DNA from: an uncultured beta proteobacterium | Lineage (GTDB): Bacteria > Pseudomonadota > Gammaproteobacteria > Burkholderiales > Rhodocyclaceae | Direction: 5' to 3' | NCBI GenBank assembly: GCA_903959855.1 | Contig: CAJBYR010000024.1 | Span: 1-53,260 of the forward strand | DNA length: 53,260 nt | Shown: piece by piece, positions 1-53,260 of the stretch | Position numbering within the stretch: position 1 is the first letter of the stretch | Layout of the letters: each line of letters opens with the position of its first letter | Notes under the pieces: generated by a model | What the model saw: the letters and a program-made list of their open reading frames with translations, nothing else | Databases searched by the model: none | Told to the model about the DNA's origin: nothing | Translations under genes and position numbers: made by a program

Positions 1-2
1 CC

Positions 3-2048
3 TTTCGGTACGATCTCTCCGCCGCAGGCGGCCAAACGCTTCCCTCCCCTTCAAGGGGAGGGACTGAGGGAGGGGATGGGGTGTCGACGGCGAACAACCA
101 AGACCCATCCCCATCCCTAGCCCTTCCCCTTGAAGGGGAAGGGAACGGACAGAGTGCCTCCGGCACTGAAAAGGGACTGCTCTGGGTATTCACCACCCGC
201 GCCGACACCATCATGGGCGTCACCTTCTGCGCCGTCGCCGCCGAACATCCGCTGGCGACTCATGCCGCGAGGGGCAATCCCGCGCTTGCAGCATTCATCG
301 ATGAGTGCAAGCATGGCTCGGTCATGGAAGCCGACATGGCGACCATGGAAAAGAAGGGCATGCCGACCGGCATCTTTGTCGACCACCCGCTGACCGGCGC
401 CAAGGTCGAGGTCTGGGTCGGTAACTACGTGCTCATGAGCTACGGCGAAGGCGCCGTGATGGCGGTACCGGCGCATGACGAGCGCGACTTCGAATTCGCA
501 AAGAAGTACGGTCTGGCGATCAAACAGGTGATCGCGGTCGAAGACGAAGCGTTTTCGCTCGATGGCTGGCAGGATTGGTATGCCGACAAGCAGCGCGGGC
601 ATTGCGTCAATTCTGGCAAGTACGACGGCCTCGGCCTCGAAGCCGCCGTCACGGCCATCGCCGCCGACCTTTCTGCCCGCGACCTGGGCGCTACCCGGGT
701 GCAGTACCGCCTGCGCGACTGGGGCGTCTCGCGCCAGCGCTATTGGGGCTGTCCGATTCCGCTGATCCATTGCGACGCCTGCGGCACGGTGCCGGTGCCC
801 AACGACCAGTTGCCGGTCAAGCTGCCCGAAGACTGCGTGCCGGATGGCTCCGGCAACCCGCTGGCGAAGCGTGCCGATTTCGTCGACTGCACCTGCCCCA
901 AATGCGGCAAGCCGGCCAAGCGCGAAACCGACACCATGGACACCTTTGTCGATTCGTCCTGGTACTACGCGCGCTACTGCGTCGATCCGACCACACGCGC
1001 GGCGAACACGGCGATGGTCGATGCCGGCAGCAACCACTGGATGCCGGCCGACCAGTACATCGGCGGCATCGAGCACGCGATCCTGCACCTGCTGTATTCG
1101 CGCTTCTGGACCAAGGTCATGCGCGACCTCGGTTTGGTGAATTACGACGAGCCCTTCGCCAACCTGCTGACGCAGGGGATGGTGCTCAACCACATCTTCT
1201 CGCGCCGCACCGACAAGGGCGGCATCGAGTATTTCGCCCCGGAAGAGGTCGAGCTCAAGCGCGACGAAGGCGGCCACGTCATTGGCGCCACCAGCAAGGC
1301 CGACGGCCAGCCGGTGGATTACGGCGGCGTCGGCACCATGTCGAAATCCAAGCGCAACGGCGTCGATCCGCAATCGCTGATCGACGAGTTCGGCGCCGAC
1401 ACCGCGCGCTTCTTCATGATGTTCGCCTCGCCGCCGGAACAGACCCTGGAATGGTCGGACTCGGGTGTCGAGGGCGCCTATCGCTTCCTCAAGCGGGTCT
1501 GGTCTTTCGGCCATGCCAGCCAGTCGCTGTCGCGCGCTGCCCTGCCGGCCACGCTCGCGGCTGGCCCCGCCGCGCTGCGCCGCGAAATCCATCTGCTGCT
1601 GAAGCAGGCCAATTACGACCTCGCCAAGCTGCAGTTCAACACCGTCGCCTCGGCGACAATGAAAATGCTCAATGCGCTGGAAAAGGCGCCGAAGGACGAC
1701 GCGCATGTACCGGTGCTGGCCGAAGGCTTGAGCATCCTGCTGCGTGTCCTCTCGCCGATCGCGCCCCACATCTGCCATGCCTTGTGGGCGGAGCTGGGCT
1801 ACGGCACCGACATCCTCGACGCGCCCTGGCCCGAGCCGGTCGAAGCGGCGCTGGTGCAGGATGAGGAAGATCTCGTGCTGCAGGTGAACGGCAAGCATCG
1901 CGGCAATATCCGGGTAAAAGTCGGCGCTGACAAGACAGCGATCGAAGCCGTGGCGCTTGCGTCGGAAGGCGCGCAGAAGTTCATGGAAGGCAAGCCGGCG
2001 AAGAAAGTCGTCGTCGTACCCGGCCGTCTGGTTAACATTGTCGTCTAG
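3..2048 (+). CDS. leuS: leucine--tRNA ligase, 5' end outside window, with in-frame insertion
   Basis: Class I leucyl-tRNA synthetase, which charges tRNA-Leu in the cytoplasm. The frame is open from base 3 with no stop, so the gene begins before the window; the GTG at 81 is inside the reading frame and is not a believable start because the catalytic N-terminus and the first half of the editing domain would be missing. Visible landmarks are the editing-domain motif TTRADT (192-209), a zinc-ribbon-like Cys cluster (about 765-915), the MSKSK signature (1338-1352) that binds ATP, and the C-terminal QVNGKHRG segment. About 45-50 residues rich in Pro, Gly and Ser (roughly bases 18-170) sit immediately before the editing motif. 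They derive from a palindromic repeat and are absent from the LeuRS sequences I know. lptE follows after 17 bases. Confidence 0.95.
41..144. repeat. imperfect inverted repeat (palindromic element) inside leuS
   Basis: The left arm (41-85) and right arm (100-144) are near reverse complements, and each carries its own small palindrome of the form CCCTTCCCCTT-GAAGGGGAAGGG. The element looks like a short intergenic palindromic repeat. A related hairpin occurs at 37565-37585 between rph and rdgB, which suggests a dispersed family in this genome. The element is read through in frame as part of leuS. Confidence 0.75.
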
Positions 2049-2065
2049 CCGTCCGGGGAGCTGAA

Positions 2066-2641
2066 ATGCGCGCCACAAAACTTGTCCTGATCCTGATGCT
2101 GGCGGGCTTGCTCGCCGCCTGTGGCTTCAAGCTGCGCGGCAGTGCTGAACTGCCGGGCTATAAGCTGCCGTTTGCGACCATTGCGCTGGGCCTGGATCAG
2201 ACATCGGAGTTCCATGCTCAGCTCAAGCGCACCATCGAGGCCTCCTCACCCGGTACGCGCGTGGTCGCTGATGCCAAGGACGCAGAGGCCGTGTTGTCGG
2301 TGATTGCCGACCGCAGCGAAAAGCTGATCCTTTCCCTCAACGCCGCCGGCCGCGCCCGCGAGTATCAACTGGTCCGAACCTTCAGCTTCCGCGTCCATGG
2401 GCTGGCACCTGCCGCGGTGGCGCCCCAGCCGAAATACAGCGATGCTCAGGCGACCGGGCCGATCGAATACATTCCGCCCAGCACCATTGCCTTGCGCCGC
2501 GACATCACCTTCAGCGACGATCTGGTGCTGTCCAAGGAGTCGGAAGAAATCCTGCTCTGGCGCGACATTCAGGGTGATCTGGTGCAGCAGCTGATGCGTC
2601 GCCTGGCGGCGGCCAAGGTGCAGCCGGTGAAAGTCGACTAG
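2066..2641 (+). CDS. lptE: LPS-assembly lipoprotein LptE
   Basis: Outer-membrane lipoprotein that plugs the LptD barrel and helps insert lipopolysaccharide into the outer leaflet. The 191-residue product starts with a short basic N-terminus and a hydrophobic segment ending in the lipobox LAAC, so Cys19 is the predicted lipidated residue. The following CGFKLRG segment is typical of LptE. It lies 17 bases after leuS and 5 bases before holA, the usual betaproteobacterial order leuS-lptE-holA, so the three are probably cotranscribed. Family assignment rests on the lipobox, length and neighbours. Confidence 0.92.
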   Translation: MRATKLVLILMLAGLLAACGFKLRGSAELPGYKLPFATIALGLDQTSEFHAQLKRTIEASSPGTRVVADAKDAEAVLSVIADRSEKLILSLNAAGRAREYQLVRTFSFRVHGLAPAAVAPQPKYSDAQATGPIEYIPPSTIALRRDITFSDDLVLSKESEEILLWRDIQGDLVQQLMRRLAAAKVQPVKVD

Positions 2642-2646
2642 CCGCC

Positions 2647-3540
2647 ATGCAGATGCGGCCCGAGCAACTCGCGGCGCACCTCGACAAGCCGCTGGCGCCG
2701 CTCTATTTCCTGCACGGTGACGAGCCTCTGCTGGTGATCGAGGCCGGCGATGCGATCCGCGCTGCCGCGCGCAGGCAGGGCTTCGAGGAGCGCGAAGTAA
2801 TCATCGTCGGTACCGGCTTCAAATGGGATGACTTGTTCATGGCCGCCGGCAACATGTCGCTGTTCGGCGGCTCGAAGCTGGTGGACCTGCGCATCCCCTC
2901 GGGCAAGCCGGGCCGCGAGGGCAGCGAAGCCTTGCAACGCTACATCGGCACGCTGGGCCCCGGAATCGTTACCCTGATCACGCTTCCGGAGCTCGACTGG
3001 CAAGCGAAGAAGGCGTCCTGGGTCACCGCGCTGTCCAACGCCGGCGTTGCCATCGAATGCAATGCACCGCCGCTGGCGCGCCTGCCGCAATGGATTGCCG
3101 AGCGCATGGCGCGCCAGCAGCAGACCGCAGCACGTGCGGCGCTGGAATTCATCGCCACCCATGTCGAGGGCAACCTGCTGGCGGCGCACCAGGAAATCCA
3201 GAAGCTGGGCCTGCTGCATCCGCCCGGCGAAGTCACGCTGCAACAGGTTGAAGCTGCGGTGCTCAATGTCGCCCGATACGATATTTCCGACCTGCGCGAG
3301 GCGCTGAAGAATCGCGACACTGTGCGTGCGGTGCGTACCCTCGAAGGTCTCAGGGGCGAGGATGCGGCGCTGCCGCTGGTGCTCTGGGCCCTGGCCACCG
3401 AGGCGCGCGCCGTGGCCGCCCGCGCCTGTCTTTTGCATGCGGCGAAAATAGACCGCATGATCAAGGGGCTGGCGCGCGGCGACATTTGGGATGAGTTTCT
3501 TCAACTTGCGTTGCGCCTGACCAAGGCGAAAGGCCATTAG
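2647..3540 (+). CDS. holA: DNA polymerase III delta subunit, apparently internally shortened
   Basis: Delta subunit of the clamp-loader complex, which opens the beta sliding clamp. The N-terminal AAA+-like domain is recognisable (PLYFLHGDEPLL near residue 20, then the SLFGGSKLVDLRIPSGKPG segment), as is the central lid region ending in EGNLLAAHQEIQKLGLL. The protein is 297 residues, whereas family members are usually about 330-345. Around residue 262 the text passes directly from the WALATEARAV helix to AAKIDRMIKGLARGD, skipping about 45 residues normally found in the C-terminal collar domain. The frame is kept. The start is the ATG 5 bases after lptE. Either the deletion is tolerated or it reflects a sequence collapse. 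Confidence 0.9.
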   Translation: MQMRPEQLAAHLDKPLAPLYFLHGDEPLLVIEAGDAIRAAARRQGFEEREVIIVGTGFKWDDLFMAAGNMSLFGGSKLVDLRIPSGKPGREGSEALQRYIGTLGPGIVTLITLPELDWQAKKASWVTALSNAGVAIECNAPPLARLPQWIAERMARQQQTAARAALEFIATHVEGNLLAAHQEIQKLGLLHPPGEVTLQQVEAAVLNVARYDISDLREALKNRDTVRAVRTLEGLRGEDAALPLVLWALATEARAVAARACLLHAAKIDRMIKGLARGDIWDEFLQLALRLTKAKGH

Positions 3541-3634
3541 GGGCTTAACGTTTCCGTCATTGCCCCCGCGCCGCAAGCTGTTCTGCTCCAGGAGGGAATC
3601 GAATCCTGTTGCGGGGAGCTCGGGCCGGGCGCGC

Positions 3635-3640
3635 TAGAAT
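3635..3640 (+). promoter_or_regulatory. possible -10 box of the parDE operon
   Basis: TAGAAT matches five of six positions of the sigma-70 -10 consensus and overlaps the left arm of the palindrome described next. A -35 candidate TTGCGG lies around 3609-3614, but the spacing is about 20 bases, longer than ideal. Confidence 0.4.
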
Positions 3641-3655
3641 GGCAATCCTTGCCAT
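3639..3655. promoter_or_regulatory. palindromic operator candidate for ParD
   Basis: ATGGCAA-TCC-TTGCCAT is a perfect 7-bp inverted repeat with a 3-base centre. It lies 16 bases before the parD start codon and overlaps the putative -10 box. Ribbon-helix-helix antitoxins commonly autorepress at such palindromes. Confidence 0.6.
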
Positions 3656-3670
3656 ACTAGGAGGTTAACC

Positions 3671-3943
3671 ATGTCACTCAACGTTTCCTTGCCGCCCGAG
3701 CTTGAACATCGGGTACGGGAGCATGTGGCTTCTGGCCTGTACGGTTCCGCCAGCGAGGTCATCCGTGAAGCCTTGCGTCTGTTTGAGGCCTATCAGACGG
3801 TACGCAAAACGAATCTGGCGACGTTAAAGGCCGATATTGCCAAGGGCCTTGCGGATGAGCGCGCCGGACGCGTCGGCGTGGTGGATATGGGTGCCATCAA
3901 GGCGCGTGGACGCGCCGTGCTGCAAACCAAGGCTTCCGATTGA
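3671..3943 (+). CDS. ParD-like type II antitoxin (ribbon-helix-helix)
   Basis: A 90-residue protein of the CopG/ParD antitoxin family. The N-terminus (MSLNVSLPPELEHRVREHV) forms the beta strand and first helix of a ribbon-helix-helix DNA-binding domain. SASEVIREALRLFEAY is the second helix, and the acidic, Ala-rich tail would bind the toxin. A strong ribosome-binding site AGGAGG precedes the ATG at 3671. The stop TGA overlaps the toxin ATG by one base. The product probably represses its own promoter through the palindrome at 3639-3655. The antitoxin looks intact although the toxin gene is broken. Confidence 0.88.
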   Translation: MSLNVSLPPELEHRVREHVASGLYGSASEVIREALRLFEAYQTVRKTNLATLKADIAKGLADERAGRVGVVDMGAIKARGRAVLQTKASD

Positions 3944-4239
3944 TGGCAAGGGTTCGCTATGCTCAGAGCGCGCAAGATGATCTGCTCGAGGCATGGTTGT
4001 TTATCGCAAATGACAGTCCAGCCAGCGCTGATCGCATTCTGGACACAATAGGGCGGGAGGCCGATACGCTGTCGGGGCAACCGTTGATGGGGTGAGCGCG
4101 TCGGGAACTCGGTAAAAGAGTGCGCAGCTGGCCCACGTCTACCCCCTACATTCTGTTTTATCTGCCTGTGCAGACCGAAGGGATCACAGTGCTGCGCATA
4201 CTGCACCATGCGCGCGATATCGAACGCATCGAATTCTGA
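3943..4239 (+). pseudogene. ParE/RelE-type toxin, interrupted by a nonsense codon
   Basis: From the ATG at 3943 the frame encodes a ParE-like toxin: MARVRYAQSAQDDLLEAW, then a helix ending GQPLMG, then RRELGKRVRSWP, PYILFY and VLRILHHARDIERI, all typical of ParE proteins. Codon 51 (4093-4095) is TGA, after which the same frame runs without interruption to a natural stop at 4237-4239. The family usually has an Arg at this site, so a single C-to-T change of CGA would explain it. Total length without the stop would be 98 residues, normal for ParE. The C-terminal half, which carries the toxic core, would not be made. Confidence 0.85.
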
Positions 4240-4252
4240 GAGCTAGACGATC

Positions 4253-5509
4253 ATGGACATTGCCAACTACATGCAGCAACTCGGCCGCCAGGCCCGCGAC
4301 GCCTCGCGGGCGACGGCGCGTGCGTCGACGGCGGCCAAGAATACGGCTTTGCTGACGATGGCCGCGGCGATCCGCGAGCGCCGTGCCGAACTGCTCGCGG
4401 CGAATGCCGCCGATGTCGCCGAAGCCCGCGCCAACGGCCTCGACGCGGCGATGATCGATCGCCTGACGCTGACGGAAAAAGGCGTCGAAGCCATGGCAAT
4501 GGGTGTGGAACAGGTTGCGGCCCTGCCCGATCCGATCGGCGAAATCACCGACATGAAGCGCCGTCCCTCCGGCATCCAGGTCGGCAAGATGCGCGTACCG
4601 CTGGGCGTGGTCGGCATCATCTACGAGGCGCGGCCCAACGTCACGGCCGATGCCGCCGCGCTGTGCCTCAAATCCGGTAATGCCGCCATCCTGCGCGGTG
4701 GCAAGGAAGCGTTGCGCGCCAACCAGGCCATCGCCGCCTGCGTCCGCGCCGGCCTGACCGCCGGCGGGCTGCCGGCAACGGCGGTGCAGGTGGTCGAGAC
4801 CACGGACCGCGAGGCCGTGAGCCAGCTTGTCGCCATGCCGGAGTACGTCGATGTCATCGTGCCGCGTGGTGGCAAGGGCCTGATCGAGCGCGTTTCACGC
4901 GATGCGCGGGTGCCGGTGATCAAGCACCTCGACGGCAACTGCCATGTCTATGTCGACGATTTTGCTGACGCGACCAAGGCATTGCGCATCCTCGAAAACG
5001 CCAAGACCCAGCGCCTGGGTACCTGCAACACCGCCGAATCGCTGCTGATCGCGCGCGCCGTCGCCGTATCGCTGGCGCCGACTCTTTGCGCCATGCTGAC
5101 CGCAAAGGGCGTCGAGATCCGCGGCTGCGCCGAGACGATGAGTCTCGTGCCGCAGGCTGTGGCCGCGACCGATGATGATTACTACACCGAATATCTCGCC
5201 GCGATCATCTCGGTCAAGATCGTCGCCGGCGTGGACGAAGCCATCGCCCACATCAACAAGTATTCCTCGGCCCACACCGAGGCCATCGTCACCGAGAACT
5301 ACACCCATGCCATGCGCTTTCTGCGCGAGGTGGATTCTGCGTCCGTCATGGTGAATGCCTCGACGCGTTTTGCCGACGGCTTCGAGTTCGGCCTCGGTGC
5401 CGAGATCGGGATTTCCACCGACAAGTTCCACGCCCGCGGCCCGGTCGGGCTGGAAGGGCTGACGTCGCAGAAGTGGATTGTTCTCGGCGACGGCGAGGTG
5501 CGCGCCTAG
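4253..5509 (+). CDS. proA: gamma-glutamyl phosphate reductase
   Basis: NADPH-dependent reductase that converts glutamyl-5-phosphate to glutamate-5-semialdehyde, the second step of proline synthesis. The 418-residue length matches the family. It shows the NAD(P)-binding segment [18 protein letters not shown], the active-site region [13 protein letters not shown] with Cys258 as the nucleophile (codon at 5024-5026), and the C-terminal [20 protein letters not shown] block. It starts 13 bases after the broken parE, so parDE sits between holA and proA, genes that are adjacent in related genomes; this suggests a past insertion of the toxin-antitoxin pair. Confidence 0.96.
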
Positions 5510-5930
5510 CCCGGCATTCGGCAAATGCCCAAACCACTCTGACTGCTATTGCCAATCTGATTGGTACTTCGGACCCGGTCTTTTGCATGACGCCGGTTGG
5601 CCGTCGCCTATCGAAAGTCAAGATATACATTTCGCAATTCAATGTGCGTTAGCCATAAGCAATAGACATTTGAAGCATTCCCCGCTTGCTGGAAAATTCG
5701 GAGCTCGTTGAGTCTCGGATTCAGGAAAGCACTTCTATCTGCAATCAACCGAGGAAGTGCGGGCCAATCGGGCTACAGGGCATGCATGAATGCAGACTCG
5801 ACGACGCATGGAAGTTCGATTGCTGACGGTGTTGTACCGTCGGCCTGATGCAAGCTAATGCCATATCAGTGCCTTAGCTAGCGGTCTGCAGCCTCAACAA
5901 GCAAATTCTGGTTGAACAACGTAGGTCGAA

Positions 5931-5955
5931 CGGCATAGGCCCTACGGCATAGGCC
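5931..5955. repeat. 11-base direct repeat, two copies
   Basis: CGGCATAGGCC occurs at 5931-5941 and 5945-5955, separated by CTA. No function is apparent. Confidence 0.6.
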
Positions 5956-6032
5956 TAAGTCCCCAGGCTTCTAAGCTCTACCTATCGTCGGGCGATACGC
6001 GATTCACCCTCGAGGTCGGCATGGCTATTGCG

Positions 6033-6057
6033 TTCGAATCGATGATTTAAATTCGAA
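6033..6057. promoter_or_regulatory. inverted repeat upstream of the lipoprotein gene
   Basis: TTCGAAT at 6033-6039 pairs with ATTCGAA at 6051-6057 across an 11-base AT-rich spacer. The site lies about 70 bases before the start at 6126 and could be an operator or part of a promoter. This is only a shape-based guess. Confidence 0.3.
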
Positions 6058-6125
6058 GCGAGCAGGCAGCTGTAATTGTTTAATGCTCGTAATTGGTCCA
6101 GAGCTTCCAGTGTAAAGATATCAAT

Positions 6126-6929
6126 ATGAAAAACTGCCTGACTGGCTCCCGGGGTGGCATCAGGAATGTCGCCGTTTGCGCCGCTCTCCTAATTGGCGGA
6201 TGTGGCCCGGAAGTTCCCAAATGCGATGATCCGGCGGTCATCGAACTCGTCAAGAATATTACTCGCGAACAGATCGCGGCGCGAATGCAACTCATGTTGG
6301 CTGCTGCGTCGGTTCATGGCAGCCAACCCAACGTTCCCGCGAATGAAAAAGCTGAGGCGGAGAAACTTGCCGTTAAAGTAAAAGATCGCATTGCACAGAG
6401 TGCGTTGGCCCTCGAGTCGATCTTGGTAAATGGTTTCGATAAGGACGTTGGAAAGTATCAATGCAAGGCCAAGCTGAGTGCGAGCATTCCAAACGACTTG
6501 ATCGATACTCTGAAGTCAAATGAATTGATGGCCGCACAATTGGCCATCGTTGGAGCAATGGGCGGGAAGGATATTTTCGAGGAGATGAAGTCTGCTTCCG
6601 ATATGGTCAGTTACTCGGTTCAGCTGACTGCAAAAGAAAATAGGATTTACGTCGAGCTGAAAGGCATAGACAAGGTGGTGGACAGCTACCAACTTGTTTA
6701 TAACGCGCAAATAATGTCGGGACTCAGCAGAATTTCGGCAGAGCGATTGCGTGCCGAGCAACAAGCAAAGGCCGCAGAAGTCGAAGCTCGCGCCAAAGCG
6801 GAGGAGGAAATCCGGGCAGAGCAAAGGGCGGAATACGAACGGCAAGTGGCTGAGCGTGAGCAGGAGCGACGCGCAAGAGAAGCGGAACTCATGCGTCAGA
6901 ATCCCTCGTACCGTCCGAAGAAGGGTTAG
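6126..6929 (+). CDS. unidentified lipoprotein with C-terminal coiled coil
   Basis: A 267-residue protein I cannot assign to a family. I start it at the ATG at 6126 because this gives a basic N-terminus, a hydrophobic stretch and the lipobox LIGGC, with Cys26 as the predicted lipidated residue; an earlier in-frame ATG at 6093 adds a non-signal prefix. The mature part begins GPEVPKCDDPAVIELVKNI and has a second Cys. The last 55 or so residues are dominated by Ala, Glu, Arg and Lys with heptad spacing, consistent with a coiled coil. Codon choice is less GC-rich than in the flanking housekeeping genes, suggesting acquisition. Confidence 0.6.
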   Translation: MKNCLTGSRGGIRNVAVCAALLIGGCGPEVPKCDDPAVIELVKNITREQIAARMQLMLAAASVHGSQPNVPANEKAEAEKLAVKVKDRIAQSALALESILVNGFDKDVGKYQCKAKLSASIPNDLIDTLKSNELMAAQLAIVGAMGGKDIFEEMKSASDMVSYSVQLTAKENRIYVELKGIDKVVDSYQLVYNAQIMSGLSRISAERLRAEQQAKAAEVEARAKAEEEIRAEQRAEYERQVAEREQERRAREAELMRQNPSYRPKKG

Positions 6930-7055
6930 CCCCGATGGCCTTGCATTGCGCAACAAATGCAGGTGGAAACTCTTGTCGATCCGGCAGGAGCCAAATTGTG
7001 GCGAATCCAGACGCCAAAATCACTGAGTCGGGCGACCGACACTACGGGAGGAAAA

Positions 7056-7283
7056 ATGTGGTCACTTTCTGAAAATGCTGGTCCCATGTTCTTGCTGGTT
7101 TCCGCCTGCTTTACCATCGCCTGCTTTGTCGAGGTTCATACCCGGCTCAAGGAAAACGAAAGGGCAAAAGCCAAGCACGTCAAGAACGCGAGTGTGGAAC
7201 TTAGCATCAGGTCGCCGTTGATTCTCGCGCTTGTCAGTGGCTTGATATTCCTCATCACCTTGGTAAAGGTATCGATCAAATAG
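7056..7283 (+). CDS. small membrane protein, two predicted TM segments
   Basis: A 75-residue product not recognised. I chose the ATG at 7056 because GGGAGG ends 5 bases before it; the longer frame from 6957 lacks a ribosome-binding site. Hydrophobic stretches lie near residues 10-25 (PMFLLVSACFTIACFVEV) and 52-71 (LILALVSGLIFLITLV), joined by a basic loop, so both ends could face the same side. It follows the lipoprotein gene by 126 bases on the same strand. Confidence 0.5.
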   Translation: MWSLSENAGPMFLLVSACFTIACFVEVHTRLKENERAKAKHVKNASVELSIRSPLILALVSGLIFLITLVKVSIK

Positions 7284-7363
7284 CCGCTGTCTTTCTGGAT
7301 GCATGAAGAATCCAGAAAGGGTTCAGGCGCAAATCGGTCTTCACCGCTCAAGAAGGGAACCGC

Positions 7364-7477
7364 ATGATTGGACTGATCGTCATTTGTATGGGGGCAGTGA
7401 CGTTTGCCATGGGAGACCTGCTTATGGCTGCAGGTCTCATAGTTCTTGGTGTGATTCTTTTGTCGCGCGGGATATAG
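7364..7477 (+). CDS. 37-residue membrane peptide candidate
   Basis: A very short frame encoding an almost wholly hydrophobic peptide (MIGLIVICMGAVTF, then LIVLGVILLSRGI) with a single charged pair near the end. GAAGGGAA lies 4 bases before the ATG at 7364, a fair ribosome-binding site. It lies 80 bases after the two-TM gene on the same strand. Length and hydrophobicity fit small membrane peptides, including type I toxins, but there is no homology I recognise. Confidence 0.35.
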   Translation: MIGLIVICMGAVTFAMGDLLMAAGLIVLGVILLSRGI

Positions 7478-7528
7478 CGCTAACAAAGGAAAGAATGGGT
7501 GATTGACCGCCTGCAGGTTGGTTCGAGC

Positions 7529-7762
7529 TTATCGGTTGGCAAGCCATCGGGCATAACCAAACAGAAAAATGCCTACGGCGACGCCGAAAAGCCATCCAAC
7601 AAACCAAAATGCAAAACCGGCTGGAGTGTCCACAAAGGCCATCGTTGGAGTATGGCCAAGCGTCTTGACGGTGCCGATCGAGACTGCGCGATACACCTGA
7701 AATGCAGAGTAGCAGGCCAATGCTGTTCCGCAGATTCGAACGATTAAGAATGTCAAACTCAT
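7529..7762 (-). CDS. small membrane protein, two predicted TM segments
   Basis: A 77-residue product not recognised. Residues 3-25 (LTFLIVRICGTALACYSAF) and 50-70 (FAFWFVGWLFGVAVGIFLFGY) are hydrophobic; the C-terminus ARWLANR is basic. The start at 7762 has no clear ribosome-binding site. It lies at the right edge of the lower-GC island, convergent with the small genes to its left. Confidence 0.45.
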   Translation of the reverse strand: MSLTFLIVRICGTALACYSAFQVYRAVSIGTVKTLGHTPTMAFVDTPAGFAFWFVGWLFGVAVGIFLFGYARWLANR

Positions 7763-7841
7763 GGCAAATTACAAGTACTGGTCATAGATTGCGTTGCCTC
7801 CCAGAGGACTGAAGAACAATTGTCGCCGAATCGAATCGCGG

Positions 7842-8798
7842 TTAGCGCGTTTCCTGCCCCTGAGATTTGAGCCACGCCTTGCGCACTCCCCACGCATAGA
7901 CCAGCGCCAGCACCGCCATGCAGGCGAGGCAGGCCATGATGTGGCGGTTCACCAGTGCCGCCTCGGTCCAGCCGAATTCATTCACCAGGCGTAGTGCGTC
8001 GGACTCCATGCCGTTGCTGCGAGTGGTGAAGGGGATCTCGCTGGGGTCGCGTCGCGCCAGCCACCAGGTGGCGTTGATATCGACGAAGGCACCGGCGCCG
8101 ATGGCGACGAAGCCCCAGCGCAGGCTTCCCTTGTAGAGCTGCGTCGCCTTGCCGAAGAAGAAGCTTGCCATCAACAGCAAGGAGAGCACCAGCCCCACGC
8201 CGTCGCCGCCGAAAACGATCAGCGAGCGCGCCGTGTGTTCCTTGATGCCCAGGGTGAGGATTGTCTGCAACAGCAGCAATACGCCGCCGGCAGCGAGCAG
8301 GCTGCGACTTTCGAGTTGCCAGCCGCGATACAGCGTCCAGGCCACGGCAGCTAAGACGGCCACCGGCGCGACAAAGCCGCGCTCGTCCATGGTGATCGTT
8401 ACCCAAACTGTCGGTATTGCGCCGAAGCCGCAGAGCCAGGCCGTCACCGCATGGCCGAGTTCATGCACCGGCATGGTGAACACCAGGCGCTGGATGAACC
8501 GTCCCCACTCCATCGACTGGAAGCCGATCCCGATCAGCAGCATGGCCGGGATTGCGCCGGCGCTGAACCAGAACTCGGCTTGTGCGTCGTCGATGACCTC
8601 GCTATCGTCAAGTTCCGCTTCCTCGGCGATGAAGATCTTTGCTTCGGCCAGGTCTTCCGCAGGCGCGGCAGCAACGGCGGCTGCCGCGCGGCCGTGCTTC
8701 TTGATAGCCTCGGCCTTGGCGTAGTTGGCGCCGCAGCGCGGGCACTCGGGCCCGTCCTTGCGGGGCGCTTCGCACCAAGGGCAGGTAGTGGCGTCCAT
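7842..8798 (-). CDS. zinc-ribbon membrane protein with HELGH motif (M50-like)
   Basis: A 318-residue membrane protein. Residues 6-24 hold two Cys pairs (CPWC and CPRC) forming a zinc-ribbon. After an Ala-rich linker and an acidic segment come several hydrophobic helices. One contains MPVHELGHAVTAWLCGFG near residue 115, the HExxH zinc site of site-2-protease-like membrane metallopeptidases (family M50). I see no clear distal Asp motif (LDG or NPDG), so proteolytic activity is uncertain. It begins 18 bases after the DUF4139 gene and is probably cotranscribed with it. Confidence 0.7.
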   Translation of the reverse strand: MDATTCPWCEAPRKDGPECPRCGANYAKAEAIKKHGRAAAAVAAAPAEDLAEAKIFIAEEAELDDSEVIDDAQAEFWFSAGAIPAMLLIGIGFQSMEWGRFIQRLVFTMPVHELGHAVTAWLCGFGAIPTVWVTITMDERGFVAPVAVLAAVAWTLYRGWQLESRSLLAAGGVLLLLQTILTLGIKEHTARSLIVFGGDGVGLVLSLLLMASFFFGKATQLYKGSLRWGFVAIGAGAFVDINATWWLARRDPSEIPFTTRSNGMESDALRLVNEFGWTEAALVNRHIMACLACMAVLALVYAWGVRKAWLKSQGQETR

Positions 8799-8816
8799 GC
8801 CTTTACCGATGCACGA

Positions 8817-10235
8817 TCACCACTTCACACGTACGCTGTAATCCAGCACCGCCTTGCCGTCGGGCGGTACCGTGACGTTCCACGAGGCGACGCGCGCCGA
8901 GTCCTTGGTGTGTTTCTGCGATTCCTGGATCATCTCCCAGTCGCCGGGCATGGGCTCTTGCACCCGGACCGTCACGGCCTCGTCCTTGGCATTGCGCAGC
9001 TCGATGCGCCATGAGGATTCGCTGACATTGTCGGCAATGCGTTTGTAATTCGTCTGCTTGCGCTCGGCGGTGATGTCGAAGGCCTCGCCCAGCCTGAGCT
9101 TGAGCTTCTCGTTCTTCGCCGTGTGTTCGATGCGGTCCTCGCCGACGAACTGTGCCGCGCCCTTGCTGTCCTTCGCATACACACGCACGATGCCGGCCGG
9201 CAGCGGCTTGCCCAACTGGCCGCCCTTGTTTTCGAATTCGAGGAAGACGGCGGGCTTGAGCTTCTGTCCGATCTGTCCATAGCGGTCCCGGTAATAGTAT
9301 TCGTTGCCGGCCAGCAGGTACTCGCGACGCACCGGGACGGCGCTGGCCGAGAGCAGCGCGAGCTGTTTGGTCTGGTTGTCGGCGATGCTGGTGGGGCGCT
9401 CGAAGCTGTAGAGGTGGTAATCCATCAGCGCTTCCTGCGTCGCCTCCGCCACCCTGGCGCGGGCTGGTGCCGGGGCCATTGCATAGGCCATTTGCGCCTG
9501 CGGTGGTCGCACCCGATTAACCGTGCCGGCCACCAGTTGCAGGGTCGTGTTGTCGAAACCGGCACCGCTGCGGTTGGTCAAGGTCACCCAGCCGTTCAGG
9601 TCCAGACCCTTGCCGTCGGCGGACAGGTTGGCGACGTAGTCGGCCTTCCATGAAAGACCTCCGGTCAGGTAGGACAATTCCACCGACTGCTTGCCGCCGC
9701 CGGCGTCGAGCAGCACGGAGAGTGTCGGCCGGTCGCGCAGATTGGCCGGCACGCTGTCGAAGGCCAGGCGTCCGGGAACACCGGTCTCGATGCGGTCGGC
9801 GAAGCGCAGCACCGCATTTGGCAAACCCGCTTGCCCGGCGGCAAGGACTGTCGCTGTCTCGCGCCGCTCGGCGTCCGTGGTCGGGTGCGGGCGGATCACC
9901 GTGACCTGGCGGCCGACGTATTTTTCCAGCAGCTTCTGCGGCGTCAACAGGTCGAAGTCGAAGTTCTGCTCGATCAGTTGCAAGGGCTGGCCGCTGGCCG
10001 CACGCAGCAGGGCCGTTTCGGGGCGCATCTGCGCCGCTACCTCGCGCAGCGAAAGGCGGGTCAGTCCGGCGGGCAGGTCGACCTTGCGGCGTTCCTTCAC
10101 CAGTGCCAGGTCGTCGTTGTAGACCGTCACCGCCACGGCCTCGCGGTCGGTGGCCGAGGAGGCGACGTCCCTGGCCGGCTCGGCGGCATAGGCGACGGTG
10201 GCGGCCAGCAGGCCGGCGGCGAGCAGAGGTTTCAT
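8817..10235 (-). CDS. DUF4139 domain protein, exported
   Basis: A 472-residue protein with a signal peptide (MKPLLAAGLLAATVAYA, cleavage near residue 18). I start it at the ATG at 10235, which has GGAG eight bases before it; a longer frame to 10307 would bury the signal peptide. The N-terminal VTVYNDDLALVKERRKVDLPAG and the later LSYLTGGLSWKADYVANL segments are typical of the DUF4139 family, thought to be beta-rich periplasmic or outer-membrane-associated proteins. The biological role is not known. The M50-like gene follows after 18 bases. Confidence 0.8.
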   Translation of the reverse strand: MKPLLAAGLLAATVAYAAEPARDVASSATDREAVAVTVYNDDLALVKERRKVDLPAGLTRLSLREVAAQMRPETALLRAASGQPLQLIEQNFDFDLLTPQKLLEKYVGRQVTVIRPHPTTDAERRETATVLAAGQAGLPNAVLRFADRIETGVPGRLAFDSVPANLRDRPTLSVLLDAGGGKQSVELSYLTGGLSWKADYVANLSADGKGLDLNGWVTLTNRSGAGFDNTTLQLVAGTVNRVRPPQAQMAYAMAPAPARARVAEATQEALMDYHLYSFERPTSIADNQTKQLALLSASAVPVRREYLLAGNEYYYRDRYGQIGQKLKPAVFLEFENKGGQLGKPLPAGIVRVYAKDSKGAAQFVGEDRIEHTAKNEKLKLRLGEAFDITAERKQTNYKRIADNVSESSWRIELRNAKDEAVTVRVQEPMPGDWEMIQESQKHTKDSARVASWNVTVPPDGKAVLDYSVRVKW

Positions 10236-10339
10236 GGCGGGTCTCCGTTGTGCAGCGGACAACGATAGCATGACTGCATCGGCCTTATCCGCCCCGTGAG
10301 ATATCATGGGGGCCGATCACTTACCCGAGGAGAAAAATA

Positions 10340-10924
10340 ATGAAGAAACTGCTTGCTGCGCTCCTGCTGATGGCTGCACTGCCGGCGCTGGCCGCACTGG
10401 AAGCCGCCGGCGTGAAATTCGAGGACAAGCTGAAAGTCGGCGCTGGCGACACGGTGATCAACGGCGTCGGCGTGCGCGGCGTGCTCTTCATCAAGGGCTA
10501 TGCCATGGCGCTTTACCTGCCGCAGAAGTCGGCGGTGGCGGCCGAGGCGATTTCCATGAAGGGTGCCAAGCGCGTGCGCATCGTGCTGCTGCGCGACACC
10601 TCCGGCGAGGCCTTCGCCGACGCCTTGCCCAGCGGCATTCGCAAGAACCACAGTGACCAGGAAGTGGCTCCGCTGAATGCGCGCATCGAGGCGCTCAAGG
10701 CCACGATGCTGTCAATCACCACCACGCCCAAAGGCGCCGTGATCCACTTCGACTGGTTGCCCGAAGTGGCCGGCGGCGTCACCCGCCTGACCATCAACGG
10801 CGAGAAGAAGGGCGAGGACATCCCGGGCGAGGACTTCTATCGCGCCGTGCTGAAGATCTGGCTTGGCGAGCAACCGGTTCAGGGCGACCTGAAGGAAGGG
10901 CTGTTGGGCAAGTCGCCGTCCTGA
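10340..10924 (+). CDS. chalcone isomerase-like periplasmic protein
   Basis: A 194-residue protein with a signal peptide (MKKLLAALLLMAALPALA). The mature part (VGVRGVLFIKGYAMALYLP, later GAVIHFDWLPEVAGGV and GEDFYRAVLKIWLGEQPVQ) matches the bacterial chalcone isomerase-like fold. Bacterial members rarely have proven isomerase activity, so enzyme function should not be assumed. A good ribosome-binding site GAGGAG precedes the ATG. Its stop overlaps the CoA transferase start by one base. Confidence 0.85.
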   Translation: MKKLLAALLLMAALPALAALEAAGVKFEDKLKVGAGDTVINGVGVRGVLFIKGYAMALYLPQKSAVAAEAISMKGAKRVRIVLLRDTSGEAFADALPSGIRKNHSDQEVAPLNARIEALKATMLSITTTPKGAVIHFDWLPEVAGGVTRLTINGEKKGEDIPGEDFYRAVLKIWLGEQPVQGDLKEGLLGKSPS

Positions 10925-12153
10925 TGGACATCGCGCAAGGAGCGCTGGCCGGGCTTAAGGTCCTCGACCTTTCGCGGGTGCTGGCGGGGCCCTGGGCCTC
11001 GCAATTGTTGGGCGACCTCGGCGCCGAGGTGATCAAGGTCGAAAAGCCCGGTAGCGGCGATGACACCCGCGGCTGGGGGCCGCCCTGGCTGGCGGATGGC
11101 GACGGAGGGCCGACGACGGACGCGGCCTACTTTCTGTGCACCAACCGCAACAAGCGTTCGCTGACCGTGGACATGACGCAGCCCGAAGGCCAGGCCATCC
11201 TGCGCGAACTGGCGGCACAGGCCGACGTGGTGCTGGAGAACTTCAAGGTCGACGGCCTCAAGGCCTATGGCCTCGATTACGCCAGCCTTGCCGCGCTCAA
11301 CCCGAAGCTTGTGTATTGCTCGATCACCGGCTTCGGTCAGGACGGCCCTTACGCTTCGCGTGCCGGCTACGACTTCCTGATACAGGGCATGGGCGGGCTG
11401 ATGAGCGTCACCGGTCGCGCCGACAGCGAAGAGGGCGCCGGGCCGCAAAAAGTCGGCGTGGCGCTGACCGACATCCTCACCGGCCTGTATGCCGGCAACG
11501 CCATACTTGCCGCGCTGCTGCATCGCGAGAAGACCGGCCTTGGCCAGCACATCGACCTCGCCCTGCTCGACGTGCAGGTGGCTTGCCTGGCCAACCAGGC
11601 CATGAACTATCTCGTCTCGGGCAAGGCGCCGCGAAGAATGGGCAACGGCCACCCCAATATCGTGCCCTACCAGGACTTCCCCACGGCCGACGGCGACATG
11701 ATCCTGGCCATCGGCAACGACGGCCAGTTCGCGCGTTTCTGCGAGATCGCCGGCCACGGCGAGTGGGCGCGTGATGAGCGTTTCGCCACGAATGCTGCGC
11801 GCGTAAAAAACCGCGCAGAGTTGCTGCCCCTGCTGCGTCAGACCACGGTGATGAAAACCACGGCGGAATGGATTGCCCTGCTCGAAAACGCCGCCGTGCC
11901 TTGCGGCCCGATCAACGACCTGGCGGCTGTCTTTGCTGATCCGCAGGTGAGACATCGCGGTTTGCGGGTGGACCTGCCGCACGCTGCCGGCGGCACTGCG
12001 CCGCAAGTGGCGAATCCGATACGCTATTCGGCGACGCCGATCGCCTACGACCGCGCTCCGCCGACACTGGGCCAGGATACCGAGGCGATACTTGGCGAGC
12101 TTGGCCGCAGCCTCGGGGAAATTGCCGCGCTGCGTGCGGCCGGCACGATCTAA
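10924..12153 (+). CDS. class III CoA transferase (CaiB/BaiF family)
   Basis: A 409-residue enzyme of the formyl-CoA transferase/CaiB family, which moves CoA between carboxylic acids without a free thioester intermediate. The signature LKVLDLSRVLAGPWASQLLGDLGAEVIKVE is split between the N-terminal strand and helix. The catalytic Asp of the family is expected in the segment ALLDVQVACLANQA or just before it (the LALLD motif). The substrate cannot be read from the sequence. Translation is coupled to the upstream chalcone isomerase-like gene by a one-base overlap (TGATG). Confidence 0.9.
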   Translation: MDIAQGALAGLKVLDLSRVLAGPWASQLLGDLGAEVIKVEKPGSGDDTRGWGPPWLADGDGGPTTDAAYFLCTNRNKRSLTVDMTQPEGQAILRELAAQADVVLENFKVDGLKAYGLDYASLAALNPKLVYCSITGFGQDGPYASRAGYDFLIQGMGGLMSVTGRADSEEGAGPQKVGVALTDILTGLYAGNAILAALLHREKTGLGQHIDLALLDVQVACLANQAMNYLVSGKAPRRMGNGHPNIVPYQDFPTADGDMILAIGNDGQFARFCEIAGHGEWARDERFATNAARVKNRAELLPLLRQTTVMKTTAEWIALLENAAVPCGPINDLAAVFADPQVRHRGLRVDLPHAAGGTAPQVANPIRYSATPIAYDRAPPTLGQDTEAILGELGRSLGEIAALRAAGTI

Positions 12154-12166
12154 GCCACGCCCTGGC

Positions 12167-12976
12167 CTAGGGGCTCAGCTTCGAAAGTCCTCCTGCCGCG
12201 GCGGCCTGCTCTGCACGCTCGAATCCGCCGTTGGCCGTGATCTCGGCGGCGATGGTGCGCAGCAGCGGCCGCAGTGCCGCTTCTTCCATGCCATGCACGA
12301 TGCGCGGATCGTAGAGCATCCTGAGCAACAGAACGTCCAGGCCGGTAAGGAACACGTCGGTCGAGTGATCGTTGAATACCGAGGGGAATACCTTGTCCGA
12401 ATCATTGGGCAGGCCCAGCACCTGGGTCAGTTCCTCGACGATGCAGGCCGGCAATTTGCCCCGCGCCCGCGCCCGATCCACCGGGATGATCACGACCGCG
12501 CGCGTGATGCGACCATTGCGTCGCGACGAGGCAAAGGTTCCCAGGCATACGGCTTCGCGAAAGAACTTGTCACGCTCGTCGGCGGAGTTCCAGCCGAAGT
12601 AGCGCTGAAAGTCGTCCTTCAGGCGCGATTCCGACGTCAGCACCACAAGGTAGTTGGCGGCATCGATACTGGCCGCCGGAGCGATGCTGAGGCCGGTAAG
12701 CCCGGCCAGGTGCGCGAAGTGCGTTTGGATCAGACGCTCATGCAGCGCTGAGTCGCCGGCGTGGTGGATCAGGGCATAGTGGATCGGCGTGGTCCATTTG
12801 CGCACCTGGCGGCGCTTGGCCTCATGTTCGCTACCGAGCGCGATGTCGACGAAGGCGTCGACCAGGTAGTCCGCGGATTTCCAGTGCGCGACATCCCCGG
12901 CACGTGCCGGCAGCGCCCCGAGCAGGACGATCAGCGCGACCAGGCAGGAAACGTGTCGCGCGGTTGATCCGCGCAC
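12167..12976 (-). CDS. DUF2927 domain protein, exported
   Basis: A 269-residue secreted protein. I prefer the GTG at 12976, one base after the stop of the SulP gene, because it puts a signal peptide (HVSCLVALIVLLGALPARA) near the N-terminus; an ATG at 13006 is an alternative. The C-terminal part has EELTQVLGLPNDSDKVFPSVFND and MLYDPRIVHGM, typical of DUF2927, a family of putative metal-dependent periplasmic proteins. It lies convergent with the CoA transferase, 13 bases apart. Cotranscription with the SulP transporter is likely. Confidence 0.75.
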   Translation of the reverse strand: MRGSTARHVSCLVALIVLLGALPARAGDVAHWKSADYLVDAFVDIALGSEHEAKRRQVRKWTTPIHYALIHHAGDSALHERLIQTHFAHLAGLTGLSIAPAASIDAANYLVVLTSESRLKDDFQRYFGWNSADERDKFFREAVCLGTFASSRRNGRITRAVVIIPVDRARARGKLPACIVEELTQVLGLPNDSDKVFPSVFNDHSTDVFLTGLDVLLLRMLYDPRIVHGMEEAALRPLLRTIAAEITANGGFERAEQAAAAGGLSKLSP

Positions 12977-12977
12977 T

Positions 12978-15188
12978 TCAGGACTCGAGCACGCGCAACT
13001 CGGCATTGGTATAGCGCAGGCGGCTGGCCAGCACGCTGGCGATGCCCTCCATCAGTCGCAGGCCGAGCTTCTTGTGCTCTTCGGCGAAGCCGTCGAACGC
13101 CTTGCGCGACAGCACGTAAAGCTCGGTGTCGACGAAGGCGACGGCGTTGGCCGAGCGGGCGTCGCCGTCGAGGAAGGCCATTTCGCCGAAAAAGGCGCCG
13201 CGGCCGAAGGTGCCGATGTGGTGTGACTGGCGCTCCGAAATCGGTAGCACGATGCGCACCGCGCCGCGCCTGATCAGGAACAGTTCGTCGCCGGCATCGC
13301 CGCGCGAAAAGATCTGCTCGCCGGCGGTGACGTGCCGTTTCTCCATGCACTGCTCGAGTGCCGCCAGGGTTTGTTCCTTGCGCCCGGCGAAAATCTCGAC
13401 TTCGTGCAATTCCAGCGGGATCTCCTCGTCGCGCGTCAGTTCGGCCTCGTGGATGATGCGGTCCTCGACCCATTCCAGGGCATCGTCCTGGGTCGGGAAC
13501 ACACGCACCGGGCTGTCGGCATGGAGCAGGCCGACCTGGTCGAAGTATTCCTTCAGGTCGCGGCCCGAGGGCAGGTTGTCGGGAATCTGGCTGAAAATCA
13601 GGAAGCCGTGGCGCTCGGCGAGCATGTCCTTGATCTGTTCGAGCAGGTGGGCGGCCGTGACGTCGACAGTCTGGATGCGCCGCATGTCGAGGATCAGGAA
13701 GTCGCGGGTCTTCAGGTCCGGCTCCAGCACCCTGTAAAGCTGGTCGGCGGTGCCGAAGAACAGGCTACCCTGCAACTCGACGATCGCGGCGCGCGCGCCC
13801 TTCTCGGTGAGAATTTCCATTTCGGCGTGGGTGCGCACGCGCTTGGAGAAGGTCTCGTTGCCGAGCAGCCGCCGACGGATGATGGAGCCGCCGATCTGCT
13901 CGCGGATGAACAGCACCACGGCGAGCACGATGCCGACCCCCGACGCTGCGATCAGGCTGACTGTCAGCGCCGTGCCGATCACCGCGACGATGACGGCAAA
14001 ATCGAGAATGGTCGAGCGTGACTTGAGGAAGCTCAGGCTGTTGCGGTCGATCATGCGCACGCCGACCACGATCAGGATGCCCGCCAAGGCGGACACCGGC
14101 ACCCAGGAAACCAGACCGGTCAGTAGCAGGAACACCAGCAGCGAAAGCACGCCTTCGATGACGCCCGAGAAACTGCTGCTGGCGCCGCCCGAGACGTTGA
14201 CCAGGGTGGCGCCCATGGTGCCGGCACCGGGGATGCCGCCGATGGCGCCGGAGCTCAGGTTGGCCAGGCCCTGGCCGATCAGGGCACGGTTGGAATCATG
14301 GCGCGAACGGGTCAGGGCATCGAGCACCACGCAGCTCTTCAGGGTGTCGATCGACAGCAGCACCGCCAGGGTCAGCGCCGGAATGGCCAGCGTCAGCACT
14401 TGCTGCAGGCTGATTTCCGCGAGCGACGACCAGCGCACCACCAGGCCATCCCAGAAACTACTGCTGCCATCGCCGCCCAGCGCGCCGACCACCAGGCTGT
14501 TGCCCTGCAGGCTGAGCAGGGCGGGGTCGATCAGGCCGAGGCCGAAATAGGCGGCGACGCCGGTGGCAAGGCCGAGGATCGCCGCCGGGACAGCTTTGGT
14601 AACCCGTGGCGCACCGACCATGACCACGATGGTAACGACGCCGACCACAATGGCCTGCCAGCGCCACTTGTCGGGCGCCAGCAGCGAAGCCCAGAAGTAC
14701 ATGCCCTTGGGCGTGCCGAGCAGTTTGGGCACCTGGCTGGCGATGATGATCAGGCCGACGCCGGAGAGGTAGCCGCTGACCACGGTGTAGGGCATGTACT
14801 TGATCAGCAGGCCCAGGCGCAGTACGCCGAACATTACCTGCATCAGGCCGGCGAGCAGGCCGAGCAGGGTCAGTAACAGCATCGTGGTATCGACCGGCGT
14901 GCCAGTTCTCATGGCCTCGATGGCGAAGGCCGAAACCACAGCTGCCGCCGGCGCGCAAGGGGCGGAGATCAGCCGGCTGGCGCCGCCGTAGCTGGAGGCG
15001 ATGATGCCCATGGCCACGGCGCCGAGGATGCCGGCCAGGGCGCCGAGCGCGACATGGGCGCTGCCGAGCACGGAGTAGATGGTGACGCCGTAGGCGATCG
15101 CCGACGGCAGCGCCACCATCATGGCGGCCATGCCACCCCAGAAGTCACCAGCGGGGTTTTCGAGCTTCGGCAGTTTCATTTCCATCAT
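12978..15188 (-). CDS. SulP-family anion transporter with STAS and cNMP-binding domains
   Basis: A 736-residue inner-membrane protein. The first 400 residues hold the SulP core (NPAGDFWGGMAAMMVALPSAIAYG, then repeated hydrophobic helices). A STAS domain follows (IVELQGSLFFGTADQLYRVL near residue 455). The last 150 residues form a cyclic-nucleotide-binding domain (RGDAGDELFLIRRGAVRI, then GAFFGEMAFLDGDARSA). SulP proteins carry sulfate, bicarbonate or dicarboxylates; the substrate here is unknown. The fused cNMP domain suggests control by a nucleotide signal. The start is uncertain: ATG codons at 15188, 15185 and 15179 are in frame, and TATACT on this strand at 15211-15216 may be its -10 box. 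Confidence 0.88.
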   Translation of the reverse strand: MMEMKLPKLENPAGDFWGGMAAMMVALPSAIAYGVTIYSVLGSAHVALGALAGILGAVAMGIIASSYGGASRLISAPCAPAAAVVSAFAIEAMRTGTPVDTTMLLLTLLGLLAGLMQVMFGVLRLGLLIKYMPYTVVSGYLSGVGLIIIASQVPKLLGTPKGMYFWASLLAPDKWRWQAIVVGVVTIVVMVGAPRVTKAVPAAILGLATGVAAYFGLGLIDPALLSLQGNSLVVGALGGDGSSSFWDGLVVRWSSLAEISLQQVLTLAIPALTLAVLLSIDTLKSCVVLDALTRSRHDSNRALIGQGLANLSSGAIGGIPGAGTMGATLVNVSGGASSSFSGVIEGVLSLLVFLLLTGLVSWVPVSALAGILIVVGVRMIDRNSLSFLKSRSTILDFAVIVAVIGTALTVSLIAASGVGIVLAVVLFIREQIGGSIIRRRLLGNETFSKRVRTHAEMEILTEKGARAAIVELQGSLFFGTADQLYRVLEPDLKTRDFLILDMRRIQTVDVTAAHLLEQIKDMLAERHGFLIFSQIPDNLPSGRDLKEYFDQVGLLHADSPVRVFPTQDDALEWVEDRIIHEAELTRDEEIPLELHEVEIFAGRKEQTLAALEQCMEKRHVTAGEQIFSRGDAGDELFLIRRGAVRIVLPISERQSHHIGTFGRGAFFGEMAFLDGDARSANAVAFVDTELYVLSRKAFDGFAEEHKKLGLRLMEGIASVLASRLRYTNAELRVLES

Positions 15189-15317
15189 TCGAATAAGGTT
15201 GGTTGAGCGAAGTATAGGACGGCTGCTGGACACAGGAGTATTTGGCGTAGTGCTTCCGTCATCCGGTTTCTGGCTGTAAGCTTGGCGTTACAAATCCAAC
15301 ACCCGGAGGAGACCCCG

Positions 15318-16274
15318 ATGAATCTGATCCGTACCTTTGCGCTGCTTGCGGGCGCGCTGTTTGCCAGCCACGCCCTGGCCCAGGGCAAAACCAATCTTTC
15401 CATCAGTACCGGCGGTACCGGCGGCGTGTATTACCCGCTGGGCGGCGGTATGGCCAGCATCCTGACCAAACACGTGCCCAACTGGGCGGTGACGGCCGAG
15501 GTCACCGGAGCGTCGGTAGACAACATGAAGCTGATCAACGTCGGCAAGACCGACGTCGGTTTCTCGATGGTTGACACCGCCTGGGAAGCCTACATGGGCG
15601 TCGACAAGTTCAAGGACACCAAGGTGCCGGCGCGCACGCTGATGGTGCTCTACCCCAACCGCACCCAGGTCGTCACCGTCGAAGGCACCGGCATCAACAG
15701 CATCCAGGATTTCAAGGGCAAGCGCGTTTCGGTTGGCTCGCCCGGCAGCGGCACCGAGATCCTCGCCCTGCGCATCCTCGAGGTGTATGGCCTCACCAAC
15801 GAGGTCAAGCGCGAGCGCCTTTCGGTGGCCGAATCGGTCAATGCCATGAAGGATCGCAAGATCGACGCCTTCTTCTGGAGCGGCGGCCTGCCGACCGCGG
15901 CGATCACCGATCTGGCGGCCACACCCGGCACCAAAATCAAGATCATCGACATCGCCGACGCCACGGAGCCCCTGAACAAGAAGTTCGGCCCACTTTACGT
16001 GCGCGACCAGATCCCGCAGAAAACCTACCCCGGCATGGACAAGCCGGCGCAGACCTTCTCGGTATGGAACATCCTGGCGGTCAACGAGAAGATGCCCGAG
16101 GCCACCGCCTACACCATCGTCAAGACGCTGTTCGAGAACAAGCCCGACCTGGTGGCCACGCACAAGGAAGCCGACACCCTCTCGTTCGACTACCAGACCA
16201 GCGCCCACTCGCCGCTGCCCTTCCATCCCGGTGCGGTCAAGTACTTCACCGAAAAAGGCGTGAAGTTCAAGTAA
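15318..16274 (+). CDS. TAXI-family TRAP transporter substrate-binding protein
   Basis: A 318-residue periplasmic binding protein. The ATG at 15318 follows GGAGGAG and opens a signal peptide (LIRTFALLAGALFASHALA). The mature protein starts with SISTGGTGGVYYPLGGGMA, the hallmark of the TAXI family, and later has VGSPGSGTEILALRILEVYG. TAXI proteins deliver ligands such as glutamate or other small carboxylates to a fused TRAP permease, here the next gene. It is divergent from the SulP gene, with about 130 bases between the starts. Confidence 0.93.
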   Translation: MNLIRTFALLAGALFASHALAQGKTNLSISTGGTGGVYYPLGGGMASILTKHVPNWAVTAEVTGASVDNMKLINVGKTDVGFSMVDTAWEAYMGVDKFKDTKVPARTLMVLYPNRTQVVTVEGTGINSIQDFKGKRVSVGSPGSGTEILALRILEVYGLTNEVKRERLSVAESVNAMKDRKIDAFFWSGGLPTAAITDLAATPGTKIKIIDIADATEPLNKKFGPLYVRDQIPQKTYPGMDKPAQTFSVWNILAVNEKMPEATAYTIVKTLFENKPDLVATHKEADTLSFDYQTSAHSPLPFHPGAVKYFTEKGVKFK

Positions 16275-16314
16275 GCCTTGGGCGCGGACCTTCGCGCCGC
16301 GTCGCTTCCACATT

Positions 16315-16337
16315 GCCGCCCGTCGCCGACGGGCGGC
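16315..16337. promoter_or_regulatory. stem-loop between binding protein and permease genes
   Basis: GCCGCCCGTC and GACGGGCGGC form a perfect 10-bp stem with a 3-base loop. No run of T follows. Such hairpins between a binding-protein gene and its permease often stabilise the upstream transcript or reduce downstream expression. Confidence 0.55.
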
Positions 16338-16355
16338 AGCGTTTCGGGGATCGCA

Positions 16356-18281
16356 ATGAGCCAGGACAGCAGGGGCGTCATCAGTGATGAACAACTGAAG
16401 AAGGCGGAGGAATTCATCGAGGCCGAAGAGGGCGCCTCGAACCGGCTCTCCGGCAAGATGGGGATCTTCATCACGGTGGTGGCCGTGATCATGTCCCTGT
16501 TCCATCTGTATGCCGCCTACTCCATCGTACCGACGCAGACCCTGCGGCCGGTGCATGTCGGCTTCATGCTTTTCCTCTCCTTCCTGCTGTTTCCGGTCGC
16601 CGCGCGCTTTCGCAACCGTGCGCGCTGGTGGGATTGGGTGGCGGCGCTGGTCAGCGTCGCCATCGTCGCCTACCTGATCGCCGGCGGCGACGACTTCACC
16701 GACCGCGCCACCACGCCCAACCGCTGGGACATGATCCTCGGCGTGGCGCTGATCGTGCTGGTGCTCGAAGCCACGCGACGCACCTCGGGCTGGGTGATGC
16801 CGGCGGTAGTGCTGGGTTTCGTCGCCTATGCCCTGTTCGGCCCGCACCTGCCGGCGCCCTGGACCCACCGCGGCTATGACCTGGAGCGACTGGTCGGCCA
16901 CATGTTCATGACCCTGGAGGGCATCTTCGGCACCGCCATCGACGTCTCGGCAACGCTGATCATCCTGTTCACGATCTATGGCGCGTTGTTGCAGTATTCG
17001 GGCGCAGGCAAATTCTTCATCGACTTTTCCTTTGCCGTCATGGGTAACAAGCCGGCCGGAGCGGGGCGCACCGTAGTCCTTTCGTCATTCCTACTCGGCG
17101 GGCCTTCCGGCTCGGGCGTCGCCACCACGGTAACGCTCGGGGCAGTGGCCTACCCGATGATGGCCAAGGCCGGCTACGGCAAGAACGAGGCCGGTGGCCT
17201 GCTCGCCGCCGGCGGCCTGGGTGCCATCCTGTCGCCGCCGGTGCTGGGCGCCGCCGCCTTCCTGATCGCCGAGTTCCTCAAGATCTCGTATCTGGACGTG
17301 ATCAAGATGGCGACCATCCCGACGGTGCTTTACTACCTGTCGCTGTTCATAATGGTGGAACTCGACGCGCGCAAATTCAACATGGTCGATGTTCCGATCG
17401 AGCACAGCAGGACGGTCTGGCAACTGACGAAGGAATTCGGCTTCCACTTCCTCTCGCTGGTCTCAATCATCGTTTTTATGATGCTAGGCTACTCGCCGAT
17501 CCTGTCGGTGTTCTGGGCCTGCGTGGTGGCCTACGTAGTAAGCTTTTTCCACGCCAGTTGCGCGCTGACGCCGAAGAAGCTCGTGACCGCGCTCGAAGCC
17601 GGCTCGATCAGCGTGCTTAACGTCGCCGCCACCTGCGCCGCCGCCGGAGTCATCGTCGGCGTGGTGACCCTGACCGGGCTCGGGCTCAAGTTCAGCGACA
17701 TCGTTATTTCCTACGCCGGCAACAGCCTGCTGCTGACCGCTATATTCACCTCGCTGGTGGTCTGGATAGTCGGCCTCGCGGTGCCGGTCACGGCCAGCTA
17801 CATCATCTGCGCGGTGATCGCCGCACCGGCGCTGATCAAGCTCGGCGTGCCCGACTACGCCGCGCACATGTTCATCTTCTATTACGCCGTGCTCTCGGAA
17901 GTCTCGCCACCGACCGCGCTGTCGCCCTTCGCCGCCGCCGCCATCACCGGCGGCGATCCGTACAAGACGACCCTGCAGTCCTGGAAATACACCCTGCCGG
18001 CCTTCCTGGTGCCCTTCATGTTCGTGCTCGATCCGGCCGGTCAGGGCATCCTGCTCAAGGGCAGCTGGCAGGACATCGCCGTGTCCAGCGGCACCGCCAT
18101 GATCGGCATCGCCGCACTGGCCGGCGGCGCCCAGGGTTGGTTACTGAAGAAGACCAATCTCCTCGAACGCCTGATGCTCATCGTTGCCGGCGTGGCGCTG
18201 GTGTACCCGCATGTGCTCGCAGACGGAATCGGCATCGGCCTTATCGTCGTCGTGCTGGCAATGCAAAAGTTCCGACCATGA
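16356..18281 (+). CDS. TRAP transporter fused permease (DctQM type)
   Basis: A 641-residue inner-membrane protein combining the small and large TRAP permease subunits, as is usual for TAXI systems. The N-terminal cytoplasmic part is acidic (EEFIEAEEGAS), followed by many transmembrane helices. The segment LLGGPSGSGVATTVTLGAVAYPMM and the later LGAILSPPVLGAAAFLIAEF belong to the large-subunit core. I start it at ATG 16356, which avoids an unlikely Arg-rich prefix; GGGGA precedes it. It uses a sodium or proton gradient, not ATP, to import the ligand captured by the TAXI protein. Confidence 0.92.
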   Translation: MSQDSRGVISDEQLKKAEEFIEAEEGASNRLSGKMGIFITVVAVIMSLFHLYAAYSIVPTQTLRPVHVGFMLFLSFLLFPVAARFRNRARWWDWVAALVSVAIVAYLIAGGDDFTDRATTPNRWDMILGVALIVLVLEATRRTSGWVMPAVVLGFVAYALFGPHLPAPWTHRGYDLERLVGHMFMTLEGIFGTAIDVSATLIILFTIYGALLQYSGAGKFFIDFSFAVMGNKPAGAGRTVVLSSFLLGGPSGSGVATTVTLGAVAYPMMAKAGYGKNEAGGLLAAGGLGAILSPPVLGAAAFLIAEFLKISYLDVIKMATIPTVLYYLSLFIMVELDARKFNMVDVPIEHSRTVWQLTKEFGFHFLSLVSIIVFMMLGYSPILSVFWACVVAYVVSFFHASCALTPKKLVTALEAGSISVLNVAATCAAAGVIVGVVTLTGLGLKFSDIVISYAGNSLLLTAIFTSLVVWIVGLAVPVTASYIICAVIAAPALIKLGVPDYAAHMFIFYYAVLSEVSPPTALSPFAAAAITGGDPYKTTLQSWKYTLPAFLVPFMFVLDPAGQGILLKGSWQDIAVSSGTAMIGIAALAGGAQGWLLKKTNLLERLMLIVAGVALVYPHVLADGIGIGLIVVVLAMQKFRP

Positions 18282-18288
18282 GCCGCCA

Positions 18289-18765
18289 ATGAGCAAACCG
18301 ACCTGCGCCGCCATCCTGTCCGCCCCCGGATTCAGCATCGGCATCGAGTGCAATGCCGACGAAATCACCGGCATCAGCTACCTCGAGCCGCAGCCTGACA
18401 TTCCGCCGAAGTCTCCGCTGGCGCAGGAAGCCGTGCGCCAGTTGCGCAGCTGGCTGAAAGATCCGGACTTCGAATTTGGTCTGCCGCTGGCGCCGGCCGG
18501 CACCCATTTCCAGCGCCGGGTGTGGGCCCGGATATCCGCGATTCCAACCGGACAGACGCTGAGCTATGGTGAAGTCGCCGCCGCGATCCGCAGTGGCCCG
18601 CGTGCCGTGGGCAACGCCTGCGGCGCCAACCCGTATCCCATCGTCGTGCCCTGCCACCGCGTCGTCGCCGCGAACCATGGCCTGGGCGGCTTCGCCCGCA
18701 ACAGCGGCGGCTTCCTGCTCGACATCAAGCAGTGGCTGTTACGTCACGAACATGCAGGCTTCTGA
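18289..18765 (+). CDS. ogt: methylated-DNA--protein-cysteine methyltransferase
   Basis: A 158-residue suicide DNA-repair protein that removes methyl or alkyl groups from O6 of guanine. The DNA-binding helix FQRRVWARISAIPTGQTLSYG precedes the active site IVVPCHRVV with Cys122 (18652-18654) as acceptor. The N-terminal domain is short, as in the Ogt type. The ATG at 18289 lies 7 bases after the TRAP permease stop. The 3' end overlaps the xerD start by 14 bases, so the two are translationally linked. Confidence 0.92.
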   Translation: MSKPTCAAILSAPGFSIGIECNADEITGISYLEPQPDIPPKSPLAQEAVRQLRSWLKDPDFEFGLPLAPAGTHFQRRVWARISAIPTGQTLSYGEVAAAIRSGPRAVGNACGANPYPIVVPCHRVVAANHGLGGFARNSGGFLLDIKQWLLRHEHAGF

Positions 18766-19657
18766 CGCCGAACTGATCGACGAATTCATCGACGCCCTGT
18801 GGCTGGCCGACGGACTGTCGAAGAACACGCTGGGTGCCTACCGCAGCGACCTTGCCTTGTTCGCCGGCTGGCTGGCGGAGTCCGGCAGTTCGATAGTCGG
18901 CGCTGACGGGACGGCGATCAACGCCTACCTCGGCCACTTGCACGCGCGTCCCGGGGGCATCAAGACCACCAGCCAGCGTCGCCTGATGGCCTCGTTGCGT
19001 CGCTGCTATCGCTGGCTGCTCGACCAGGGGCGGATGCAGGTCGATCCCCTGCTCAACATCGACAAGCCGCGGCAGGCGCAACGCTTTCCCAAGACGCTGT
19101 CGGAGAGGCAGGTCGAAGACCTGCTGAACGCGCCGGACGCCGACTCCGCCCTGGGCCTGCGCGATCGTGCGATGCTCGAATTACTCTATGCCACCGGCCT
19201 GCGCGTGTCGGAACTGGTCGGCATCCGCCTCTTCGAGCTGAGCCTCAACGACAACGTGGTGCGCGTGATGGGCAAGGGTTCCAAGGAGCGGCTCGTACCG
19301 CTGGGCGAGGTCGCCGCTGACTGGTTGCGGCGTTACCTTGCCGGTGCCCGTGGCGAATTGCTGAAACAACGCCTGTCGGATGCGATCTTCATCACGGTGC
19401 GCGGCGCCGGCATGACGCGGCAGATGTTCTGGAACCTGGTCAAGAAATACGCGCTGCAGGTCGGCATCCCGCAGGAGCGCATCTCGCCGCATGTGCTGCG
19501 CCACGCCTTCGCCACGCACCTGCTGAACCACGGTGCCGACCTGCGCGTAGTGCAGTTGTTGCTCGGCCACGCCGACATTTCGACCACGCAGGTCTACACC
19601 CATGTCGCGCGCGAACGCCTCAAGCAACTGCACCATCAGCATCATCCCCGCGGATAG
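18752..19657 (+). CDS. xerD: tyrosine recombinase XerD
   Basis: Site-specific recombinase that acts with XerC at dif to resolve chromosome dimers. The 301-residue length matches. The N-terminal core-binding domain (LIDEFIDALWLADGLSKNTL) is typical of XerD rather than XerC. Catalytic residues are visible: Arg151 in ATGLRVSEL, His247 and Arg250 in HVLRHAFATHLL, His in LLGHADISTTQ and nucleophile Tyr282 in VYTHV. The start ATG lies inside the end of ogt. ybaK follows after about 40 bases. Confidence 0.95.
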   Translation: MQASDAELIDEFIDALWLADGLSKNTLGAYRSDLALFAGWLAESGSSIVGADGTAINAYLGHLHARPGGIKTTSQRRLMASLRRCYRWLLDQGRMQVDPLLNIDKPRQAQRFPKTLSERQVEDLLNAPDADSALGLRDRAMLELLYATGLRVSELVGIRLFELSLNDNVVRVMGKGSKERLVPLGEVAADWLRRYLAGARGELLKQRLSDAIFITVRGAGMTRQMFWNLVKKYALQVGIPQERISPHVLRHAFATHLLNHGADLRVVQLLLGHADISTTQVYTHVARERLKQLHHQHHPRG

Positions 19658-19695
19658 AAGCCTGCCTGCCGGCGCGGGAGTAGAATTTCCCCACC

Positions 19696-20187
19696 ATGAA
19701 ACCAGATACCCAAGCCCCCGAAACGCTGGCGACCAAGTTCCTGCACAAGCACCACATCGCCCATTCCAACCATCTCTACGAGTATGAGGAACATGGCGGC
19801 ACCAAGGTGTCGGCGCGCGAACTCAATGTCGCCGAGCACGCCGTGGTCAAGACCCTGGTCATGGAGGACGAGAACGCAAAGCCGCTGATCGTCCTGATGC
19901 ACGGTGACCGCAAGGTGTCGACCAAGGAATTGGCGCGCCAGATCGGCGTCAAGAAGGTCGGCCCGTGCAAGCCCGAGGATGCGCTGCGCCACACCGGCTA
20001 CATGGTCGGCGGCTGCTCGCCCTTCGGCACCAAGAAGCCGCTGCCGGTGCATCTTGAGAAGTCCATCCTCGACCTGCCGCTGATCTACATCAACGGCGGG
20101 CGGCGCGGCTACCTGGTCGGCGTCCATCCGCACGACATCCTGACGGTGTTGCAGCCGAAGATCGTCGAGTGTGCGCTGAAGGAGTGA
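19696..20187 (+). CDS. ybaK: Cys-tRNA(Pro)/Cys-tRNA(Cys) deacylase YbaK
   Basis: A 163-residue trans-editing enzyme that hydrolyses cysteine wrongly attached to tRNA-Pro. Family marks are LATKFLHKHHIAH at the N-terminus, VVKTLVMEDE, the Lys-containing DRKVSTKELARQ segment and GYMVGGCSPFGTKKPLPV. It is convergent with folB. A CTGAATC/GATTCAG inverted repeat (20204-20231) lies between the two genes. Confidence 0.92.
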   Translation: MKPDTQAPETLATKFLHKHHIAHSNHLYEYEEHGGTKVSARELNVAEHAVVKTLVMEDENAKPLIVLMHGDRKVSTKELARQIGVKKVGPCKPEDALRHTGYMVGGCSPFGTKKPLPVHLEKSILDLPLIYINGGRRGYLVGVHPHDILTVLQPKIVECALKE

Positions 20188-20203
20188 GCGGGTCGTTTCC
20201 GGG

Positions 20204-20231
20204 CTGAATCGCCGGACGGGAACAGATTCAG
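20204..20231. terminator. possible bidirectional terminator between ybaK and folB
   Basis: CTGAATC (20204-20210) and GATTCAG (20225-20231) form a 7-bp stem with a 14-base loop between convergent genes. There is no T-run, so it is at best weak. The right arm includes the folB stop. Confidence 0.3.
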
Positions 20232-20575
20232 CGCGAGCGTTCGATCTGCACGCCGACGCGGCGCACGCCTTTCATGATGCCCATCTTGGCGATGCTGATC
20301 TTGACCCAGGGCGCGCCGAAATCGTTGAGCAGCAGGCCGATCACGTATTCGCCCAGCGTCTCCAGCAGGTTGAAGTGGCGCGTCGCCAGCTCGGCGCGGA
20401 TGCGGTCGATCACCGCGTCATAGCGGATGGTTTGCTCGATGTCGTCGTTCTGCGCGGCGGCGTCTGGCACGCCGAAGGTGAGGCTGATCTCCAGCGTCTG
20501 CGGCGCCGCCTTCTCGCGCTCGAAAATCCCGACGTGGGCCTCGACCCGCATGTCGTCGATGAAAATGAAGTCCAT
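20228..20575 (-). CDS. folB: dihydroneopterin aldolase
   Basis: A 115-residue enzyme of folate synthesis that cleaves dihydroneopterin to 6-hydroxymethyl-dihydropterin and glycolaldehyde. The N-terminus DFIFIDDMRVEAHVGIFEREK carries the conserved Glu of the active site, and the C-terminus VKISIAKMGIMKGVRRVGVQIERSR is typical. It is divergent from plsY, with 30 bases between start codons, so their promoters must overlap. Confidence 0.92.
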   Translation of the reverse strand: MDFIFIDDMRVEAHVGIFEREKAAPQTLEISLTFGVPDAAAQNDDIEQTIRYDAVIDRIRAELATRHFNLLETLGEYVIGLLLNDFGAPWVKISIAKMGIMKGVRRVGVQIERSR

Positions 20576-20605
20576 TCAGCCCCCGGTTAAAATTAAGGCC
20601 ATTCT

Positions 20606-21226
20606 ATGGATTCCACGCTGAACCTGCTGATCTACGCCGTGCTGGGCTATCTGCTCGGCTCGGTGCCCTTTGCCGTGATCGTTTCGCGTGCCTTCGGGCT
20701 GGACGATCCGCGCAGCTTCGGCTCGGGGAATCCCGGGGCCACCAACGTGCTGCGCAGCGGCAGCAAGAAGGCCGCTGCGCTGACACTGCTTGGCGACGCG
20801 GCCAAGGGATGGCTGGCGATGTTCATCGCCACGAGAGTCGGCGCTGGCGACACGGCGATCGGGGTGGCGGGGCTTGCCGCCTTTCTCGGTCACGTGTTTC
20901 CCTTCACCTTGAAATTCCGCGGCGGCAAGGGCGTGGCGACCGCGCTGGGCGTGCTGCTCGGGCTTTCCGGCGCATTGGCCGGCATTACGGCGGGTATCTG
21001 GTTCGCCGTGGTCTTGTTTACCCGCTATTCATCGCTGGCGGCTCTGGCCGCCGCCGCTGCCGCCCCGCTGCTTGCCGACTGGCTGCTGGGCCGGACCGAG
21101 ACCACGGTCATTGTCGGCGTCATGTGCGGCGTGCTGGTCTATCGCCACCACAGCAACATCCGCAAACTGCTAGCCGGCACTGAAAGCCGCGTCGGCGGCC
21201 CGAAGAAGAAACCGCCGGCGGCTTAG
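20606..21226 (+). CDS. plsY: glycerol-3-phosphate acyltransferase PlsY
   Basis: A 206-residue integral membrane enzyme that transfers the acyl group from acyl-phosphate to glycerol-3-phosphate, the first step of phospholipid synthesis. It shows YLLGSVPFAVIVSRAFG, GSGNPGATNVLRSGSKKAA and the loop KFRGGKGVATALGVLLG, the three conserved PlsY motifs facing the cytoplasm. Its stop shares bases with the stop of the hemerythrin gene on the other strand (TTAG, 21223-21226). Confidence 0.95.
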   Translation: MDSTLNLLIYAVLGYLLGSVPFAVIVSRAFGLDDPRSFGSGNPGATNVLRSGSKKAAALTLLGDAAKGWLAMFIATRVGAGDTAIGVAGLAAFLGHVFPFTLKFRGGKGVATALGVLLGLSGALAGITAGIWFAVVLFTRYSSLAALAAAAAAPLLADWLLGRTETTVIVGVMCGVLVYRHHSNIRKLLAGTESRVGGPKKKPPAA

Positions 21227-21627
21227 GCTGCGGATCCCGCCAAGGGGGCGCTGCGCAGATGCGGCACGTAGGCCTGGTCTTCCTTGCCGATGTGCTGCAC
21301 CAGCCAACCCTTGACCAGGGTGGTCATGGCCTCGCTGACGTCCTCGCGGATCGAATGTTTCTTGATGTCCGCCAGTGCCGCCGAGAAGGCGCGGTGGGAC
21401 CCGATGTGGGCGTCGAGGTCGGGGTAATCGTGCAGGCGCATCAGGGCTTCTTCGACGGCAAAGTGGATGGTCACATAGCTGGTCAGTTCGACCAGGGCGA
21501 AATGCACCGCCGACCACTTGTCTTCCTCGGTGACCGACAACTCAAGCCGGGCGATGACATCGAACAGCACCTTGTGCTGGTCGTCGATCTCCTTGATGCC
21601 CGTCAACAGTGCGTCAGTCCAGCCCAT
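21223..21627 (-). CDS. bacteriohemerythrin-like protein
   Basis: A 134-residue protein of the hemerythrin family, which binds oxygen (or senses it) at a di-iron centre. I start at the ATG at 21627, giving MGWTDALLTGIKEIDDQHKVLF. The expected ligands are visible: His in DDQH, His and Glu in IHFAVEEALM, His in HIGSHRAF, and HIGKEDQAYVPH near the end. Possible jobs are oxygen storage, delivery or sensing. Confidence 0.88.
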   Translation of the reverse strand: MGWTDALLTGIKEIDDQHKVLFDVIARLELSVTEEDKWSAVHFALVELTSYVTIHFAVEEALMRLHDYPDLDAHIGSHRAFSAALADIKKHSIREDVSEAMTTLVKGWLVQHIGKEDQAYVPHLRSAPLAGSAA

Positions 21628-21752
21628 TGGCGACCCCGTTAATTTGCGCGACAATCGGATTAGTTTAAGGGTGATTCAATTCAACTGCTGCTCTTTTGGC
21701 AAAATTCCCTTGTGCGATGGTCTGCGGGCCGTCTTTTTCAGGACCCGAATTC

Positions 21753-22676
21753 ATGGATGATCTGGATTTCTCGAACACGGCGCCGGCACCTGCGCCGGCA
21801 CCCGCCAAGCCCGCTCCGGCTCCTGCCGCAGCAAAGCCGCCGTCGGCCCCCGAACCGGTGTCGTTATACGACCCCAAGCTGGCGCTGGCCTTCTTCAAGC
21901 TGGCAGGCGGCCAGGAGCAATTCGCCGCCGGTACGCAGATCTTTGCCGAGAACGAAAAGACCTCGGGCTTCTTTTCCAAGGGCGCCCGCATCTATCTGTT
22001 GCTGGAAGGTGACGTCACCCTGACCCGCGCCGGCAAGCCGCTGGAATTGGTATTGCCCGGTGAAATCTTCGGCGAAATGGCGGCGATCGCCGACATGCCG
22101 CGCAGCGCCACAGCCACGGCGCGCAAGGCCTGCCGCATGCTTTCGCTGGACGAAAAAGCCTTCCTGAATTCGCTGCAGCAGATGCCCGAGTTTGCCCTGA
22201 TGCTGATGAGCGTCATGGCCCAGCGCCTGCGTCGCGGACTGGCCAGGCTGGCGGCGGCCAACAAGACCTCGATCGAGGCGCTGGAGCACGCCAATACGCT
22301 GGACAAGAAGATGCTCGGTGAATTTCAGAACGCGCTGGGCAATCCGACGCCGGCGACCGCAGCGGCCGGCAAAACCGTGGTCACCAAGGGCGCGATCGGC
22401 GCCTGCATGTTCGTCGTCACCGAAGGCTGTATCGCCATCTCGGTCGATGACAAGGTGATCGAGCGCGTCGGACCTGGCGGCGCATTCGGCGAAATGGCAC
22501 TGATCGACCGCTCCGGCCGCTCGGCATCAGCGACGGCGGAAACCGACAGTGCCTGGCTGCTGGTCGGGCGCAACGAGTTCATCGCCATGGTCAAGACGCG
22601 GCCCGCCTTCGGCATTGCGCTGATGCGCTCGATGAGCGCGCGCGTGCTGCACATCGGCAAACTGCTCGGGTCTTAA
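21753..22676 (+). CDS. protein with two cyclic-nucleotide-binding domains
   Basis: A 307-residue soluble protein. Residues 8-35 form a Pro/Ala linker. Two cNMP-binding (Crp-like effector) domains follow: the first has [21 protein letters not shown], the second [21 protein letters not shown], each with the phosphate-binding-cassette GE and RSA residues. I see no DNA-binding or catalytic domain, so it probably acts as a sensor or adaptor. The start is the ATG at 21753; an upstream ATG at 21696 has no clear support. It ends in a four-base overlap (TTAA) with the stop of tsaD. Confidence 0.8.
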
Positions 22677-23686
22677 TCCAGTTCGTCGAGCGGCCAGCGC
22701 GGCCGCACGGCAAAGGCGCCGCCACGCTGCGGCGCTTCGCCTTGCAGCAGGCGCTGACTGCCGGCAAAGGCGATCATCGCGCCGTTGTCGGTGCACAAGT
22801 CCAGCGCCGGATAAAAAACCCGGCCACCGATTTTCGCCATGGCGGCATCCAGCCGTTCGCGCAAGCGGTAGTTGGCACCGACGCCGCCAGCGACCACGAG
22901 GGACGAAAGTCGGTGCTGGCGACACGCCGATACCGCCTTGGCGGCCAGCACCTCGGTGACCGCTTCCTGGAATTCGGCGGCGAGATCGGCCTTGTCGGTT
23001 TCTGACAGTTCCCTGGCACGTGCGGCGGTGAGCACCGCCGTCTTGAGGCCGGAGAAACTGAACGAGAGGTCGCCGCTGTTGAGCATCGGGCGCGGCAATC
23101 TGAAGCGGCCCGGCGTACCAGACCTGGCGATCTCTGCCAGTGCCGGTCCGCCGGGGTAGCCCAGATCCAGCAGCTTCGCGGTCTTGTCGAAGGCTTCGCC
23201 GGCGGCATCGTCCAGCGACTCGCCCAGCAACTCGTAATTTCCGACGCGCGCCACGCGCATCAATTGGGTATGGCCGCCTGAGACCAGCAGGGCGATGAAC
23301 GGGAAGCGTGGCGCATCGTCCGCAAGCAGCGGCGAGAGCAGGTGGCCTTCGAGGTGATGCACCGGCAGCACCGGAACATTGAGGGCCATCGCCAGCGCTT
23401 CGGCGAAGCTGGCGCCGACCAGCAGTGCCCCCGCCAGCCCGGGCCCCGCGGTATAGGCGATGGCATCGATGTCGCCGCGCGCGCAGCACGCATCGGCCAG
23501 CACCTTTTCGAGTAAGGGGATCAGGCGCCGGATATGGTCGCGCGAGGCCAGTTCGGGCACCACGCCGCCATAGGCTTCGTGCATCGCCACCTGTGTGTGC
23601 ACGGCATGGCCGAGCAGGCCGCGCTCGGTGTCATAGAGCGCAACGCCGGTTTCGTCGCAGGAGGATTCGATGCCGAGGACTTTCAC
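22673..23686 (-). CDS. tsaD: tRNA threonylcarbamoyladenosine synthase catalytic subunit TsaD
   Basis: A 337-residue enzyme that transfers threonylcarbamoyl to A37 of ANN-decoding tRNAs together with TsaB and TsaE. It begins at a GTG ([19 protein letters not shown]). The metal-binding motif VHHLEGH and [12 protein letters not shown] are the classic TsaD (Gcp) marks, followed by [11 protein letters not shown] and [12 protein letters not shown]. The C-terminus overlaps the convergent cNMP gene by four bases. Confidence 0.96.
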
Positions 23687-23713
23687 CGGGGCAATTCTAC
23701 TGGCCGTCCTGGA

Positions 23714-24787
23714 TCAGAACAGCCGCATCTGCGGTGCTGGCTGCAAAGGCCTGACGGGTGCGCGAAAGGCTGTGAGGTTCATCGGTAGCGAGGTCGCATC
23801 GAGGCCGAGGCGGCGCGTGGCGCTGCGAAAACGCTGGGCGATGATCTCGGCCAGCGGCCCGCTGCCGCGTTGGCGGGTGCCGAAGGCGCTGTCGTATTCG
23901 CGGCCGCCGTGCAGTTGGCGCATCAGGCTATAGACGTGTTCCATGCGTCCCGGCTGGTGGGCTTCGAGCCAGGCACGGAATAGCGGCTTCACCTCGTGGG
24001 GCAGGCGCAGCAGGATGTAGCCCGCAGAACTGGCGCCGGCTTCGCGTGCGGCGCTGAGGATGGTTTCCATCTCGTGGTCGGCCAGCGCCGGGATCAGCGG
24101 TGCCACCATTACCGCCGTGGGGATGCCGGCGGCGGCGAGTTCGCGCATCGCTGAAAGTCGGCGCTGGGGCGACGGCGCCCGCGGCTCCAGGGTTCGCGCC
24201 AGCGCCGGATCGAGCGTGGTGATCGATACCGCGACATGTGCCAGTCCGTCCTGCGCCATGTCGGCGAGCAGGTCGAGGTCGCGCAGGATCAGTGCCGACT
24301 TGGTGACGATGGTCACCGGATGGCGTGTCTCGGCCAGCACTTCGAGGATGCCGCGCGTGACGTGCAGGCGGCGTTCGACCGGCTGCCAGGCGTCGGTGTT
24401 GATCCCCAGCGCGACGGGCCGGCAAACGTAGCCGGGTTTGGACAATTCCTTGCGCAGCGTGTCTGCGGCGTCGGCCTTGTAGGCCAGTTTGGTTTCGAAG
24501 TCGAGGCCGGGCGAGAGGCCGAGGTAGGCGTGCGAGGGCCGTGCAAAGCAGTAGGCGCAGCCATGCTCGCAACCGCGATAGGGATTGATCGAGCGATCGT
24601 AGGGAATGTCGGGCGAGGTGTTGTAAGTGATCACCGTCTTCGCCGTGTCGACAATCAGTTCGGTGCCCGGCGCTTCCTCTTCCTCCTGCCACCAGCCGTC
24701 GTCGGCGGCCTCGCGCTGCCAGGCGTCGAAGCGGCCGTCGGGTGAGACGACGGCACCGCGACCCTTGCGGAGAGGGATGGCTTTCAT
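23714..24787 (-). CDS. radical SAM protein, PA0069 family
   Basis: A 357-residue iron-sulfur enzyme. The cluster motif CEHGCAYC (C-x3-C-x2-C) sits in SINPYRGCEHGCAYCFARP, and the downstream LGLSPGLDFETKLAYK is typical of the PA0069/SplB-like group. It resembles spore photoproduct lyase in outline, but its substrate is unknown. It ends 27 bases after (left of) the tsaD start, on the same strand. Confidence 0.87.
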   Translation of the reverse strand: MKAIPLRKGRGAVVSPDGRFDAWQREAADDGWWQEEEEAPGTELIVDTAKTVITYNTSPDIPYDRSINPYRGCEHGCAYCFARPSHAYLGLSPGLDFETKLAYKADAADTLRKELSKPGYVCRPVALGINTDAWQPVERRLHVTRGILEVLAETRHPVTIVTKSALILRDLDLLADMAQDGLAHVAVSITTLDPALARTLEPRAPSPQRRLSAMRELAAAGIPTAVMVAPLIPALADHEMETILSAAREAGASSAGYILLRLPHEVKPLFRAWLEAHQPGRMEHVYSLMRQLHGGREYDSAFGTRQRGSGPLAEIIAQRFRSATRRLGLDATSLPMNLTAFRAPVRPLQPAPQMRLF

Positions 24788-24867
24788 GCTGATATTATAT
24801 ACAGCATCTGCGCATGCTTGCCCTGGCGAGTCGCGGCATGGCCCGGCTCCATGGCAGAATCCGGGCC

Positions 24868-25185
24868 ATGAAAATCCTGCTGCTCTGCCACGACCTGACC
24901 ACGCGCGTGAACCTGACCTCGCTGTGGACCACAGCCGGCGTCACCATGCTCAAGCCGACGAGCGAAGATGTGCCCGACTGCATCGTGGTCGATCTCGGCC
25001 GACGCGACTCCCTGGACGAAATCGCGCGGCTGCGTGCTCAGCATCCCGAGGTGACCATCATTGCCTGCTTCGCCACCTACAATGAAGAGGCGGTGGTGGC
25101 GGCGCGGGAGGCCGGCGCCACCGAATTCGCCGCACGCAGCTTCGTCGACCGGCGGGTGGCACGCCTGCTCAAGCTCGATACCTGA
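24868..25185 (+). CDS. receiver-like domain protein
   Basis: A 105-residue protein shaped like a response-regulator receiver domain: MKILLLCHDLTTRVNLTSLW, then VPDCIVVDLGRRDSLDEIARLRAQHPEVTIIACF and AAREAGATEF. An Asp (in VVDLG) lies where the phosphoacceptor would be, but the N-terminal acidic pair is replaced by HD. There is no output domain. The ATG at 24868 is preferred over 24814. It ends 6 bases before the glycosyltransferase-like gene. Confidence 0.6.
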   Translation: MKILLLCHDLTTRVNLTSLWTTAGVTMLKPTSEDVPDCIVVDLGRRDSLDEIARLRAQHPEVTIIACFATYNEEAVVAAREAGATEFAARSFVDRRVARLLKLDT

Positions 25186-25191
25186 ACGCCG

Positions 25192-26280
25192 GTGCATCTG
25201 CTTGTCGATGTTTCGGCGCATGGCCTGGGGCATCTGGCCCAGACCGCACCGGTTCTGAATGCCCTGCGCCCGAGGTTGCCGGAACTGCGCCTGACGGTAC
25301 GCAGCGCCCTGCCGCGACAGCGACTGACGGCCCGCATCGAGGGCGAGTTCGCGCACATCGCCGAGGCGCGCGATTTTGGCTTCGTCATGCACAACGCCGT
25401 GGATATCGATCTTGCTGCCAGTTCCACGCGCTACCGCGAGTTCCATGCCGGTTGGCCGCAACGGGTAGCGGCAGAGGCTGACTGGTTGCGAAAGCACGCG
25501 GTGGATGCGGTGTTGTGCAATGCCGCTTACCTGCCGCTGGCGGCGGCGGCCGAGGCAGGGATTCCGGCGGTGGGGATGTCCTCGCTGAACTGGGCCGACA
25601 TGTTCGTCCATTACCTCGGTGGCGAGCCCGGCGCCGCCGGGATTCATGGCCAGATCCTGGAGGCCTATAACGCGGCCGCATGCTTTCTTTGCTTTGCTCC
25701 AGGGCTGCCGATGACGGATTTCCGGCATCGCATCGAGCTCGCTCCGGTTGCCAGCGTCGGTCGCCGGGATCGAAAGTACTTCTCCGATTTGCTTGGATTG
25801 GACGAAAGTAAGCGCTGGCTGTTGGTGGCCATGGGCGGCATGGATTTTCCGTTGGATTTCCTGCGCTGGCCGCGAAGTGACGGATATTGTTGGCTGGTTC
25901 AGGGATCTCCACCGCAAGGGCGTGAGGACCTGCATGCCTTCGATGCCGCCGAGCCACGCTTCAGCGATCTGCTCGCCAGCGTCGAGGCCGTGATCACCAA
26001 GCCGGGCTATGGCACCTTTGTCGAGGCCGCCTGCGTCGGCACGGCTATCCTTTACCTGAAGCGCGACGATTGGCCCGAGACCCCCTATTTCGCGCAGTGG
26101 CTGGGCCGGCACGCGCGGGCAACGGCGCTCGGGCGCGAGGCCGTGCTGGCCGGGGACTTCATGCGCGAACTGGAGGAACTCCGGGTGCAACCGGCGCCGC
26201 CGCTGCCGTTGGCCGAAGGCGCCGGGCAGGCCGCACGGAAACTGGTCGAGGTCTTTGCCGGGGGCGACGGAAAGAATTGA
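25192..26280 (+). CDS. glycosyltransferase-like protein (GT-B fold)
   Basis: A 362-residue protein starting at [25 protein letters not shown] resembles the N-terminal Gly-rich loop of GT-B enzymes such as MurG-like glycosyltransferases, and [22 protein letters not shown] resembles their nucleotide-sugar-binding segment. I do not recognise a specific enzyme. It pairs with the small receiver-like gene. The last stretch overlaps the rpsU promoter. Confidence 0.65.
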
Positions 26281-26304
26281 CTTCAGTCGCGAAGTGTTTA
26301 AAAT
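26277..26304 (+). promoter_or_regulatory. sigma-70 promoter of the rpsU-yqeY-dnaG-rpoD operon
   Basis: TTGACT (26277-26282) and TAAAAT (26299-26304) are separated by 16 bases. Each matches five of six consensus positions. The start of rpsU lies about 30 bases downstream. Confidence 0.7.
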
Positions 26305-26335
26305 CCACGCCTTTCCCCGTTTCAGGATCAAGGCA

Positions 26336-26548
26336 ATGCCCGGAATTCGTGTCAAGGAAAACGAGCCCTTCGAAGTGGCTATCCGTCGTTTCAAGCGTGC
26401 GATCGAAAAGACTGGCCTGCTCACCGAACTTCGCGCCCGCGAGTTCTACGAGAAGCCCACCACCGAGCGCAAGCGCAAGGCCGCTGCCGCGGTGAAGCGC
26501 CATCACAAGCGCATCCGCAGCCAGCTGTTGCCGCCCAAGATGTACTGA
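26336..26548 (+). CDS. rpsU: 30S ribosomal protein S21
   Basis: A 70-residue basic protein of the small ribosomal subunit, needed for normal translation initiation. The sequence [21 protein letters not shown] and the basic C-terminal helix ([16 protein letters not shown]) are typical of S21. It heads the macromolecular-synthesis operon. A strong intrinsic terminator follows at 26589, so dnaG and rpoD would be read only by partial read-through or from internal promoters. Confidence 0.97.
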
Positions 26549-26588
26549 TTTCCCGCGGTTCGCCCGGCGAGCCGTCGTAGTACCCCAT

Positions 26589-26612
26589 AAAAACCGCCTT
26601 CCGGCGGTTTTT
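26589..26612 (+). terminator. intrinsic terminator after rpsU
   Basis: AAAAACCGCC and GGCGGTTTTT form a perfect 10-bp stem with a TTCC loop, ending in a T-run. It lies 40 bases after the rpsU stop and would let rpsU be made in excess of dnaG and rpoD. Confidence 0.85.
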
Positions 26613-26621
26613 GTGTTTTAT

Positions 26622-26641
26622 GTCCGGCCGGGAGGCCGGAC
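26622..26641. promoter_or_regulatory. hairpin in the yqeY leader
   Basis: GTCCGGCC and GGCCGGAC form an 8-bp stem closed by GGGA, a GNRA-type tetraloop. It lies between the rpsU terminator and the yqeY start and could stabilise the 5' end of read-through or processed mRNA. Confidence 0.5.
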
Positions 26642-26669
26642 GGTATCCATCGGACCTGAGGACAAATCC

Positions 26670-27119
26670 ATGAGCCTGGAAACCCGCATCGACGACGACT
26701 GGAAGACGGCCATGAAGGCCGGCGAAAAGGCGAAAAAGGACGCGCTGAGCCTGCTGCGCGCCGCGATCAAGCAAAAGCGTGTGGATGACAAGGTTGAGAT
26801 CACCGATGCCGTGGTGGTGGCGGTGATCGAGAAGATGCTCAAGCAGCGCAAGGATTCGATCACCCAATACGAAGCGGCGAAGCGCCAGGACCTGGCCGAT
26901 GCCGAGAAGTTCGAGGCCGATGTGCTCTCCAACTACATGCCGCAGGGGCTCTCTGCCGCCGAGGTCGAGGCCATTGTTGCCGCTGCCGTCGCCGAATCCG
27001 GCGCCAAGGGTCCGGCCGACATGGGCAAGGTGATTGCCCTGGTCAAGCCCAGGGTGGCCGGCCGCGCCGACATGGGCGAGGTCTCGAAGCTGGTGAAGGC
27101 GAAGCTGGCCCCCGCCTGA
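26670..27119 (+). CDS. yqeY: GatB/YqeY domain protein
   Basis: A 149-residue helical protein (MSLETRIDDDWKTAMKAGEKAKKDALSLLRAA) related to the tail of GatB, the tRNA amidotransferase subunit. It has no known catalytic domain; a tRNA-binding role is inferred from the family. The ATG at 26670 follows GAGGAC. It sits between rpsU and dnaG, the position usual in beta- and gammaproteobacteria. Confidence 0.92.
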   Translation: MSLETRIDDDWKTAMKAGEKAKKDALSLLRAAIKQKRVDDKVEITDAVVVAVIEKMLKQRKDSITQYEAAKRQDLADAEKFEADVLSNYMPQGLSAAEVEAIVAAAVAESGAKGPADMGKVIALVKPRVAGRADMGEVSKLVKAKLAPA

Positions 27120-27138
27120 TGCGCGGCATAATGCCCGC

Positions 27139-28893
27139 GTGATCCCCGAAAGCTTCGTCCAGGAACTGCTGGCCCGCGTCGACATCGTCGATGTGGTCGA
27201 GCGCTATGTCCCCTTGCGCAAAGCCGGGGCCAACTACAGCGCCTGCTGCCCGTTCCACTCCGAAAAGACGCCTTCCTTTACGGTCAGCCCGTCCAAGCAG
27301 TTCTACCACTGCTTCGGTTGCGGCGCCCACGGCAGCGCCATCGGCTTCCTGATGCAGCATGCCGGTATCGGCTTCATCGAAGCCGTCGAAGACCTCGCTT
27401 CATCAGTCGGCCTGCAGGTGCCGCAGGAAGAACGCAACGCCGAAATCCGCGCCAAAAAGGCGCCGCTCACCGAGCCGATGGCGCGGGCCGCGCGCTTCTA
27501 CCGCGATCAACTGAAGACATCATCCAAGGCCGTCGAGTACCTGAAGGGCCGCGGACTTTCCGGCGAAATTGCCGCGCGTTTCGGCCTCGGCTACGCGCCC
27601 GATGGCTGGCAGGGCCTGCAGCAGGTGTTCCCGGATTACAACGATGCGGCGCTGGTGGAATGCGGCCTGGTCATCGTCAATGAGCAGGGCCGGCGCTACG
27701 ACCGCTTCCGCGATCGGGTGATGTTTCCGATACTGGACCAACGCGGCAATGTGATCGGCTTTGGCGGTCGCGTGATCGGTCAGGGCGAGCCCAAGTACCT
27801 GAATTCGCCGGAAACTCCGCTGTTCGAGAAGGGGCGCGAGCTGTACGGCTTGTCGCAGGCGCGCAAGGCAATCCAGGAACAGGACACGGTACTGGTGGTC
27901 GAAGGCTACATGGACGTGGTCGGCCTGGCGCAAAGCGGCGTCGAGAACGTGGTGGCCACGCTGGGTACGGCCGCCACCGACATGAACGTACAACGTTTGC
28001 TGAAATTGGCCAGTCGCGTGGTGTTCTGCTTTGATCGCGACGAGGCCGGCGATCGCGCTGCCTGGCGTGCCATGGACGTGAGCCTGGGCCACCTTGCCGA
28101 CAACAAGATCGTCGAGATTCTGCAGATGCCGGGCAACCAGGACCCGGACGAGTTCATTCGCGAGCACGGCCGCGAGGCTTTCGTGGAACAGACGCGCAAT
28201 GCAACCCGCCTCAGCGAGTTCCTCCTGCGCGAACTGGTCAAGCAGACCAACCCGAACACCGCCGAGGGGCGAGCGGCATTGGTCCATGCCGCCAAGCCGC
28301 TGTTGCAGAAGATGTCGGCGCCGATCCTCCGGGTTCAGGTGACCAAGGAACTGGCGCGGCGGGCACAAGTGTCCCAGGCGGAAGTCGAAGCCCAGTGCGG
28401 GCTCAAGCCGCTCGCGCGCAGTCGCTACGCGCCGGCGCAGATGAAGCGGCGCCCGGTGCCTTCGTCGGTGGAGCACAAACTGCTTGAAATTTTGCTGCAC
28501 AAGCCGGAATGGGCGGCGCGGCTGCCCTTGAACCTGATCGATCCCGAGTTGATCGAATCGGCGGCGCTGACGGCGATTGCCGACGCGATCGAGCACGGCG
28601 AATTGCCCAGCGGTGGATTCGGGCTGATGCTCGAATTTTTCCGGGGCTCGCCGCATGAGGCCCTGATAGCCGAAATCGTCGCCAGCATGGTGGATGAGGT
28701 CGATCCGGGCGCGCTGGAGGCGGTATTCAATGATTCCATCGCTCACCTGCGCCAGGTGGCGATTTCAAATGAAATCAAGCGCTTGAGTGATCGCGCCAAA
28801 GGTGGCCTGGATCCGGAGGAGCGTCAGCGGCTGACAGAGCTGTTATCGCAAAAGCGCTCTGCCGGGCCTGCGGCGGGCAGCGGCTCCGTGTGA
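27139..28893 (+). CDS. dnaG: DNA primase
   Basis: A 584-residue enzyme that makes RNA primers at the replication fork. The CHC2 zinc-binding domain is near residues 35-65 (CCPFHSEKTPSF, then YHCFGCGAHG). The TOPRIM domain follows (VLVVEGYMDVVGLAQ, then FDRDEAGDRAAWRA). A helicase-binding C-terminal domain ends the protein. It starts at GTG. The stop codon overlaps a probable extended -10 promoter for rpoD. Confidence 0.96.
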   Translation: MIPESFVQELLARVDIVDVVERYVPLRKAGANYSACCPFHSEKTPSFTVSPSKQFYHCFGCGAHGSAIGFLMQHAGIGFIEAVEDLASSVGLQVPQEERNAEIRAKKAPLTEPMARAARFYRDQLKTSSKAVEYLKGRGLSGEIAARFGLGYAPDGWQGLQQVFPDYNDAALVECGLVIVNEQGRRYDRFRDRVMFPILDQRGNVIGFGGRVIGQGEPKYLNSPETPLFEKGRELYGLSQARKAIQEQDTVLVVEGYMDVVGLAQSGVENVVATLGTAATDMNVQRLLKLASRVVFCFDRDEAGDRAAWRAMDVSLGHLADNKIVEILQMPGNQDPDEFIREHGREAFVEQTRNATRLSEFLLRELVKQTNPNTAEGRAALVHAAKPLLQKMSAPILRVQVTKELARRAQVSQAEVEAQCGLKPLARSRYAPAQMKRRPVPSSVEHKLLEILLHKPEWAARLPLNLIDPELIESAALTAIADAIEHGELPSGGFGLMLEFFRGSPHEALIAEIVASMVDEVDPGALEAVFNDSIAHLRQVAISNEIKRLSDRAKGGLDPEERQRLTELLSQKRSAGPAAGSGSV

Positions 28894-28899
28894 TATACT
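28891..28899 (+). promoter_or_regulatory. extended -10 promoter candidate for rpoD
   Basis: TGATATACT fits the extended -10 pattern TGnTATAAT and overlaps the dnaG stop. No good -35 is visible 17 bases upstream, as is common for extended -10 promoters. The same nine bases occur upstream of yicC (40174-40182). Confidence 0.5.
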
Positions 28900-29005
28900 T
28901 AGTGGTTCCCCAGCGCTCTCGTTGCGCATCGGGTGGGTTGCCCTTGCGGGTGGCGGCATTTCGGCCGTCGACTGCACCGCAATCGCGTTTTAGCCGAGGA
29001 TAGAC

Positions 29006-31282
<2,277 letters not shown>

Positions 31283-31294
31283 ATTTGCAACACC

Positions 31295-31319
31295 GGCGAC
31301 CGCAACAGCAACGGTCGCC
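31295..31319 (+). terminator. hairpin after rpoD
   Basis: GGCGACCG (31295-31302) pairs with CGGTCGCC (31312-31319) over a 9-base loop, 12 bases after the rpoD stop. No T-run follows, so it may be an mRNA 3' stabiliser rather than a terminator. Confidence 0.45.
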
Positions 31320-31332
31320 GTAGCAGCAAGCA

Positions 31333-31408
31333 GGGCCTGTAGCTCAATGGTTAGAGCAGAGGACTCATAATCCTTTGGTTGCGAGTTCGAGTCTCGCTGG
31401 GCCCACCA
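31333..31408 (+). tRNA. tRNA with anticodon CAT, probably tRNA-Ile2 (lysidine-modified)
   Basis: A complete 76-base tRNA cloverleaf with the CCA end encoded. The acceptor stem pairs GGGCCTG with TGGGCCC (two G-T pairs), the anticodon loop is CTCATAA, and the T arm holds GTTCGAGTC. The D-arm AGCTCAATGGTTAGAGCA and variable region resemble the minor isoleucine tRNA of E. coli (ileX) more than elongator tRNA-Met. If so, TilS would convert C34 to lysidine so that it reads ATA. Elongator Met remains possible. Confidence 0.85.
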
Positions 31409-31434
31409 GCTTCAACTTACCCGGAGCAGCGGAT

Positions 31435-31683
31435 ATGCAAGAGATCATGCAATACCTGAAGGCCAACGGTCAGCGTTTCGATTCCGAAATCGCCGCCGCG
31501 ACGGGGCTGTCGCTGGCAAAAGTGCGCCGCTCCATTTCCGACCTGTCTGCAAGGGGCGAGATATCGAAGTGCAGTGTGACGCGCTTCGGCGCCGACGGCG
31601 CGAAGTTCGAAGCCGTGCTCTGTCGCGTTGCCGGCTATATTCCGCCCAAGAGTCCCGGCCGCAAACCGGGCGCGTCGAGCTGA
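31435..31683 (+). CDS. small winged-helix DNA-binding protein (ArcR-like)
   Basis: An 82-residue protein. MQEIMQYLKANGQRFDSEIAAATGLSLAKVRRSI forms a helix-turn-helix and RGEISKCSVTRFGADGAKFEA the wing. Rhodocyclales proteins of this type are labelled ArcR-family regulators, but no target is known. The ATG at 31435 follows GGAGCAG and lies 26 bases after the tRNA; a longer frame starting inside the tRNA is not credible. The C-terminal PGRKPGASS tail is basic. Confidence 0.7.
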   Translation: MQEIMQYLKANGQRFDSEIAAATGLSLAKVRRSISDLSARGEISKCSVTRFGADGAKFEAVLCRVAGYIPPKSPGRKPGASS

Positions 31684-31737
31684 CGATACGTCGTTCGGAT
31701 CGCTGCGCCGCGCTCGCGGTGCGGGCCCATCGAGATC

Positions 31738-32643
31738 ATGCGCGCTGAATTGCGCTTCCTGATCCTTGTCATCGCCGCCGCGCTGCTCCCGGGCTGCGCG
31801 GTACTCGGCGAAAAGCCGGCCCCCCCGCCGGCAACCAAACCTGCTTCAGTCAAGATCGGTCTCGCCCTCGGCGGCGGAGCCGCGCGGGGCTTCGCCCATG
31901 TCGGTGTAATCAAGGCTCTGGAAGCCCAGGGCATCGTGCCCGACATCATCGTCGGTACCAGCGCCGGCGCGGTGGTGGGCGCGCTTTATGCCAACGGACT
32001 CAACGGATTCGAGTTGCAGAAGGCGGCGCTCGAGATGGACAAGGGCAATGTCTTCGACTGGAACGTGTCCCTGCGCGGCCCGCTGAGAGGCGAGCCGCTG
32101 CGCAATTACATAAGCGATGCGGTGCTGAACCGGCCCCTGGAAAAACTCAGGCGCAGCTTTGCCGTGGTCGCCACCGACCTCGCCAGCGGCGAGATGGTGC
32201 TGTTCCGTAGCGGCGATACGGGCTTGGCGGTGCAGGCCTCGGCTGCCGTGCCGGGCGTGTTTCAGCCGGTAACCATCAGCGGTCGCGAGTACGTCGACGG
32301 CGGCCTGAGCAGTCCGGTGCCGGTTCGCGCTGCGCGTCGTCTCGGCGCCGACTTCGTGATCGCGGTGGATATTTCGGCGAAACCGCGTGATGGCCGGTTC
32401 GGCAATACCTTCGACATGCTGCTGCAGACATTTGCCATCATGGGCCAATCGATCAGCCGCAACGAGCTTGCCGAATCCAATATCGTGATCCGCCCGGCAA
32501 CGGCGGATTTGTCAGCCACCAGCCTGGAGGACCGGCATCGCGCGGTGCTCGAAGGCGAAAGGGCGGCGGCTGCCGCGATGGCGGAGATCAAGGACAAGCT
32601 GGCGCGGCTGCGCACTCCGCCGTCGGCGGTCGTGGCGCGCTAG
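31738..32643 (+). CDS. patatin-like phospholipase lipoprotein
   Basis: A 301-residue lipoprotein with lipobox LLPGC (Cys20). The patatin domain shows the oxyanion loop GGGAARG (residues 45-51), the nucleophile motif GTSAG with Ser75, and the DGG motif in EYVDGGLSSP that supplies the catalytic Asp. It probably hydrolyses phospholipids in the envelope. Its stop shares four bases (CTAG, 32640-32643) with the stop of the nuclease gene on the other strand. Confidence 0.9.
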   Translation: MRAELRFLILVIAAALLPGCAVLGEKPAPPPATKPASVKIGLALGGGAARGFAHVGVIKALEAQGIVPDIIVGTSAGAVVGALYANGLNGFELQKAALEMDKGNVFDWNVSLRGPLRGEPLRNYISDAVLNRPLEKLRRSFAVVATDLASGEMVLFRSGDTGLAVQASAAVPGVFQPVTISGREYVDGGLSSPVPVRAARRLGADFVIAVDISAKPRDGRFGNTFDMLLQTFAIMGQSISRNELAESNIVIRPATADLSATSLEDRHRAVLEGERAAAAAMAEIKDKLARLRTPPSAVVAR

Positions 32644-34010
32644 CGGTTTTGCGCCAAAGGCGCGAGACGTTCGCGAGCCTTGAGCAGGATGCGGTAGTTG
32701 TCCTGATCGAATACCGGTAGTGCCGCATCCGGCAGGTCGTGCATGTCGGCATCGGCGCTGACGGTGCCGAGGTGGCGCCAGCGGTCGATCAAATGCAGGT
32801 CGTCGCCCTCGCGAATACAGGCCGGCCCGGCAAACGGCCAGGGTTCCACGCGAAGCTTGCCCAGTGCCGCCATCAGCCGCGCGCTGTGGAAGGAGACGGG
32901 CTCCTTGCCGACGCAGGCGCCCTTGCATTGCTGTACCTGATGCGAAAAACAGGGATTGCCCGGCTTCACTTTCTCCAATCCGAGCAAGGCATGGCAAAGC
33001 CGATGGTTGCGGGCCAGTTCCTGCAGTACCCGCTTCGCTTCGCGGCTGGTCTTGAACGGGCCGAAGAGATTTTCGTCGTGCGGGACGAGATCCCGGGCAA
33101 GCATCAGCTGCGGGCGCCATTCGCCCTGGCGCGCTTCGACCAGCTGCCAGAAGCAAACGTCATCATTGCGCCGCAGGCTGCGGTTGTGGATGGGTTGCAA
33201 GGACTTGATCAGCGCCGCCTCCTTGAGCAGGGCGCCGATCTCGCCGCCGGTGGCAATGCAATCGATGCGCCGCACCTGTTGTGCCAGCGTCATTTCCTTC
33301 GCAGTCGCGTGGTCGGCGGCAAAGTGCGAAAGTACGCGTTTGCGTATCCCGGTGCTCTTGCCGACATAGAGAGGCAAGTCGTTCTCGCCATAGAAAAGGT
33401 ACACGCCCGGCCCGTCTGGCAGGGTGTCGATCACGCCCGCGTCGAGATTCGCCGGCAGGCTCGGCCGTGCCGTGAGCTTGGTCACGGTTGCCGCCAGCAG
33501 GTCCGGCGCGACATCCGCGCACAACTGCTGCCAGAACTGATGGATCAGACGCGCGTCGCCGAGCGCGCGGTGGCGCTCGCTGACCACCAGGCCGTGACGG
33601 GCTATCAGGCTGTCGAGATTGTGTCGCGCATGCTGCGGGAAGAGCTTGCGCGAGAGCTTGACGGTGCACAATACCGTGGCGCGAAAATCGTGACCCGCGC
33701 GCTTGAATTCGTTCTTCAGGAAGCCGAAATCGAATCGTGCGTTGTGGGCGATGAAGATGCGCCCGCCCAATCGTTCCAGAACCTCCGCAGCAACATCCTC
33801 GAAGGGCGGTGCATCGGCCACCATCGCGTTGCTGATGCCGGTGAGGCTCTCGATGAAGGGCGATATCGGCGTTCCCGGATTCACCAGCGTGGACCATTCA
33901 CGCACGCCATCCTCATCCACCTCGATGATGCCGACCTCGGTGATGCGGTCGGCCGTTGCCGTGGCTCCGGTGGTTTCGAGGTCGACGAAGGCAAGGGCAG
34001 GGAAGGACAT
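32640..34010 (-). CDS. DnaQ-like exonuclease fused to a GIY-YIG nuclease (Cho-like)
   Basis: A 456-residue two-domain protein. Residues 1-170 are a DEDD 3'-5' exonuclease (LAFVDLETTGATATADRITE, then IAHNARFDFGFL and HRALGDARLIHQFW). Residues 200-290 are a GIY-YIG nuclease related to UvrC/Cho (LPDGPGVYLFYGENDLPLYVG). A UvrC-like Cys region follows (CFSHQVQQCKGACVG). I start at ATG 34010, dropping an Arg-rich prefix. This fusion is known in betaproteobacteria and is thought to act in excision repair. Confidence 0.88.
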   Translation of the reverse strand: MSFPALAFVDLETTGATATADRITEVGIIEVDEDGVREWSTLVNPGTPISPFIESLTGISNAMVADAPPFEDVAAEVLERLGGRIFIAHNARFDFGFLKNEFKRAGHDFRATVLCTVKLSRKLFPQHARHNLDSLIARHGLVVSERHRALGDARLIHQFWQQLCADVAPDLLAATVTKLTARPSLPANLDAGVIDTLPDGPGVYLFYGENDLPLYVGKSTGIRKRVLSHFAADHATAKEMTLAQQVRRIDCIATGGEIGALLKEAALIKSLQPIHNRSLRRNDDVCFWQLVEARQGEWRPQLMLARDLVPHDENLFGPFKTSREAKRVLQELARNHRLCHALLGLEKVKPGNPCFSHQVQQCKGACVGKEPVSFHSARLMAALGKLRVEPWPFAGPACIREGDDLHLIDRWRHLGTVSADADMHDLPDAALPVFDQDNYRILLKARERLAPLAQNR

Positions 34011-34083
34011 GGCGCGGAGACAGGGTGGAGGGGCAGAGAGGCGCCGCATCATACCGCGCCCGGCGTATGTCGCCGGCTGCAAA

Positions 34084-34126
34084 ATCTCCCAAAAGGAGAT
34101 ACCGTCACGGGCCTAACACCCGTGAC
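34084..34126 (+). promoter_or_regulatory. two consecutive hairpins in the radical SAM gene leader
   Basis: ATCTCC-CAAAA-GGAGAT (34084-34100) is followed after three bases by GTCACGGG-7 bases-CCCGTGAC (34104-34126). Both stems are perfect. They end 12 bases before the ATG at 34138, in the 127-base gap between divergent genes. The GGAGAT arm is not positioned as a ribosome-binding site. I cannot match the pair to a known riboswitch. Confidence 0.5.
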
Positions 34127-34137
34127 ACAATCGCCGC

Positions 34138-35037
34138 ATGAACTCCGGCTTTCCGATCCGCTACGTCGATCCCGTTTTTCGTCCGCCCAGCGAGGCGGAA
34201 TCGCTGATCCTGCCGGTGACGGACGGCTGCTCGTGGAACCACTGCACGTTTTGCGAGATGTACACCGCGCCGCAGAAGAAGTTTCGTGCCCGTGATGAAG
34301 CGGAGACTTTCGAAACTCTACGCCGTTGCGGCGAGCGCTTTGGCGACCAGGTGCGCCGCATCTTCCTCGCCGACGGGGATGCGCTGGTGCTGCCGACGCG
34401 ACGCCTGCTCGCCGTGCTGGCGGCAATCCGCGAACACCTGCCGGCAGTGCGACGCATTTCCAGCTACTGCCTGCCGCGCAACCTGCGGAAGAAGTCCGTC
34501 GAGGAATTGCGCGAACTGGCGGACGCCGGTCTCAGCATGGCTTATGTCGGTGCCGAGTCGGGCGACGACGAAGTGCTGGCCAAAGTCAATAAGGGCGAGA
34601 CCTTCGACTCGACGCGCGAGGCCCTGGACAAGCTGCAGCAGGCCGGCATCAAGCGCTCGGTCATGATCCTCAACGGGCTCGGCGGGAAAACGCTGTCACG
34701 GCAGCACGCCGAGAATTCCGCGCGGCTGGCGAATGCCACTCAGCCTGAGTTTCTTGCCACACTGGTGGTGAATTTCCCCATGGGCGAAGAACGCTTCCGC
34801 GCCGGCTTTCCAGGATGGCAGCCCTGCGATCAGGGCGAACTGTTTGCCGAGATGGAATACTTCATCGGCGCGCTCGAGCTGCGGCGCACCGTGTTTCGCG
34901 CCGACCATGTTTCCAACCGGCTGGTGCTGAAGGGCAACCTCGGCGCGGAAAAGCCGAGGCTGCTAAAAGAAATCCGGGAGGCCTTGGACCACCCGGATCA
35001 AGCCAGACTTCGACCGGTCTGGCAGCGGAGTTTGTAG
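34138..35037 (+). CDS. radical SAM protein with a C-x4-C-x2-C cluster motif
   Basis: A 299-residue iron-sulfur protein. The cluster motif is in VTDGCSWNHCTFCEMYTAP, with Cys spaced x4 and x2 rather than the usual x3 and x2. A following AYVGAESGDDEVLAKVNKG segment belongs to the barrel. Related proteins form a COG1032-type group of unknown substrate. The tandem hairpins at 34084-34126 lie in its leader. Confidence 0.8.
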   Translation: MNSGFPIRYVDPVFRPPSEAESLILPVTDGCSWNHCTFCEMYTAPQKKFRARDEAETFETLRRCGERFGDQVRRIFLADGDALVLPTRRLLAVLAAIREHLPAVRRISSYCLPRNLRKKSVEELRELADAGLSMAYVGAESGDDEVLAKVNKGETFDSTREALDKLQQAGIKRSVMILNGLGGKTLSRQHAENSARLANATQPEFLATLVVNFPMGEERFRAGFPGWQPCDQGELFAEMEYFIGALELRRTVFRADHVSNRLVLKGNLGAEKPRLLKEIREALDHPDQARLRPVWQRSL

Positions 35038-35058
35038 CGCGATTCGGGCCCTACACGG

Positions 35059-35622
35059 TCACCATTCAGGCACGAACTCGATGCGGCGGTTTGCCGCGCT
35101 GGTCGGGTCGACCGTGTCCTTAGGTTCGGCGCTTGCCCGCCCCACGGTTTCAACGTGCTTCAGCGAGTAGTTCTTGACCAGATAGGTCTTCACCACGTCG
35201 GCACGTTCCTTCGACAGGCGCTCGTTCAGCGCGGGGCTGCCGGTGACATCGGTATGGCCTTCGATGCGCAGTGAGGTCCACAGCGACTCGCGGGCCTGAA
35301 GGGCCTTGCCGACGGCATCGAGGAACCCCTTGGCTTCGCTGGTCAGGGCCGCGGAGCCGCGTGGGAAGGTCACCAGCACGGAATCCAGCGAGGATTTGGG
35401 AATCCGGCTCTGGCAACGCATGCCGGCCTTTTCGGCGGCGGCACATTCGGCCTTCAGCGCCTGGATTTCCTTGGGAAACAGCGCATCGGCGACCTGCTCG
35501 GGCGTCGGCACCTTGTCGTTGATCGACACCGTTTTGCGCTCGGCCTCGGCGGCAAAGCCCTGGAAGCTGGCCAGCAGGGCGCTCGTCAGCGCGGACAACA
35601 TCAATACTTTCATCGTTTTCAC
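35059..35622 (-). CDS. OmpA-family periplasmic protein
   Basis: A 187-residue protein with a signal peptide and a C-terminal OmpA-like domain that binds peptidoglycan: LRIEGHTDVTGSPALNERLSKERADVV split over the strand and helix, ending with SAANRRIEFVPEW. I choose the GTG at 35622 because GGAGG lies 5 bases before it; ATG 35634 and ATG 35613 are alternatives. There is no membrane barrel, so it is probably a free or envelope-associated stress or integrity protein. Confidence 0.82.
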   Translation of the reverse strand: MKTMKVLMLSALTSALLASFQGFAAEAERKTVSINDKVPTPEQVADALFPKEIQALKAECAAAEKAGMRCQSRIPKSSLDSVLVTFPRGSAALTSEAKGFLDAVGKALQARESLWTSLRIEGHTDVTGSPALNERLSKERADVVKTYLVKNYSLKHVETVGRASAEPKDTVDPTSAANRRIEFVPEW

Positions 35623-35692
35623 GATAGCCTCCATGAGGGGTAGGTCAATTCCTGATACAAGTATAGCCTCGCCGATGGCATTTTCCAGGTAA

Positions 35693-36901
35693 CTATGTCA
35701 CGGAATCGTCGAGAAATAATGCCAGCAGGCGGTTGAGAAAGCGGCGTCCGCGCGGGGTCGGGCGCAGCCAGCCGTCGCTTGCTTCCAGCAGGCCGTCGCA
35801 CCGTGCCGCCAGCGCCGACTTCTCAATTTCCGCCAGGGGCAGACCGGTGCGTTCGACAAACAGGCTGGCCGGAAAGCCCTCGTTCAGCCGCAAGGCATTC
35901 ATCATGAACTCGCCGGGCAGATCATGCCGCGCGATGTCTTGCCGGGTGGCGATGAACTCGCCCCGCGCCGCTGCCTCAAGGTAGGCCTGCGGATGGCGCT
36001 GGCGGGTTTCGCGCCAGATGTGTTCGTGGTTCGAGAGCTTGCCGTGGGCGCCGGCGCCGATGCCGAGGTAGTCGCCGAAGGTCCAATAGTTGAGGTTGTG
36101 CCGGCAGCGCTGGCCCGGACGGGCAAAGGCCGAGGTTTCGTAATGCTCGAAGCCGGCTGCGGCCAGGCGTTCCTCGACCATTTCCTGCATGTCGGCGGCG
36201 AGGTCGTCGTCGGGTAAGGGAGGTGGCGAGTGGTGGAAAGCCGTGTTCGGCTCCAGCGTCAGGTGGTAAGCCGAGATGTGGCTGACACCGCCGGCGATCG
36301 CCGTGGCGATGTCGCGTTCGGCCTCCGACAGGGACTGCAGCGGCAGCGCGTACATGAGGTCGACATTGACGCGCTCGAAATGGCGTTGTGCCAGGGTGAT
36401 GGCGTAGTTCGCCTCGTTCGCGCTGTGGATGCGCCCCAGCGCGACAAGCTTGGAATCCTCGAAGCTTTGCACGCCGATCGACAAGCGCGTCACCCCGGCA
36501 GCGCGAAAGGCGGCAAATTTACCGGCCTCGGCCGTTCCGGGGTTGGCCTCCAGCGTGATCTCGGCATCAGGATGCAGCGGCAGGCGCATGCGGATCGCCG
36601 CCAGCAGGGCGTCGGCGGTGGCGGCAGACATCAGGCTGGGGGTGCCGCCGCCGATGAAGACGCTGCTCACCGGGCGGTTCCAGACCTGCGGCAACGCCGC
36701 TTCGAGGTCGGCGATCAGCGCGGCGAGATAGGCAGGCTCGTCGATCTCGCCACGGCTCTCATGCGAATTGAAGTCGCAGTAGGGACATTTGCGCACGCAC
36801 CACGGCCAATGCACATAGAGCGCCAGCGGTGGCGGTGCGGTGAGTCCGGAGGGGCTGTGGGACGGCGCTGGTGTCGCAGCGGCCGGTCGTATCGGGATCA
36901 C
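35693..36901 (-). CDS. hemW: radical SAM family heme chaperone HemW
   Basis: A 402-residue protein of the HemN-like family that binds heme and delivers it, for example to respiratory enzymes; it lacks coproporphyrinogen oxidase activity in studied members. The cluster motif CVRKCPYC lies in YVHWPWCVRKCPYCDF, followed by FIGGGTPSLM and GVQSFED. The start is the GTG at 36901, which overlaps the rdgB stop by four bases (GTGA). It ends the run of five overlapping or close genes. Confidence 0.93.
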   Translation of the reverse strand: MIPIRPAAATPAPSHSPSGLTAPPPLALYVHWPWCVRKCPYCDFNSHESRGEIDEPAYLAALIADLEAALPQVWNRPVSSVFIGGGTPSLMSAATADALLAAIRMRLPLHPDAEITLEANPGTAEAGKFAAFRAAGVTRLSIGVQSFEDSKLVALGRIHSANEANYAITLAQRHFERVNVDLMYALPLQSLSEAERDIATAIAGGVSHISAYHLTLEPNTAFHHSPPPLPDDDLAADMQEMVEERLAAAGFEHYETSAFARPGQRCRHNLNYWTFGDYLGIGAGAHGKLSNHEHIWRETRQRHPQAYLEAAARGEFIATRQDIARHDLPGEFMMNALRLNEGFPASLFVERTGLPLAEIEKSALAARCDGLLEASDGWLRPTPRGRRFLNRLLALFLDDSVT

Positions 36902-37488
36902 GCCCCGGCCCGCAGGCGGGCCAGTAGCTGCGCCAGTGCCTGGCCGCGATGCGAGCGGCGGTTCTTTTCTTCGTGCGGCAACTCGGCGACAGTCTGGCCC
37001 AGCTCGGGAATCAGGAAGTAGGGGTCGTAGCCGAAGCCGCCTTCGCCGCGCGGAAGGTCGACGATCTCGCCATGCCATTCGCCTTCGGCGACGATGGGTT
37101 GCGGATCGTCGGCATGGCGCATCAGCACCAGCACGGCGACATAGTGGGCGCGCCGGTCGGCAAGGCCGGCGAGTTCGGCGATCAGCCTGGCATTGTTGCG
37201 CGCATCGGACTTGGGTTCGCCGGCATAGCGCGCCGAGAACACTCCAGGGGCGCCGCCCAGCGCCGACACACACAGACCGGAATCATCGGCCAGCGCCGGC
37301 AGGCCGGTGAGTTGGGCCGCATGGCGCGCCTTGGCGATGGCATTCTCGACGAAAGTGACATGGGGTTCCTCGGCCTCGGGGACATTGAAGGCCGACTGTG
37401 GCAACACCTCGAAATCGAAAGGAGCCAGCAACTGGCCGAATTCGCGCAGCTTGCCGGCGTTGCCGGAAGCGAGGACGAGCTTTTTCAC
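36898..37488 (-). CDS. rdgB: XTP/dITP pyrophosphatase (house-cleaning)
   Basis: A 196-residue nucleotide-sanitising enzyme that hydrolyses ITP, XTP and their deoxy forms to keep them out of DNA and RNA. It shows KLVLASGNAGKLREF at the N-terminus, TFVENAIAKARHAA, ADDSGLCVSALGGAPG and FGYDPYFLIPE, the classic Ham1 motifs. It starts at GTG 37488. It overlaps hemW by four bases. A 112-base gap with a strong hairpin separates it from rph. Confidence 0.95.
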   Translation of the reverse strand: MKKLVLASGNAGKLREFGQLLAPFDFEVLPQSAFNVPEAEEPHVTFVENAIAKARHAAQLTGLPALADDSGLCVSALGGAPGVFSARYAGEPKSDARNNARLIAELAGLADRRAHYVAVLVLMRHADDPQPIVAEGEWHGEIVDLPRGEGGFGYDPYFLIPELGQTVAELPHEEKNRRSHRGQALAQLLARLRAGA

Positions 37489-37564
37489 GCGGCCACCGCC
37501 GGGCCGCCCCAAGGCGGACGCAAGCCATGAACCCGGAGCGAGCAACGCTCGCGAACCGTGATCA

Positions 37565-37585
37565 CCCCCTTCCACGGGAAGGGGG
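37565..37585. repeat. palindromic hairpin between rph and rdgB, related to the leuS repeat
   Basis: CCCCCTTCC and GGAAGGGGG form a perfect 9-bp stem with a 3-base loop, followed by G-rich sequence (GGGGGATGGGGGGATGG). The sequence resembles the arms of the palindromic element in leuS (41-144). Confidence 0.65.
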
Positions 37586-37600
37586 ATGGGGGGATGGCCG

Positions 37601-38329
37601 TCATATCACCAGCGCCGACTTCTGGGCCGCGACGATGTCGCCGATGCCTGCCGCGGCGAGACCGAGCAGGGTGTCGAGTTCGGCGCGCGAAAAAGGCGCG
37701 CCCTCGGCCGTGCCCTGCACTTCGATGATGCCGCCACCGGCCGTCATCACCACGTTCATGTCGGTGTCGCAGGCAGAGTCCTCGGCGTAGTCAAGGTCGA
37801 GCACGGGTATGCCCTCGACGATGCCGACCGAAACCGCGGCGACCAGTTCGCGCATCGGGTGGCGGGCCAGCTTGCCGGCCGCGACGAGCCTGGACAGTGC
37901 GTCGTGCAGCGCCACGCAGGCACCGCTGATCGAAGCGCAGCGCGTGCCGCCGTCGGCCTGTATGACATCGCAATCAAGCGTGATCTGGCGTTCGCCGAGC
38001 GCGCCGAGATCGGTGACCGCGCGCAGGCTGCGGCCGATCAGGCGCTGGATCTCCTGGGTGCGCCCCGATTGCTTGCCCTTGGCCGCCTCGCGGTCGGTGC
38101 GGGTGTTGGTCGAGCGCGGCAGCATGCCGTACTCGGCGGTCACCCAGCCCTGCCCCTTGCCCTTGAGGAAGGACGGTACCCGTTCTTCGATGCTGGCGGT
38201 GCACAGCACCTTGGTGTCGCCGAACTCAACCAGCACGCTGCCTTCGGCGTGGCGCGTGTAGTTGCGGGTGATGGTCAGGGGCCGCAGTTGCGCGGCCTCC
38301 CGGTTCTGGCGTTGCGGCGGGCGGTTCAT
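37601..38329 (-). CDS. rph: ribonuclease PH
   Basis: A 242-residue phosphorolytic exoribonuclease that trims the 3' ends of tRNA precursors. Family segments are [40 protein letters not shown] and [21 protein letters not shown]. The start ATG overlaps the stop of the PP2C gene by four bases (ATGA). rdgB follows, a common pairing in proteobacteria. Confidence 0.96.
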
Positions 38330-39222
38330 GGGGTGGCTCCGTTTGTGGTGTAAGGCAGGCGGCTGCGGATATCGGCGACGGCGCGGTCGATGTCGTCGTC
38401 GCTGATCGTGGGCAGCGCTTGCGGATCGGCTTCGCCGATCTGCAGGATGATCGTGTCACCGTCGGGATCAGGCGCCTCCCAGCGCATGGCGATCAGCGTC
38501 AGATTGTCGGCACCGGGACCGGCAGCGCGTTCGGCGGCGTCCAGCAGGTTGGGTACGGTGCTGGTCAGGGGCGAGCGTGCCAGCTCGGTTGCCAGCGCTT
38601 CGCCCAGGGGCGACCAGGCGCCGTCCGTGCAAAGCGCAATCAGGTCGCCATCCTGCAGCGGTGCCGGGTCCGAGAGCTCGATCTGCGGCTCGATGCTGCC
38701 GCCCAGGCAACTGAACACGCGATTGCGCATCGGATGGCTGGCGGCCTGCTCGCGGCTGATCATGCCATCGTCAACCAGACGCTGGACGACACTGTGGTCG
38801 CGGGTCTGCAACACGCGTTGGCGCCCGTCAGCGCGGCCATGAACCAGATAGAGCCGCGAGTCGCCGGCATGCGCCCAGGTCGCCTGGCCATCTTGCACGA
38901 TGCAGGCAATGCAGGTGGTGCGCGGCGCCGCGTGCTGTGCGATGCGGCAGTCGGCGGCATGGCGAACGATGCGCTCATGCGCATGGCGCAGCGCGTTGGC
39001 GAGGAATGTCGCTGGGTCGGTCAGGCGCGGCGCGGCTTCACGGCGGAAGCATTCGCCGATTATGTCGATGGCAAGCTGTGCCGCAATCTCGCCATGCAGG
39101 TGGCCGCCCATGCCGTCGGCGACGATCATCAGCACCGTATCCTCGGTGGCCAGCCAGGTGGCACGGTCCTGATTGATTTTGCGGCCGCCGATGCGGCTTT
39201 CCTGGGTGATGCTGTAGCTCAT
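38326..39222 (-). CDS. PP2C-family Ser/Thr protein phosphatase
   Basis: A 298-residue metal-dependent phosphatase. Motifs are NQDRATW (the first metal Asp), [23 protein letters not shown] and [12 protein letters not shown]. An acidic tail ([13 protein letters not shown]) follows the catalytic domain. I start at ATG 39222, which shares one base with the kinase stop, so the pair is translationally coupled and presumably acts on the same targets. Its stop overlaps the rph start. Confidence 0.92.
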
Positions 39223-40151
39223 CACCAGCCACGCAGGCCGATGCGCGAGAGCCAGGAGCCCGGCGGCTTGTCGGCGGCGGTATCGGTATTCAGCGAGGCT
39301 TGCAGCGCCCGCGCGTGCTGCGGACGCCGCGGCGGATCCAGCCGCAGGCATTCGTCGATGGTGGCCAGCAGGCGCGGCGAGTATTCCATGCCCCAGCGCT
39401 GACGCGCCGGCAGCATTTCGTCATCGGTGATGCGCTCGTCGGCGGCCTGTGGCGCGGATCCGGCGAGCGCCGCGTACATGCACGCGCCCACGGCATAGAT
39501 GTCGGTCCAGGGGCCAAGGGTGAACTTGCCGTGGTACTGCTCGGGCGCGGCATAGCCGGGCGTGTACATGGCGCGCGGCGCCGGCGGTCCGATGTCGACG
39601 GCGTAGCGCGCGGCACCGAAATCCAGCAGCACCGGGCTGCCATCGTCGCGCAACCAGATGTTGGCCGGCTTGATGTCGAGGTGGAGCAGGCCATGACCAT
39701 GGACTTCGCCGAGCCCGTCGAGCATGCCGCTGAACATCTTGCGCATGAAGGCCTCGCTGAGCCGGCCGCGATGCTGGCGGATGTGGTCGCGCAGCGTAAT
39801 GCCGGTCTCGAAGCGCATCACCAGGTACACGGTTTCGTTGGCGCGAAAAAAATTCAATACGCGCACCACGTTGGGGTGGTCCAGCCCGGTGAGTGTGCGA
39901 CCTTCTTCAAAAAAAAGCTTCAGGCCGTGGTTGAAGTCCGACTGGTGCTCGGGTGGTATGTCCGGCACGACTTCACCTTCGGTCCGCAACGCCAGCGAAT
40001 TGGGCATGTACTCCTTGATCGCCACCGGGATTCCGGCTGCATCGTGCGCCAGGTAGACGATGGAAAAGCCACCGATCGAAAGCTGTCTTTCGATGCGGTA
40101 GCCTTCCAGCTCGCAGCCGGGCGGCAAGGCATGATTGTTCTGGGAGACCAA
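39222..40151 (-). CDS. Ser/Thr protein kinase (Hanks type)
   Basis: A soluble kinase of about 310 residues. The Gly-rich loop is SIGGFSIVYLAH, the ATP-binding Lys is in VAIKEYMP, the catalytic loop is LLHLDIKPANIWL (Leu in place of the usual Arg), and DFGAAR is the metal site. PGYAAPEQY is the substrate-binding segment. There is no transmembrane or sensor domain. No ATG or GTG exists near the expected N-terminus; the TTG at 40151 is my best guess, and the true start is uncertain. Confidence 0.85.
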   Translation of the reverse strand: MVSQNNHALPPGCELEGYRIERQLSIGGFSIVYLAHDAAGIPVAIKEYMPNSLALRTEGEVVPDIPPEHQSDFNHGLKLFFEEGRTLTGLDHPNVVRVLNFFRANETVYLVMRFETGITLRDHIRQHRGRLSEAFMRKMFSGMLDGLGEVHGHGLLHLDIKPANIWLRDDGSPVLLDFGAARYAVDIGPPAPRAMYTPGYAAPEQYHGKFTLGPWTDIYAVGACMYAALAGSAPQAADERITDDEMLPARQRWGMEYSPRLLATIDECLRLDPPRRPQHARALQASLNTDTAADKPPGSWLSRIGLRGW

Positions 40152-40173
40152 AGTCGGATCGGCGCGGGCCGGT

Positions 40174-40182
40174 TGATATACT
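40174..40182 (+). promoter_or_regulatory. extended -10 promoter candidate for yicC
   Basis: TGATATACT fits TGnTATAAT and lies 75 bases before the yicC start, inside the leader region of the divergent kinase gene. It is identical to the motif before rpoD. The -35 region is weak. Confidence 0.45.
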
Positions 40183-40256
40183 GCCGTGATTTTCCTTGTT
40201 CGCCCGCACGCTGTAAACCACTGTAGCGGCGACTTTCCGGAGATACCCCCGAAATC

Positions 40257-41132
40257 ATGATCCACAGCATGACCGGTTATGCCGCTGCCAGCCGCGATAT
40301 GGGCAGCGCCGTGTTGAATTTCGAGATCAAGAGCGTCAATTCGCGCTACCTCGACATCGGCTTTCGCATCAGCGAAGACCTGCGTTTCCTCGAAATGGCC
40401 TTGCGCGAACGCATCAGCGAGCGTGTCGGCCGCGGCAAGATCGAGGTGCGCGGCTATCTGCAGGCCCAGGCCGGGCAGGGTGGCGGCGTGCGGCGGCAGA
40501 CGCCGGACGTGACGATGCTTGCCGACCTGGCCCGCCTGCAGGATGAGGTGCGCCAGTCGCTGCCGCAGGCCGAGCCCCTGTCGGTGGCCGAAGTGCTGCG
40601 CTGGCCGGGCGTACTGGCCGACGACACCCTGAGCGCTGAACACTTGCAGGCGGCGGGGCTGGAACTATTCTCCGGCCTGCTCGACGAGTTCCTTGCCAGC
40701 CGCAATCGCGAAGGCGCCAAGCTGGCAGATGTGCTGCGCGACCGCGCGACGCGCATGCGCCAGCAGGTGGCCGCGGTTGCCCCGCTGGTGCCGGTGGCGC
40801 TGGTGGCCTATCAGGAGCGCCTGGCGACCAAACTGCGCGAGGCGGTCGCCAACCTCGACGAGGACCGTATCCGCCAGGAAATCGGCGTATTTGCCGCCAA
40901 GATCGATGTCGCCGAGGAACTGGCGCGCCTGATCACCCATCTCGACGAGGTCGAGCGGGTGCTGAAAAAGGGCGGAGCGGTGGGCAAGCGCCTCGATTTC
41001 CTGATGCAGGAGCTCAACCGCGAGGCGAATACCCTGTCGTCGAAGTCGGTCTCGTCGGAAGTGACGGCGATTGCTCTGGAACTCAAACTGCTAATCGAGC
41101 AGATGCGCGAGCAAGTCCAGAATCTTGAATAG
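40257..41132 (+). CDS. yicC: YicC-family endoribonuclease
   Basis: A 291-residue RNA-degrading protein of the YicC/YloC family. It starts MIHSMTGYAAASRDMG and includes FEIKSVNSRYLDIGFRI, typical of the family N-terminus. The C-terminal DUF1732 part has DVAEELARLITHLDEVERVL and GKRLDFLMQELNREANTLSSK. In related genomes yicC usually sits before gmk; here gmk is 8.4 kb further on, with the metal locus between them. Confidence 0.94.
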   Translation: MIHSMTGYAAASRDMGSAVLNFEIKSVNSRYLDIGFRISEDLRFLEMALRERISERVGRGKIEVRGYLQAQAGQGGGVRRQTPDVTMLADLARLQDEVRQSLPQAEPLSVAEVLRWPGVLADDTLSAEHLQAAGLELFSGLLDEFLASRNREGAKLADVLRDRATRMRQQVAAVAPLVPVALVAYQERLATKLREAVANLDEDRIRQEIGVFAAKIDVAEELARLITHLDEVERVLKKGGAVGKRLDFLMQELNREANTLSSKSVSSEVTAIALELKLLIEQMREQVQNLE

Positions 41133-41152
41133 CTACAGGGATTCGGGCGGAA

Positions 41153-41473
41153 ATGACGGCTACCGAAATCTGCATCGAGATCCATGCCGCCGCGCCGCCC
41201 AAACCCGCATTCGGGGCAGCCTGCAACGGATGCGGCGTATGCTGTGCCGCCGAACCCTGTCCGCTCAGCAGCCTTTTGCTCGGCCACCGCCGGGGCGCAT
41301 GTCCGGCGCTGACGTGGCGTGATCAGGACGGCCGCTATTTCTGTGGCATGGTCCTGGCGCCGGCCAGCCATTGCCACTGGCTGTCTGCGCGCCTGCAGCC
41401 ATGGGCGAGCCGCATGTGTCGCCGCTGGATCGCGGACGGCAAAGGTTGCGATTTCGATGCTGAGCTTTCCTGA
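41153..41473 (+). CDS. cysteine-rich putative metal-binding protein (YkgJ-like)
   Basis: A 106-residue protein with a dense Cys cluster near residues 24-36 (CNGCGVCCAAEPC) and further Cys at the C-terminus (SRMCRRWIADGKGCDF). It resembles the YkgJ cysteine-cluster family, thought to hold iron-sulfur or zinc. The function is unknown. It starts 20 bases after yicC and is probably cotranscribed. Four bases after its stop, the decayed Csp1-like fragment ends on the other strand. Confidence 0.6.
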   Translation: MTATEICIEIHAAAPPKPAFGAACNGCGVCCAAEPCPLSSLLLGHRRGACPALTWRDQDGRYFCGMVLAPASHCHWLSARLQPWASRMCRRWIADGKGCDFDAELS

Positions 41474-41476
41474 TGG

Positions 41477-41611
41477 TCAGGCGGCAATCAGCGTCTGATA
41501 CTTCGCGCCACCGCCGTGGTGGTGGTGATCCTGATCGGCAGCCTAAACGTCGGCGGCCAGACCGGTCAAAGCAATCCCGCCCAACGTGCCCAGCATTTCC
41601 CTGCGTTCCAT
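41477..41611 (-). pseudogene. remnant of a Csp1-like copper-storage protein
   Basis: From ATG 41611, with GGGAG before it, the frame reads a leader MERREMLGTLGGIALTG, then a TAG at codon 23 (41543-41545), then AADQDHHHHGGGAKYQTLIAA and a TGA at 41477-41479. The twin start MERRxML, the His cluster and the Y..LIAA segment match the N-terminus of four-helix-bundle copper-binding (Csp) proteins, normally about 130-150 residues. Two nonsense codons and the loss of the Cys-rich remainder show decay. The fragment directly follows exbD on the same strand. Confidence 0.6.
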
Positions 41612-41823
41612 GATCCGCTCCCGTTCTTGACCAAGATCGAATCATTCTTCCACATGGTTCTGCCGCCTGCGTGCCGGTTGCCCGCGCCTATCGTTTGCGC
41701 TCGGCAAACGGGTCCGAAAGCCGTTCGGAGGCCACAAATTCGTAGTCGGTGAGCCTCTCAAGAAAACAGTCTGGTCGTCGAACTCGGCATCTAAATCGTG
41801 ACCATGTCTTGCCGGCCGTCCCG
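41612..41823. other. intergenic stretch with no recognised gene
   Basis: Between the Csp1-like fragment and exbD I see no credible gene, terminator or repeat. Frames are broken by stops, which fits a decayed region. Confidence 0.5.
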
Positions 41824-42249
41824 CTAATTGTTGGACGCCGGATCGGTGATAAACCCGATACGCACCAGGCCGGCTTTTGCAGCCAGCGACATGACCTGAG
41901 CCACGCTTTCATAGCGGGCGTTGCGGTCGGCGCGAATATGCAGTTCCGGCTGCGGCTGTCTGGCGGAGGCGGTACTGAAGCGTTGCGGCAGTGTGGCCGG
42001 CGAGACGATCTCGCCATTCCAGTACAGGTCACCGTTCTCGCGCACGCCGAACTCGATGTGCTCGGGCTTGGTGATGTTGGCGCTGGATGATGCCTTGGGC
42101 AGGTCGATCTTTACCGAGTGCGTCAGGAGCGGTGCGGTAACGATGAAGATCACCAGCAGCACCAGCATCACATCGACCAGCGGCACCACGTTCATCTCGG
42201 CCATCGGCGCCTGGTGATTGCGCCCGTTGAAGCTGCCGATCGCCATCAT
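41824..42249 (-). CDS. exbD: ExbD/TolR-type proton-channel protein
   Basis: A 141-residue inner-membrane protein with one N-terminal transmembrane helix (MNVVPLVDVMLVLLVIFIV) that carries the conserved Asp (VDVML) of the proton path, and a periplasmic domain ending RIGFITDPASNN. With ExbB it energises TonB. The start overlaps the exbB stop by four bases (ATGA). Its neighbours tonB and a TonB-dependent receptor favour ExbD over TolR. Confidence 0.93.
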   Translation of the reverse strand: MMAIGSFNGRNHQAPMAEMNVVPLVDVMLVLLVIFIVTAPLLTHSVKIDLPKASSSANITKPEHIEFGVRENGDLYWNGEIVSPATLPQRFSTASARQPQPELHIRADRNARYESVAQVMSLAAKAGLVRIGFITDPASNN

Positions 42250-42947
42250 GCGGCTCCTGGTTCAGGGCCGACCGTGGTCAGCACATAGAGGTCGTGGGCG
42301 AAGGCGTCGAGCCGGGCCAGCCACATGCGGTTGCGGCGGTTGAAGGCGTTGTAGGCGAGCACGGCCGGGATCGCCACCGCCAGGCCCAGCGCCGTCATGA
42401 TCAGCGCCTCGCCGACCGGGCCGGCCACCTTGTCCAGCGTACCCTGGCCCGAGAGACCGATCTGCACCAGCGCGTGATAAATGCCCCACACGGTGCCGAA
42501 GAGACCGACGTAGGGCGCGGCCGAGCCGGCAGAGGCCAGCACGGTGAGGCCGTGCTCGCTGCGCGCTGCCTCGAGATCGATGCCGTTCCGCAGCACGCGC
42601 GTAAGGAACTCGCCGAGGCCGCCGGCGGCGGCCAGTCGCTGCGGGTGTCGGGCCTCGCTATCGGCTGCTGCCTTCAGAGCTGCCTCGGCCAACTCGGCGA
42701 AGGCGTTGTCGACAGGTCGCGCGGCGAGCACGTTGCGGACTTCGGTCAGCGACGGAGCGTTCCAGAACCTGGCGAGGAAGGCGTCTGCCCGTCGCTGCGC
42801 AAGGATATTGGCAATCGCGCGCGTGACGATCAGGTACCAGCTGGCCACCGAGAGCAGCAGCAGCGCGGCCAGTACCAGCTGGCCCATGCCATCGGCGTTG
42901 GCGAGGAAATGGGCGAAGCCCAGGGAGGTGGATACGTTGGCTTCCAT
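42246..42947 (-). CDS. exbB: ExbB-type proton-channel protein
   Basis: A 233-residue protein of the MotA/TolQ/ExbB family with three transmembrane helices. The segment GLTVLASAGSAAPYVGLFGTVWGIYHAL, split over the second helix, and GEALIMTALGLAVAIPAVLAYN are typical. It uses the proton gradient to drive TonB. It starts 2 bases after the tonB stop. Confidence 0.94.
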   Translation of the reverse strand: MEANVSTSLGFAHFLANADGMGQLVLAALLLLSVASWYLIVTRAIANILAQRRADAFLARFWNAPSLTEVRNVLAARPVDNAFAELAEAALKAAADSEARHPQRLAAAGGLGEFLTRVLRNGIDLEAARSEHGLTVLASAGSAAPYVGLFGTVWGIYHALVQIGLSGQGTLDKVAGPVGEALIMTALGLAVAIPAVLAYNAFNRRNRMWLARLDAFAHDLYVLTTVGPEPGAA

Positions 42948-42949
42948 GC

Positions 42950-43576
42950 TCAGTTTCCTTGGAGGACGAAGTTGAAGGCTTGCCGGGCGGTGGCGCGAAC
43001 CGCCTGCCCGTGGCGTTGCGCCGAAGTGCAGCGCCAGCGCCTGACGGCGGCCAGCGCCGCCTCGTCGAGACGCGGATGACCGCTGGATTCGAGGACCGTC
43101 GCCGCCGCCACCTGGCCCTTCTCGTCGAGTTCGACGTGGAGCAGCGCGGTACCGGTTTCATTGCGGCGGCGCGCGGCCAGGGGGTAATCGGGCGCGCTGC
43201 GCTCGGGACAGGCGACGGCCAGTTCGCCGGCGAGCCTGACCGGACCGGCAAGAGTCGGCGCCGGCGCCACGGCGGTCGCGGGCGCCGCAGGCAGCAACGG
43301 TGGCGCGGGATCTCCCGGCGCCGCGTGCGCCGGCGAACTGACGACCTCGCTCGGGCGCGGCGGCTCCGCGCGTTGCGTCCGTGGCTCGGCCGGCGCCAAG
43401 GGAACCGGGCGCGGCGCCACCGGCGCCTGCGGTGTGATCAGGTCCACGAACAGCGTCGGCGTCGACGGCGGCAATGCGATCAGGCGATAGCTCGCCAGCC
43501 CCCACAACGCGGCGGCGTGGAGCGCAGCCACCAGCAAGCCGCCTACCACATGCTCCGCGCGGATTTGCGTTTTCAT
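42950..43576 (-). CDS. tonB: energy-transducing TonB protein
   Basis: A 208-residue protein with one N-terminal transmembrane helix (VVGGLLVAALHAAALWGLASY), a Pro/Ala-rich periplasmic linker (residues 35-120) and a C-terminal TonB domain (YPLAARRRNETGTALLHVEL, then SGHPRLDEAALAAVRRWRC). It spans the periplasm and pulls on the plug of TonB-dependent receptors. The presence of a dedicated tonB-exbB-exbD set next to the receptor suggests they serve it. Confidence 0.92.
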   Translation of the reverse strand: MKTQIRAEHVVGGLLVAALHAAALWGLASYRLIALPPSTPTLFVDLITPQAPVAPRPVPLAPAEPRTQRAEPPRPSEVVSSPAHAAPGDPAPPLLPAAPATAVAPAPTLAGPVRLAGELAVACPERSAPDYPLAARRRNETGTALLHVELDEKGQVAAATVLESSGHPRLDEAALAAVRRWRCTSAQRHGQAVRATARQAFNFVLQGN

Positions 43577-43587
43577 GGCAAAGCATT

Positions 43588-44085
43588 TCACGGATGGAGG
43601 AGGGCGCGCAAGGCGCCGGCCGGCGGAGCGCCGTTGAAGTAGCGCGGCCCGCCGCCGGCCGGCAGCAGGACCACGTAAGGCGTCAGGCCGCGCCAGTCCG
43701 GATTGACGCGGTAGCGCAGGTTGACGGCATCGCCGTCGAAGGCATGGAGCGCGTCGGCCTGGCGATAATGCCGGTCGGCGAGCAGCTCCGCTTCCTGGCC
43801 GGCGCCATCCATCACCACCACGACCAGCCGTGGCTTCAGCGCCGACTTGCGCAAACTCGTGGCGAGGCCGTCGATGACGGCCGGGCAATGGCTGCAATCC
43901 GTGGTCGAGAAGACGACGACCTGCGGCTTCGCGCCGGCGCGTTGCAGGTCGCCCCAGGTTTGCGGGCCGAATGGCTGCACGGTTGCGGGCGCGGCGAGAG
44001 GGCCGGCGGAGGTGGACAGCAGCGCGGCGCCGAAAGCGAAGCGGCCCGCGCGCAGGGCGGATTCAAGGCTGGATCGGAAGGACAT
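43588..44085 (-). CDS. thioredoxin-like exported protein
   Basis: A 165-residue protein with a hydrophobic N-terminus (FAFGAALLSTSAGPLA) and a thioredoxin-like domain. The redox motif is CSHC (Cys64, Cys67) in FSTTDCSHCPAVIDGL. It may reduce or metallate a periplasmic partner such as the Cys-rich beta-propeller encoded just upstream, whose 3' end it overlaps by 23 bases. It lies 11 bases before tonB. Confidence 0.7.
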   Translation of the reverse strand: MSFRSSLESALRAGRFAFGAALLSTSAGPLAAPATVQPFGPQTWGDLQRAGAKPQVVVFSTTDCSHCPAVIDGLATSLRKSALKPRLVVVVMDGAGQEAELLADRHYRQADALHAFDGDAVNLRYRVNPDWRGLTPYVVLLPAGGGPRYFNGAPPAGALRALLHP

Positions 44086-45280
44086 GGATTTCCTTTGCGG
44101 TACGCCACAGCACGCGCATCCCGGCGGGAGTCGCGAGCAGGCGCGGGTGGTCGTTTTCCTCGCTGCTGGAAGCCAGCTCGCGCAGGGTGAAATTGGCACC
44201 GCCGTCGGTCGACAGCCAGGCGCGCAAGCGCATGCGCTCGCCGTCGAAGCTGCGCCAGGCGATGGCAACCCTTTCGCCGGCGGCCAGCACGTCGGCATGC
44301 TCGGCGCGCGCATCGGGCAGTTCCCGCGCCGCGTCCTGCGGCCTGCCGTCGGCGGCGAGTTGGCCGTAGCGCACGGCGGCACGGCCGGCCCTCTCGCCGA
44401 ACCAGACGGCGTGGTAGCCACCGTGCGCCGCCGGTGCCAGGCCGGGACCGTGGTGCGGGCAGGCGTCGAGCTTCCAGTCGTCGACACTGGCCCGCACCGG
44501 ATTCGCAACGGTGCCGCCGAGGATGGCGAAGGCATGGTCGCGGATGTTGGGTGCGAACACATGGCGCCACATCGCCGCCACGCCGCCCTCGGGCGTGGGT
44601 GCCAGCGCGACGCGGCAGCATTCGCAACTGTGGTCGGCGACTTTGAGGTCGGGGCCGAAACTGCGTCCGCCGTCGCGCGATTCGTTGCGATAGATCGCCG
44701 CGCCGCGATAGCCGCCGCGCTTGCTGTCGCCACCCGCGTCACGCGTCGCCTGCGCCTGGTCGCGCTTGTCGATCCATACGGTATGCAGCACGCCGCGCGC
44801 GTCGAAGGCGATCGCCTCGAAGCGGTGGGTGATCACCTGGCGGTCCCGATGCACCGTGAAGGGCGGCGAAAAACTGGTGCCGCCATCCTCCGAACGCAGC
44901 ATGCGGATTTCCCCGGTGTAGGGTTTGGCCAGCGGCTGGGTGTAGGAAATGACGGCGCGATTATCCGGGCCGAAGGCGATTTTCGGCCGGTTCTCGCCGT
45001 CGGCCGCCACCGTGTCACTGCCGATGTCGAGCAGGCGCGGCTCGCTCCAGCGCTGCCCCGCGCCGCCACCGGTCTGGACGAACAGGCGTCGTTCGTGATC
45101 GAGGCCGACGATCCAGAGCTGCCCGGCCGGCGATACGGCGGCGCCGATCGACAGCGCGGGCTTGGCCCGCATCGCGTCCCTGGCTTTGGTCACCAGCGGC
45201 GCGCCGACCGCATGCTCGTGTTGTGCCGCCAGCGGGCCGGCACAACACAGCAGCGCGAGCGCAAGGGCGCGGCCTACCAT
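44063..45280 (-). CDS. sialidase-like beta-propeller with a CxCC motif, exported
   Basis: A 405-residue secreted protein (signal peptide MVGRALALALLCCAGPLAAQ). Asp-box-like repeats (SEDGGTSFSPPF, SRDGGRSFGPDL, STDGGANFTLRE) point to a six-bladed sialidase-type propeller. A Cys-Glu-Cys-Cys motif (HSCECCRVAL, about residues 217-222) and a C-terminal His are candidate copper ligands. No sialidase catalytic Arg triad or Tyr/Glu pair is evident, so glycosidase activity is doubtful. The start overlaps the receptor stop by seven bases. Confidence 0.75.
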   Translation of the reverse strand: MVGRALALALLCCAGPLAAQHEHAVGAPLVTKARDAMRAKPALSIGAAVSPAGQLWIVGLDHERRLFVQTGGGAGQRWSEPRLLDIGSDTVAADGENRPKIAFGPDNRAVISYTQPLAKPYTGEIRMLRSEDGGTSFSPPFTVHRDRQVITHRFEAIAFDARGVLHTVWIDKRDQAQATRDAGGDSKRGGYRGAAIYRNESRDGGRSFGPDLKVADHSCECCRVALAPTPEGGVAAMWRHVFAPNIRDHAFAILGGTVANPVRASVDDWKLDACPHHGPGLAPAAHGGYHAVWFGERAGRAAVRYGQLAADGRPQDAARELPDARAEHADVLAAGERVAIAWRSFDGERMRLRAWLSTDGGANFTLRELASSSEENDHPRLLATPAGMRVLWRTAKEIHVLPIQP

Positions 45281-47418
45281 TTCGCCTCCAAGCCGACTTG
45301 CAGGCTGCGCGGCAGGCCGGGCGAGGCGACCGGCACCCCGGACGAGATGCTGGAACTGTCGGCGTAGCGCTTGTCGGCAAGGTTGTTCACGCTGGCGGAA
45401 ATGCGCAACTGCTTGCCCAGGTCCATGCCGCCGCGCAGGTTGAGCAGGTCGTGGCCGTCGTAGCGGCTGGTGTTGGCGTCGTCGCGCCAGTAGGCGCCGA
45501 TGTGAGTCCATTCCAGCTGCAGGCTTGTCCCCTCGCCCGGCATCCAGATCAGGCGGGTATTCGCCAGCGAGCGAGGGGCGGCCGCCATCTCCTTGCCGGA
45601 CAGGCTGGCGCTGCCGGGCACCACCCATTCCTTGTAGTTGTGGCGCGCCGTCGACAGCGCGATGTCGGCGCGCCAGGCCTTGCCCAGCGGAATGCCGATT
45701 GCTGCCTCGATGCCGCGATGGCGCGTGCTGCCGTTGTTGGAGCTCGAGCGCACATTGGTCACCGGATCGGTATAGGTCAGGATGTCGTCCGACTTGACCA
45801 GCTCATAGGCCACCACGTCGTAACTGATGCCGGCGGCGCGCCCGCGCAGACCGATCTCGGCCTGGTCGCCCTTCACGGGTTTGAGCGTCAGCGCCGACTG
45901 CGCGGCCAGCGCCGCCTGGCCGGCAGTGACCCCGGCGCCGGTCGACGGCCGGAACAGATCGCCCTCCGAGGGCGCGCGGAAACTGTGGTTGAGCGAGCCG
46001 TAGAGGTGGGTGTCCCTGTCCAGCGCATAGGTGGCGCCGAACTTCGGGCTGAGGTGGTCGTAGTTGATCGAGGTGTTTCCCGCCTGGCCGTACTGGTTGG
46101 TGGCGAGCACGCTGCCGGCGGCAAAGTTGTTCTCGAACTTGAAACCGACATGGTCGTGGCGCAGGCCGGCGGAAAGCCGCAGGCGCTCGGTCGGGCTGTA
46201 CTCGCCGTGGATATAGGGCGAGATTCCGTGGAAGCTGACCTTGTAGTCATAGACCCGAGCCCCGACGGTGTAGGCACTGTAGATGCGCGAGGCGCCGGCG
46301 CCGGTGACCGTCGCGTTGATGCGGTCCTCCTTGCGCGCGCCGGGGCTGTTCTCCAGGTCGATGCCGACGATCAGCCGGGCGCGGCGCTGGTCGTAATCCT
46401 GGCGCCACTTGAGCTGCACCCCGTAGGACTGGTTGCTGCTGTAGGAGATGGTGTTGTCGCCGGTGGCGCCCGAGGTCAGCTTGAACGAGGCCAGCAGGTC
46501 CATGCTGTTGTCTCGGTAGTAGGGCGTAATCGAAATCAGGCTGTCGCCCGCCTCGCGCTCCCAGGCGGCGGACAGGCGCGTGGCGCTGACCTTGCGGAAG
46601 GCGATCGGCTTGTAGTTGCGCGTCGGGTTGTCGAGGTAGTCGCTCATGACCAGCGGCGAGTTGGCGCCGGTTTCCTGGTCGATTGCGGTGCTGGAAAACA
46701 CCGTCTTGAGCACGGTGTTGGCATCGATCGCCCGATCCCAGCGCGCGGTCACGCTCTGCCGGTCATAGGCAGTCTTGCTGCGCCAGCCGTCGCTGTGGGT
46801 AAGGTTGGCGTTGGCGATCACGCCGTTGTCGCCGGCAGTGGTGCCGGCGCTGCCCAGCAAGCGTTTCCAGCCGAAGCTGCCAGCCTCGCCGAACAGCGAG
46901 ACCTCCGGCGCGTCCGGCGGTTTGCGGGTGAGCACGTTGACCGCGCCGCCGATCGCGTCGGAGCCGTAAAGGGCCGTCGTCGGGCCGCGATTGACTTCGA
47001 TGCCGCCGGCCTGCGGCAGGTTGATTTCGTAGAGCGCGTTGTGGTTGAAAAAGCCCGTCGAGCGGATCGGGATGCCGTCTTCGAGAAAGAGGTAGACCGG
47101 CGCCGTGGTGAAGGGTTGGCGGATCGCCGTGTTGTGGCCTTCGCCGTTGGTGACGCCGGCGGCGGCGCCGGGCACCTGGCTGAGGATCTGCGAGGGATGG
47201 GAGGGCTTGACCAGCCTGACGGCATCCTCGCCGACGATGCCGATCGAGGCCGGCGTGCGGTCGAGGCTCTGGCCCTCGCGGGTACCGGTGACCGTGATGT
47301 CGGGGAGCGCGGCCTGCTGCGCGATTGCGGGCAAGGCGGCAGCGGAAAAGGCCGCGGCCAGCGCCAGGGCCAAGGGGTGGCGCCGCGCCGCGAGCGGCGC
47401 AAAAACTGGAAGTTGCAT
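45274..47418 (-). CDS. TonB-dependent outer-membrane receptor
   Basis: A 714-residue barrel with a signal peptide (LALALAAAFSAAALPAIA), a TonB box (LPDITVTGTREGQSL), a plug domain (ILSQVPGAAAGVTNGEGHNT, GIEVNRGPTTALYGSDAIGG) and a beta-barrel ending in an aromatic residue (GLEAKW). The ATG at 47418 follows AGGAGT. Copper chaperone and DUF2946 neighbours make a copper or copper-complex ligand the best guess, but no siderophore or copper motif in the sequence proves it. Its ribosome-binding site can pair with the end of the upstream gene. Confidence 0.92.
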   Translation of the reverse strand: MQLPVFAPLAARRHPLALALAAAFSAAALPAIAQQAALPDITVTGTREGQSLDRTPASIGIVGEDAVRLVKPSHPSQILSQVPGAAAGVTNGEGHNTAIRQPFTTAPVYLFLEDGIPIRSTGFFNHNALYEINLPQAGGIEVNRGPTTALYGSDAIGGAVNVLTRKPPDAPEVSLFGEAGSFGWKRLLGSAGTTAGDNGVIANANLTHSDGWRSKTAYDRQSVTARWDRAIDANTVLKTVFSSTAIDQETGANSPLVMSDYLDNPTRNYKPIAFRKVSATRLSAAWEREAGDSLISITPYYRDNSMDLLASFKLTSGATGDNTISYSSNQSYGVQLKWRQDYDQRRARLIVGIDLENSPGARKEDRINATVTGAGASRIYSAYTVGARVYDYKVSFHGISPYIHGEYSPTERLRLSAGLRHDHVGFKFENNFAAGSVLATNQYGQAGNTSINYDHLSPKFGATYALDRDTHLYGSLNHSFRAPSEGDLFRPSTGAGVTAGQAALAAQSALTLKPVKGDQAEIGLRGRAAGISYDVVAYELVKSDDILTYTDPVTNVRSSSNNGSTRHRGIEAAIGIPLGKAWRADIALSTARHNYKEWVVPGSASLSGKEMAAAPRSLANTRLIWMPGEGTSLQLEWTHIGAYWRDDANTSRYDGHDLLNLRGGMDLGKQLRISASVNNLADKRYADSSSISSGVPVASPGLPRSLQVGLEAKW

Positions 47419-47424
47419 CGGTAA

Positions 47425-47490
47425 CTCCTGAAATGGATCGAACAAGGCGCCCGGACAAGCCATCCGGACGGAAGGCGCAGGTTTCAGGAG
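47425..47490. promoter_or_regulatory. inverted repeat that could hide the receptor ribosome-binding site
   Basis: CTCCTGAAA (47425-47433) and TTTCAGGAG (47482-47490) are perfect reverse complements. In the minus-strand mRNA, the downstream arm contains the AGGAG of the receptor gene and the upstream arm contains the stop codon of the DUF2946 gene. Base pairing would block initiation unless ribosomes finishing DUF2946 open it. Confidence 0.55.
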
Positions 47491-47861
47491 CGAACGGGTG
47501 GCGCGCGCGGCTGCGGTGTGCCGCGATGCTTGATCCGGTTTGGTGGATCGCGCGGGGAATCGGCCGGCGACGTCTGGGTGCCGCCTCCGACCGGGAGCGC
47601 GTAGTTTGGCGACACAAGTCCATACGGGTGGTTGCTTCCGGCGCACCAGGGGCAATGCTTGATGCCGTGCTCCGTCTGCCGGTGGTCGCCGGGCGGCATT
47701 TCGGCATTTGGCGGTACACCCGTCGCGGTGCAGATTTCGGACCACGGCGCGGCGCGGTCGGAGCCTGCCGCGAGGGCTTGTGCCAGCGTCGGCGCGAGCG
47801 CTGCCAGAAGGATCGCGAAAGTCGCGATCCAGGCGGTGAAGCGCCGGCAGGTGAATCTCAT
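47484..47861 (-). CDS. DUF2946 protein
   Basis: A 125-residue protein with a hydrophobic N-terminus (WIATFAILLAALAPTLAQALA) and the DUF2946 features WSEICTATG and HCPWC. The family is often found beside TonB-dependent copper receptors and copper chaperones, so a role in copper handling is inferred. The C-terminal part is Pro-rich. It starts 19 bases after the PCu(A)C stop. Its stop lies in the inverted repeat described above. Confidence 0.75.
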   Translation of the reverse strand: MRFTCRRFTAWIATFAILLAALAPTLAQALAAGSDRAAPWSEICTATGVPPNAEMPPGDHRQTEHGIKHCPWCAGSNHPYGLVSPNYALPVGGGTQTSPADSPRDPPNRIKHRGTPQPRAPPVRS

Positions 47862-47880
47862 CGCAAGTAGGCTGTTACGT

Positions 47881-48342
47881 TCAATGCTTGTGCTGCTGAT
47901 CCATCTTGGCGGGAGCTGCGGCGGTTAGCGGCTTGACTGTGGCCTTGACCTCGATCGTGCTGCGCTTCTTGTCTTTGCCTTCGACCACCAGCGTCAGCGG
48001 CACGCTGTCGCCTTCCTTCATCTGCTGCTTGAGGTCCATCAGCATGACGTGATAGCCACCGGGTTTGAGTTCGACGCTCTTGCCGGCCGGCAGGTCGAGA
48101 CCCTTGACGGCACGCATCTTCATGACGTCCTTTTCCATGATCATTTCATGCACCTCGACCACGCCGGCGACCGGCGATTTGGCCTCGACCAGGCGTGCGT
48201 CCTGATCCGAGGTGATCTGCATGAAGGCGCCGGTGGCCTTCTGCGCCGATACGGTGGCGCGCACCCAGGGGTCCTTGACGGTGACCTGGGCCATGACGGG
48301 GAAAGCGGCGAAAATCAGTGCGGCGAGTGTGAGGCGTTTCAT
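47881..48342 (-). CDS. PCu(A)C periplasmic copper chaperone
   Basis: A 153-residue periplasmic protein with a signal peptide (MKRLTLAALIFAAFPVMA). The copper(I) site follows the family formula H-x10-M-x21-H-x-M exactly: His65, Met76, His98 and Met100. Such proteins hand copper to the CuA or CuB centre of cytochrome oxidase or keep it in the periplasm. A clear ribosome-binding site AAGGAG precedes the ATG at 48342. A His-rich end (QQHKH) may add a second copper site. Confidence 0.93.
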   Translation of the reverse strand: MKRLTLAALIFAAFPVMAQVTVKDPWVRATVSAQKATGAFMQITSDQDARLVEAKSPVAGVVEVHEMIMEKDVMKMRAVKGLDLPAGKSVELKPGGYHVMLMDLKQQMKEGDSVPLTLVVEGKDKKRSTIEVKATVKPLTAAAPAKMDQQHKH

Positions 48343-48380
48343 GTGTGCTCCTTGCGAGTGATGTTGGAGTTGCGGATTGA

Positions 48381-48977
48381 CTAGATTGCGAATGCCGGGT
48401 CGGCGCCGGGCAGTACCAGCCCGCGCCGGTGCCCATGTCGCTGCAGTATGCCCATGCGCCGCAGGCGGCTCATGGCGCGCGATACCGTGGCTTCGGTAAG
48501 GTTGGTGATCGCCGCCATGTCGCGCAGTTCGGGAATGGTGATCTCCCTGCGGCCGTCGTCGCGGTAACGCGCCAGCAGCAGGCACAGGCGGCGCACGCGC
48601 TCGAATGCTTCGCCGGCGCGCAATGCCAGGGCGTCGGCGGCACGTCGCTCGGCGCCAGCCAGCGTCTGCAGCAGGCTCTCGCCGGAGAGTGTGGTGCCGG
48701 CCGAGAGCCAGGGTTCCAGTTCGCAGTCACCGATGGCGGAGGCTTCAAAGCTATAGCGGCCGTAGAGCAGGGTTTCGGCGCCGATGACGTCGCCGCGCAA
48801 GGCCAGTCCGGCGTAATCGCTGCCTTCGGGAGTGACGCGGTCAAGCCGCACGGCGCCGCTCTTTACCCGCCAGGCGATGCCTTCCGAGCCGGCGACATAG
48901 ATACGCTCGCCGATCGATATCCTGAGTGATCGCGGCGTCGAACTTGCGGACACCGGTGTTGTCGAGATTGCTTGCAT
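48381..48977 (-). CDS. Crp/Fnr-family transcription regulator
   Basis: A 198-residue regulator, shorter than classic Crp (210). The N-terminal effector domain (SLRISIGERIYVAGSEGIAW) keeps the fold, but the Fnr Cys set is absent. The C-terminal winged helix is ITIPELRDMAAITNLTEATV followed by SRAMSRLRRMGILQRHG; the position of the Fnr recognition Glu is Ala. A good ribosome-binding site GAGGAGCAG lies before ATG 48977. It probably controls the adjoining metal genes. Confidence 0.88.
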   Translation of the reverse strand: MQAISTTPVSASSTPRSLRISIGERIYVAGSEGIAWRVKSGAVRLDRVTPEGSDYAGLALRGDVIGAETLLYGRYSFEASAIGDCELEPWLSAGTTLSGESLLQTLAGAERRAADALALRAGEAFERVRRLCLLLARYRDDGRREITIPELRDMAAITNLTEATVSRAMSRLRRMGILQRHGHRRGLVLPGADPAFAI

Positions 48978-49062
48978 GATCCTGCTCCTCGTTCGTCGTC
49001 GATGCGCCCGGTTTCAGGCAGGCGCGACTGGTTCCGCCGCGGGGCGACGGATTGTGGAGGGG

Positions 49063-49455
49063 TCAGGCCGCAGGCGGGCCGCGCGGCGGGTGCGACAGCC
49101 GCGCAATGGTCGACGGGAAGGGGAAGGGGCTGCTGAAAAAAATGCTGTCGAAAGTCGGCGCCGGCGGCACGCCGAGCGTGGCGTCGGCGAGCAGCACCGG
49201 CGTGCCGGTAAGGCACAACGAACAGCAATCCTGATGGCCGCTGTCGGGCAGCGCGGGCTGGCCGGACCGGCTTGCCGGATCTACCCTGCCGGCCGGCCGG
49301 CTGGTGCAGATCTCCGCGCGAAAGTCGCCGCCTGCGGCATTGCGCGGCATGATCCCGCTGCCGCCGATGGCCTGCATCGCCATGGCGAACAAGGCAATGG
49401 CGAACAGCCAGGCAGGCGATTGACGAAACGGGCGGAGGGAGGCGGAGCGATGCAT
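49063..49455 (-). CDS. second DUF2946 protein
   Basis: A 130-residue protein with a hydrophobic segment (AWLFAIALFAMAMQAIGG), the family sequence FRAEICTS and a DCCSLC motif, corresponding to HCPWC in the other copy. It is read first in the minus-strand cluster. No ribosome-binding site lies before ATG 49455, so the start is uncertain or the mRNA is nearly leaderless. It is divergent from gmk. Confidence 0.65.
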   Translation of the reverse strand: MHRSASLRPFRQSPAWLFAIALFAMAMQAIGGSGIMPRNAAGGDFRAEICTSRPAGRVDPASRSGQPALPDSGHQDCCSLCLTGTPVLLADATLGVPPAPTFDSIFFSSPFPFPSTIARLSHPPRGPPAA

Positions 49456-49464
49456 TGGCCGCGT

Positions 49465-49470
49465 ATACTA
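49465..49470 (-). promoter_or_regulatory. possible -10 box of the DUF2946 gene
   Basis: On the minus strand the bases read TAGTAT, four of six matches to TATAAT. Their centre lies about 33 bases from the centre of the FNR-like box, the spacing expected for activation from position -41.5. On the plus strand TATACT (49464-49469) could instead be a -10 box of gmk. Confidence 0.35.
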
Positions 49471-49493
49471 GTACAGTCGCCGCCCGTGCGGGA

Positions 49494-49507
49494 TTGATCT
49501 AACTCAA
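49494..49507. promoter_or_regulatory. FNR/Dnr-like binding site
   Basis: TTGAT-CTAA-CTCAA matches the palindromic FNR consensus TTGATnnnnATCAA at nine of ten positions. It lies between the divergent DUF2946 and gmk genes, 39 bases before the DUF2946 start and 12 before gmk. Confidence 0.5.
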
Positions 49508-49519
49508 GTTTGGAACGCC

Positions 49520-50137
49520 ATGCCCTCAGGTACCCTTTTCATCGTCGCCGCACCGTCCGGCGCCGGCAAGACCACCTTGGTGAGTCGCCTGCTGACGCAC
49601 GATCAGCAGGTCCGGCACTCGATTTCCTTCACCACCCGTGCACCGCGTGCCGGCGAGCAGATCGGCCGCGAATATCACTTCATCGACGTGCAGCGCTTTC
49701 TCGCCATGCGCGAACGCGGCGAATTCGCGGAATGGGCCGAGGTCCATGACAATTTTTACGGCACCTCGCGTCTCTGGCTCGAGCAGAACATGCAGGAAGG
49801 CTGCGACATGCTGCTGGAGATCGATTGGCAGGGCGCGCAGCAGATGCGGCGTCAGTTTCCCGAGGCCGTCAGCATTTTCATCCTGCCGCCCTCGATTGCC
49901 GAACTCGAGCGCCGGCTGCGCGCCCGCGGCTCGGATAGTGAAGATGTCATAGCGCGCCGGGTAGCCGGCGCCCTGGGTGAAATGCGTCACGTAGCCGAGT
50001 TCGATTTTGTTATAATCAACAATGACTTGGATATTGCGCACGAAGAGCTGACAGCTGCCGTGCGGGCTTCGCGTCTGCGTTTTGCGCGCCAGCGTGCGCG
50101 TCACCCCGATGTATTCCGCTTTCTTGACCAGGACTAG
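49520..50137 (+). CDS. gmk: guanylate kinase
   Basis: A 205-residue enzyme that phosphorylates GMP to GDP. It has the P-loop APSGAGKTT near residue 11, the GMP-binding [17 protein letters not shown] segment and the [12 protein letters not shown] and [18 protein letters not shown] motifs. rpoZ follows after 5 bases, and spoT soon after, so nucleotide supply, RNA polymerase and stringent response genes share an operon. Confidence 0.96.
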
Positions 50138-50142
50138 AAACC

Positions 50143-50349
50143 ATGGCACGTGTCACCATTGATGATTGCATCAAGCTCATACCCAACCGTTTTCAGCTGA
50201 CCCTGGCGGCGACCTACCGTGCCCGCCAGCTCACCCTGGGCAGCACGCCGCTGGTCGAGGCCGGCCGCGACAAGCCCACCGTGATCGCCCTGCGCGAGAT
50301 CGCTGCAGGCAAAGTCGGCGTCGATATCCTGACCCGCAACCAGTCCTAG
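50143..50349 (+). CDS. rpoZ: RNA polymerase omega subunit
   Basis: A 68-residue subunit that helps fold beta-prime and assemble RNA polymerase. [19 protein letters not shown] and [11 protein letters not shown] are typical. The length is normal for betaproteobacteria. Omega is also one of the ppGpp contact points in proteobacterial polymerase, which fits its position next to spoT. Confidence 0.95.
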
Positions 50350-50371
50350 CATCATGCGAACGGGGTGAAGC

Positions 50372-52627
50372 GTGGCGGCGGTCGTTCCACCCCTTTTTGG
50401 CGCATCGGCTTCGGCCATGGATCCCGGCGTGGTGCCGGGCGCGCTCGATGAACCGCCGCTGATTTCCGCGGACATGCATCCGCCGGTCGACCTGGCGGAA
50501 GACCTGGAACGTTTCAACGCGCGGATCGCCACCTACCTCAAGCCCGAGGACATCGCCCGCGTCGGGGCCGCCTACGTCTTTGCCGACGCCGCGCATCGCG
50601 GCCAGTTGCGACTTTCCGGCGATCCCTACATCTCGCATCCGCTGGCGGTGGCGGAGAACCTGGCCGGCTGGCATCTCGACGCCCACGCCCTGATGGCCGC
50701 GCTGCTGCACGACGTCATGGAAGATACGGCGATCACCAAGGATCAGATTGCCGAGCGCTTCGGCAAGGTCGCCGCCGAACTGGTCGATGGCGTCTCCAAG
50801 CTGGATCGCATCGAGCACCAGAGCTTCGAGGAAGCCCAGGCGGAGAATTTCCGCAAAATGCTGCTGGCTATGGCGCGCGATGTGCGCGTGATCCTGATCA
50901 AGCTGGCCGACCGCCTGCACAACATGCAGACGCTGGATGTGATGCGCCCCGAGAAGCGGCGGCGCATCGCCCGCGAAACCCTCGATATCTATGCGCCGAT
51001 CGCCAATCGGTTGGGCCTCAATGCCCTCTATCGCGAACTGCAGGAACTGGCCTTCAGCCATGCCCATCCGCTGCGGTATCGTGTGCTGTCCAGGGCCGTC
51101 AAGGGTGCCCGCGGCAACCGCCGCGAAGTAGTCGGGCGCATCCTTGAGGCGATCCGCAAGGCACTGCCCGAGGCGGGCATTGATGCCGAAGTCAAAGGAC
51201 GCGAGAAGCACCTGTATGGCATCTACCGCAAAATGCGCGAGAAGCACTTGAGCTTCTCGCAGGTGTTGGACATTTACGGTTTTCGCACCGTGGTCAAGGA
51301 TCGACCGACCTGCTACCTCGCGCTTGGTGCGTTGCACGCGCTTTACCAGCCGGTGCCTGGCAAGTTCAAGGACTACATCGCCATCCCCAAGGCCAATGGC
51401 TACCAGTCGCTGCACACGACGCTGATCGGGCCCTTCGGCACGCCGGTGGAAATCCAGATCCGCGATGCCCACATGCATCATGTCGCTGAATCCGGCGTGG
51501 CCTCGCATTGGCTCTACAAGGACGAAACGGCGATCGACCAGTTGCAGCAGAAGACCCACAAGTGGTTGCAGTCACTGGTCGAATTGCAATCCGCAAGCGG
51601 CGATTCTTCGGAGTTCCTCGAGCACGTCAAGGTTGATCTCTTCCCCGGCGAGGTCTATGTGTTCAGTCCCAAGGGCAAGATTTTTGCCCTGCCGCGCGGG
51701 TCGACGCCGGTCGATCTGGCCTATGCCGTGCATACCGACATCGGGAACCGTTGCGTTGCCTGCCGCATCAATTTCGAGACCATGCCGCTGCGCACCGAAT
51801 TGCGCAACGGCGACCGGGTTGAGATCATCACCGCGCCGAATGCCACGCCCCACGCTGCGTGGCTGGGCTATGTAAGGAGCGCGCGGGCGCGTTCGAAAAT
51901 TCGTCACTTCCTCAATACCAAGCAGAACGAAGAATCGGCCGCGCTGGGCGAACGTTTGCTATCGCACGCCCTGCGCGATCTCGGCCTGGCACTGGCCAAA
52001 ATGCCGGCGCAGGCCTGGGAGCGGTTCAAGCGCGCCTCGGGTGCTCGCTCGCAAAAGGCTGTGCTGGCCGAGATCGGCCTCGGCAAACGTTTGCCAGCCA
52101 TAGTTGCGCGGCGACTGGCCGAGGGCGTGGAGCCGAACCCCGACGCCGCAGCGAGCGAGGGGCGTGCCAAGTCGGCGATCCTCATCCATGGCCCGGAAGG
52201 CGTTGCCGTCAAGCTGGGCAACTGCTGCCGACCCATCCCTGGCGACCCCATCGTCGGCATGATCCGCAAGGGGCAGGGCCTCGTTGTCCATACCCACGAC
52301 TGCCGGGCCATTGCCAAGCTGCGCAGCGAGCGCGGCAACTGGGTGGATGTGGAATGGGAGCCGGGCATCACCGGCCTGTTCGAGGCCAGCATCAAGGTGG
52401 TGGCGAGGAACGTGCGCGGGGTGCTGGCGCGCATTGCCGCCGGTATTGCCGAGGCCGGCTCGAACATCGTCAATATCAGCATGGACGATGACAGTGGCGA
52501 GGCGACGACCCTGTTTTTTACGCTCCAGGTCAGCGACCGTGTTCATCTTGCCCATATCCTGCGCGCCATGCGGCGAATCCAGGAGGTGGTGCGCATCACC
52601 CGTTATGTCGACCCGAAAACAAAATGA
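50372..52627 (+). CDS. spoT: bifunctional (p)ppGpp synthetase/hydrolase
   Basis: A 751-residue RelA/SpoT homologue that makes and breaks the stringent-response alarmone. The HD hydrolase domain is complete (residues about 75-200, with LLHDVMEDTAI). The synthetase domain follows (EVKGREKHLYGIYRKM, IYGFRTVV, KDYIAIPKANGYQSLHTT), then TGS (VFSPKGKIFALPRGSTPVDL) and ACT domains. An intact HD motif argues for SpoT rather than RelA. The GTG at 50372 is the likely start; ATG 50420 is an alternative. Confidence 0.94.
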   Translation: MAAVVPPLFGASASAMDPGVVPGALDEPPLISADMHPPVDLAEDLERFNARIATYLKPEDIARVGAAYVFADAAHRGQLRLSGDPYISHPLAVAENLAGWHLDAHALMAALLHDVMEDTAITKDQIAERFGKVAAELVDGVSKLDRIEHQSFEEAQAENFRKMLLAMARDVRVILIKLADRLHNMQTLDVMRPEKRRRIARETLDIYAPIANRLGLNALYRELQELAFSHAHPLRYRVLSRAVKGARGNRREVVGRILEAIRKALPEAGIDAEVKGREKHLYGIYRKMREKHLSFSQVLDIYGFRTVVKDRPTCYLALGALHALYQPVPGKFKDYIAIPKANGYQSLHTTLIGPFGTPVEIQIRDAHMHHVAESGVASHWLYKDETAIDQLQQKTHKWLQSLVELQSASGDSSEFLEHVKVDLFPGEVYVFSPKGKIFALPRGSTPVDLAYAVHTDIGNRCVACRINFETMPLRTELRNGDRVEIITAPNATPHAAWLGYVRSARARSKIRHFLNTKQNEESAALGERLLSHALRDLGLALAKMPAQAWERFKRASGARSQKAVLAEIGLGKRLPAIVARRLAEGVEPNPDAAASEGRAKSAILIHGPEGVAVKLGNCCRPIPGDPIVGMIRKGQGLVVHTHDCRAIAKLRSERGNWVDVEWEPGITGLFEASIKVVARNVRGVLARIAAGIAEAGSNIVNISMDDDSGEATTLFFTLQVSDRVHLAHILRAMRRIQEVVRITRYVDPKTK

Positions 52628-52638
52628 AAGGAACCCAG

Positions 52639-52827
52639 ATGGCACTCTATGAATCCGAGCACACCAAGTTCATGCGCGAATGGATGGAACAGCATCCCGA
52701 GGAAAAGGTCGAGCAGCAGAAGGGACGCGCCCTATGGTGGGACAAGGCGCCGCGACCTTTGGCGGAGATGAGGGAAGCCGAGACGGCAACGGTTCCGGGC
52801 AAGGCCTATTACTACGACGCGAATTGA
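52639..52827 (+). CDS. DUF3460 protein
   Basis: A 62-residue acidic protein, MALYESEHTKFMREWMEQHP followed by EEKVEQQKGRALWWDKAP, typical of DUF3460, a small family of unknown function common in betaproteobacteria. I start it at ATG 52639, after AAAGGAAC; an ATG at 52624 overlaps the spoT stop. It lies 11 bases after spoT. Confidence 0.8.
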   Translation: MALYESEHTKFMREWMEQHPEEKVEQQKGRALWWDKAPRPLAEMREAETATVPGKAYYYDAN

Positions 52828-52993
52828 ACATCGGGGCGTTCCGGCGATAGCTCACAGTTGGCACGGCTGCAAGAGTCGGCGCTGGCGAGACGGTGACACG
52901 AGCGGAAAGGAAGAGACGCGTATTCCCGGAGAACCGTGGCTCCCTGTTTTCCAGTTCTTGCACTCTGTTGACGCTCTTGGGCAATGCACTGCT
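52828..52993. other. intergenic stretch with no recognised gene
   Basis: I find no protein gene, RNA or repeat between DUF3460 and the promoter at 52994. The open frames on the minus strand (52812-53216) lack family features and ribosome-binding sites. Confidence 0.5.
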
Positions 52994-53023
52994 TTGACAG
53001 CGACGAAGTGGCTGCCATATACT
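52994..53023 (+). promoter_or_regulatory. strong sigma-70 promoter of the VapB-like gene
   Basis: TTGACA (52994-52999) is a perfect -35 box and TATACT (53018-53023) a near-perfect -10 box, separated by 18 bases. Confidence 0.75.
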
Positions 53024-53037
53024 GTGGCACATGGCAG
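53012..53037. promoter_or_regulatory. inverted repeat over the -10 box, operator candidate
   Basis: CTGCCAT (53012-53018) and ATGGCAG (53031-53037) form a 7-bp inverted repeat that brackets the -10 box. VapB-type antitoxins repress their own operons at such sites. Confidence 0.5.
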
Positions 53038-53051
53038 ACTGGAGAAAGAGC

Positions 53052-53129
53052 ATGGAGCAGCGAACCGCACGAATAGGAAAAAACAATCGAACTCAGGTGG
53101 TGACGCTTCCGCTTGAATTCAGGTGTTAA
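53052..53129 (+). pseudogene. truncated VapB-like antitoxin
   Basis: A 25-codon frame (MEQRTARIGKNNRTQVVTLP, then LEFRC and TAA) matches the first strand pair of the AbrB/VapB DNA-binding fold, where the family reads like ARIFxNxRSQAVRLPxEFRF. GGAGA precedes the ATG. The family is usually 70-80 residues, so the rest is lost or shifted in frame. No VapC toxin is visible before the window ends, although one could lie beyond it. Confidence 0.55.
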
Positions 53130-53260
53130 CGGCGTCGGATTTCCGTACAGATTTGGCGGCGGCGAGTTGGGAGCGCGGTGATCCGGTAGTGAATTTGGTT
53201 TTTGAATGTCAGGCATGAATATGCCGGTTTTACGATGTGCTGCCCGCAGGGCTTCCGGCG
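53130..53260. other. end of window, no gene recognised
   Basis: A frame starting near 53125 reads through to a TGA at about 53217 (ALTASDFRTDLAAASWERGD-like text), but it does not resemble the missing part of VapB. Another gene may begin at the ATG at 53216. Confidence 0.3.

Follow-up and report, generated by a model that had tools for sequence, protein, structure and literature searches.

A probable CruR/CrtA-type copper-scavenging operon with a propeller–thioredoxin pair in an uncultured Rhodocyclaceae bacterium

The locus described here is best read as an operon for scavenging copper. It is of the known CruR/CrtA type, but an exported beta-propeller paired with a thioredoxin-like protein takes the place of a suspected copper-reducing membrane protein. 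It lies in a 53,260-nt stretch of DNA from an uncultured member of the Rhodocyclaceae (assembly GCA_903959855.1, contig CAJBYR010000024.1); this whole stretch is called the window below. The strongest evidence is a swap: at the same site in a genome of the same genus, CrtA, a copper receptor of known crystal structure, and its PepSY_TM partner, which may be a copper reductase, stand in for the receptor, propeller and thioredoxin of the window, which hints at a second bacterial way to free imported copper. TonB-dependent import of copper for haem-copper oxidases is well supported, and two strong haem-copper oxidase genes were found in the host genome.

Gene content and regulatory frames

Every gene of the operon is on the minus strand of the window, in the order CruR–Crp–PCuAC–CruR–TBDT–propeller–thioredoxin–TonB–ExbB–ExbD. 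From the TonB-dependent receptor (TBDT) through ExbD, neighbouring genes overlap or are separated by at most 11 nt, so the arrangement is operon-like. The following features were identified:

49063-49455, minus strand: DUF2946 / CruR-like uORF 1; PF11162, 30.3 bits (cut-off 23.7); CSLC, C-terminal RGPP
48381-48977, minus strand: Crp/Fnr regulator; PF13545 HTH_Crp_2, 32.2 bits (cut-off 27); PF00027 cNMP_binding, 27.8 bits (cut-off 27.5)
47881-48342, minus strand: PCu(A)C periplasmic copper chaperone; PF04314, 139 bits; exact H-x10-M-x21-H-x-M
47484-47861, minus strand: DUF2946 / CruR-like uORF 2; PF11162, 61.0 bits (cut-off 23.7); CPWC, C-terminal RAPPVRS
45274-47418, minus strand: TonB-dependent outer-membrane receptor; PF00593 barrel, 141 bits; PF07715 plug, 48.5 bits
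44063-45280, minus strand: exported CECC beta-propeller; AlphaFold model, Foldseek, alignment, motif positions
43588-44085, minus strand: thioredoxin-like protein; C64-S-H-C67, WRGLTP loop; AlphaFold model, Foldseek
42950-43576, minus strand: dedicated TonB; PF03544, 74.8 bits
42246-42947, minus strand: dedicated ExbB; PF01618, 111 bits
41824-42249, minus strand: dedicated ExbD; PF02472, 108 bits
41477-41611, minus strand: broken short reading frame outside the conserved operon; proposed identity as a Csp1 remnant unsupported

Profile and motif matches confirmed the gene set, positions, order and single strand given by an earlier, sequence-only reading of this DNA, including its PCu(A)C protein with the exact metal-site motif; the exception is a Csp1-like remnant. 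At about 41477-41611, a 22-codon signal-like stretch is followed by a stop, a His-rich 21-codon stretch and another stop. DUF326 gave no match in any of 31 same-genus genomes, a PDB search returned no Csp1, and the gaps beside exbD in two relatives hold no Csp1-like ORF; the Csp1 identity thus found no support. The sole similar fragment is in the same genome, next to a truncated second copy of the propeller on contig C230 (L021:12235-12291). The Crp/Fnr regulator matched no NCBIfam model above cut-off, and no subfamily can be named for it.

The two DUF2946 proteins had been counted among the copper-handling proteins. Their presence stands; judged from their motifs, they look like CruR-type copper-sensing regulatory uORFs rather than copper carriers, because both combine CxxC with R[A/G]PP. 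Both match PF11162, and the first, which ends 85 nt before the next gene, carries RGPP as a variant of the C-terminal RAPP. Among 108 DUF2946 frames in related loci, CxxC is present in 101, and a C-terminal RAPP (50) or RGPP (51) likewise in 101. The 3′ end of the second frame and the 65-nt gap that follows are C-rich; the best 78-nt C/G ratio in this region is 2.0, above 99% of windows in the 53-kb sequence on both strands. Of the copper-triggered Rho termination expected downstream of a CruR uORF, this C-rich stretch is the one sign seen here. The CruR uORF mechanism has been demonstrated in Bordetella pertussis (PMC9426467).

The propeller–thioredoxin pair and its exchange for PepSY_TM

The AlphaFold model of the propeller (pLDDT 81.7) and Foldseek agree on a beta-propeller fold, and a PDB search found no sequence relative of the protein. 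It carries the motifs CECC (residues 219-222) and CPHHG (274-278), and its N-terminal tail contains His; many of the residues that are invariant in an alignment of relatives fall in Cys/His/Arg motifs. CPHHG is present in all of the 80 nearest relatives, as is CECC, the latter partly by selection, as one of the two patterns used to find relatives contained it. At least two His residues soon after the signal peptide were seen in 61 of these 80 and in 13 of 16 divergent propellers.

The thioredoxin-like protein has no Pfam match. Its AlphaFold model (pLDDT 85.3) led Foldseek to TlpA/ResA/CcmG-like folds (1LU4, E 3.9e-5; CcmG, E 1.9e-4), and it shows the features of the TlpA/ResA-like proteins, namely the thioredoxin fold, a CxxC (CSHC) and a proline loop (WRGLTP, presumably the cis-Pro loop). 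CxxC is kept in 81 of 81 thioredoxin rows. Roy et al. list AhpC_TSA genes in cruR operons (PMC9426467), and these may include such thioredoxins.

A total of 372 propeller relatives were found, and co-occurrence was counted in the closest 80, so that the figures hold for near relatives. All 80 loci have a thioredoxin along with the propeller, in 79 as a separate gene and in one as a fused ORF (L066). A receptor is present in 78; at L079 the pair was seen with no receptor detected by the receptor profile. All 109 thioredoxin-profile matches adjoin a propeller (112 loci, 1.70 Mb, some overlapping), the profile having been grown on these loci. A phylum-wide draw added the pair in 11 further loci from seven families. 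Receptor, propeller and thioredoxin thus form the core of a cassette that recurs widely, beyond chance. Its cultured carriers include Azohydromonas australica DSM 1124 (L044) and Comamonas granuli NBRC 101663 (L090). Distant CDCC/CSCC/CACC propellers lack such a thioredoxin at L027, L190, L191 and L192 (L192 showed no such motif); the thioredoxin is therefore not needed by the whole superfamily. The pair had been thought undescribed, and no description was found in the literature that was accessible, which left out preprints and most subscription journals; in genomes the pair itself is common.

The locus lies between yicC and gmk. In two other genera of the family the matches to these genes are separated by 9 and 17 nt, so the interruption noted earlier is real; its origin as a single inserted block was rejected, since in the 17 same-genus stretches with both genes visible PCuAC lies between them every time, the propeller cassette in 5 and CrtA-PepSY_TM in 1. 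That one stretch (L196) reads DUF2946-Crp-PCuAC-DUF2946-CrtA-PepSY_TM-TonB-ExbB-ExbD, with CrtA (917 bits to 9RVQ) and PepSY_TM in the exact place of the receptor, propeller and thioredoxin of the window. Because the same site carries CrtA and PepSY_TM in a same-genus genome, the copper uptake reading, already offered from the sequence alone, is strongly supported.

Across the 31 same-genus genomes, with CrtA called at E <= 1e-60, CrtA was found in 5, the propeller in 15 and the two together in none (one-sided Fisher ~0.026, for a small sample of incomplete genomes with relatedness ignored). PepSY_TM follows CrtA within 60 nt in 5/5 of the genomes with CrtA, and a PepSY_TM partner has been reported in over 75% of crtA loci (PMC12914433). 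The genome of the window has no PepSY_TM match. One propeller-bearing genome of the genus (G007) also has a PepSY_TM gene. A second swap was seen in another family (G041), where PepSY_TM comes after one CrtA-like receptor and a CSCC propeller after another.

The window receptor was rejected as CrtA, with 54 bits to 9RVQ as against 917 for the L196 receptor, which it matches at 27% over 310 aa. It resembles OprC, a TonB-dependent copper receptor sometimes found behind DUF2946 (PMC9426467), but with 30.7 bits to TIGR01778 (cut-off 472.45) this assignment was rejected too. By these scores the receptor belongs to an unnamed family, neither CrtA nor OprC. Receptors of three other cassettes also fail as CrtA (best 62.8 bits), and several divergent receptor groups occur among the cassettes, while the propeller–thioredoxin pair stays constant.

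Proposed role and alternatives

We favor, with some confidence, a TonB-dependent acquisition operon induced by copper shortage, in which the propeller–thioredoxin pair takes copper from an imported chelate, probably by thiol-driven reduction. Copper shortage would turn the operon on, and the two DUF2946 frames, as CruR-type uORFs, would shut it at plentiful copper. TonB-ExbB-ExbD would power the receptor, importing a copper chelate across the outer membrane. In the periplasm, the propeller may bind copper through CxCC/CPHH residues on neighbouring blades together with its His-containing tail; the thioredoxin-like protein would give electrons to the propeller cysteines, and copper would be released as Cu(I) and handed to PCu(A)C, destined for haem-copper oxidases. 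The genes, their conservation, the uORF motifs and the replacement of receptor, propeller and thioredoxin by CrtA and PepSY_TM at one site are observed directly; we infer what the ligand is, that the propeller binds copper, that the thioredoxin transfers electrons and that PCu(A)C receives the metal. More tentatively, and somewhat short of probable, the CxCC propeller and thioredoxin may form a second, unrelated periplasmic thiol-driven copper reductase that strips the metal from imported chelates, is interchangeable with the haem-dependent PepSY_TM reductase put forward for CrtA operons, and is supplied by receptors of several groups, each for other copper chelates.

The propeller could instead be a non-redox chalkophore binder like XusB, with a thioredoxin that merely keeps the cysteines of the propeller or of PCuAC/Sco reduced. 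XusB, a seven-bladed propeller that binds a siderophore, is reported to act together with a PepSY protein of the inner membrane and a TonB receptor (PMC13142918); the window propeller is exported, the tail is often His-rich among relatives, and receptors vary around a constant propeller. We consider this rather unlikely, however: XusB is a surface lipoprotein and no lipobox was seen by eye at the N terminus of the window propeller, the CxxC partner is never missing from the 80 near relatives, being fused once, and the pair stands in place of PepSY_TM, not of an additional binder.

It is improbable that the propeller is a customer of the system, a copper-dependent enzyme matured by PCuAC and thioredoxin and supplied with copper by the receptor. 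TlpA/Sco-type thioredoxins mature copper sites, and the conserved Cys/His motifs would suit such an enzyme; yet replacement by CrtA and PepSY_TM in L196 is not predicted for an end product, and no catalytic family scored above cut-off in Pfam or NCBIfam.

Import of iron or another ligand, with the copper genes as bystanders, is highly improbable when set against the CruR-type uORFs of the window operon, DUF2946 near the propeller in 65 of 80 relatives, the swap with CrtA and the presence of distant propellers in copper loci. Distant CSCC propellers on two Roseobacteraceae plasmids lie near multicopper oxidases, one locus also having CopC and CopD; on plasmids only distant homologues were found (44 records, all with query coverage below 80%) and no close relative. 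What speaks for another ligand is that the window receptor scores best with siderophore and haem models, though all below cut-offs, that the receptor of one cassette (L044) is closest to the PQQ receptor among solved structures (97 bits), and that neither DUF2946 nor PCuAC is nearby in 12 of the 80 loci, 6 of which extend 10 kb upstream from the propeller. Homologous sets without copper genes had been named beforehand as evidence against the copper reading, and these 12 count against it.

A sialidase or other glycan-active protein in a glycan uptake locus is scarcely credible: distant homologues carry the annotation 'sialidase family protein' and the best Foldseek matches are Photorhabdus lectins, with sialidases lower in the list, but BNR_2 gave 17.4 bits against a cut-off of 31.4 though the fold is alike, and the Cys/His/Arg motifs and the copper context argue otherwise.

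Relation to known copper systems

The propeller–thioredoxin cassette would be an independent replacement for the copper-freeing step of PepSY_TM. On the basis of mutant phenotypes, that step was assigned in 2026, as a proposal, to the PepSY_TM protein CrpH, whose reductase role is called speculation by the authors (PMC13038864). With an independent replacement, the question of how copper is freed in the periplasm is therefore testable with two unrelated parts. The signature of CruR, receptor, CxCC propeller and CxxC thioredoxin points to copper as the likely cargo of several unnamed receptor groups; a 2019 survey of betaproteobacterial copper proteins omitted TonB receptors because no signature of this kind was available (PMC6769254). 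The cassette also gives a likely role to a protein family whose distant members now bear a sialidase annotation.

The copper-starvation operon PcuB/PcuC of Bradyrhizobium and TccA/PccA of Caulobacter likewise combine a TonB receptor with PCuAC for cytochrome oxidase and share the PCuAC motif; the accessible part of the source mentions no propeller–thioredoxin pair in them (PMC12617631). Bradyrhizobium blr7088 was considered as a known member and rejected, as the source, in the part available, gives only a bsr7087–blr7088 operon (PMC9104804). XusABC of Bacteroides also joins a TonB receptor, a seven-bladed propeller and a reductase, but it serves an iron xenosiderophore and has a surface lipoprotein of the DUF4374 family and a PepSY reductase (PMC13142918); the window propeller has no DUF4374 match in Pfam at E 0.1, and the PDB search saw no sequence relation to XusB. 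A close likeness is to cruR-crtA-crpH of B. pertussis, where a DUF2946 uORF leads, a TonB-dependent receptor follows and a periplasmic or membrane handling step comes after it (PMC9426467; PMC12914433; PMC13038864), and some crtA operons have been reported with PCuAC and TonB-ExbBD (PMC12914433). Compared with this system, the window operon has a receptor other than CrtA, two uORFs and a Crp/Fnr gene, and the propeller and thioredoxin replace PepSY_TM.

Operon content and predicted regulatory genes

Ten intact genes were found on the minus strand of the window:

49455-41824, minus strand, in order: DUF2946, Crp/Fnr, PCuAC, DUF2946, TonB-dependent receptor (TBDT), beta-propeller, thioredoxin-like protein, TonB, ExbB, ExbD

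The sequence-only reading had proposed this gene set and a PCuAC motif, and both were borne out, the motif (H-x10-M-x21-H-x-M) being exact. Its "Csp1 remnant," a broken short frame near ExbD (~41477-41611, minus strand), was not upheld on testing. The genes from the receptor through ExbD either overlap or are separated by no more than 11 nt. The G+C content was 66-70% across 42001-49500 (1.5-kb intervals) and 63-64% in the flanking intervals; it was likewise 67-69% at 36001-39000, outside the operon. A dip to 51% was observed at 6001-7500 (61-70% in the rest), and foreign DNA is possible there. A small Cys-rich protein, YkgJ-like by eye, is encoded after yicC (41153-41473, plus strand) and is kept in several same-genus relatives. 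Genes for a PP2C-like phosphatase and a protein-kinase-like protein (38326-40250, minus strand; named by eye) are divergent from yicC and stay beside it in the relatives examined.

According to PMC9426467, the B. pertussis DUF2946 protein CruR senses copper by its nascent CxxC; this relieves arrest at the C-terminal RAPP, and Rho then stops transcription ahead of the receptor gene. Both DUF2946 genes of the window are predicted from their sequence to be regulators. The first contains CSLC and a C-terminal RGPPAA, the second CPWC and a C-terminal RAPPVRS. Among 108 DUF2946 frames of related loci, CxxC was present in 101, and a C-terminal RAPP (50) or RGPP (51) also in 101. The C-richest 78-nt stretch tested there, located in the 3′ end of the second DUF2946 gene and the gap before the receptor, ranks above 99% of windows taken from either strand of the 53-kb sequence; its likeness to a Rho site is suggestive only. 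Gaps after CruR are described as long (162 bp in B. pertussis; PMC9426467), whereas those after the DUF2946 genes here are shorter (85 and 65 nt).

The propeller–thioredoxin pair and its distribution

Neither the propeller nor the thioredoxin-like protein had a Pfam match above cut-off or an NCBIfam match at E 0.1. Using input alignments of genus and more distant homologues, AlphaFold2 modelled the former as a beta-propeller (pLDDT 81.7) and the latter as a thioredoxin fold (pLDDT 85.3). Foldseek searches matched the propeller model best to Photorhabdus lectins, with sialidases lower, and the thioredoxin model to secreted TlpA/CcmG/ResA-type proteins. CECC and CPHHG are present in all 80 nearest propellers; since ADHSCECC was one of two search patterns, only the CPHHG conservation is free from that selection. 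CxxC was found in 81 of 81 thioredoxin rows. Many invariant residues in an alignment of 11 propellers cluster at DGE (94-96), HRF (152-154), DHSCECCR (216-223), and CPHHG (274-278). These four motifs, together with AEHAD (326) and NDHPR (376), fall on a strand of the model or just ahead of one, every ~50 to 70 residues, from which we infer that they would occupy the equivalent position in consecutive blades, around one opening of the central channel. At least two His occur within ~26 residues after the signal peptide, with the cut placed heuristically rather than by a predictor, in 61 of the 80 nearest and 13 of 16 divergent propellers.

Scanning named genomes yielded 372 propeller relatives, and the nearest 80 loci were fetched. 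Within 7 kb of the propeller, with short contigs scored as misses, a separate thioredoxin was detected in 79 (the two proteins are fused in a single reading frame in the remaining locus, L066), a receptor in 78, DUF2946 in 65, PCuAC in 36, and TonB–ExbBD in 9. DUF2946 and PCuAC were both missing nearby in twelve loci, of which six include 10 kb of sequence upstream of the propeller. Motif searching of nine of the twelve turned up nothing resembling an overlooked DUF2946. Across 112 loci (1.70 Mb, some overlapping), all 109 matches to a thioredoxin profile built from these very loci were directly behind a propeller, and none elsewhere.

In an even phylum-wide draw (398 genomes, 213 genera), the propeller was present in 17 genomes, including the window's own, and 12 genera. 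Fourteen neighbourhoods were fetched from 13 of the other 16 genomes. Eleven, from seven families, contain CECC/CQCC propellers, all with thioredoxin and receptor nearby, eight with DUF2946, and six with PCuAC. The other three (L190, L191, L192), and L027 from outside the draw, contain more distant propellers (CDCC, CSCC, CACC; one without a motif found) adjoined by DUF2946 and a receptor; such a thioredoxin is absent from these four loci. On each of the two Roseobacteraceae plasmids examined (Roseobacter litoralis, Sulfitobacter), a locus containing multicopper oxidases and a response regulator includes a distant CSCC propeller; one of these loci also contains CopC and CopD. These propellers carry a sialidase annotation, and DsbA-family proteins are encoded in the same loci. 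The receptor–pair cassette was also found in a metagenome-assembled record titled Bordetella parapertussis (L061), a title that looks doubtful. The window's own assembly contains a second DUF2946-DUF2946-TBDT-propeller copy (L021; contig C230, 8137-12291). Its propeller match extends no further than residue 332 of 405; beyond it, on the opposite strand, lies a fragment resembling the window's broken frame. This copy may be a true second locus, a strain mixture, or a misassembly.

Receptor variation and the yicC–gmk site

The propellers of the window and of eight cassettes from its genus in which that gene is complete are 59-80% identical. Same-genus cassette receptors form three classes: those of the window, L018, and L021 (81-84% alike); those of L013, L014, L016, L017, L019, and L032 (76-88% alike, ~50% to the first class); and those of L015 and L020 (58% alike), which align only partly with the others, mostly at 21-30%. 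At 40% identity, 87 adjacent receptors fell into groups of 35, 19, 17, 10, 2, 2, 1, and 1. None of seven receptors scanned reached an NCBIfam cut-off. Receptors change across cassettes while the propeller–thioredoxin pair stays.

L141 and L142, from two further genera of the family, have 9 and 17 nt between the yicC and gmk matches. Both genes are seen in 17 stretches from the window's genus, always with PCuAC between them. The propeller cassette occupies the site in five. Another eleven contain PCuAC, in some cases with DUF2946, Crp, or a small YkgJ-like gene; genes for a receptor, the propeller, the thioredoxin, TonB–ExbBD, and a CrpH-like protein all went undetected there in profile searches. 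In four of the eleven, the 3 kb adjoining yicC is a large unrelated gene. The last stretch (genome G022, L196) reads DUF2946–Crp–PCuAC–DUF2946–receptor–PepSY_TM–TonB–ExbB–ExbD. A 999-residue protein, by eye of sensory GGDEF/EAL type, is encoded there between yicC and the copper genes (L196:9236-12235), and such a gene is also at the site in L194, L199, L209, and L210; the site therefore takes up other genes too.

Along its full length, the L196 receptor matches the solved copper receptor CrtA (917 bits, E 6e-275), and PepSY_TM (44.1 bits, cut-off 28.8) is encoded directly after it. In B. pertussis, CrtA takes up chelated copper that serves haem-copper oxidases (PMC12914433). The PepSY_TM protein CrpH, its partner in the operon, is speculated by the authors to be a copper reductase (PMC13038864). 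Identity with CrtA was ruled out for the receptors of the window and three other cassettes (54 to 63 bits; L039 not listed). Among 31 same-genus genomes, 15 have the propeller, five have CrtA (E <= 1e-60), and none has both; PepSY_TM follows CrtA within 60 nt in all five. One propeller genome (G007) has a PepSY_TM gene elsewhere, and in G029 PepSY_TM lies beside TonB–ExbB–ExbD at the end of a contig, downstream of yicC. In G041, from another family, PepSY_TM comes after one CrtA-like receptor and a CSCC propeller after a second. The pair, with its own receptors, thus occupies the place of the suspected copper reductase. The two versions can coexist: in the isolate Ideonella sp. A 288 (L050), genes for a CrtA-like receptor and a CrpH-like PepSY_TM protein are located 6 to 10 kb upstream of the propeller.

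Proposed role and relation to the CrtA operon

Copper import for haem-copper oxidases is the best explanation of the window operon; the genome has two strong COX1 genes. Once past the outer membrane, the incoming chelate would be relieved of its copper by the propeller–thioredoxin pair, which would hand the metal on, probably as Cu(I). The main rival is that the propeller is a non-redox binder like XusB (PMC13142918). A redox role of the pair is probable, given the CxxC of the thioredoxin-like protein, the conserved cysteines, and the exchange with a protein suspected of being a reductase. Compared with the CrtA operon, which has CrtA–PepSY_TM at L196, the window has TBDT–propeller–thioredoxin. 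On this reading the operon represents a known kind of system in altered form, and the pair inside it possibly a new kind of copper-releasing machine.
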